From positions 1 to 26,591 of IMG/VR virus record IMGVR_UViG_3300047498_000054: a DNA stretch of 26,591 bases. One strand, 5' to 3'. Made by a program: the position numbers and the translations under genes. The notes below the pieces were generated by a model. The model was not told the origin of the DNA, ran no database searches, and was given only the letters and a program-made list of their open reading frames with translations. The first letter of the stretch is position 1. Every line of letters begins with the position of its first letter. The DNA is from a virus. This document shows positions 1 to 26,591 of this stretch, piece by piece.

Positions 1-243
1 CTGGATGCCGCCTTGCTGGAGTCGCCACTGGATGCCGCCGTGCTGTAGTTGCCACTGGATGCCGCCGTGCTGGAGTCGCCACTGGATGCCGCCGTGCTGG
101 AGTAGCCACTGGATGCCGCCGTGCTGGAGTAGCCACTGGATGCCGCCGTGCTGTAGTTGCCACTGGATGCCGCCGTGCTGTAGTCGCCACTGGATGCCGC
201 CGTGCTGTAGTTGCCACTGGATGCCGCCGTGCTGGAGTAGCCA
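1..243. repeat. Nine tandem 27-bp repeats
   Basis: Nine head-to-tail 27-bp units begin at 1, 28, 55, 82, 109, 136, 163, 190 and 217. They differ almost only at bases that change the second and third residues of the encoded G-x-x-S-T-A-A-S-S unit; the leftmost has one more change (Thr to Lys). The array is in frame with the minus-strand gene. It continues or ends beyond the left edge. Confidence 0.95.
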
Positions 244-359
244 CTGGATGAATTTCCCTTGGCCTCTTTAGCAAACTTTTCAAAGCCAGTTGTGGCAATT
301 CCGAAAACCTCAGCCAATGCGTCGATTTCAATTTCTGCTTGTGATTTTTCTTTTGTCAT
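1..359 (-). CDS. Nonapeptide-repeat protein, C-terminus beyond window
   Basis: This frame is open from an ATG at 359 to the left edge. The first 36 or so residues are ordinary, acidic and probably helical (MTKEKSQAEIEIDALAEVFG at the start). The rest is a nine-residue repeat of the form G-[YND]-[SY]-S-T-A-A-S-S, nine copies before the edge. It is the last visible gene of the minus operon that includes the SSB-tailed, Gp157-like and ERF genes. No function is recognised. The regular Gly/Ser/Ala/Thr repeat could form an extended or beta-solenoid surface (inference). The true length is unknown. Confidence 0.75.
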   Translation of the reverse strand, partial: MTKEKSQAEIEIDALAEVFGIATTGFEKFAKEAKGNSSSGYSSTAASSGNYSTAASSGDYSTAASSGNYSTAASSGYSSTAASSGYSSTAASSGDSSTAASSGNYSTAASSGDSSKAAS

Positions 360-402
360 AATTTCCCCTTATTTCCCACTACTGATTTCTTTCATCGTTG
401 AC

Positions 403-705
403 TTAGAATGGTATATCATCATCGGGAAGATCAGAAGGCTTAATATTTGTCGCCACAGATGGAGATGTCATTTTCATCTTGGCCTCTTCCCATGCCTTAT
501 CAGCATCTGCCTGCGTTACATTGGAAACTGGTTCTGGCGTATTTTTAGGTTTATATTTTCCAGAATAACCCTGCTTACCTTCACGGTTTGGCCACAAGGC
601 AAACTCATGATCCACACCATCAATTTTTAAATACCCCTTAAAATTTGGCTTATTATCGCCATCGGATTTATAATCATTGATAAATAAATTGATATAGCCT
701 TCCAT
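403..705 (-). CDS. Small single-stranded-DNA-binding-like protein with SSB tail
   Basis: This 100-residue protein ends in DDDIPF, the acidic tip with which bacterial SSB proteins recruit repair and replication partners. The first 55 residues (INLFINDYKSDGD..., then FKGYLKIDGVDHEFALWPNR) look like a small beta-rich domain as in short phage DNA-binding proteins. A low-complexity linker follows. It lies two bases after the Gp157-like gene and downstream of the ERF annealing gene, the usual place for a recombination-module SSB. It is shorter than cellular SSB (about 150-180 residues). The SSB role is inferred from tail and context. Confidence 0.6.
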   Translation of the reverse strand: MEGYINLFINDYKSDGDNKPNFKGYLKIDGVDHEFALWPNREGKQGYSGKYKPKNTPEPVSNVTQADADKAWEEAKMKMTSPSVATNIKPSDLPDDDIPF

Positions 706-707
706 AT

Positions 708-1106
708 TTAGCCTTTCTTTTTCTGTATTTTATAAGTTAATTTTGGTTGACTCATTTCAATAGTTGCCCAGTTTGGCAAATCTTTAACTGTATCTAAATA
801 TTCTTTAATCTCTTTTAATTTGGCAATGCGCTCTGTTTTACAAAACTCATCCGGTACTGCATATGCTGAAATAACCTTAATAGATGCTCTAGGTGTAGTG
901 AAATAAATTTTGTAATCACAATATTCGCCTGGGACATTTACTTCATATTCCCCAGTTCCGGCCAGTTCTTCTTGCACAGAAACTCTAGCGGCATCTGATT
1001 CTCTTTCTGCATCAGCCAAATCCGAATTAAGATCCGCGATATAAGTTTTTAGTTTTTGGATTTTAGCATCAGCTAGTAACCAATCTTTCAATAATTCTTC
1101 AATCAT
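708..1106 (-). CDS. Gp157-like phage protein
   Basis: This 132-residue protein starts with a coiled-coil-like helix (about residues 1-50, rich in Lys/Glu/Asp/Ala). A compact segment follows, with TTPRASIKVISAYAVPDEFC and then KLKEIKEYLDT, resembling the order of the Siphovirus Gp157 family: long helix, then a P-x-S-[IV]-x-V strand, then 'P-[ED]-E-[FY]' and a lysine-rich helix. Its ATG overlaps the ERF stop by four bases, so translation is probably coupled. Gp157-type genes often sit beside SSAP/SSB genes in phages. A Gam-like nuclease inhibitor is the main alternative. The assignment comes from memory of the pattern, not a search. Confidence 0.5.
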   Translation of the reverse strand: MIEELLKDWLLADAKIQKLKTYIADLNSDLADAERESDAARVSVQEELAGTGEYEVNVPGEYCDYKIYFTTPRASIKVISAYAVPDEFCKTERIAKLKEIKEYLDTVKDLPNWATIEMSQPKLTYKIQKKKG

Positions 1107-1825
1107 AACTTACCCTTTTTTGATTCTTCCATAAAACTGTCGTATTTTGTTTTATAGAGTTGTCGTATTTCATTAGCACCATTTTTATCTGCGACATCAT
1201 CACTTGCCGACATAATAATTAACTTTTCATGGTTAAATGATTCTATGTCTTTTAATTTTGTAATGTTTTCTGCCCTGTCAAAAGCATCTTTGCAATTTTC
1301 CACCCATAATTTTCGCAATTCATCAGACTGAAAAGCACCTACACGTTTACCGACAAACTCTTTTTTCTCGTTATCGGTATCTTGTTCGCCCTCGGTTGGA
1401 ATATTAAATATATTAATTGCCAAAGTTTTATATGCTTGTGACATTGCTTTTTGCGTAGACTTGTCGCTATAATCGACGGCTTCTGCGATAATTGCTACAT
1501 TGGTTTTGCTTCCATCAATTGTATTGACTAATTCAAAATCAACTTCCAATACAACCCATATCGCAAGCCCTCCGTTTTTTGTGGTGCGTTCTTTTTCTTC
1601 ACGTTTAACCATCTTAGGAAGGATGACCAAAGCGCATTCTTTCATTATTGGTGAGCTTGCATTGCGTATATCATCAATGCCCCTAAATTTATAATTTATA
1701 TCTTTATTGCCACCCTTGTCTTTTGAAATGCCTTGTTTTGCAAGTATTTCTGTCATCGCTTCAATAGATTGATAAACATTTTGTGGTCGTTGCTTAACTT
1801 CAATTTCTTCTTTTTCTTTTATCAT
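1103..1825 (-). CDS. erf: ERF-family single-strand annealing protein
   Basis: This 240-residue protein anneals complementary single strands during phage recombination. The N-terminal 150 residues carry the ERF pattern: NVYQSIEAMTEILAKQGISK, then INYKFRGIDDIRNASSPIM, a strand reading AIWVVLEVDFELVN, and the hallmark DKSTQKAMSQAYKTLAINIF ending near IPTEGEQDTDN. The C-terminal 80 residues are charged, helical and not conserved in the family, as usual. It heads a recombination block ERF / Gp157-like / SSB-like. A TTTACGCCTCG stretch separates it from the preceding gene by three bases. The family call is strong. Confidence 0.88.
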   Translation of the reverse strand: MIKEKEEIEVKQRPQNVYQSIEAMTEILAKQGISKDKGGNKDINYKFRGIDDIRNASSPIMKECALVILPKMVKREEKERTTKNGGLAIWVVLEVDFELVNTIDGSKTNVAIIAEAVDYSDKSTQKAMSQAYKTLAINIFNIPTEGEQDTDNEKKEFVGKRVGAFQSDELRKLWVENCKDAFDRAENITKLKDIESFNHEKLIIMSASDDVADKNGANEIRQLYKTKYDSFMEESKKGKL

Positions 1826-1828
1826 AAT

Positions 1829-2068
1829 TTACGCCTCGTCAAAAATGTGTTTTGCCGTTTCATCTTTCAGCGGCACATACGCACGTTTAACCAAACTTAT
1901 CGGCCACGCAACCCACGCCGATTTGAGACTGCTACACCCATCTGGCATCACTGTCACATGCTGCGGGTCTGACCAGTTGTAAGTATTGCGTCCTACAATT
2001 GTTCCTTTACCCAGCATTTTCCCGCTTGCCGTATAAACCGATACGTGATCCCCGTACGATAGTGTCAC
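1829..2068 (-). CDS. Hypothetical protein, 79 aa
   Basis: This is a small protein with alternating strands (GDHVSVYTASGKMLGKGTIV) that looks like an SH3-like beta barrel, followed by WSDPQHVTVMPDG and a Trp-rich segment. No family was recognised. Its ATG overlaps the stop of the upstream membrane gene as ATGA, and its stop lies three bases before the ERF start, so it belongs to the same operon. Confidence 0.65.
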   Translation of the reverse strand: MTLSYGDHVSVYTASGKMLGKGTIVGRNTYNWSDPQHVTVMPDGCSSLKSAWVAWPISLVKRAYVPLKDETAKHIFDEA

Positions 2069-2175
2069 GATGAAAGCCCAACCAGATACATTAAAGAATA
2101 CGCACCAGCCGAAATAATTCCCATGGCCAAGAAAATGGATGCGAATAACAGTACAATTTCCACGCTATTTCTCAT
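2065..2175 (-). CDS. Small membrane protein, 36 aa
   Basis: Start ATG at 2175 is chosen because AAGGA lies eight bases upstream; a longer reading frame from 2259 would run through the upstream gene. The product is almost entirely one hydrophobic helix (SVEIVLLFASIFLAMGIISA and onwards), so a single-pass inner-membrane peptide is likely. It overlaps both neighbours by a few bases. Function unknown. Confidence 0.55.
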   Translation of the reverse strand: MRNSVEIVLLFASIFLAMGIISAGAYSLMYLVGLSS

Positions 2176-2317
2176 TGGTTTTATCCTTAAACTGTATGAT
2201 TTGACAAGAACCATTTCCGGTTGAGACAGTCGTGGTTTCAACTTCTTCTTTCGGCGCAAGAAGCCAATCCATTAACCTTAGAAACCCTTCGTGTTTATCG
2301 CCTTTATAATTTTCCAT
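2165..2317 (-). CDS. Hypothetical protein, 50 aa
   Basis: Start is placed at the ATG at 2317 rather than 2323 because the GAGGAG ribosome site (2325-2330 on the complement) is seven bases from the former and only one from the latter. The product is hydrophilic, beginning MENYKGDKHEGFLRLMDWLL and ending QIIQFKDKTNEK. It overlaps the upstream gene by 14 bases and the downstream one by 11. No family recognised. Confidence 0.55.
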   Translation of the reverse strand: MENYKGDKHEGFLRLMDWLLAPKEEVETTTVSTGNGSCQIIQFKDKTNEK

Positions 2318-2486
2318 CTGCATTCTCCTCGTCACATAGTTTCTGCCATGTGTTAATGGCATCTTGTTGGCATTCTAATAGTGTGGGCAAAGTTCTACCT
2401 GTGCCGCATTCAGGCATCCATTGAAAGCCATTATTGACTTCACGGATGTAGAATTTCGTATTGTTTATCTGAAACTGTAAAATCAC
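2304..2486 (-). CDS. Hypothetical protein, 60 aa
   Basis: First gene of the leftward ERF operon, probably starting with GTG at 2486; no better in-frame start is close. It reads as two short strands followed by a helix (MILQFQINNTKFYIREVNNG, then TLLECQQDAINTWQKLCDEE). It faces the plus-strand DNA-binding gene across a control region with two palindromic operators, so it is probably repressed together with it. Function unknown. Confidence 0.55.
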   Translation of the reverse strand: MILQFQINNTKFYIREVNNGFQWMPECGTGRTLPTLLECQQDAINTWQKLCDEENADGKL

Positions 2487-2506
2487 CTTGATTACTGCCT
2501 ATAAAA

Positions 2507-2523
2507 ACTTTATGATGTAAAGT
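2507..2523. promoter_or_regulatory. Palindromic operator, left copy
   Basis: ACTTTATGATGTAAAGT is an inverted repeat with 6-bp arms (ACTTTA/TAAAGT). It overlaps the expected -10 region of a leftward promoter whose -35 is TTGACA on the minus strand (complement of 2542-2547). A matching site lies at 2554-2569. A dimeric phage repressor probably binds here. Confidence 0.6.
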
Positions 2524-2553
2524 AACAAAGCAATTATAGTCTGTCAACAACTA

Positions 2554-2569
2554 TTTTACTGCATAAAGT
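2554..2569. promoter_or_regulatory. Palindromic operator, right copy
   Basis: TTTTACTGCATAAAGT is the reverse-complement match of the 2507 site (ACTTTATG-NN-GTAAAR), 31 bp away and directly before the ATG at 2573. The two sites bracket the divergent promoter region. A possible rightward -10 (TATAGT, 2536-2541) lies between them. Confidence 0.6.
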
Positions 2570-2572
2570 TTT

Positions 2573-2749
2573 ATGATTAATGCCTCAACATTACGCAATA
2601 TAGCTGAATTATCAAAAGAGCTAAAAGTTAGCAAGCAGCTTGTGAATTATTATTTAAAAAGTCGTGATGACATTCCGAATGAAATTATCTTGGGGGGAAT
2701 GAGATTCTATAATAGAAAAGAATTTATTTCATGGTGGGATAATAAGTAA
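2573..2749 (+). CDS. Small helix-turn-helix DNA-binding protein, 58 aa
   Basis: Reading from the ATG at 2573 gives LRNIAELSKELKVSKQLVNY, followed by LKSRDDIPNEIILGGMRFYN and a Trp-rich end. This is the winged-HTH layout of excisionase/AlpA/MerR-type proteins: helix, turn 'KVSKQ', recognition helix 'LVNYYLKS', wing 'GGMRFYNRKEF'. The stop overlaps the nuclease start as TAATG. No clear ribosome site precedes it and an operator ends three bases before the ATG, so it may regulate itself. It could be the factor that binds the two palindromes (inference). Confidence 0.7.
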   Translation: MINASTLRNIAELSKELKVSKQLVNYYLKSRDDIPNEIILGGMRFYNRKEFISWWDNK

Positions 2750-3225
2750 TGGATCAAACAGAGTGGAAAATCCATCGTGCGGATGTTGATTATCTCTACC
2801 AGCGTGTTTGGAAAGGCAACAAGATTATCCATACAGGTAATCCTGCGTTTGAGGATTTGGTTATCATCCATATACCAAACGCAATCCATACAGATGATGA
2901 GGCAGAGAATGCGAGACAGGGTCTATTCAGGAAAATGATGGGTGTAGAAGCTGGCGCATACGATTTTATATTTGGGATTCCTCGTCACATGCCGCTTGCT
3001 TACGATGTAAAAGCGCCGGGGGGTTTTCTTGAAGCGCCGCAAAAGCGGTTCAGGGAGAAATGGGAACGATGTGGCTATCCGTCTGCATGGGGAACATCAC
3101 CAGAGCATTTACGCGATACGCTTATAAAGCACGGCGCAATATGCAAAGTGTTTTGTGTTAAGCCAGTTGATTTACGCACCAAGGAAGAAAAATTCAAGGA
3201 TATGTATGACTTCCAAAAACCCTAA
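2749..3225 (+). CDS. VRR-NUC-type nuclease
   Basis: This 158-residue protein has the PD-(D/E)XK core of the VRR-NUC family: a strand with Asp (GAYDFIFGIPRH, about residue 72), then LAYDVKAPGGFLEAPQKRFR, where D-x-K supplies catalytic residues and the following helix with Gln is typical of the family. It ends with a strand-helix unit (SAWGTSPEHLRDTLIKHG). Such proteins are small phage structure-specific nucleases near replication genes. It is coupled to the HTH gene upstream and overlaps the next gene. An N-terminal extension of about 45 residues is unassigned. Confidence 0.68.
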   Translation: MDQTEWKIHRADVDYLYQRVWKGNKIIHTGNPAFEDLVIIHIPNAIHTDDEAENARQGLFRKMMGVEAGAYDFIFGIPRHMPLAYDVKAPGGFLEAPQKRFREKWERCGYPSAWGTSPEHLRDTLIKHGAICKVFCVKPVDLRTKEEKFKDMYDFQKP

Positions 3226-3385
3226 TGTTGAGCATGTACAAGTTTGGAATAATGTAACTAACCGCCGCGCTAATAAAGAAGCCAAAAAGAAGCTATGGGA
3301 TGATTATCTCAAGCAATACGATCCAAAATTAATGCACACATATATTGAAAACGGGGTAGAGATTAAAGTTTATGAACCACGCTAA
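3206..3385 (+). CDS. Hypothetical protein, 59 aa
   Basis: The start at 3206 is preceded by AAGGA five bases upstream and overlaps the nuclease gene by 20 bases; an earlier in-frame ATG at 3155 lies deep in that gene. The product is highly charged and helical (NNVTNRRANKEAKKKLWDDY). It overlaps the next gene by 14 bases. Function unknown. Confidence 0.6.
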   Translation: MTSKNPNVEHVQVWNNVTNRRANKEAKKKLWDDYLKQYDPKLMHTYIENGVEIKVYEPR

Positions 3386-3572
3386 CCCCAAATATTTATT
3401 GGCAGACGCGGAAGAATGCGCGGCATGGAAACGACAAAATGATTTGTATTTATATGAGGAAGATTTAGCAAATATGCGTGAGTGGCGCTATAAAAAATGC
3501 GAATCGATGTTGGCGCAAATTAATGCAATGTTGCTAAAAGAGTTAAAGCGCAGAATCGCGGAACACGGTTAA
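3372..3572 (+). CDS. Hypothetical protein, 66 aa
   Basis: This is a helical, charged small protein (LADAEECAAWKRQNDLYLYE, then LANMREWRYKKCESMLAQIN), possibly a coiled coil. It overlaps the gene before it and is followed by 160 bases with a leader and a hairpin before the VapE gene. No family recognised. Confidence 0.58.
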   Translation: MNHANPKYLLADAEECAAWKRQNDLYLYEEDLANMREWRYKKCESMLAQINAMLLKELKRRIAEHG

Positions 3573-3734
3573 CATTAATTAGCAATGAAAATTATTGCAT
3601 AAGTTATAAAGAGAACATAAAATCATCCTCGCAATCTAACTAAATGGGGAATTGCTTCAAAATGAAAACTTCCAAATTATTTTTATGCAGCAGGACAATC
3701 GTTAGACCGTAACCCCTTTGCGGCGGTTGTCCTG
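3573..3734 (+). promoter_or_regulatory. Leader region of VapE gene
   Basis: This gap contains a possible 22-codon leader frame (ATG 3644, second in-frame ATG 3662, stop 3710-3712) that ends inside a large hairpin. No convincing promoter was seen. The VapE frame itself is open back to 3666 without an ATG, so either the real start is unusual or the leader is joined to it by a +1 shift (inference). Confidence 0.35.
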
Positions 3735-3738
3735 TTGC
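3687..3738 (+). other. Strong bulged hairpin over the VapE start
   Basis: Left arm 3687-3701 pairs with 3724-3738 over 15 bp (two G-U in RNA). After a five-base bulge (TTAGA), 3707-3712 pairs with 3718-3723 around a CCCCT loop. In total 21 bp form, with no T-run after it. The TTG at 3735 lies inside the right arm. It may control translation or be a protein-binding or replication-initiation structure. Confidence 0.75.
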
Positions 3739-5069
3739 GCCAAAATTCGCATGTGACAGATGAACTAACTGTTATAAAGCCAGAGTTACCCCTTGTTTGT
3801 GGAGCAAACCCCAACAACAGAGTAATTATCAATGGCCACAATTATCACGGGGTGGAAAGAAAACTCCTGCAAAATGTCATGGTTTTGACCGAAACGGATG
3901 AGAGAATAAGAGAATGCCTGATATATAATGTATTCGCTGATGATATTTTCTTCGTCCAGCCGCCACCATGGGAAGATGAAAAGACATTCAAGGTTCATCC
4001 ATTGAGGGAAGATGAGTTATTGAATTATCGGTGCTGGGTGGACACTCGCGGCCTGATTGTCGGCAAGAATGATGCAAGCGACATCCTCACATCACTGGCC
4101 AGGCGCAACACCAGAAACCCGCCCAAAGAATATTTTGAAAAGCTTAAATGGGATAAAAAGCCGCGCCTTGATACGTGGCTCACCTACTACTTAGGCGCTG
4201 AAGATCAGAACGAGCATTACTTAAAGCTTGTGGGCAGCAAGTGGATGATAGCTGCTGTTAAGCGCATCTATCAACCGGGTTGCAAGTTTGATAACGTGCT
4301 CATATTGGAAGGAGATCAATACATAGGTAAAAGCCCATCACTTGAGGCACTAGCAACCATCGGCGGAGAGCGATATTTTACTGATGAAAGCATAGATTTT
4401 AACGGCAATAAAGATAGCCTAATGAAGCTACAAGGCAAACTGATATTTGAAATGCCGGAACTGGCCAGCTTTCGCAAGGCTGAAACAAATGAAATTAAGG
4501 CGTTCATTGGGCGCGGCACTGATGAATATAGGCCACCGTATGGCCGCAAGATCATATCACGTCCACGCATGTTTGTCTTTGCTGGCAGCGTGAACCCAAT
4601 AGCCGGGTATTTGACCGATCCTACAGGCAATAAGCGCTATTGGCCAGTGAAGTGCGGCAAGATAGATATTCCAGCTATAAACGCAGATAAAGAACAATTA
4701 TGGGCGGAGGCGGTTTGTAGATATAAGGCAAATGAGCAGATTTGGCTTGAACCAGAGGAGCACAATCTTGCCAAGCTCGAACAACAAGAGCGCATGATTG
4801 ACGATATTATGATGGATAAAATTATAGATGCGGCAAAAGAAATTACAGCAAATAAATGGACTGATAAGGATTTTACCTTATCGGAACTAGTAGAAAAGTT
4901 AAACATACCGCTTTCCCACCTAGATAACAAAATGCGCACCAGGATAACCGATTGCCTGGTTGCAAATGGATATATTGAGTATATGCCAGCAGCAAACGCA
5001 GGAGAAAAACGCAAGCGGAAGTGGAAGATGCGGAATGAGGTAATTAAACCCCATTCCCGCAATGATTAA
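3735..5069 (+). CDS. VapE/VirE-family P-loop NTPase (putative replication helicase)
   Basis: The product resembles virulence-associated E proteins, SF3-like P-loop NTPases that in phages and satellites act in replication initiation. Residues about 115-190 are the family lead-in (LARRNTRNPPKEYFEKLKWD, then W-L-T-Y-Y-LG), Walker A is GDQYIGKS at 193-200, and an acidic Walker B-like strand KLIFEMPELASF follows near 235. NPIAGYLTDPTGNKRYWPVK is the sensor/arginine region. The C-terminal 70 residues look like a winged helix. No primase domain is present. The start is uncertain: TTG 3735 or GTG 3753, neither with a clear ribosome site. The stop overlaps a convergent gene. Confidence 0.85.
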   Translation: MRQNSHVTDELTVIKPELPLVCGANPNNRVIINGHNYHGVERKLLQNVMVLTETDERIRECLIYNVFADDIFFVQPPPWEDEKTFKVHPLREDELLNYRCWVDTRGLIVGKNDASDILTSLARRNTRNPPKEYFEKLKWDKKPRLDTWLTYYLGAEDQNEHYLKLVGSKWMIAAVKRIYQPGCKFDNVLILEGDQYIGKSPSLEALATIGGERYFTDESIDFNGNKDSLMKLQGKLIFEMPELASFRKAETNEIKAFIGRGTDEYRPPYGRKIISRPRMFVFAGSVNPIAGYLTDPTGNKRYWPVKCGKIDIPAINADKEQLWAEAVCRYKANEQIWLEPEEHNLAKLEQQERMIDDIMMDKIIDAAKEITANKWTDKDFTLSELVEKLNIPLSHLDNKMRTRITDCLVANGYIEYMPAANAGEKRKRKWKMRNEVIKPHSRND

Positions 5070-5248
5070 AGTGTAGGATCTACAACTTCTTGTACAGTAT
5101 ATCCGTGTTCTTTTAATTTGTTTATCACATCCAAGGGTAAATTTGGTTTCCCCAAAATCTCTTGAAAAAATACCCCCAAGTCGTTAGCTGCTTTATAGTC
5201 AATTCTTCCAAACACTTTATGCGCCTTAACTTCTACTAATTTTTCCAT
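5066..5248 (-). CDS. Hypothetical protein, 60 aa
   Basis: This is the last gene of the leftward operon that begins near 7683; its stop overlaps the VapE stop. The product is small and mixed alpha/beta (KAHKVFGRIDYKAANDLGVF, then LPLDVINKLKEHGYTVQEV). It lies four bases after the preceding gene. No family recognised. Confidence 0.55.
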   Translation of the reverse strand: MEKLVEVKAHKVFGRIDYKAANDLGVFFQEILGKPNLPLDVINKLKEHGYTVQEVVDPTL

Positions 5249-5252
5249 AGTT

Positions 5253-5390
5253 TTATGCTTTCAATGTGATGTTAAAATTAATGCGGTCTTTCTTTCCGTT
5301 GAGATAGCCTCGCAGGTATTGACGAGAGCCGCCGGAGACACAAGCGCGGCCTAGCAATCCGTCAATATAACCGTCTAGCTGTGTTCTCAT
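5253..5390 (-). CDS. Hypothetical protein, 45 aa
   Basis: The ATG at 5390 overlaps the upstream stop as ATGA, and the frame runs to a TAA at 5253. The product begins MRTQLDGYIDGLLGRACVSG and ends DRINFNITLKA. Overlap on one side and a four-base gap on the other support a real tiled gene. Function unknown. Confidence 0.55.
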   Translation of the reverse strand: MRTQLDGYIDGLLGRACVSGGSRQYLRGYLNGKKDRINFNITLKA

Positions 5391-5584
5391 TTCCACAACT
5401 CCACAGGCTTTGCCACATCATCCGGCGTTAAACCGTAGATAGAAGCGATTACAGCGGCTTTGTGTGTTTTCCATACGACCACATGCTTAGGATGTACCCA
5501 CACGCTAGAAACCTGTTTGCCGTATGAATACGATGCTAGGTAAATGAATGCACCAGCGGTTATGATGAATATTAGTTTTTGCAT
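5387..5584 (-). CDS. Hypothetical membrane-anchored protein, 65 aa
   Basis: The N-terminus (MQKLIFIITAGAFIYLASYS) is a hydrophobic helix, either an uncleaved anchor or a signal sequence. The rest is a small soluble domain with PKHVVVWKTHKAAVIASIYG. It sits in the tiled minus operon between the Zn-finger gene and the 45-residue gene. Function unknown. Confidence 0.58.
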   Translation of the reverse strand: MQKLIFIITAGAFIYLASYSYGKQVSSVWVHPKHVVVWKTHKAAVIASIYGLTPDDVAKPVELWK

Positions 5585-5589
5585 GTTAT

Positions 5590-5739
5590 TTACTCCTCAT
5601 CAAATATGGTTAAAAGTTTTCCATTTTCCCTACACGATTCACAAACGCAATTATCCGGGTAATCGACCGTATAAAGACTGTCACAATCATAATCGGTATC
5701 TACCAAGCAATCGCAAAATTTACATAGCATCATGCTCAT
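5590..5739 (-). CDS. Small zinc-ribbon-like protein, 49 aa
   Basis: Starting at 5739 with an ATGA overlap to the upstream gene, the frame encodes LCKFCDC near the start and NCVCESC near residue 35. Two CxxC pairs suggest one bound zinc ion. The protein is acidic (YDCDSLYTVDYPDN). It ends with a GAGGAG that could also serve as ribosome site for the next gene. Exact role unknown. Confidence 0.6.
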   Translation of the reverse strand: MSMMLCKFCDCLVDTDYDCDSLYTVDYPDNCVCESCRENGKLLTIFDEE

Positions 5740-5963
5740 AATTCCACCATCTGGTCGCAATCACACAGCGGGCAAGTGATCTGGGTTTCTGGCAAATTAT
5801 ATTCCTCATTGCAATCAGGGCAGAAAAACCATACGTTTTCAGGCATGATGTCATCCTCTTGGTGAAAATTCACTGAGAGTTTATTAGATGTAATCTCCTG
5901 TAATTTCTTGATTGTATGTTTTTCCAGTGAATTTTCACCGGTATTTTTCTCTGCATTACTCAT
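5736..5963 (-). CDS. Zinc-ribbon protein, 75 aa
   Basis: The start at 5963 is preceded by GGAGG at normal spacing and overlaps the upstream stop as ATGA; a longer frame to 5999 is ignored. The N-terminal half is polar and helical; the C-terminal half carries FFCPDCNEEYNLPETQITCP with a second pair CPLC, a classic zinc ribbon. A perfect 15-bp inverted repeat (5861-5875 and 5925-5939) lies inside the gene. Two zinc-ribbon genes in a row suggest nucleic-acid or protein binding roles. Confidence 0.65.
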   Translation of the reverse strand: MSNAEKNTGENSLEKHTIKKLQEITSNKLSVNFHQEDDIMPENVWFFCPDCNEEYNLPETQITCPLCDCDQMVEL

Positions 5964-6157
5964 AATTTCCTCCAAAATGCATAACGTGGTGCCGTCCATA
6001 TCGGAGTAGCCGTTCGGCGCTGCGTACCTTCATCTACAAGCAGCGTAGGCCACGCTAAAGCGTTATGGTGCTCATCCCATGATGGCATAATGCTTTTAAC
6101 CCTGATAACTCGTGTGTAATTACTTCTGGTTATAAAATTCCAAAAACGTGTTTTCAT
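5960..6157 (-). CDS. Hypothetical protein, 65 aa
   Basis: The ATG at 6157 overlaps the upstream stop as ATGA, and the stop overlaps the zinc-ribbon start the same way. The product is rich in Trp, Arg and Thr (MKTRFWNFITRSNYTRVIRV). No domain recognised. The tight tiling is the main support. Confidence 0.5.
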   Translation of the reverse strand: MKTRFWNFITRSNYTRVIRVKSIMPSWDEHHNALAWPTLLVDEGTQRRTATPIWTAPRYAFWRKL

Positions 6158-6354
6158 ACCATCTCCTCTACAAATTCTGTTGGCTCATCATCCATATTTT
6201 TCCATCCATATTCTGTTGCTTCCTGCCAGCGTCCTTTCTTCCCCATCTGCCGTTGTCCGTCTTTTTTGTACGGCAAATAGCGGATTGAAACGAGCGCAAG
6301 GATAGGCGTACCATCCATAGGTGCGCCTGCTATGGGTTTACGGATTAATGTCAT
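6154..6354 (-). CDS. Hypothetical protein, DUF551-like pattern
   Basis: This 66-residue product starts MTLIRKPIAGAPMDGTPILA and ends with a Trp-rich EYGWKNMDDEPTEF. That resembles small phage proteins with a 'strand, DGTxILA, long strand, W, EP' layout, somewhat like DUF551, but the match is not firm. It is tiled by four-base overlaps to both neighbours. Confidence 0.5.
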   Translation of the reverse strand: MTLIRKPIAGAPMDGTPILALVSIRYLPYKKDGQRQMGKKGRWQEATEYGWKNMDDEPTEFVEEMV

Positions 6355-6682
6355 TTGCTTACCCCATTATCTTCGGCTATTTGTTTCCCTGCTTCATAGG
6401 CATCAAGTATTACCAATAACTGTGTTTTTGATAAAGGCTCGACATAGTTGTTATTGACCTGCTCTGCAAAATGCAGCCCATGCGGATCAATTTTATAGCG
6501 CAATATCGCGCACTCCCATTTTTCAGAAGTGTGGCTATATGTCCGGCGTTAGCACCAGTTAAATCGCTTTCGCCTTCCAGCAATTGAAATACGTAGCTGT
6601 ATATATCATCGGATAGCATTTTCATCCGTTCTTCGTCTGATTTTGTCATGCTTGGCGCTTGTGTGCATAATGGATTGCTCAT
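6351..6682 (-). pseudogene. Phage protein gene split by a -1 frameshift
   Basis: From the ATG at 6682 (AAAGGA upstream) the frame reads well to LTGANAGHIATLLKN and then continues as unlikely sequence to a stop at 6410. Near 6519-6523 (five T on plus, five A in the mRNA) the -1 frame takes over and reads KKWECAILRYKIDPHGLHF, then EPLSKTQLLVILDAYEAGKQ, ending at 6351 with an ATGA overlap to the next gene, exactly as its neighbours do. One extra A would restore a protein of about 110 residues. It could be a true mutation, a sequencing error in a homopolymer, or programmed slippage. Function unknown. Confidence 0.72.
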
Positions 6683-6758
6683 TGATTTTTTCCTTTCTTC
6701 GCTATTTCCAATAATTCATTAGATATTTTAATAAGCGCGGTTAAACATAGGTAGAATC

Positions 6759-6784
6759 GAGCAGGGGAATATTATCCCCTGCTC
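6759..6784 (-). terminator. Hairpin downstream of DUF932 gene
   Basis: GAGCAGGGGA and TCCCCTGCTC form a perfect 10-bp stem around a six-base loop, eight bases after the DUF932 stop. There is no T-run on either side, so it is not a classic intrinsic terminator. It may slow transcription, protect the mRNA end or act as a partial terminator before the small-gene operon. Confidence 0.5.
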
Positions 6785-6792
6785 TGTACTAA

Positions 6793-7683
6793 CTACGCTG
6801 CTTTCAATTCCTGCATTTTGGCTGCAAGTGTCCACAAGGCGCGGTTAAGGGTAACATTGCCGTCAATGCTCTGGACTGGGCGTGTATGACGATATGTGCG
6901 ATTGCCTTTTGCGTCACGATGCACATATCCAGCGCCTCCTTGGATAAGGTTTTCTTGGACACGATTAAAGGTTTTCCACATATCATTTCCTTGATCGTCA
7001 CCACGACGAGCAGAAAGAATCTGCTTTGGCTCAACAGGCGCTGCTTTAACTTCGCCGTTATCATCTTTGGCCACATAGCGCAATTCTAATGCTGCCGCTG
7101 CAAATGCCTCAGCTTCACCATTGTTCAGCGTCAAGGCTTTCATATCCTCAACACGTTCAATAGCTGATTCGGTGTTGTCGATGATTTTATATGCTCCTTC
7201 GATCACATTGTTGATAATATCGCCTTTATGGGCAATTCGCTGCATTTCGCCACCTTCGCAGGTAATCAAGCCATTTGAGCAAACGATGCGGAACAAACCA
7301 GACATTAGCTGATAGCTTGATGTGCCATCGTGCGCATTCAAAAGAATTAACTCTTTCACCGAATCGCCTGCAACCAAGCCAACATTAGAAGTATGGCGCA
7401 AGCGCAACATATGCTTGGTGAATCCGCGCTTTTCATCATCCTTTGAACCGCCTTGACGCACTTCATAAGGCATAAAACCTTCAGCCTGTAATCCCTTTAA
7501 AACTTCTGATGTAGGAATATAGGTGTAACGTTCCGAGCGTGAACCATGCGCCGATTCTGCGAATATAGATGGTGCCGCATCACGTAATTGTTGCTCGCTC
7601 AAAGCTTCGTTATTGCGTGAACGCATGATTACAGCGCCTTTACCAAAACGAGCTACTTTTGCGGAATTGAATGACTGAAACAT
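6793..7683 (-). CDS. DUF932-family protein
   Basis: This 296-residue protein matches DUF932, a family common on phages and plasmids with no settled biochemical role. Visible hallmarks: ALSEQQLRDAAPSIFAESAH, YTYIPTSEVLKGLQAEGFMP, HMLRLRH, LILLNAHDGTSSYQLMSGLF followed by FRIVCSNGLI, and NRVQENLIQGG near the end. A ribosome site AAGGGGA lies eight bases before the ATG. It is the first leftward gene from the 7684-8145 control region. Length is typical. Confidence 0.88.
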   Translation of the reverse strand: MFQSFNSAKVARFGKGAVIMRSRNNEALSEQQLRDAAPSIFAESAHGSRSERYTYIPTSEVLKGLQAEGFMPYEVRQGGSKDDEKRGFTKHMLRLRHTSNVGLVAGDSVKELILLNAHDGTSSYQLMSGLFRIVCSNGLITCEGGEMQRIAHKGDIINNVIEGAYKIIDNTESAIERVEDMKALTLNNGEAEAFAAAALELRYVAKDDNGEVKAAPVEPKQILSARRGDDQGNDMWKTFNRVQENLIQGGAGYVHRDAKGNRTYRHTRPVQSIDGNVTLNRALWTLAAKMQELKAA

Positions 7684-8070
7684 AATGAATCCCCTTAAAT
7701 CATTAGATGCTTAATTGCACCTAGTAACTATAGTTATACAGATAGCATTTAACAGTTACAGCAATATATTTGCATATTTGTGCAATAAATAACTTGACGC
7801 TGATTTATAATGATAAAAGTCGTATAAGTCTAGTAACTTACTTATTCTATGCACACGGATTTTTTAGCGTGTGCTGAAATGGTGCATCGGGTAAGTGTCA
7901 GTATTATAACAATATGTCAAAATCATATCAATGGGTTATGAGTCATGCACACGAAAATGCACAAAGTGCTCTAAACATATTTCACCTACTCAACAGTATG
8001 TACCTGATCATATATATAGCTGTGCATCTGTGCATTATCTATATTATATATAATACTCAATAGTTTACGA

Positions 8071-8108
8071 TGCACAAAGTCTGCACAAAGTCTGCACACG
8101 GCACAAAT
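8071..8108 (+). repeat. Tandem 11-bp repeats TGCACAAAGTC
   Basis: TGCACAAAGTC occurs at 8071 and 8082, followed at 8093 by a variant beginning TGCACACGGCACAAA. A further TGCACAAAGT is at 7958. The 11-bp spacing is close to one helical turn. They end two bases before the -35 box at 8111, as activator sites or iterons would. Confidence 0.75.
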
Positions 8109-8110
8109 AT

Positions 8111-8139
8111 TTGACAGAATCGTTATAAATCAATAGAAT
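8111..8139 (+). promoter_or_regulatory. Sigma70-type promoter of TerS-like gene
   Basis: TTGACA (8111-8116), a 17-bp spacer and TAGAAT (8134-8139). Only six bases separate the -10 from the ATG at 8146, so the transcript should start at or next to the start codon. Confidence 0.75.
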
Positions 8140-8145
8140 GGCTCT

Positions 8146-8487
8146 ATGAAGGAAAGAATCAGCGAAATACCTGCCCAAAGATCGCCCGATGCCCCAAAGG
8201 AGGATGCACAGCCGTTTGTGTTTATTCCTGACCTAAGCGACGATGAACTGCGCAAACTCGCCAGGGAGAAGCTTTCTGAGGCATTGCAGGCCATAAATCC
8301 ACGAGATCAGCCGGAATTGACGCGAAAGCTTGTGGCCGAGGTTAAAGATCGGCTCGATGGGAAGCCAACACAGGCAATAGACCTGCATCAAAAAATCGGT
8401 ATTGTTGCCATTGTGATGGAAGCCGCTAAGCTAAAATCCATTGACCCACTACTAATAGATTCAAAGCCTTCTAATATTGAAACATAA
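8146..8487 (+). CDS. Putative terminase small subunit
   Basis: This 113-residue protein has a polar, Pro-rich first third, then a helical segment ELRKLAREKLSEALQAINPR and AEVKDRLDGKPTQAIDLHQK, a phrase common in small terminase subunits. It lies just before the large terminase, the normal position. No classical HTH is obvious. There is no ribosome site before the ATG and the promoter -10 is six bases away, so it is probably leaderless. It could instead be an unrelated small head protein. Confidence 0.5.
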   Translation: MKERISEIPAQRSPDAPKEDAQPFVFIPDLSDDELRKLAREKLSEALQAINPRDQPELTRKLVAEVKDRLDGKPTQAIDLHQKIGIVAIVMEAAKLKSIDPLLIDSKPSNIET

Positions 8488-8696
8488 CGATAATTTGCCC
8501 TTTTTACCTCAACGTATACATACATCGTTTGGGTGTTGTGTCCCACCCCCCAATTCCCGCCCGTTTTCTTCCCGAATGCCCCTTGTTTGCTGAGCGTAGC
8601 GAAGCGCATGCCCGCTTTTCTTAATCACTTACATATATGATATCTTGGCATTATTATCTTTACTTTCTTATGGTTAATAGGAATTCTTTAGTTTTA

Positions 8697-8719
8697 GGGG
8701 GTACGGGGGTGGGTAGGGG
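8697..8719 (+). other. G-quadruplex-type motif
   Basis: G-runs of 5, 5, 3 and 4 separated by loops of 3, 1 and 2 bases. This fits a compact parallel G-quadruplex. Confidence 0.7.
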
Positions 8720-8785
8720 CCGCTATAGGTGAAGACCCGCCGTCATACTAATACCCCCTCACAAATTTCTCCCAAAAATAACTTT

Positions 8786-8815
8786 TTGCCAAGAGGGGGT
8801 GGGGTCTGCTATAGT
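8786..8815 (+). promoter_or_regulatory. Possible promoter of terminase gene
   Basis: TTGCCA (8786-8791), an 18-bp G-rich spacer and TATAGT (8810-8815). Start of transcription would be near 8822, about 34 bases before the chosen ATG. Confidence 0.45.
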
Positions 8816-8855
8816 TGTCGTTGTAAATTTTTTCTGGAAATTTTTTAAACTTTGT

Positions 8856-10304
8856 ATGAGCTTAGCCGAAGCAGCGTGTAGATTTCAGGTTTGGCGTGAC
8901 CATCCAGACGTGTTTGTCAACGAGGTATTGGGCATAAAGCCTGATCATTGGCAGCTAGAGGCATTACAGGCGTTTCCACATAATCAGCGTATAGCTCTTA
9001 GTGCGTGCAAAGGCCCAGGGAAGACGGCGGTTTTGAGTTGGTTAGCGTGGAATTTCCTATTAACGCGGCCATATCCAAAAATAGCTGCGACGGCTATTAC
9101 AGGTTCTAACTTAGCGGACAATTTCTGGACGGAGTGCGCAAAAACCCAGCAGCGCAGCAAATTATTGACGGAAGCATTCACTTACACAAAGACAAGGATT
9201 TTTCTAACAGAATCGCCGGAGACGTGGTGGATGTCGGCGCGGCCATGGAGTAAGTCTGCGGATGCGTCTGAGCAGGGGAATACACTTGCTGGGTTACATG
9301 CGGATTACATTTTATTTTTGATAGACGAGTCTGGTGATATTCCTGAGTCGGTGGCGATGGCGGCGGATGCGGCACTTTCAAGCTGTATTGAGGGTCGAAT
9401 TGTCCAAGCTGGAAACCCAACGAGTTTGCGGGGAATGCTGTATAAAGCTTGCACCCGCGATAGGAAACTATGGTATGTGATCAATATCACATCAGATCCA
9501 CTTGATCCCAAGCGTACACCTCGAGTAAGCATTGAGTGGGCACAGAACCAAATTGACATGTATGGCCGCGAAAATCCGTATGTAAAAGTTAATATTCTTG
9601 GGCAATTTCCTGATGCTGGGTTTAATTCTCTGATAGGCGTTGATGAGATTGAACAGTCTATGAAGCGCTCATACCGTGAGCCGGACTATAGTGCCCATGC
9701 GCGTATACTGGGTTGTGACGTTGCCAGGGGCGGAATGGATAAGAGCGTGATTTATCCACGGCAGGGGTTGCAAATGTTTAATCCGCTTATTTACCGCAAC
9801 ATTGACGGCAACCGAGGCGCGGAGATTGTGAGTAGGAAATATCAGGAATGGGACGCGGACGCGGTCTTTATTGACGACACCGGCGGCTTCGGATCAAGTT
9901 GGATTGATAATCTGAATCGGTTGGGGTTTTCGCCTATCGGGGTGCATTTTAGCGAAAAATCGAATAATCCGCAGTTTTACAACAAGCGTACAGAAATTAT
10001 CTTTGAATTGGTAAACTGGATAAAAAGAGGCGGTGCGTTGCCATATAGTGCCGAAATGCTGGCGTCATTGACAGAAACGACTTATACGCACAAGGGGGAA
10101 TGTCTTATCATTGAGCCAAAGGAGTTAATCAAAGATAGGCTTGGGTATAGCCCGGATGAAATGGACGCCGCAGCTTTAACATTTGCCCAGCCTGTTATGC
10201 GCATGTCGCAGAACCCCGCGTACAATCATGCGAATAAGTTAAGATCAAATTACAATCCTCTTGATCCTAATTATATAAAAAAGATGCTTGCAGAAAGGCG
10301 ATGA
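8856..10304 (+). CDS. terL: Terminase large subunit (DNA packaging ATPase/nuclease)
   Basis: It cuts and pumps phage DNA into the prohead. Starting at ATG 8856 (482 residues) it carries the Walker A ACKGPGKT (about 51-58), the Walker B-like strand ILFLIDES (about 152-159) and the motif IVQAGNPTSLRGMLY. The C-terminal RNase H-like nuclease domain has GCDVARGG (about 286), AVFIDDTGGFGSSW (about 337) and DEMDAAALTFAQP near the end, giving three acidic positions. An upstream in-frame GTG at 8799 would add 19 hydrophobic residues and overlaps promoter-like sequence, so it was not chosen. The family call is firm. Confidence 0.93.
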   Translation: MSLAEAACRFQVWRDHPDVFVNEVLGIKPDHWQLEALQAFPHNQRIALSACKGPGKTAVLSWLAWNFLLTRPYPKIAATAITGSNLADNFWTECAKTQQRSKLLTEAFTYTKTRIFLTESPETWWMSARPWSKSADASEQGNTLAGLHADYILFLIDESGDIPESVAMAADAALSSCIEGRIVQAGNPTSLRGMLYKACTRDRKLWYVINITSDPLDPKRTPRVSIEWAQNQIDMYGRENPYVKVNILGQFPDAGFNSLIGVDEIEQSMKRSYREPDYSAHARILGCDVARGGMDKSVIYPRQGLQMFNPLIYRNIDGNRGAEIVSRKYQEWDADAVFIDDTGGFGSSWIDNLNRLGFSPIGVHFSEKSNNPQFYNKRTEIIFELVNWIKRGGALPYSAEMLASLTETTYTHKGECLIIEPKELIKDRLGYSPDEMDAAALTFAQPVMRMSQNPAYNHANKLRSNYNPLDPNYIKKMLAERR

Positions 10305-10316
10305 GGTGTCTATAGT
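10288..10316 (+). promoter_or_regulatory. Leaderless-type promoter of the SDR operon
   Basis: TTGCAG (10288-10293), 17-bp spacer, TATAGT (10311-10316), then CATCTC and ATG at 10323. The block GGTGTCTATAGTCATCTC (10305-10322) is the entire gap after terL and recurs exactly before the minus-strand gene at 22560. Confidence 0.72.
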
Positions 10317-10322
10317 CATCTC

Positions 10323-10544
10323 ATGATCACAGTTGGCGAATTGATAAATAAACTTTCTGAATATGCGTCACGAGATGCAAATAATCTCAGTGCGCAAGTG
10401 ATGCTTGCGGTTCCGGGTTCTGATGTGTGTTTAGAATTTTTTAAAGCGGATGATCTGCGTGGGTTTTATTCAGAGCATTATCTGGTTTTCATTCCCGATG
10501 AGTCCGGCAAGCAGGTTGGTGTTAAAGGAATACGCCCAGCATGA
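10323..10544 (+). CDS. Hypothetical protein, 73 aa, probably leaderless
   Basis: This is an acidic small protein: MITVGELINKLSEYASRDAN, then strands with VMLAVPG and YLVFIPDESGKQVG. It looks like a compact alpha/beta fold of a type often found in phage operons. It is the first gene after the 10288-10316 promoter and lacks a ribosome site. Its stop overlaps the next ATG. Function unknown. Confidence 0.62.
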   Translation: MITVGELINKLSEYASRDANNLSAQVMLAVPGSDVCLEFFKADDLRGFYSEHYLVFIPDESGKQVGVKGIRPA

Positions 10545-10660
10545 TTACCCCAGCAAGCAGGTGGGCAACTGCATTTTATTTGTATAGTGTTCAGTGCGGT
10601 TTGGGAAATAACAGCTTGCAGGCAAGGCTGGCACAACCTCTGGCTGGTGACTTGCCATGA
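10541..10660 (+). CDS. Hypothetical protein, 39 aa
   Basis: The frame starts with an ATGA overlap to the previous stop (10541-10544) and ends with an ATGA overlap to the SDR start (10657-10660), so it fills the gap exactly. The product begins MITPASRWATAFYLYSVQCG and ends LAGDLP. Precise tiling is the only evidence that it is translated; it may couple translation of the SDR to the upstream gene. Confidence 0.55.
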   Translation: MITPASRWATAFYLYSVQCGLGNNSLQARLAQPLAGDLP

Positions 10661-11592
10661 AAATTTTAGTGCTTGGAGCCACTGGCTTCATAGGCCACAA
10701 TATAGCGCAATATTTTTCAATGCTTGGTCATGATGTCATTGGTGTATCGCACATTCGTGAAGCAATAGAAATTCCGAATGTAAAATGGATTTACCATTTT
10801 GATCTTTGTTCTCCTGATCGTGTACATAGTATTTTTAAAGATATTAAAAATATTGATGTTGTAATACAAGCCGCTGCAACCACCTCTGGTTCAAAAGATA
10901 TAGTTAATACTCCGGCGATCCACGTTACAGATAATGCCATTATGAATGCGCTGATATTTCGTGCGGCAGTTGATGCAAAAGTAAGGCATGTTGTTTTCTT
11001 TTCATGCACCACCATGTTTCGTCACGGTGTGGTTGCGGAAGATTCTACAATTGATATTCACGATAAATATTTCGGCATAGCGTGGACAAAATTATATAAC
11101 GAAAAAATGTGCGAATTTTACTCTCGCATTGGCGATACAAAATTTACTGCGATACGTCATTCAAATATTTATGGGCCACACGATAAATTTGATCTTGAGC
11201 GTAGCCACGTATTTGGTGCCACAATTCGCAAGGTGATGGATGCGACATCAGATGTTACGGTGTGGGGTTCGGGCGAAGAGGCGCGTGATTTGCTATACGT
11301 GGATGATTTGTGCTCATTTGTGGATGCTGCAATTGAAAAGCAGCCAGGGAAATTTGGTTTGTATAATTGCGGATATGGGCATTCAACTTCCATTAATCGC
11401 TTAGTTGATAGAATTATTGCAACGTCAAGAAAAACATTGCAGGTGAAACATGATTTGACTGCGCCAACAATTCCAACATCCCTTACGCTTGATTGCACAA
11501 AATCAAGAAAAGAATTGGGATGGAAACCAAATGTTACGCTTGATGAAGGCATCGCAAAAACCATTAAATGGTATAAGGAGAATATCGCATGA
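10657..11592 (+). CDS. Extended SDR, nucleotide-sugar epimerase/reductase-like
   Basis: This 311-residue protein has the Rossmann motif GATGFIG (7-13), the D-x-V-I-Q-A-A-A strand (about 67-74), SCTTMF in the catalytic-serine region (about 116) and the downstream IRHSNIYGPHDKF substrate segment, as in WcaG/GDP-fucose synthase relatives. The usual YxxxK is altered: Lys145 is present (GIAWTKLYNEK) but the residue four before it is Ile141, with a Tyr only at 138. It may therefore be an epimerase-only or divergent enzyme. It probably acts on the GDP-sugar made by the other cluster genes (inference). Confidence 0.82.
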   Translation: MKILVLGATGFIGHNIAQYFSMLGHDVIGVSHIREAIEIPNVKWIYHFDLCSPDRVHSIFKDIKNIDVVIQAAATTSGSKDIVNTPAIHVTDNAIMNALIFRAAVDAKVRHVVFFSCTTMFRHGVVAEDSTIDIHDKYFGIAWTKLYNEKMCEFYSRIGDTKFTAIRHSNIYGPHDKFDLERSHVFGATIRKVMDATSDVTVWGSGEEARDLLYVDDLCSFVDAAIEKQPGKFGLYNCGYGHSTSINRLVDRIIATSRKTLQVKHDLTAPTIPTSLTLDCTKSRKELGWKPNVTLDEGIAKTIKWYKENIA

Positions 11593-11837
11593 AATTTTTT
11601 ATCATTATTATGTTTTTATCTTTCCCTGCATATGCAGATTACTATTCTGATAATGCTGCCCAGCGCGAAGTTGAGCAAGACCAGCAATACAAACAGCAAG
11701 TGGAAATTGACAATCAGCGCACGGAGATGCACCGGCAGCAAGAAGAGATTGAGCAGCAAAGGGCGCAATATAGACAGCCAGATGTGCAATACGTTCCCTA
11801 CTCCAATCCAAATCCATCTCCAAACGTGATGAGGTAG
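11589..11837 (+). CDS. Secreted Gln/Glu-rich small protein
   Basis: The N-terminus MKFFIIIMFLSFPAYA is a textbook signal peptide with a likely cleavage after AYA. The mature part is a Gln/Glu/Arg-rich coiled coil (VEQDQQYKQQVEIDNQRTEM) with a Pro/Asn-rich end. It is coupled to the SDR gene by ATGA. An exported protein inside a sugar operon of a phage suggests an effect on the host envelope (inference). No family recognised. Confidence 0.68.
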   Translation: MKFFIIIMFLSFPAYADYYSDNAAQREVEQDQQYKQQVEIDNQRTEMHRQQEEIEQQRAQYRQPDVQYVPYSNPNPSPNVMR

Positions 11838-11838
11838 T

Positions 11839-12822
11839 ATGGGATTCTATACGGGAAAAAAAGTTTTGGTAACTGGCGGCACAGGCCTAATTGGCAGGCC
11901 GCTGGTTAAAATGCTTATTGAGCAGGGAGCGGATGTGACGGTGGCATCATTGGATGATGCGCCAGTACCTCCGATTGGCTCAAGGTTTATTCAAGCGGAT
12001 TTGCGCTACTTTGATTCATGTCAAGAAATATGTGAGGATATGGATATCGTATTTCAATTGGCCGGTATTAAGGGGTCGCCCGTCGCTACATCAAAACAAC
12101 CAGCATCGTTTTTTGTTCCCACACTGCAATTCTCGACCAACATGATGGAGGCTGCCAGACTATCTGGTGTTGGCTGGTATCTTAATACCAGTTCCGTTGG
12201 TGTATATGGCCCAGCGGAAGTATTCCATGAAGATGCTGTCTGGGACGATAAACCATCAACGCACGATAAATTCGCTGGTTGGGCCAAGCGTATAGGGGAG
12301 ATGCAAGCTGAGGCATATAAAATTGAATATGGTTGGGATCGCGTTTCTATTGTGCGTCCTGCTAATGTTTATGGCCCATTTGACAGTTTTTCTGATAATA
12401 GTGCTATGGTTATACCGTCTCTGATAAAAAGAGTCGTAAATGGTGAATATCCCCTTAAGGCATGGGGCGACGGAAGCCCTATTCGTGATTTTATTCATGC
12501 CAGGGATTGTGCTCGCGGTATGATGATCATGGTCGAAAACGGGGTAACCGAGCCTGTAAATCTTGGTTCTGGGGTTGGCGTAAGCATAAAAGAGCTAGCT
12601 GAAACTATCGCCGGGGTGATGAATGTGCCGGTAGAATGGGATACGACAAAGCCAAATGGTGACGCAAAGCGCCTTATGGACACTAAAAGGGCTGAATCTT
12701 ATGGATTTAAACCGGAAATTAGCCTTGTGGACGGTATTATTGAGACGATAGACTGGTATAAGGCCAATATTGGGTATTCAGGGCGCTACAGTTCTTTTGA
12801 CGAGCATAAAGAAGTGTGCTAA
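11839..12822 (+). CDS. Extended SDR, GDP-sugar epimerase/reductase-like
   Basis: This 327-residue protein has GGTGLIG (13-19), FQLAGIKGSPVA, the serine region LNTSSVGVYG (about 115-124) and IVRPANVYGPFDSF. Lys150 of the catalytic pair is visible in KFAGWAKRIGE, but the residue four before it is Ala146 instead of Tyr, like the change in the SDR at 10657. The C-terminal part (AWGDGSPIRDFIHARDCARG) is typical of the family. It follows the secreted gene by one base. Its substrate is probably a GDP-deoxyheptose (inference). Confidence 0.82.
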   Translation: MGFYTGKKVLVTGGTGLIGRPLVKMLIEQGADVTVASLDDAPVPPIGSRFIQADLRYFDSCQEICEDMDIVFQLAGIKGSPVATSKQPASFFVPTLQFSTNMMEAARLSGVGWYLNTSSVGVYGPAEVFHEDAVWDDKPSTHDKFAGWAKRIGEMQAEAYKIEYGWDRVSIVRPANVYGPFDSFSDNSAMVIPSLIKRVVNGEYPLKAWGDGSPIRDFIHARDCARGMMIMVENGVTEPVNLGSGVGVSIKELAETIAGVMNVPVEWDTTKPNGDAKRLMDTKRAESYGFKPEISLVDGIIETIDWYKANIGYSGRYSSFDEHKEVC

Positions 12823-12844
12823 AGTCAATAAAAAAGAGGTTATC

Positions 12845-13030
12845 ATGCCATCAAAAAGCCAAGAACAAGAAAAACTCATGAAAATAGCCGCCCACACCAA
12901 GGGTGGATACGGTGGGGTTCCCCAAAAGGTAGGTGCTGAATTTGAGGCCGCAGATGAAGCCAAATCTGGTCATAAAAAGACTCGCTCCGAAAAGATTAAG
13001 TCCATGTATTCTAAGAAGGACAAAAAATAA
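12845..13030 (+). CDS. Small basic phage protein with MY(S)KK tail
   Basis: The start at 12845 has AGAGG upstream. The product begins MPSKSQEQEKLMKIAAHTKG and continues VPQKVGAEFEAADEAKSG. That layout, MPSKS-x-Q-x-x-LM-x-x-A and then V-A-x-E-F-x-x-A-D, is familiar from short conserved phage proteins near portal genes. The end, EKIKSMYSKKDKK, resembles the tails of the scaffold and of the protein at 25656. It overlaps the next gene by one base. Confidence 0.66.
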   Translation: MPSKSQEQEKLMKIAAHTKGGYGGVPQKVGAEFEAADEAKSGHKKTRSEKIKSMYSKKDKK

Positions 13031-13266
13031 TGGGAATATTTGGTGGCCCGTCAGCCCCTACCGCCCCACCAGCGCCGCCGCCTATGGCCGCGCCCGCAAC
13101 ACAAGCTAATCCGCAGGTGGCTTCTACAGCGGCATCCAATAGGGCAAGAGCAGCAGCAGCCGGTGCGAACAGCGGCGGCACGAATCCGACAGGCCCGCAG
13201 GGATTGCAAGCTTCGCCATCCACAGCACCAGCAACCTTACTTGGTTCCACGAGTACCAGCCAATGA
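13030..13266 (+). CDS. Small Ala/Pro-rich structural protein
   Basis: This 78-residue protein begins MGIFGGPSAPTAPPAPPPMA and has SNRARAAAAGANSGG followed by GPQGLQ and ATLLGS near the end. Many podoviruses have a protein of this composition and ending beside the portal gene, thought to be a minor head component. It is coupled to the gene before (shared base) and after (ATGA). Role not established. Confidence 0.62.
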   Translation: MGIFGGPSAPTAPPAPPPMAAPATQANPQVASTAASNRARAAAAGANSGGTNPTGPQGLQASPSTAPATLLGSTSTSQ

Positions 13267-13388
13267 GCGTTACCCCTAAAATAGCTAATGGTGCACATGT
13301 TCGCAAACAAAGGCGCAGTGTGCGGAAACGTAAACTTGCTAAAGTAGAGGTATTAAACTTAGCAAAGCATGGATTGAAGAGAAATTAA
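13263..13388 (+). CDS. Small basic protein, 41 aa
   Basis: It begins with an ATGA overlap at 13263 and ends at a TAA at 13386-13388. The product is strongly basic (AHVRKQRRSVRKRKLAKVEV). It could bind DNA or RNA inside the head. It lies 22 bases before the portal gene. No family recognised. Confidence 0.55.
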   Translation: MSVTPKIANGAHVRKQRRSVRKRKLAKVEVLNLAKHGLKRN

Positions 13389-13410
13389 CCTTACACAAAA
13401 GAATAAAAAG

Positions 13411-15249
13411 ATGGCAACAAATGCCACAAAAAACGAAGACGTAAATTACGAAAAGTCAGGGCCAGCACTGCTGGCTGCCCAACCTTCCGTTGCGAAAACA
13501 AAGAGCAAGGGTAAGGAGTCTAATCCAGAATGGAATACCCTTCGCGGGCATCTGGAGGCTAGGCTTAATTCCCTATACACATGGCGGCAGTCGTGGTGGA
13601 CTCAGAATTGGTCTGATTTATCGCAGTTCTTGCTTCCTCGCCGCTCAATCTGGCTGACGCAAAGCACTGGTGGCACCCCCACACCGAATAACATGACTCG
13701 CGGGCGGGAGATTAACCAGTCTATTCTTGATCCTACTGGTACTTTTGCTGTCCGTGTTTGTTCTGCTGGCCTGATGTCTGGCCTGGCGTCCCCTTCTCGA
13801 CCATGGTTTAAGGTTACAACAAAACTAAAGAACTATCAGCCAGATGCAGATGGGCGTATCTGGATGGATGAAATTGAAAATCGTATATACACAGTTTTGG
13901 CTGGATCTAATTTTTATAACTGCTTTGCACAAGAGTGTGAAGACCTTGTTGTATTTGGCAGCGCGTGTACAATCATCTACGAAGACGACAAGGATTTGAT
14001 CCGCTGTTATAGCCCTTGCATTGGAGAGTTCTTTTTTTCTTCTGGCGCGTCATTGCGTGTTGATGGTTTATATCGCCGCTTTCTGATGACGGTATCGCAA
14101 ATCGTGGACTTCTTTGGCCTTAAAAACTGTCCTGGCGAAGTACAGAAGCTATGGCAGGCGAAGGGTAGCTCGTTGCAAATTGAGAAAATCATTGCACATA
14201 GCATTGAGCCAAATTTTGGCATTGGCCAATCTAATGCAGGTAAGGTTCCGGGCAATTTTACATGGCGTGAAGTCTATTGGGTATACGGTGCGGCCAATGA
14301 CAAACCGCTTTCCATGCGTGGGTTTATTGACCAGCCATTTACTGCTTCACGGTGGGCTACGCAGGCTAATGACGCATACGGCAGATCGCCGGGTATGGAC
14401 GTCATCCCTGATGTTATGCAGTTGCAGGTTGAGTCCATGCGCAAAGCAGAAGCATTGGAAAAACAGGTAAGGCCGCCATTGCTTGCGGATGCGCAGCTTA
14501 AGAATCAACCGGCGTCAACGTTACCGGGTGAAGTAACTTATATTCAGAACCTGTCTGCCACCAATGGGATGCGTTCTATCTATCAGGTCAATCCCGATAT
14601 TCGCGGCATGATGGAAGATATCGCGTCTATACAGCAGCGGATAAAAATAGGGTTTTTTAATGACCTATTTTTAATGTTGCATGAGGGGCCGGACAAAGAC
14701 ATGACTGCTACAGAAGTGCAGGCTAAACTCCAAGAAAAGATGATGGTGCTTGGGCCTGTAGTAGAAAATTTACTTACAGAATCTTTGAAGCCAAAATTGC
14801 ATAGGATATTTAGCATTCTTCAGCGGCGCGGCATGTTACCGCCGATGCCAGATTCAATGAAGGGCGTACCGCTTGATATAGAATTTACAAGCATCATGGC
14901 CGTTGCTCAGCGTGCCGCCAGCACCGGCGGCTTAGAACGCATTGCATCCATGATAGGTAATCTTGCTGCCGTATATCCAGAAGCAAAAGATGTTATGGAT
15001 GTTGATGCATTCCTGCGTGAGTTTAACGAATTACTTGCCAACCCACAGAAGATATTCCGCTCGCCGGAAGCTATGCAGCAGTTGCGTGAACAGCAGCAAA
15101 AACAACAGGCAGCCGCTACGCAGATGGCCGCAGCACAGCATGGAGCACAGACCGCGAATATCGGCGCACAAGCCGCACAGACGCTTTCAGAGACACAAAT
15201 CGGCGGCGGTGCCACGGCGTTATCACAGCTTATGGGCAGCAAACAATGA
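13411..15249 (+). CDS. Portal (head-to-tail connector) protein
   Basis: This 612-residue protein is a podovirus-type portal of the BPP-1/T7 connector kind. Hallmarks are SLYTWRQSWWTQNWSDLSQF, then LLPRRS, SILDPTGTFAVRVCSAGLMS, followed by ASPSRPWFKV, LVVFGSAC and FNDLFLMLHEGPDKDMTATE. The C-terminal 70 residues are a Gln/Ala-rich coiled coil. Twelve copies form the ring through which DNA enters. The start at 13411 has only a weak AAAAAG upstream. It is followed by three small tiled genes. Confidence 0.92.
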   Translation: MATNATKNEDVNYEKSGPALLAAQPSVAKTKSKGKESNPEWNTLRGHLEARLNSLYTWRQSWWTQNWSDLSQFLLPRRSIWLTQSTGGTPTPNNMTRGREINQSILDPTGTFAVRVCSAGLMSGLASPSRPWFKVTTKLKNYQPDADGRIWMDEIENRIYTVLAGSNFYNCFAQECEDLVVFGSACTIIYEDDKDLIRCYSPCIGEFFFSSGASLRVDGLYRRFLMTVSQIVDFFGLKNCPGEVQKLWQAKGSSLQIEKIIAHSIEPNFGIGQSNAGKVPGNFTWREVYWVYGAANDKPLSMRGFIDQPFTASRWATQANDAYGRSPGMDVIPDVMQLQVESMRKAEALEKQVRPPLLADAQLKNQPASTLPGEVTYIQNLSATNGMRSIYQVNPDIRGMMEDIASIQQRIKIGFFNDLFLMLHEGPDKDMTATEVQAKLQEKMMVLGPVVENLLTESLKPKLHRIFSILQRRGMLPPMPDSMKGVPLDIEFTSIMAVAQRAASTGGLERIASMIGNLAAVYPEAKDVMDVDAFLREFNELLANPQKIFRSPEAMQQLREQQQKQQAAATQMAAAQHGAQTANIGAQAAQTLSETQIGGGATALSQLMGSKQ

Positions 15250-15467
15250 AACCCGCAAAAAACCTTGAAGTAGAAAAAATTGAAGATGAACACGCGCCAC
15301 ATTTAGATAATATTATTAATGGCGGGTTAATGCGTACCAATACTCCTGAGCATATTGAGGATGAATTGTTGAAACGCGGCTTGATTTATCGCGCCACGGG
15401 TGGTCTAATGCCAACAGATGATGGTCAACGCGCATTGATGCAGTGGCAGAAGGAAAACTTCAAATGA
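15246..15467 (+). CDS. Hypothetical protein, 73 aa
   Basis: The ATG overlaps the portal stop as ATGA. The product is helical with a possible winged-helix arrangement (EDELLKRGLIYRATGGLMPT, then DDGQRALMQWQKENFK). Three such small genes follow the portal gene in a row. Role unknown, perhaps a head-tail assembly factor. Confidence 0.65.
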   Translation: MKPAKNLEVEKIEDEHAPHLDNIINGGLMRTNTPEHIEDELLKRGLIYRATGGLMPTDDGQRALMQWQKENFK

Positions 15468-15688
15468 CAGAAAAAACTCAGGCACAGCTTCTTACAGATT
15501 TTCTTGAGGGGCTAAATGAAATGGCTGGTGCTGCTGGCGTGATGATTCACCATCATCAGGATTTACGTTGGCACTTTATTCGCCAGATTATTGAAGAGGC
15601 ACATGCTGCAACCGTAAAGTTAGCGGTTAACCCCATGACCGCCCCAAGAGTAACCAGACACGAAAAGAAAACACAGATACTTGTATGA
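15464..15688 (+). CDS. Hypothetical protein, 74 aa
   Basis: Start 15464 is chosen for its ATGA overlap with the previous stop; the longer frame starting at 15443 is not. The product is mostly helical (QLLTDFLEGLNEMAGAAGVM, then a His-rich turn HHHQDLRW and FIRQIIEEAHAATVKL). Its stop overlaps the next ATG. No family recognised. Confidence 0.62.
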   Translation: MTEKTQAQLLTDFLEGLNEMAGAAGVMIHHHQDLRWHFIRQIIEEAHAATVKLAVNPMTAPRVTRHEKKTQILV

Positions 15689-15918
15689 CCGACATTACTG
15701 AAGCCCAGACAATTGAATATTTTATGCAAGGCGCAAGAAAAGCCAAATCTGCTGCCCGTGAATTAGCAAAACTTAATCAGACTCATGCATGGACAGCTAT
15801 TCGCAGCCAGCTTGGTATGCTTGAAAAAAATGCTCACAAGATATACAATGACAAGCCACAAACACGCTTACAGACACTTGATTTAGCCATGAAGATTAGT
15901 GGTGACGCAAAACACTAA
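15685..15918 (+). CDS. Hypothetical protein, 77 aa
   Basis: This is a helical, Ala/Lys-rich protein (FMQGARKAKSAARELAKLNQ, then LGMLEKNAHKIYND). It is the last of the three small genes behind the portal. Its stop overlaps the stop of the convergent thiamine-enzyme gene, which marks the left border of the embedded sugar block. Confidence 0.62.
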   Translation: MTDITEAQTIEYFMQGARKAKSAARELAKLNQTHAWTAIRSQLGMLEKNAHKIYNDKPQTRLQTLDLAMKISGDAKH

Positions 15919-16490
15919 GCGTGATATTTTTCGACCCACTCTACAAGTAGCGTTGATCCTTCTCTTTGCATTGCATCTTTATACGCAGGTACAATCTGTT
16001 CTGCCGTATGCAACCGCACTACCTTAACCGTCGATAGCATTGCCTCAATAGCATCCGTGTAGTTACCTATATGCTGGGGGCCGGGATCGAGCGGATTGAT
16101 TGTGGCAATGGATGTGCGGATAATTACTTTGGGCTTATAGTCGCTGAACAGCGGTATTTTATCGAGGTGTTGAACGAGTTGTGGTATCGCTTCCAACATG
16201 AAATTAATGCGAGGGTAGCAGGTGCATACCAGTTGCCCAGTAAGCGAAATACCAGTTGCCATCCCAAGTTGAGTGCTTTCGAATATTGGCATCTCGATAC
16301 GCTGATCTATAGGCACATCACGAAAAGTTGAATTCATGGCAGTACCAGCATCGCGAACTGTCTGTCCGGTAAAAATGCAACCATTATCGGAAAGCATCTT
16401 CATGGCAGCACATAGATTTTCAAAATATTCGTTCAAAACTGGATACGGCGTCCCGCGCCCGAATGTGGATAATGTTGTGACAAATCCCAT
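15915..16490 (-). CDS. Thiamine-diphosphate enzyme, beta (pyrimidine-domain) subunit
   Basis: The protein resembles the Pyr domain of PDH-E1-beta/transketolase. RIEMPIFESTQLGMATGISL holds the glutamate that activates the thiamine ring, and the end has DPGPQHIGNYTDAIEAML and TVKVVRLHTAEQI. It stops before the transketolase C-terminal domain, so it is only about 175-191 residues. ATG 16490 is the longest start, but recognisable similarity begins at the TTG at 16436, which overlaps the alpha stop; ATG 16403 is another option. With the alpha subunit it should transfer a two-carbon unit (inference). Confidence 0.78.
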   Translation of the reverse strand: MGFVTTLSTFGRGTPYPVLNEYFENLCAAMKMLSDNGCIFTGQTVRDAGTAMNSTFRDVPIDQRIEMPIFESTQLGMATGISLTGQLVCTCYPRINFMLEAIPQLVQHLDKIPLFSDYKPKVIIRTSIATINPLDPGPQHIGNYTDAIEAMLSTVKVVRLHTAEQIVPAYKDAMQREGSTLLVEWVEKYHA

Positions 16491-17023
16491 TGATAATAAT
16501 AGTCTGGTTTAATACCCCGATACTCAGGCCATACGTCTTTAGTAATGGTGCATACGCTTTTACCGTTGTCCTCAACGACAGATACTAGTGGCAGATCATG
16601 TTCTTTTGCATAATTATAGCACTCCATAGCGATACCAGTCTGTGCCGTCATATCGCCAATACAAACCCACACTTTATTGCTGCTGCCCATTCTTTTTAAT
16701 TGCCAAGCAACACCGAGCGCAATTGGTATGATGCCAGCAACTATTGCTGATGAAAAGAATCTATGTTCTGGCGAGCACACGGTCATTGACCGCCCCGCCA
16801 TAATTTGACGGCGCACTTCTTCGGGCGGTATTCCAGCTAACAATGCGTGATAATGATTTCGCCACTGACTGAAAAAATAATCTCCATTTTTAAAATCCTT
16901 GAAGATTTTTATCAGGGCGTCTTCATTGCCTTTTGAAAGATGAATTGGATACGGGATTTCAGCATTATTAAATGCTGTGGCTATTGAAGTTTCAAAATCA
17001 ATTAGTTCTTGTTTTGTTATCAT
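16433..17023 (-). CDS. Thiamine-diphosphate enzyme, alpha (PP-domain) subunit
   Basis: This 196-residue protein resembles PDH-E1-alpha. It has the N-terminal IPYPIHLSKGNEDALIKIF and SQWRNHYHALLAGIPPEEV, then EHRFFSSAIVAGIIPIALGV, and the cofactor motif GDM...x...EDNGKS, matching the GDG-(x25-30)-N pattern for Mg-thiamine-diphosphate. It ends with HYPHSGAGRRIQF, about 120 residues shorter than PDH-E1-alpha. ATG 17023 is used because a -10 TATAAT lies six bases upstream, so the gene is probably leaderless. Adjacent deoxysugar genes suggest a sugar-branching reaction as in yersiniose (inference). Confidence 0.78.
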   Translation of the reverse strand: MITKQELIDFETSIATAFNNAEIPYPIHLSKGNEDALIKIFKDFKNGDYFFSQWRNHYHALLAGIPPEEVRRQIMAGRSMTVCSPEHRFFSSAIVAGIIPIALGVAWQLKRMGSSNKVWVCIGDMTAQTGIAMECYNYAKEHDLPLVSVVEDNGKSVCTITKDVWPEYRGIKPDYYYQWDLSQHYPHSGAGRRIQF

Positions 17024-17057
17024 GAGGTGATTATAATCACCCACATGGAAAAGACAA
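17009..17057. promoter_or_regulatory. Divergent promoter pair sharing a palindromic -10
   Basis: GTGATTATAATCAC (17027-17040) is a perfect palindrome with TATAAT on both strands. Rightward: TTGTTT (17009-17014), 17-bp spacer, TATAAT (17032-17037), seven bases, ATG 17045. Leftward: TTGTCT (complement of 17052-17057), 16-bp spacer, TATAAT (complement of 17030-17035), CACCTC, ATG 17023. Both transcripts would begin at or beside the start codon. Confidence 0.7.
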
Positions 17058-17947
17058 GTAAAATTTTGGTCACGGGAGCATCCGGCTTAATTGGATCGGC
17101 ATTGATTCGGTTGTTGAGGATGAAAGGTTATGGGAACGTTTGCGCTCCTACCCGTGAGGAATTAAATTTAGAACATCAAACAGAAGTATTTAATTATTTT
17201 GGGGAAAACTATTTCGATTATGTATTCCATCTAGCTGCCTGCGTTGGCGGCATAAGAGATAATAACGAAAAACCAGCGGAATTTATATATAGAAACACCC
17301 TAATGCACTGCAATATACTGGGGGCATGTAATTTTATTGGTGGCGTTAAATTGCTCTTCCCCGGTTCGGCTTGTGCGTATCCTTTAATATCGCCGCAGCC
17401 AATTAAAGAATCATCGTTTATGCATGGGATGCCAGAACCTACAAATTTAGCATATGCAGTTGCAAAAATCAACGGTATCGTGATGGCGCAGTCTTATGCG
17501 AAACAGTACGGTATGAATGTGGTACTTCCTATGGTGGCCAATACCTATGGCATAGGTGATAGGTCATCTCATGTTATCCCGCAAATGATGAAAAAATTTA
17601 AAGACACAAATGGCGAGATAGTTCTATACGGCTCAGGCTCGCCGTTAAGGGAATTTATATATGCGGATGATGTCGCCTCTGCGTTTCTATTCCTGATGAA
17701 TAATTACAATAGTCCAGAGATTATCAATGTTGGTACGGAAGAAGAAGTACGTATCTGCGTTTTGGCTTATCGTATCGCCAAGTTATTTGGTAAGGAACAT
17801 TCCTATAAATTTGATCCTGCGATGCCAGACGGAATTGCGCGTAAGTGCCTTGATTCATCCCGCATCCGTGCAATGGGATGGGAGCCGAAAGTGAAATTGG
17901 AAAATGGATTAAAGAGGATTTATGAAAATATCCAAAACCCCTTTTAG
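17045..17947 (+). CDS. GDP-fucose synthase/ColC-like epimerase-reductase
   Basis: This 300-residue protein is a clear relative of Fcl (GDP-L-fucose synthase) and ColC. It has GASGLIG (11-17), RDNNEKPAEFIYRNTLMHCN, the catalytic GSACAYP (Ser108, Cys110), LAYAVAKINGI with Tyr137 and Lys141, and SHVIPQMMKKF with His176. These match the Fcl set Ser/Cys/Tyr/Lys/His, so both C3/C5 epimerisation and C4 reduction should work. Behind a ColD-like enzyme it would perform the ColC step on a heptose (inference). ATG 17045 is chosen from the promoter spacing. It overlaps the kinase gene by 26 bases. Confidence 0.86.
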   Translation: MEKTSKILVTGASGLIGSALIRLLRMKGYGNVCAPTREELNLEHQTEVFNYFGENYFDYVFHLAACVGGIRDNNEKPAEFIYRNTLMHCNILGACNFIGGVKLLFPGSACAYPLISPQPIKESSFMHGMPEPTNLAYAVAKINGIVMAQSYAKQYGMNVVLPMVANTYGIGDRSSHVIPQMMKKFKDTNGEIVLYGSGSPLREFIYADDVASAFLFLMNNYNSPEIINVGTEEEVRICVLAYRIAKLFGKEHSYKFDPAMPDGIARKCLDSSRIRAMGWEPKVKLENGLKRIYENIQNPF

Positions 17948-18908
17948 GATTTCTTTTTTTGGAGGAGGAACGGACTACGCGCCATGGTACTCAAAACACG
18001 GAGGTGCAGTTTTATCTACGACGATTGACAAATATTGTTTTATTACCGCACGCTTTTTACCGCCATTTTTTCCAAACAAATCGCGTGTTGTATGGAATAG
18101 GATAGAGGAGCCACAGTCAAATGATGAAATTCAACATCCGTCTGTAAGGGCGGTTCTAAAGCACCTTAGTATTGAAAGCGGTATTGAGATACATACTATG
18201 GGCGATCTGCCGTCTCGTTCCGGGCTTGGTTCGTCATCGACATTTACCGTGGGGCTATTAAATGTTCTAAGTTCATTGCGGGGAAAATCTTTCAATAAGG
18301 CCGGACTCGCATTGGAGGCGGTACACATCGAGCGCGAAATACTAAAAGAGAATGTTGGTATTCAGGATCAGTTGGCCGCTGCCTATGGTGGGCTAAACAA
18401 AACCACGATACATCAAGATGGCGGGTTTTTCATAGAGCCAGTAAAGATCCCATTTGAGCGCATGTTAGAATTGCAAAATCATTGCATGTTATTTTTTACT
18501 GGTGTTTCCCGATCAGCATCTGATATAGCGGCGGAACAAATAGCGTCACAGTCTCGTGGTGAAAAAGATGCTGAGCTTCATCGTATGCGCGAGATGGTGG
18601 ACACCGCCATAGGAATTCTTAAATACAACGTTAACATTTCAGAATTTGGCAATCTGCTTGATGAGTCGTGGCAAATAAAGCGCACGCTGGCCAAGAATAT
18701 CTCCCCACAATTTGTGGATGATATTTACGAAAGAGGCCGCAATGCCGGTGCCATAGGCGGCAAGCTACTTGGTGCTGGCGGCGGAGGGTTTATGTTGTTC
18801 TTTGCGAAACCAGAGAATCATGATAAAATCCGCGCTGAATTAAGCGATTTATTATGGATTCCATTTAAATTTGAGAACAAAGGAAGCGAGATTATTTATG
18901 GGCTATGA
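17922..18908 (+). CDS. hddA: D-glycero-D-manno-heptose 7-phosphate kinase-like GHMP kinase
   Basis: HddA phosphorylates heptose 7-phosphate at C1 on the way to GDP-heptose. This 328-residue protein has the family start RISFFGGGTDYAPWYSKHGG, the GHMP ATP loop LPSRSGLGSSS (about 96-106), EREILKENVGIQDQLAAAYG, and the C-terminal motif GGKLLGAGGGGFMLFF. The GGGTDY-x-x-WY motif is characteristic of HddA-type kinases rather than galactokinase; LmbP of the lincomycin octose pathway is a close relative. It is translationally coupled to the ColC-like gene. The D-alpha (GDP) branch is supported by the presence of HddC. Confidence 0.85.
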   Translation: MKISKTPFRISFFGGGTDYAPWYSKHGGAVLSTTIDKYCFITARFLPPFFPNKSRVVWNRIEEPQSNDEIQHPSVRAVLKHLSIESGIEIHTMGDLPSRSGLGSSSTFTVGLLNVLSSLRGKSFNKAGLALEAVHIEREILKENVGIQDQLAAAYGGLNKTTIHQDGGFFIEPVKIPFERMLELQNHCMLFFTGVSRSASDIAAEQIASQSRGEKDAELHRMREMVDTAIGILKYNVNISEFGNLLDESWQIKRTLAKNISPQFVDDIYERGRNAGAIGGKLLGAGGGGFMLFFAKPENHDKIRAELSDLLWIPFKFENKGSEIIYGL

Positions 18909-19203
18909 TGCAAATGATCCAAAACAGATTGCTAAAGCAAAAAAGCAGGCAGAGTTTAATGACGCTTTGAAGTTGGATGTTATTCGCGGTATTATGGCTA
19001 GTCCAGCGGGGCGTCAATGGATATACGGTATATTGGAGCGTTGCCACATTTATGGCAATCCCTTTACACCTGGGCAGAGTGATTCTACCGCTTTTAACCT
19101 TGGTGAAGCTAATATCGGAAGGATTTTTCTTTCTGATGTTCAGTCCGCTGCCCCGGATCTTTATCTGACAATGATACAGGAAGCAAAGAATATTTCTGCA
19201 TAA
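18898..19203 (+). CDS. Bbp19-like phage protein
   Basis: This 101-residue protein reads DVIRGIMASPAGRQWIYGIL, then CHIYGNPFTPGQSDSTAFNL and DLYLTMIQEA. The order 'helix; G-R-x-W/F-x-x-x-L-L-E-x-x-x-x-x-x-x-F; D-x-x-x-T-A-F-N-x-G; L-Y-x-x-M' matches the Bbp19-like domain of BPP-1-type podoviruses, found between portal and capsid genes. It overlaps the kinase gene by 11 bases although it belongs to the head module, and its 3' end overlaps the convergent aminotransferase gene by 95 bases. Confidence 0.78.
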   Translation: MGYDANDPKQIAKAKKQAEFNDALKLDVIRGIMASPAGRQWIYGILERCHIYGNPFTPGQSDSTAFNLGEANIGRIFLSDVQSAAPDLYLTMIQEAKNISA

Positions 19204-20368
19204 ACTTACTGAATACGCTGATAACGTAATCTTGGTTTTCCTTAGTGATTGCGTGGTGGCATCCTATGGCAAATCCACGATTCATAATGATGTCGCAATT
19301 TTCCAGTGTCCCTGAGATACGATGTTTATACATTTTAAGTGCAGGGTGACGTGCCATGTTACCAGCGATAATGGGGCGCGTTTCTACACCATTTTTTTGC
19401 AAAAATGATGTAATTTCTTTTAATGAGAATGGGCATTCTTCGGTTAATACTATACCAAAACCAAACCAGCTTGCTTCTCGTGAGTTTTCTGCAAGTTGAA
19501 ACCGGAAATATTTTTGGTACGGCTCTAGTCCAAGCAGGTAGTTATTGTATCCCTTTCTTCTTGTCAAAACGAAGTCATGCAATTTGGGGAGTTGCTTCAT
19601 ACCCATAACAGCTTGAACTTCTGTCGGGCGCAGATTATACCCAAGGTTTATGAAAATGAACCTTGGATCTATCTCTGGGTACTTCTTTGCGTACATTTCA
19701 TGATTGTCAGATTCTCTGCTCCACCCATGTGCTCGCAATACACGCATTAAGTCTATGATATCTGGATTGCCAAAACATAACCCACCTTCAAATGTTGTAA
19801 TGTGGTGCGAGTAATAAAGGCTCATAGTGCCAACGTCGCCAAATGTTCCAACGTACCGTCCGCACCATTTCGCCCCCATGCTCTCGCAGGTATCTTCTAT
19901 CACATACAAGTTATGCTTGCGTGCTATGCTCATAATTAAATCCATATTGCACGGATTGCCGTACACATGAACAACCATGATGGCGCGGGTTTTAGGGGTA
20001 ATCGCCGCTATCAGTTTTTCATAGTCGAAATTATAAGTAGCCAAGTCGCAATCTACAAAAACAGGAACCAGATTATGCTGGATAATGGGCCATACGGTAG
20101 TTGCCCAAGATAATGCCGGAACGATAACCTCATCACCCGATTTCATGTGATCAAGCCATGCGGGATTACATAGAGCAGCCACAGCAAGCAGGTTGGCGCT
20201 TGATCCAGAGTTGCACATTAATGCGGTACTGTTTCCAAAATAATTCCCACACTGTTCTTCAAATTTCCGCACCTGCTTTCCCATTGTAACTTGTGTCGTG
20301 CGCATCTGCGTTACAGCGGCTTCAATTTCATCTTCACCAAATGATGGTTCGTGCAAATTTACGCGCAT
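19109..20368 (-). CDS. ColD-like GDP-4-keto-6-deoxy-sugar 3-dehydratase
   Basis: This 419-residue protein has the PLP aminotransferase fold of the DegT/DnrJ family: NSGSSANLLAVAALCNP (cofactor phosphate), IIQHNLVPVFVDCD, YVIEDTCESMGAKW (Asp159) and LGYNLRPTEVQAVMG. At the place of the PLP-binding lysine it has His188 (YYSHHITTFEGG), the signature of ColD, which removes the C3 hydroxyl with PMP and glutamate. It should therefore make a 3,6-dideoxy-4-keto sugar. About the last 31 residues are encoded opposite the Bbp19-like gene and may be an acquired extension. It is the last gene of the leftward sugar operon. Confidence 0.87.
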   Translation of the reverse strand: MRVNLHEPSFGEDEIEAAVTQMRTTQVTMGKQVRKFEEQCGNYFGNSTALMCNSGSSANLLAVAALCNPAWLDHMKSGDEVIVPALSWATTVWPIIQHNLVPVFVDCDLATYNFDYEKLIAAITPKTRAIMVVHVYGNPCNMDLIMSIARKHNLYVIEDTCESMGAKWCGRYVGTFGDVGTMSLYYSHHITTFEGGLCFGNPDIIDLMRVLRAHGWSRESDNHEMYAKKYPEIDPRFIFINLGYNLRPTEVQAVMGMKQLPKLHDFVLTRRKGYNNYLLGLEPYQKYFRFQLAENSREASWFGFGIVLTEECPFSLKEITSFLQKNGVETRPIIAGNMARHPALKMYKHRISGTLENCDIIMNRGFAIGCHHAITKENQDYVISVFSKFMQKYSLLPVSLSDKDPGQRTEHQKEKSFRY

Positions 20369-20371
20369 ATA

Positions 20372-21379
20372 TTACCTCGTTAAGAATTTCTGTGTTTTTA
20401 CTCGTTCTCTCCAGTATTCTAAGAGATCGGCAATCGTCTGCTCAAACGATATTTCCGGTTTCCATCCCGTATGAGCCTTAAATTTCGAACAATCGAAGGT
20501 CTGGTTATCTGCGTCAATAGGGCGCAACCTTTCCGGGTCAATTACGATTTGCGGCTTAATGCGCGAAAGCGACAAAAGATAATTTAGGCACTCTCCAACT
20601 TTTGCCACATGGTTCCCAGCGATATTGTAGTATGCGCCCGGTTGCGGGTTGACTGTCAATAGCATGTGATAAGCCCTTACCGCATCGCGCACGTCGGCGT
20701 AGGTGCGAAGGCTATCGAGGTTCCCGACATTCAAAATCGCGGGTATCTGCCCCGCTTCCATCATGGCAACCTGCTTGGCGAAAGTTGATTCATGGAAAAC
20801 ATCTCCCCGCCTTGGGCCAGTGTGTGTTCCCATTCTTGTTACCTGTACGTTCATACCGTACGCCTCAGCGTAGAATCTGCCAATTAAGTCTGTGCCGACT
20901 TTTGAGATGGCATAAGGCGAGGCAGGCATAAAGCCGCATTCTTCATTGATAGGCAGCTTATCTTTGGTAACACGGCCATATACTTCGCTACTTGAACAAA
21001 CATGAATTAGCGCATCTTTTTTATACTGCCGCAAAGCCTCAAGTAAGCGCGACGTACCTTGAATATTCGTATCATAAGTGTCAATGGGAGCAGTAAAAGA
21101 AGTTTTCGGATAGCTCTGCGCTGCCAGGTGGAATACCATATCAGGTTGTGATTGCCTGACACATTCGTTGATTGAGTCTGAATCTCGCAAGTCTCCATAA
21201 AGAAGATGAATTCTTTTATTGTCATTGATGAGCGGTAATAAGTGGGCGATGTTATCGAGAGGTGAGCGCCAACGTATGAGTCCGAATATTTCATAATCTG
21301 TATTCTCCAAAAGATAATCAGCAAGATGGCTTCCAACCATTCCTGTTAGCCCTGTAATTAAGCATCTAGTCTTCGACAT
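20372..21379 (-). CDS. GDP-mannose/GDP-heptose 4,6-dehydratase
   Basis: This 335-residue extended SDR is close to Gmd and DmhA/WcbK. It has the Rossmann motif GLTGMVGSH (about 9-17), LYGDLRDSDSINECV, VFHLAAQSYPKTSF, the catalytic SSSEVYG, and ASPYAISKVGTDLIGRFYAE with intact YxxxK. TGPRRGDVFHESTFAKQVAM and YYNIAGN follow Gmd. It converts the GDP-sugar to its 6-deoxy-4-keto form. Because GmhA, HddA and HddC-like genes are in the same cluster, the substrate is probably GDP-D-glycero-D-manno-heptose (DmhA role) rather than GDP-mannose; sequence alone does not decide. Confidence 0.87.
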   Translation of the reverse strand: MSKTRCLITGLTGMVGSHLADYLLENTDYEIFGLIRWRSPLDNIAHLLPLINDNKRIHLLYGDLRDSDSINECVRQSQPDMVFHLAAQSYPKTSFTAPIDTYDTNIQGTSRLLEALRQYKKDALIHVCSSSEVYGRVTKDKLPINEECGFMPASPYAISKVGTDLIGRFYAEAYGMNVQVTRMGTHTGPRRGDVFHESTFAKQVAMMEAGQIPAILNVGNLDSLRTYADVRDAVRAYHMLLTVNPQPGAYYNIAGNHVAKVGECLNYLLSLSRIKPQIVIDPERLRPIDADNQTFDCSKFKAHTGWKPEISFEQTIADLLEYWRERVKTQKFLTR

Positions 21380-21923
21380 CTGATTTTACCTTCTCATAAC
21401 CATCAGGAGTACCTGCGTCGGTAAACCATGGGATATGATAAAATTCATGTGGGATATTAGGTATTACGTCTTTTTCAAATGAGAAGGCACCATCGTATTC
21501 ATCTAATATATGCGGCCTCATTATATAAATACCTGCGCTTACCCCAGATTCGTCAACGGCAATACTCAATGGCATTGTGCGCTTAAACGTCATATCAATA
21601 TAATTGCAGGTTGAAACCGTATCGCCATTTACTACCAGTACCGGATCATCTCCCTCTATGCAGTTCTTTATAGCACCGCCAGTTCCCAATGGAATTTCTT
21701 CTATTTTGTATTTCACTGATTCTTGTTGACAGAATTTCATGAACTGATCCGCCTTATGATGCAGAGCCAAGGTAATATCCGTAATTCCCTGCTTTTTCAT
21801 ATTGCGTACAATATAATAGACAAGAGGCTTTTCCATCACTTCAACCATACATTTGGGGATTTTGTCTTGTGTTATAGGATGAAGCCTGGTTCCAAATCCG
21901 CCAGCAAGTATTATGGCTTTCAT
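21366..21923 (-). CDS. hddC: Heptose 1-phosphate guanylyltransferase-like protein
   Basis: HddC joins GTP and D-glycero-D-manno-heptose 1-phosphate to GDP-heptose. The N-terminal nucleotide-binding signature LAGGFGTRLHPITQDKIPKC is present, followed by VEVMEKPLVYYIV, EEIPLGTGGAIKNC, VVNGDT with the metal-binding Asp, and WFTDAGTPDGYEKV at the end. At 185 residues it is about 45 shorter than typical HddC, with loss between the NGDT and DAGTP motifs. Its stop overlaps the 4,6-dehydratase start by 14 bases, and its start overlaps gmhA by four. Confidence 0.83.
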   Translation of the reverse strand: MKAIILAGGFGTRLHPITQDKIPKCMVEVMEKPLVYYIVRNMKKQGITDITLALHHKADQFMKFCQQESVKYKIEEIPLGTGGAIKNCIEGDDPVLVVNGDTVSTCNYIDMTFKRTMPLSIAVDESGVSAGIYIMRPHILDEYDGAFSFEKDVIPNIPHEFYHIPWFTDAGTPDGYEKVKSDVED

Positions 21924-22426
21924 CGTGGAAACATAGCGGCTTCAATAAGTCCGCAAAATATGTGTCCCAATTTAATATGATCTTCTTGTATTTCTTGGGT
22001 GTTAGTAGATGGAGAATTGTAAATAATATCGCACCTGCTATCAAAGCCAGAAGTATTGCCCCCAGTTAGTCCGATAACATGCATATTAGATTTTCTGGCA
22101 ACATCCATCGCCTTTAGTACATTCGCGGAATTTCCAGAAGTTGACATGGCGATTAATACATCTCCAGCCTTTCCTATGGCTTCAATTTGGCGCGAAAAGA
22201 TATATTCAAATCCGTAGTCGTTGCCAATAGCTGTTATAATGGAAGTATCGGTGGTGAGGGATATTGCGGCAAGTGGCGGGCGGTCATAATTTAATTTTCC
22301 AACTAGCTCTGCTGCTAGATGTTGGGCATCGGCAGCACTTCCGCCATTTCCTATAAAAAAAATGGTGCCCTTATATTTAAGGGATTTTACACAAAGACAC
22401 GCTATCTGATTTGCATCTTCCATCAT
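21920..22426 (-). CDS. gmhA: Phosphoheptose isomerase-like protein, short N-terminus
   Basis: GmhA turns sedoheptulose 7-phosphate into D-glycero-D-manno-heptose 7-phosphate. The SIS domain is clear: IFFIGNGGSAADAQHLAAEL (catalytic Glu40), AIGNDYGFEYIFSRQIEAIG, IAMSTSGNSANVLKAM, and IQEDHIKLGHIF with the catalytic His. The start at 22426 overlaps the upstream stop as ATGA and a stop lies shortly before it, so the protein lacks about 25-30 N-terminal residues found in E. coli GmhA (a helix used in tetramer packing). Active-site residues remain. Confidence 0.86.
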   Translation of the reverse strand: MMEDANQIACLCVKSLKYKGTIFFIGNGGSAADAQHLAAELVGKLNYDRPPLAAISLTTDTSIITAIGNDYGFEYIFSRQIEAIGKAGDVLIAMSTSGNSANVLKAMDVARKSNMHVIGLTGGNTSGFDSRCDIIYNSPSTNTQEIQEDHIKLGHIFCGLIEAAMFPR

Positions 22427-22560
22427 TTTTTGTCTATATGATCATCTAGAATTCTTCGGTAGGCATCAGCTATGCTGATGCCTAGCTTATCGCCCATTTC
22501 CGTTAAATACGCCATTTGCCTTTTGGTGAGTGCAAATGTTCTGCGAATGAGTTTTTCCAT
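22423..22560 (-). CDS. Small ribbon-helix-helix-like protein, leaderless
   Basis: This 45-residue frame starts at ATG 22560 and ends with an ATGA overlap to gmhA. The product starts MEKLIRRTFALTKRQMAYLT and continues DKLGISIADAYRRILDDHID. The layout 'strand, K-x-Q-x-x-x-L, turn with G-I-S-x-A-D-A-x-R-x-I-L' resembles Arc/CopG-type ribbon-helix-helix proteins. The promoter -10 lies seven bases upstream. It may autoregulate the sugar operon through the nearby palindrome (inference). Confidence 0.65.
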   Translation of the reverse strand: MEKLIRRTFALTKRQMAYLTEMGDKLGISIADAYRRILDDHIDKK

Positions 22561-22567
22561 AGAGATG

Positions 22568-22597
22568 ACTATAGACACCCACCATGCAGCGTGTCAA
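22568..22597 (-). promoter_or_regulatory. Leaderless-type promoter of the gmhA operon
   Basis: On the minus strand: TTGACA (complement of 22592-22597), 18-bp spacer, TATAGT (complement of 22568-22573), then CATCTCT and ATG. The block GGTGTCTATAGTCATCTC is identical to that at 10305-10322. Confidence 0.78.
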
Positions 22598-22616
22598 CAT
22601 TTTTCTTTACACCATA

Positions 22617-22640
22617 TGTGGAATATGTCATTATTCCACA
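22617..22640. promoter_or_regulatory. Perfect 9-bp inverted repeat, putative operator
   Basis: TGTGGAATA and TATTCCACA flank a six-base centre. The site lies 20 bp upstream of the -35 of the gmhA promoter and in the gap before the scaffold gene, as an operator for a dimeric regulator would. Confidence 0.6.
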
Positions 22641-22687
22641 AAGCAAGCAAAAGACTTGCGTAAAGAAGTCCGCTTAACGGAACACAG

Positions 22688-23464
22688 ATGGTTGATGAAA
22701 TTGCAAATTCTACGCCTACCTCGACGGCCTCACCAGCGGCCACCGTTGCTGAGGCCGTTGTATCAACCCCCGTTACTGAAGTATCTAGTGTAGCTCCTGC
22801 GGTAGTTCAAGCCCCAGTAGAAGCGGCTCATGCTGTAGTAGAAGCGCCAAAACAAGAAATACTCCTAGCTCAAAAACCGGTTGAAGAAAAACCCGTTGAA
22901 GCTAAGGCTGAAGTAAAAACCGAGGAAGCTCCTGTTGAAGTGAAAACAGAAGAAGCGGTTATTGAACAACCTAAATATGAATTTAAATTTCCAGAGGGCG
23001 TCACCGTTGATGATGCAAAAATTGGAGATTTTACTCAAATGCTCGGAGAATTTGAAACCACGGCTAAAGTTCCGCATGAAGAAGTGCAAAAACTTGGTCA
23101 GCAGATGGTTGAACGTCATATCGCGGAAGTTCAGAGATATACCGAATCTTTGACTCAGGCATGGGAAAAACAAGCAAATGACTGGAAAGACTCGTTTTTA
23201 AAGTCGCCAGAATTTGCTAATCGCACAGACACCGTTCTTCGTTCTGCGCAGAATGCTATTGATACATTTTCCGGCGATGCAAAAAATGCTCAGGAATTTC
23301 GTGATTTGATGGAGTCTAGCAAGGTTGGTAATCACCCCGCCATGATTAGGCTCTTGTCGAATGTGATGCTGGCGAAAGCAGAAGGTAAGCCGCTTGCCGC
23401 GCCTCAGATTGCTACGCCTGCTAGAGAAAGTAAGATTACCAAAATGTATGGTAAGAAAAGTTAA
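22688..23464 (+). CDS. Scaffolding protein
   Basis: This 258-residue acidic protein resembles T7 gp9/podovirus scaffolds, which guide capsid assembly and leave before packaging. The first 95 residues are low-complexity Ala/Val/Pro/Glu (TASPAATVAEAVVSTPVTEV). Then come YEFKFPEGVTVDDAKIGDFT, helices around AWEKQANDWKDSFLKSPEF, and GNHPAMIRLLSNVMLAKAEG. The C-terminus ESKITKMYGKKS matches tails of two other small proteins and may bind capsid. It lies directly before the capsid gene. Confidence 0.82.
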   Translation: MVDEIANSTPTSTASPAATVAEAVVSTPVTEVSSVAPAVVQAPVEAAHAVVEAPKQEILLAQKPVEEKPVEAKAEVKTEEAPVEVKTEEAVIEQPKYEFKFPEGVTVDDAKIGDFTQMLGEFETTAKVPHEEVQKLGQQMVERHIAEVQRYTESLTQAWEKQANDWKDSFLKSPEFANRTDTVLRSAQNAIDTFSGDAKNAQEFRDLMESSKVGNHPAMIRLLSNVMLAKAEGKPLAAPQIATPARESKITKMYGKKS

Positions 23465-23512
23465 TTTAGCCAGCAATTAATAGCTGGAAAGTATAACAAT
23501 AAGGAGTAAGTT

Positions 23513-24565
23513 ATGGTATTTACAGCTAATATTTTTCCGAACATCGTGGATTGGGCGAAGAGCACAGATCCAGATGGTGCAATTGCGGACATCGCAGAAT
23601 TGCTTGCACAGTCCAATGAGGTAATGAAAGACATTATCTGGCAGGAAGGTAATTTGCCAACTGGTCATCGTACATCGATTCGTGTTGGTTTGCCACAGGG
23701 CACATGGCGCACAGCCAATGCCGGTGTTGCTTCTACCAAGCCGCTCCAGGCGCAGTTCGATATTGCAATTGGCGAATTGGTTGATTACAGCCTCGTCGAT
23801 AAATCGATTGCCTTACTGAATGGTAATGTTGATAAGTTCCGCTATTCTCAGGATATGGCTCACGTACAGGGTCTTGGTCAGCAGGTTGCTTCGGCTATCT
23901 TCTACTCAAACGAAGCGGTTAACCCATCACAGTTTACCGGCTTCTTCCCATTTTATAACACCGTGTCTACTGCCAATGCTCAGTCCGCTGTTAACGTAAT
24001 CGATGGCGGCGGTACTGGTAGTTCAAACGCATCAATCCTGCTTACGGGATGGGGTGATGATACAACCTTCATGGTGTTCCCAAAAGGATCAACTGCTGGC
24101 CTCGTCTATGAAGATAAAGGCGACGTTCGTGCGCTTTATGACAGCAACGGCAACCAGTATGAAGGTTATACCTCATATTTCTGCTGGAAATTAGGTCTGT
24201 GCCCAAAGAATTGGGAATACAACGTGCGTATTGCTAACCTCGATACTACGAGCGCAGGTTTAGCTGGTACGACCCCACCCGATCTGTATGTGCTGATGTC
24301 GGAAGCCGTTAATAAACTCCCAACAGCAACTCGTCGTTTATCTGGCATCACTGAAGTTGATTCGCCAACCGATCCGTCACCTGGTATTTTGCCAGCTTGG
24401 TATTGCAACCGCGTAATCCGTACCGCTCTGGATATTCAGGCGATCCGCGATAAAAACGTATTGCTCTCGATGAATGACTACGCTGGTCAGCCAGTAATGC
24501 ATTTCCGCGAGGTGCCCATCCGTGTGTGCGATGCACTTACGCAGACTGAATCACGAGTTGTATAA
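23513..24565 (+). CDS. Major capsid protein (GP7-like, BPP-1 type)
   Basis: This 350-residue protein is the likely shell subunit. It has the features of GP7-type podovirus capsid proteins: IAELLAQSNEVMKDIIWQEG, NLPTGHRTSIRVGLPQGTWR, GELVDYSLVDKSIALLNGN and, at the end, YAGQPVMHFREVPIRVCDAL. A strong AGGAG ribosome site lies six bases before the ATG. Position between scaffold and cement genes agrees. HK97-fold is inferred, not seen. Confidence 0.9.
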   Translation: MVFTANIFPNIVDWAKSTDPDGAIADIAELLAQSNEVMKDIIWQEGNLPTGHRTSIRVGLPQGTWRTANAGVASTKPLQAQFDIAIGELVDYSLVDKSIALLNGNVDKFRYSQDMAHVQGLGQQVASAIFYSNEAVNPSQFTGFFPFYNTVSTANAQSAVNVIDGGGTGSSNASILLTGWGDDTTFMVFPKGSTAGLVYEDKGDVRALYDSNGNQYEGYTSYFCWKLGLCPKNWEYNVRIANLDTTSAGLAGTTPPDLYVLMSEAVNKLPTATRRLSGITEVDSPTDPSPGILPAWYCNRVIRTALDIQAIRDKNVLLSMNDYAGQPVMHFREVPIRVCDALTQTESRVV

Positions 24566-24576
24566 GGAGAACAAAA

Positions 24577-25104
24577 ATGGCTTTCTACGATAATACACTT
24601 TTGCTGTCGAATGCCCAGGCGATTGGTTCTGCGACCAACGTTGCATCGACAACCACCTATGACGTTACTGGGGCTGGCGTTGGTAACGCACCATCAATGG
24701 TTTGGGGCACATCTACATTTCTGGCTGCCGATGTTATGGTTGGCCGACCAATGTATGCGTACTTTACCGTTACAACTGCTTTCAGCGCGGGTGCAAGTAC
24801 CTTTACCATTGCGGTACAGGCGGCTCCTCCTGCTGCTGGCAACGTTGCTGGTACTTGGACTACCATTTATCAGAGTTCTGCATTTACTGGAACCCAGTTG
24901 ACTGCAAATGCACAGTTGGTGGCTCCTATTCCTCCATTTGCTCTGATTAAGAATGCTGAGGCACTGCCGCGCTTCTATCGTTTCTTCTATACGACAAGCA
25001 CAGCAACATTCTCATCTGGCACATTCTCTTCTGGTATTCTCTTGGATACCCCAACTGGATTTGTCAGCACGCTTTATCCAAGCAATTTCGCATCTGGTCT
25101 GTAA
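24577..25104 (+). CDS. Bbp16-like capsid cement protein
   Basis: This 175-residue beta-rich protein follows the capsid gene with a good AAGGAG site. The sequence starts MAFYDNTLLLSNAQAIGSAT, has WTTIYQSSAFTGTQL and LPRFYRFFYTT, and ends NFASGL. Bbp16 of BPP-1, in the same position, forms trimeric cement that stabilises the capsid. The order and the Thr/Ala/Ser-rich beta composition fit. Confidence 0.78.
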   Translation: MAFYDNTLLLSNAQAIGSATNVASTTTYDVTGAGVGNAPSMVWGTSTFLAADVMVGRPMYAYFTVTTAFSAGASTFTIAVQAAPPAAGNVAGTWTTIYQSSAFTGTQLTANAQLVAPIPPFALIKNAEALPRFYRFFYTTSTATFSSGTFSSGILLDTPTGFVSTLYPSNFASGL

Positions 25105-25122
25105 TTTTTATAAAGGTATTTT

Positions 25123-25623
25123 ATGCGTCAAAATTTTCAAGGGCAATATTCACCAAAGCCACCCACGCTGTACGCCGCTCCCGCCATCCCGCAGGATGTC
25201 CCGTGCTATCGCATTTTGGCTGGCAAAGGTGTTTTTCTTGATGATTTCATGTTCTTTGAGGGTGACATTGTTACTTGGCCAGATGAGCCAAACAAGGAAA
25301 TGGAGCCATTGAATGATCTGGCGCGTGAAGCCACTACTGCATTTTTTGATGAACGCGAAAGGCTGGCTCAGATTGCTAGTGCTGCAAAGGGAACTCGTTA
25401 TATCCCATTGCGCCGTCCTATCGAAGAAGAGCGTGAAATGAACAGTGCCGATGCTCGTCGTGTTGAGCTTATTAAAGGTGACGGCGGTGTACCTGTGATG
25501 GGTGCCCGCAAAAAGGGTCGCCCTAAAGTTGAGAAGGTCGATATGGGTGGTATTGCGCAAAAGCCAATTGCTGACTTGGCTCGCGCCGGAAAAAATGCCG
25601 CTAATAGCGTAATGGATTCTTAA
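25123..25623 (+). CDS. Hypothetical head-region protein, 166 aa
   Basis: The N-terminal part (YAAPAIPQDVPCYRILAGKG, then VFLDDFMFFEGDIVTWPDEP) is a small beta domain. The middle is helical (NDLAREATTAFFDERERLAQ). The C-terminal part is basic and includes ARKKGRPKVE, an AT-hook-like motif that could bind DNA. It sits in the head operon behind the cement gene, with AAAGG upstream. Exact role unknown. Confidence 0.65.
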   Translation: MRQNFQGQYSPKPPTLYAAPAIPQDVPCYRILAGKGVFLDDFMFFEGDIVTWPDEPNKEMEPLNDLAREATTAFFDERERLAQIASAAKGTRYIPLRRPIEEEREMNSADARRVELIKGDGGVPVMGARKKGRPKVEKVDMGGIAQKPIADLARAGKNAANSVMDS

Positions 25624-25655
25624 TCTTGACAGTTAATTTAGTGGATGCTGCTAAA

Positions 25656-25817
25656 ATGTCTGACAAGCCTAAAAAGAAGTGGATGAAGAAAGCCGTTGGC
25701 GGGAGCAAAGAAGTTGCTCATAAACCGTCCGATGGCGAAATTAGCCACAAACACAAAGAACATGGCCGGGTTAAGGCTATGTACGGCAAAAAGAAAGGCA
25801 AGTATTTCAATGGCTGA
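25656..25817 (+). CDS. Small basic protein with MYGKK tail, 53 aa
   Basis: Start 25656 (MSDKPKKKWMKKAVGGSKEV) is preferred; a 10-residue longer start at 25626 exists. The protein is strongly basic and His-rich (GEISHKHKEHGRVKAMYGKK), and its tail resembles those of the scaffold and of the 12845 protein. It overlaps the next gene by eight bases. Probably a minor virion protein (inference). Confidence 0.6.
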   Translation: MSDKPKKKWMKKAVGGSKEVAHKPSDGEISHKHKEHGRVKAMYGKKKGKYFNG

Positions 25818-26226
25818 GAAAAAAATGTCTAGGCATGAGCGCATGTACAAGACTAAGCCGACCCTTGAAAGAGGCGAAGATGGCCATATCGGCGTTAAAG
25901 AAAAAGAGGCGGATAATACTCAAGCAGGAGTAGACAAGGTTGCAGGCACTGGGTTGCATGAAGGTATGCCAATGCATATTCGTCATGCCCACGAGCGCAA
26001 TGATATGCACACTCGCCATGAAGTAGAGCATTCAGTTCATGATCACGCTAAACTGGGTTCCAAGAAAGAAATGCACTCCCGTCATGAGTCTGAATTGAAG
26101 AGTATGCACAAGCGCCATGAGTCTGAAATTGAATCAGGTGAGCACAAAGACATAGATATTAAAGAAGGCCATGAAACCGGAAAAGATCAGTCTGCATCTG
26201 TAACAAAAGAAGCAAAAAAAGAATAG
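25810..26226 (+). CDS. His/Glu-rich repeat protein, 138 aa
   Basis: The start at 25810 is chosen because an earlier in-frame ATG at 25696 would overlap most of the previous gene. After a polar N-terminus (MAEKKMSRHERMYKTKPTLE) there are several copies of M-H-x-R-H-E-x-E (MHTRHEVEH, MHSRHESEL, MHKRHESEI), probably a charged helix. The end is acidic and polar. Similar MHxRHE proteins occur in podovirus head operons; the function is not known. Histidine clusters could bind metal (inference). Confidence 0.66.
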   Translation: MAEKKMSRHERMYKTKPTLERGEDGHIGVKEKEADNTQAGVDKVAGTGLHEGMPMHIRHAHERNDMHTRHEVEHSVHDHAKLGSKKEMHSRHESELKSMHKRHESEIESGEHKDIDIKEGHETGKDQSASVTKEAKKE

Positions 26227-26240
26227 TTTAGGAGAATCAA

Positions 26241-26591
26241 ATGGTACAGTATGGTATTGCATCTTCCCCGTTAATTGGCAGCGAATTAATCAACGTATTG
26301 CCAGTTACTAGTACTGGTCTGCCTGCTGCTAATACTGGCCAGTCAACGACATTTGGCATTGCTCAGACAGGGTCGTTTGGTGCTATTGCCACCTCAGCTC
26401 TATCCCTTACCAACAGCGCCACATTAACGCTTGTACCTGGCATGACAGTCAATGTTAATGCTGGCTCTACATACATGCTTGATATTTATTTATCTGTAAG
26501 TTCTAGCGCTGGAGGTGGCATCGCTGTAAACCTTGGTCAAGGAACAACTACCGCAGCATCATTTACTGCTGATACGTGGATGTACAATACG
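26241..26591 (+). CDS. Putative structural protein, 3' end beyond window
   Basis: The frame opens at ATG 26241 after an AGGAG site and stays open for 117 codons to the edge. The product begins MVQYGIASSPLIGSELINVL and is Ser/Thr/Gly/Ala-rich with beta-strand character (LVPGMTVNVNAGSTYMLDIY). The place in the operon suggests a minor capsid, decoration or tail protein. No family recognised. Confidence 0.65.
   Translation, partial: MVQYGIASSPLIGSELINVLPVTSTGLPAANTGQSTTFGIAQTGSFGAIATSALSLTNSATLTLVPGMTVNVNAGSTYMLDIYLSVSSSAGGGIAVNLGQGTTTAASFTADTWMYNT

Follow-up and report, generated by a model that had tools for sequence, protein, structure and literature searches.

The region between the DUF932 gene and the terminase operon

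The stretch of DNA analyzed here (the window) is a 26.6-kb virus DNA (IMGVR_UViG_3300047498_000054), which may be a fragment. A first leftward gene block, a rightward gene for a VapE-like helicase and a second leftward block precede a rightward packaging and head operon that starts at 8146 (Table 1). The first ORF of this operon (113 aa) was taken as the probable terminase small subunit gene (terS); a protein search with it returned no relatives, and its N-terminal 47 aa match the equivalently placed ORF of the relative L092 (36%). Between terL and the head genes (10657-22426) lie four nucleotide-sugar epimerase-like genes and an aminotransferase gene, a large sugar-modification set. Two neighboring minus-strand ORFs at 15915-17044 match the two halves of phrog_34187 (positions 7-193 and 238-404) and represent a split gene or a frameshift.

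Table 1. Coordinates of genes, sites and promoter in the window, with counterparts in L092.
Feature	Position	Strand	Remarks
Mu Gam-like protein	708-1106		Leftward gene block
ERF recombinase	1103-1825		Leftward gene block
VapE-like/SaPI-Rep-like helicase, proposed initiator	3735-5069	+	PF05272, PDB 7pds
Codons of the predicted C-terminal winged-helix-like domain (about residues 360-430), proposed iteron reader	4812-5024	+	
Second leftward gene block, including DUF932 (6793-7683)	5066-7683	-	Between helicase gene and putative origin
Intergenic region with putative replication origin	7684-8145	.	462 bp, 67% AT; flanked by DUF932 gene (leftward) and terS-like gene (rightward)
Outlying TGCACA iteron	7779-7784	-	
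Inverted iteron pair TGCACACG..CGTGTGC, hairpin-capable	7850-7874	.	Exact copy at 7850 (+), near copy GTGTGC at 7869 (-)
Direct iteron pair, 12 bp apart (7946, 7958)	7946-7963	+	Just right of conserved anchor ATCAATGGGTTAT
Iteron pair, 8 bp apart (8021, 8029)	8021-8034	-	
AT-rich core, 83% AT, candidate unwinding element	8035-8070	.	Between oppositely oriented iteron sets, 8021/8029 (-) and 8071-8105 (+)
11-bp phased array TGCACAAAGTC TGCACAAAGTC TGCACACG-GCACA (8071/8082/8093)	8071-8105	+	Closed by partial/near copy GGCACA at 8100
Sigma70-like promoter TTGACA-17-TAGAAT into the terS/terL operon	8111-8139	+	
Probable terminase small subunit, 113-aa ORF	8146-8487	+	Assigned by position
Terminase large subunit (terL)	8799-10304	+	Nearest relatives in Xanthomonas CP2-like phages, 47-48%
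L092 inverted pair TGAGACAAG..CTTGTCTC	4771-4803		Counterpart of window 7850-7874
L092 direct pair TGAGACGTGAGACA, right of anchor ATCAATGGGTTAT			Counterpart of window 7946-7963
L092 minus-strand pair TGTCTCTATGTCTC	4924/4932	-	8-bp spacing, as window 8021/8029
L092 GAGACAAGATT GAGCCAAGAAT GAGTTGAGCA at 11-bp phase, partly degenerate, up to the promoter			Counterpart of window 8071-8105

An earlier note on this DNA had described about ten TGCACA/TGTGCA motifs in both orientations over about 330 bp, at a density far above chance, and both statements held. The intergenic region contains nine exact hexamers, accompanied by two or three near copies, against 0.86 expected; none of 5000 dinucleotide shuffles reached nine (maximum 5). 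The sites, in both orientations, reach about 330 bp upstream of the terminase promoter. The window-wide count that the note had called for gave 15 hexamers in the other 26.1 kb, making 24 in total against 22.4 expected, which is chance level, so the signal is purely local. With a score built on exact 6-8-mers, which misses degenerate iterons, the region reached 10.3 (best of 400 shuffles, 3.7) and ranked second in the window, behind a 27-bp tandem repeat. That repeat occupies the extreme left end of the record (1-250; unit CTGGATGCCGCCGTGCTGGAGTAGCCA, 9.3 copies, 94% matches); Manatee Spring phage MW202485 has a similar, CATCCAGC-rich repeat inside a hypothetical gene (L096 25918-26350). A blastn search of the cluster region against named phages gave no match.

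The finer layout also agreed with the note: the 11-bp phased copies were recovered (TRF unit TGCACAAAGTC), the hairpin corresponds to an inverted GCACACG/CGTGTGC pair at 7851-7857/7868-7874, and the promoter beside the phased copies was found where expected, the last iteron standing a few base pairs from its -35 in the window as well as in L092. The predicted transcription start falls on or next to a conserved ATG (MKERIS..) in both (window 8111-8160, L092 5047-5100), and the terS-like message may therefore be leaderless or nearly so. GC skew, proposed as a further check, reaches a minimum around 8-9 kb; since its course across the whole window mirrors the direction of the genes, it was not used as evidence of an origin.

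The helicase and the corresponding region of a relative

The helicase (444 aa, no fused primase domain) belongs to PF05272 (4.7e-72) and matches PDB 7pds ("PriRep1 with dsDNA") by sequence (2e-36) and profile (1.6e-96). A structure model from a 74-sequence alignment (pLDDT 91; a 3-sequence version with pLDDT 38.8 was discarded) matched the 7pds fold over residues 15-436 (Z 34.4, 397 residues, 25% identity; next entry 13.6). By PF05272 and 7pds, then, the window encodes the type of initiator used at SaPI/PICI-type origins, an element-encoded VapE/SaPI-Rep-like SF3 AAA+ helicase. The C-terminal domain, for which the alignment to 7pds extends to residue 436, is predicted to consist of two strands and the helices 360-373, 382-388 and 398-410; in the model it resembles a winged helix and is predicted to bind DNA.

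Relatives were sought via each neighbor gene of the cluster. The helicase search returned L092, whose helicase is 69% identical over residues 20-436, and L093, at 47%. L092 corresponds to the window in the helicase, the putative origin and the start of terS; no terL, portal or head-protein similarity was detectable within the fetched L092 DNA, and the leftward block 5066-7683 has no equivalent between its helicase gene and origin region. The intergenic scaffold of L092 is that of the window, with the anchor ATCAATGGGTTAT, a CATATATATA block and the promoter TTTGACAGAATC-N-TTA..AATCA, and the promoter block from TTTGACA through the -10 is identical at 24 of 30 positions. The site blocks have the same order and orientation (inverted pair, direct pair, minus-strand pair and phased series; Table 1). 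The hexamer itself is different: L092 has seven exact copies of GAGACA and none of TGCACA, vs. nine TGCACA and no GAGACA in the window. The two helicases are 77% identical in the core and 49% in the C-terminal region. From the sequences, a joint swap of about ten scattered sites is what would be expected for the binding sites of one protein whose specificity has changed. The earlier note had named a lack of conservation in relatives as an argument against its observation. TGCACA is indeed not conserved in L092, while the positions, orientation and putative role of the sites are, and this test would thus have been misleading.

Between helicase and terminase operon, three other relatives carry private iterons placed around AT-rich DNA: TGTCACA (x5) and TGGAACA (x4) in L093, GTGAAA (x10) in L120 and TGGACGG (x6) in L121. 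The two 7-mers of L093 (8512-8782) are interleaved, as if there were two specificities or a mixed array. A "CTGCACA" cluster in L124 was an apparent match but was not counted; by eye, it has no oriented sets or AT-rich core.

Repeat clusters and helicase genes in other phages

Most named phages that encode the helicase have the strongest 6-8-mer cluster of the stretch no more than 0.6 kb beyond the 3′ end of its gene. The satellites Javan257, Javan431 and bIL312, like these phages taken as positive controls, show the same placement, and every one of them has a private iteron. The private repeats found in named phages and satellites include GCTACA, GGCTAC, AATGCCCC, CGTTTAC, CTGCAACA, TGCAACA, GTGAGA, GTATCCA, GATGGTAC, GTGGGACA and GGGTGACC; the iteron sequence thus appears to vary from phage to phage on a constant layout. 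Among 139 further helicase loci, which are not independent of one another, 81 had the top cluster in this 3′ zone (about 11.8 expected), and scores of at least 5 were reached by 68 downstream zones vs. 2 upstream comparison zones. The top cluster was not in the downstream zone at the remaining 58 loci, part of which may be explained by exact 6-8-mer scoring missing degenerate iterons. Within the dereplicated alignment set, for the 38 helicases scoring at least 5, iteron similarity correlated with C-terminal identity (residues 361-425) after removal of core identity (partial r 0.33, 0 of 300 permutations), vs. a partial r of -0.11 with core identity given C-terminal identity. Iteron similarity tracks the winged-helix region and not the core.

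In the window, the DNA that adjoins the 3′ end of the helicase gene holds no cluster (score 1.1). The intergenic cluster is 2.7 kb away, behind the leftward gene block, and so does not immediately follow the helicase gene, as it does in L092. Similar distances were seen elsewhere. The independent phage L067 has a TGCACACC iteron array (2088-2380) about 3.3 kb from a VapE-like helicase, again a TGCACA-core iteron apart from the helicase gene. In E. coli phage ECOO78 (L113 12301-12700), a very strong iteron-like cluster of GGTGAC (x12) is about 2.3 kb from a VapE-like helicase, and in Acidovorax phage ACF1 (L114 14101-14450), a very strong cluster of GTGGTGCA (x12) is about 4 kb from one, with GGAACA (x7) directly 3′ of the helicase.

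Because the region also carries the terminase promoter, a purely regulatory role is possible, in which the hexamers would be operators of a phage activator or repressor at the late terminase promoter, with no part in replication. Although the array abuts the -35 of a promoter conserved in the window and L092, and its sites are phased at 11 bp, on one helix face, the clusters go with the helicase and not with the terminase. The Xanthomonas phages CP2 and SAC (terminase 47-48%) and L003 (DUF932 gene, 66%), in which PF05272 was not found, served as helicase-less negative controls and have no repeat cluster upstream of terL; operators would be kept with the terminase promoter independently of the helicase, and in these three they are not. 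Dozens of unrelated helicase loci carry a cluster, and the window sites, in both orientations, reach back about 330 bp from the promoter. We consider operators improbable. The separate activator that the earlier note had entertained lacks support, since there was no recognizable candidate regulator among the ORFs scanned and relatives sharing only the terminase side lack the cluster, and it is not required to explain the cluster.

The adjacency of cluster and terminase operon in the window, L092, L093, L120 and L121 might instead mark a packaging (pac/cos) site or a recognition site of the terminase small subunit. This is very unlikely, given that the cluster follows the helicase gene instead in most helicase loci, that in the satellites Javan257 and Javan431 it comes after rep and that terminase relatives without the helicase are also without the cluster.

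The TGCACA hexamer is not in itself a family marker. A scan of IMG/VR for three copies at 11-bp spacing found 86 stretches from many unrelated phages, a mix of coding repeats, DnaA-box-like arrays and other iterons, and L067 was the only one with a VapE-like helicase detectable in its fetched DNA. A recurrent contig family (L006, L012, L017, L020, L025, L050, L054, L061, L064, L070 and L083) has TTATGCACA repeated every 11 bp and then CCTGTGGA(T/A)AAC, an arrangement that looks like a DnaA-box array distinct from the cluster of the window. TGCACA arrays in opposite orientations, separated by about 200-290 bp, occur in L029, L053 and L071 (6-7 copies each way), and also in L063 and L043; these are probably other iteron origins, and no VapE-like helicase was found within their fetched DNA. 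That the window sites are DnaA boxes (TTATNCACA-like) at which host DnaA acts can practically be dismissed: TGCACA is the 3′ part of TTATGCACA, some other phage contigs with the pattern show TTATGCACA next to TGTGGATAA and tandem DnaA boxes can stand 11 bp apart, but the 5′ half TTA is missing at the window sites (e.g., CTA, TCA, AAA, AGA, TAA, CGA, GTC, GTC), the homologous L092 sites (GAGACA) are not DnaA boxes, and a DnaA-box origin was rejected on finding TTATNCACA-like matches not enriched in the window (75 vs. 69.8 expected).

A putative SaPI/PICI-type origin in a tailed phage

The reading we prefer, at a probability of about 0.8, is that 7684-8145 is a phage replication origin of the SaPI/PICI type whose TGCACA iterons would be bound by the phage's own VapE-like helicase; it draws on sequence comparison, structure prediction and analogy. 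Of the two possibilities raised in the earlier note, activator sites and an iteron-type origin, the second is strongly favored by the association of the cluster with the helicase and by the joint switch of sites between relatives; a separate activator is less probable. By analogy with the biochemistry of SaPI Rep and Cch2, the self-loading SF3/AAA+ helicase would bind the iterons via its fast-evolving C-terminal winged-helix domain. Helicase hexamers would form at the iteron sets of opposite orientation, the intervening AT-rich DNA would melt, and the helicase would then load and unwind, initiating replication.

Phage lambda O and iteron plasmids likewise combine iterons with an AT-rich element, but their initiators, which load host DnaB, are not helicases; no initiator of the lambda O/plasmid type was recognized in the window. 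The similarity to SaPI and PICI origins of Gram-positive and Gram-negative bacteria is closer, with short element-specific iterons in at least two oriented sets flanking AT-rich DNA and an SF3/AAA+ helicase with a C-terminal DNA-binding domain, predicted in the window, as initiator (PMC6092414; PMC7581432). In Gram-negative PICI origins, an AT-rich region is always bracketed by two iteron sets; for one such element the cloned replication region was tested for plasmid maintenance (PMC6092414). SaPI Rep uses its C-terminal domain at an iteron origin that directly follows rep; the C-terminal domain of Cch2, in purified form, binds the putative origin of Cch2 (PMC7581432). As the window helicase would do, Cch2 of SCCmec binds direct repeats (AAGTG iterons) via its C-terminal domain, the repeats standing just downstream of its own gene (PMC7581432); unlike the window, it is a D5-type helicase with three iterons only. 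PriRep1 (PDB 7pds, "Similar to D. nodosus vapE") comes from another element and host, and the predicted fold of the window helicase matches it over the full length, including the C-terminal domain. In contrast to SaPIs and PICIs, the window is a tailed phage that encodes its own capsid and terminase. A PICI as a whole element is a satellite without a full structural module, and the presence of terL, a head-tail adaptor and a major head protein in the window identifies a phage and not a PICI. Its helicase also differs in having no fused primase domain. What is unusual in the window is the distance between the helicase gene and the putative origin, and the overlap of this origin with the terminase promoter, to whose -35 the iterons extend.

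This adjacency suggests that binding of the initiator affects late (terminase) transcription. More tentatively, the iterons of this lineage could serve both as origin and in control of the late terminase promoter, so that their occupancy would couple replication to the onset of packaging-gene transcription. The whole array would switch specificity together with the helicase C-terminal domain, which would insulate the origins of co-infecting phages. We regard this dual role as possible but doubtful.

The layout of PICI origins has been described as common to no other known bacterial replicon (PMC6092414). Our comparison places a PICI-like layout widely in tailed phages, a point on which literature coverage may be incomplete. 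Most tailed-phage origins are unmapped, and a simple rule, that a private 6-8-mer cluster around AT-rich DNA near or 3′ of a VapE-like helicase gene is a candidate origin, would apply to dozens of phages and prophages. Coordinated iteron switches that correlate with the helicase C-terminal domain amount to a natural experiment on how the specificities of an initiator and its origin change jointly.

Follow-up and report, generated by a model that had tools for sequence, protein, structure and literature searches.

A phage gene set for a putative GDP-3,6-dideoxyheptose pathway that may include branching at C4

In Yersinia, YerE and YerF build the branch of yersiniose by adding a C2 unit to a 4-keto-3,6-dideoxy nucleotide sugar, and the 4-keto-3-deoxy acceptor used by YerE is produced by PMP-dependent C3-dehydratases of the His type. 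C2 branches are also added to keto-sugars by two-subunit E1-type enzymes of the aKADH2 type (AviB1/B2, Pau11/12 and KbDH), which take the C2 unit from pyruvate in antibiotic pathways (PMC4425429, PMC12247030). Ghosh, Xiang and Raushel described in 2023 the GDP-3,6-dideoxyheptose pathway of Campylobacter jejuni HS:5/HS:11/HS:45, which comprises gmhA, hddA, hddC, a GDP-heptose 4,6-dehydratase and a PLP/PMP C3-dehydratase, followed by an epimerase and a C4-reductase (PMC10440746). Heptose genes have been reported in phages before (PMC7378029), and the host-recognition cluster of pelagimyophages carries LPS-sugar genes in the structural region that are proposed to change the O-chain of the host (PMC7029224).

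The 26.6-kb phage genome fragment analysed here (26,591 nucleotides, referred to as the window) carries 10 sugar-synthesis genes (Table 1), and on balance we favor the reading that they encode a near-complete route to a GDP-3,6-dideoxyheptose, most likely branched at C4. The original prediction had assigned such a pathway to positions 15915-22426. All eight genes that it named there (GmhA, HddC, DmhA, ColD-type, HddA, Fcl-type, TPP-alpha and TPP-beta) are intact and belong to the predicted families, but the range was too narrow, as SDR1 and SDR2 (10657-12822) belong to the pathway as well. The steps shared with C. jejuni would, by analogy, be known chemistry in a new carrier, a phage rather than a bacterial capsule locus, and no TPP enzyme is among the enzymes reported for C. 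jejuni.

Table 1. Sugar-synthesis genes of the window and the phage gene interleaved with them
Gene	Position	Strand	Remarks
SDR1	10657..11592	+	Extended SDR, PF01370; NAD motif GATGFIG
SDR2	11839..12822	+	Extended SDR, GDP-fucose-synthase-like
TPP-beta	15915..16490	-	Minimal E1-beta-like subunit
TPP-alpha	16433..17023	-	Minimal E1-alpha-like subunit, ThDP motif GDM...EDN
Fcl-type epimerase/reductase	17045..17947	+	GDP-fucose synthase family, PDB 7ll6 E 1e-66
HddA-type heptose-7-phosphate 1-kinase (GHMP)	17922..18908	+	Best model NF049969
Phage gene phrog_528	18871..19203	+	E 6.6e-14; outside pathway
ColD-type PMP-dependent C3-dehydratase	19109..20368	-	PDB ColD 1.8e-76; RfbH NF011936 2e-107
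DmhA-type GDP-heptose 4,6-dehydratase	20372..21379	-	PDB 7us5
HddC-type GDP-heptose pyrophosphorylase, compact	21366..21923	-	Best model NF049965
GmhA sedoheptulose-7-phosphate isomerase	21920..22426	-	PDB 2xbl E 2e-51

The four enzymes predicted to supply heptose all (4/4) have heptose-pathway proteins as their best solved matches. GmhA is closest to bacterial phosphoheptose isomerases, HddA to a heptose kinase (PDB 3k85, E 9e-40; motifs GLGSSS and GAGGGG) and HddC to a '6-deoxy-D-mannoheptose pathway' protein of Y. pseudotuberculosis (6jq8/5xhw). DmhA, which has the motifs CSSSE and YAISK, scores 356 bits (1e-105) against the C. jejuni GDP-D-glycero-D-manno-heptose 4,6-dehydratase (7us5) vs 152 bits (1.6e-43) against E. 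coli Gmd. A pathway that starts from GDP-mannose and yields a colitose-like hexose would suit the ColD and Fcl families, which use hexoses in E. coli O55, but it is disfavored by the DmhA bit scores, a difference of 204 bits, and by the presence and conservation of GmhA, HddA and HddC, and we regard it as very improbable. The substrate would thus be a heptose.

At 185 aa and 168 aa, HddC and GmhA fall short of the length of their bacterial homologues. GmhA is without the N-terminal ~28 residues, so that its alignment with 2xbl begins at 2xbl residue 34, and in-frame stop codons lie close upstream of its start. Broken or frameshifted genes were considered and rejected, since the two proteins are similarly short (186 and 174 aa for HddC and GmhA) in a related phage, L047, which has the same gene order and strands at 58-76% protein identity. 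Synonymous sites are saturated between the two phages and pN/pS is 0.20-0.35 in the sugar genes, as in the portal and scaffold genes, which indicates purifying selection rather than decay. In both phages the sugar genes lie amid head and packaging genes (TerL, portal, scaffold, MCP) and the phrog_528 gene is interleaved at the same place; with this gene inside the cluster and structural genes on both flanks, host contamination was also rejected. Near-identical DNA was not found among phages, and the window gave no tRNA or Rfam matches. A promoter scan was at chance (26 found vs 29 expected), and therefore an 11/12 site at 22597-22568 upstream of gmhA was set aside.

The diagnostic His predicted for the ColD-type enzyme is present: the SHH in YYSHHITT aligns with ColD His188, which replaces the PLP Lys. 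Two further ColD PDB entries, interpreted here as the H188N and H188K mutants, carry N or K at this position. Divergence is much greater for the phage enzyme than for the C. jejuni C3-dehydratase, which shares 62-67% identity with two known hexose C3-dehydratases; a single-sequence scan of viral contigs for ColD gave nothing, and an alignment was required. The dehydratase His was present in 166 of 171 DegT proteins near the module vs 7 of 26 in a bacterial control, which was sampled from ten bacterial genomes carrying TPP-alpha and is small and phylogenetically non-independent. The control is conservative, because some of the seven His proteins in it lie near TPP-alpha or are module-type. We consider it quite probable that GDP-3,6-dideoxy-4-keto-heptose is an intermediate of the pathway.

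The Fcl-type enzyme, whose start is the ATG at 17045 and not the TTG at 17009, has equivalents of all five catalytic residues (Ser107, Cys109, Tyr136, Lys140 and His179), as had been proposed. These residues would suit the epimerising and reducing role that it was given, but the combined route does not stand: ColC-style C4 reduction and C4-branching of the same molecule are mutually exclusive, because branching consumes the C4 ketone. The complete set of C4-reductase residues would be superfluous at C4 of a C4-branched product. No RmlC-type gene was recognised in the window, and many related loci have one; the separate C5-epimerase of C. jejuni is presumably of this type. The Fcl-type enzyme might instead act as C5-epimerase and C4-reductase in a route that, like that of C. 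jejuni HS:5/HS:11, ends at unbranched GDP-3,6-dideoxyheptose; the TPP enzyme would then serve another purpose or a second sugar. Consistent with this, all steps except that of the TPP enzyme are biochemically proven in C. jejuni, and three phage loci (L252, L255 and L258) pair an Fcl-type gene with DmhA, HddA and GmhA without a detected TPP enzyme. An unbranched product is nevertheless unlikely, as it fails to account for the high share of dehydratase-His DegT proteins near TPP-alpha and for the co-travel of the TPP subunits, SDR1 and SDR2 with DmhA and ColD. The idea of a heptose analogue of colitose holds as enzyme logic, but not as something previously unknown, since C. jejuni HS:5/HS:11 already make this sugar (PMC10440746).

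The TPP enzyme is of a minimal E1 type (pyruvate-dehydrogenase-like). TPP-alpha (196 aa) matches TIGR03182 (1.6e-22), and Pfam gives E1_dh and Transket_pyr for the pair; TPP-beta has ~173 aa from a conserved start near 16436. The AlphaFold2 model of TPP-beta (pLDDT 96.4) has E1-beta proteins as its best 15 PDB fold matches, with transketolase and DXS ranking lower, and the TPP-alpha fold matches are all E1-alpha among the matches listed. The catalytic Glu of TPP-beta, in the motif FESTQLG, is invariant in 46 sequences; in 48 TPP-alpha sequences G123, E151 and N153 are invariant and D124 and M125 nearly so. The pair is therefore modeled as a two-subunit E1 fold with ThDP motifs, yet it falls short of a full-length E1: Pau11 (325 aa) and Pau12 (345 aa) are about twice its size, and TPP-beta is without the E1-beta C-terminal domain. 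No E2 gene was seen near the TPP genes. The likeness to the aKADH2 enzymes, which are known from actinomycete antibiotic pathways, lies in the E1 folds and the deoxysugar context. A branching role, as originally proposed by comparison with YerE, is consistent with fold and context, and the phage pair and YerE would both attach a C2 unit to a 4-keto-3,6-dideoxy nucleotide sugar; the likeness to YerE itself was not borne out, as YerE is a single-chain enzyme of the decarboxylase superfamily acting on a CDP-hexose.

Alternatively, the pair could be a split transketolase that feeds sedoheptulose-7-phosphate to GmhA, giving more precursor and no branch. The TPP genes do sit with GmhA and HddA, and cyanophage homologues beside phosphoheptose isomerase genes are annotated 'transketolase central region'. 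For both subunits, however, E1 matches outrank transketolase in the fold searches, phage L026 has a separate two-subunit transketolase beside the same TPP pair, TK-alpha occurs in 12 of 48 bacterial loci, and the association with His-type DegT would be unexplained. We therefore consider a transketolase decidedly unlikely.

Neither SDR1 nor SDR2 has the YxxxK motif of classical extended SDRs, although the NAD-binding motif is retained. SDR1 has Tyr-x6-Lys in place of Tyr-x3-Lys, conserved in 20 relatives, and in SDR2 D-x-[FY]-[PA]-G-W-A-K-R stands where YxxxK is expected. Homologues of SDR1 (48-54% identical) lie beside ColD/TPP/SDR2 in five phages (L004, L153, L154, L155 and L016). Among 80 viral SDR2 loci, which are partly redundant (37 clusters at 90% identity for 79 sequences), DmhA was found in 68, His-type ColD in 73 and TPP-alpha in 63. 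This pattern of co-inheritance places both SDR families in the pathway.

The database search suggested with the original prediction recovered the gene set from L047 and dozens of further viral contigs, and also from SAR11, SAR116 and SAR202 bacteria, where it occupies polysaccharide-type loci. In phage contig L154, DmhA-ColD-TPPab-SDR1-HddA-SDR2 are contiguous and followed by TerL. That no described phage has the combination holds for isolates: no cultured phage record was seen to combine DmhA, ColD-type, TPP pair, SDR1 and SDR2, although the cultured cyanophages SynMITS9220M01, Bellamy, S-SM2 and P-TIM68 have a DmhA-like protein (52-55%) with a heptose kinase/isomerase, or a fused TPP homologue. 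The combination is common, however, in uncultured viral contigs.

Overall, these results suggest the following pathway. GmhA, HddA and HddC, together with a host GmhB phosphatase, would convert sedoheptulose-7-phosphate to GDP-D-glycero-D-manno-heptose, from which DmhA would form GDP-6-deoxy-4-keto-heptose and the ColD-type enzyme, by removing the 3-OH, GDP-3,6-dideoxy-4-keto-heptose. The ThDP enzyme would then decarboxylate a 2-oxoacid, probably pyruvate, and transfer the C2 unit to the C4 ketone, while SDR1, SDR2 and the Fcl-type enzyme would carry out ring epimerisation and/or reduction of the branch ketone. The product that we infer, stereochemistry included, is most likely a GDP-linked, C4-C2-branched 3,6-dideoxyheptose. 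The heptose matches, the ColD His, the proven C. jejuni chemistry, the contiguous genes of L154 and the bacterial loci argue for the pathway. The C2 branch itself we judge slightly the better interpretation, because of the His-type DegT enrichment, the E1 fold with ThDP motifs, the lack of a nearby E2 and the precedent of the antibiotic enzymes. Against this, three bacterial loci (L123, L124 and L127) have DmhA, TPP, SDR1 and SDR2 without a detected ColD, so that the acceptor need not be a 3-deoxy sugar. Also counting against the favored pathway are the half-sized TPP subunits, the retained C4-reductase residues of the Fcl-type enzyme, and the absence of GmhB and of a recognised glycosyltransferase gene. 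Somewhat more tentatively, phages and ocean bacteria may share an undescribed pathway for C2-branching of GDP-3,6-dideoxy-4-keto-heptose by a minimal E1-type ThDP enzyme that works with two YxxxK-less SDR families. The analysis also yields a small two-subunit ThDP carboligase candidate and two SDR families in which the usual catalytic motif is missing.

In the 26.6-kb fragment we recognised neither a GmhB phosphatase nor a glycosyltransferase. Transfer of the sugar to host LPS/O-antigen or to the virion would fall to a glycosyltransferase that the host supplies or that is encoded beyond the fragment. If so, phages carry the genes for most steps toward a complex sugar that may be absent from their hosts, which goes beyond single LPS decoration swaps; a branched heptose, if made, would represent a new sugar of cell surfaces or virions, one synthesised by many uncultured phages. 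Given that the cassette recurs across many unrelated viral contigs as well as in SAR11, SAR116 and SAR202, marine cells or virions may commonly carry the sugar, which could then matter for phage resistance. Use on virion proteins (or phage DNA) instead of host LPS is the less probable of the two targets: relatives occur in bacterial polysaccharide-type loci, no DNA-base modification gene was recognised, and the LPS-gene islands of pelagimyophages, whose genes are presented as general LPS deoxysugar enzymes and glycosyltransferases and not as a pathway of this kind, are read as O-chain modification (PMC7029224). Virion use would nonetheless accord with the position of the genes amid head and packaging genes in the window and L047 and beside TerL in L004 and L154, and with their place near portal or tail genes and CgeB-like glycosyltransferases in L013 and several of L158-L169.

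The identity of each sugar gene was checked against solved proteins. GmhA, HddA and HddC match phosphoheptose isomerases, heptose kinases and a 6-deoxy-mannoheptose pathway protein, respectively, while DmhA best matches the GDP-heptose 4,6-dehydratase 7us5 (356 bits), followed by GDP-6-deoxy-lyxo-hexulose reductase (186 bits) and Gmd (152 bits). The ColD-type protein matches ColD (2e-76), with His where two variant ColD entries have N or K, and the Fcl-type protein has 5/5 catalytic residues. The heptose genes, diagnostic His and complete Fcl/ColC-like active site of the original prediction are thus confirmed. None of these enzymes reaches the NCBI equivalog cut-offs, indicating divergent family members. 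GmhB is absent from the 26,591-base fragment, and its step would be supplied by the host. Since C. jejuni makes GDP-3,6-dideoxyheptose (PMC10440746), the core of the original prediction is established chemistry. Cultured cyanophages are already known to carry heptose genes (PMC7378029), and pelagimyophages to carry LPS-sugar islands (PMC7029224).

The pathway had been placed at 15915-22426, where eight sugar genes do lie, but judging from gene context it is larger and includes SDR1 and SDR2, two extended SDR genes outside that range in the TerL-to-portal interval. In phage L004 both form a contiguous block with ColD and TPP genes; in phage L154 the two SDR genes share such a block with DmhA, ColD, TPP and HddA, and TerL comes next. 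These families, conserved across phages and bacteria, keep the NAD motif and lack the YxxxK catalytic motif; their reactions are not assignable by Fcl analogy. SDR1 has an invariant Tyr with Lys seven residues later; SDR2 carries D-x-[FY]-[PA]-G-W-A-K-R, its aromatic position not strictly conserved.

This complete virus record is, by gene content, a portion of a phage genome (including ERF recombinase and VapE-type helicase/primase). The eight sugar genes lie portal-to-scaffold, interspersed with a phrog_528 phage gene; TPP-alpha and Fcl diverge from conserved starts at 17023 and 17045 across a 21-base gap. In the related phage L047 these genes recur with order and strands unchanged (58-76% identical), and GmhA and HddC are short there too. 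Synonymous sites are saturated between the two, and sugar-gene pN/pS is 0.20-0.35, portal-like. L047 also has a 115-aa ORF of unassigned function between TPP-alpha and TPP-beta, missing from the window. At the record's edge a 27-base unit is repeated in tandem (9.3 copies, 94% matches); the array is open on the minus strand, where it reads as repeated YSTAASSG-type peptides.

Features of the window and of compared loci
Feature	Locus	Position	Strand
Tandem repeat	window	1-250	
TerL	window	8799-10304	
SDR1	window	10657-11592	plus
SDR2	window	11839-12822	plus
Portal	window	13411-15249	
GmhA, HddC, DmhA, ColD-type, then TPP-alpha, TPP-beta	window		minus
Fcl-type, HddA	window		plus
Protease/scaffold-like	window	22688-23464	
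Major capsid protein	window	23513-24565	
115-aa ORF	L047	5012-5359	
Two-subunit transketolase	L026	12801-14445	
CTP_transf_like	L013	13275-13670	
CTP_transf_like	L154	11185-11610	
CTP_transf_like	L163, L166, L167, L169		
PfkB-type kinase	L201	13611-14348	
PfkB-type kinase and nucleotidyltransferase-like ORF	L175	13625-14763	

AlphaFold models of TPP-beta and TPP-alpha are confident (pLDDT 96 and 93). PDB fold searches placed E1-beta at ranks 1-15 for TPP-beta, and every match listed for TPP-alpha was E1-alpha. The ThDP motif residues are conserved, as is the catalytic Glu. The E1-beta C-terminal domain is missing, and the pair's surroundings showed no lipoyl E2 gene. A split transketolase for precursor supply is disfavoured, as transketolase and DXS rank below E1 in these searches, phage L026 has a true split transketolase beside its TPP pair, and TK-alpha accompanies the pair in 12/48 bacterial loci. 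The L026 transketolase is flanked by SDR1 on one side and SDR2 on the other. A frequent partner of the TPP enzyme is a His-type C3-dehydratase: His is present in 166/171 DegT proteins near the module, compared with 7/26 in a small control from ten bacterial genomes. ColD-type C3-dehydratases yield 4-keto-3-deoxy sugars, which YerE branches. Two-subunit E1-like enzymes put pyruvate-derived C2 branches on keto-sugars (PMC4425429, PMC12247030). Given this partner and these precedents, we lean towards the TPP enzyme giving a branched sugar, its likeness to AviB and KbDH being one of fold and context. A branch at C4 would rule out reduction of that carbon by the Fcl-type enzyme in the same molecule. 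The role of this enzyme would then be epimerisation at an earlier step, reduction of the ketone on the branch, or work on a second sugar.

The 80 viral loci retrieved by SDR2 contain DmhA (68), His-type ColD (73), TPP-alpha (63) and an RmlC-type epimerase (68). Clustering at 90% SDR2 identity divides them into 37 groups, so the association does not reflect one oversampled lineage. Separate scans share some loci; co-occurrence is context, not proof. Bacterial loci, retrieved by TPP-alpha alone, have this gene set as well, with HddC-GmhA-TPPa-TPPb-DmhA-HddA-NUDIX-SDR2-RmlC-SDR1 in SAR202-type Chloroflexi (L123) and RmlC-TPPa-TPPb-ColD-SDR2-SDR3-SDR1-DmhA-HddC-HddA in SAR116 (L136). No description of DmhA, ColD, a minimal E1-type TPP pair and SDR1/SDR2 together, whether from a phage or a bacterium, was found in the literature covered (most subscription journals lie outside it). 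The claim that no described phage has the combination holds for the phage record collection, where none of the eight records matching TPP-alpha was seen with both DmhA and ColD, but the combination recurs in the viral contigs.

Several unrelated phages carry sugar genes within the packaging and structural region, in some adjoined by CgeB-like glycosyltransferases, which fits a putative late use on virions. Bacterial homologues lie in polysaccharide-type loci, fitting a possible LPS role.

A B12-binding radical SAM enzyme, recurrent near the TPP pair in numerous phages and bacteria (L012, L013, L041, L109, L130 and most of L158-L169), suggests more modified sugar variants, perhaps C-methylated. 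Near HddA, where HddC is undetected, some phages have a small CTP_transf_like nucleotidyltransferase (131-141 aa), and their activating nucleotide may differ. After DmhA, L201 and L175 have a PfkB-type kinase, joined in L175 by a nucleotidyltransferase-like ORF; kinase and ORF resemble a split HldE, possibly a second route to the heptose precursor in viral cassettes.
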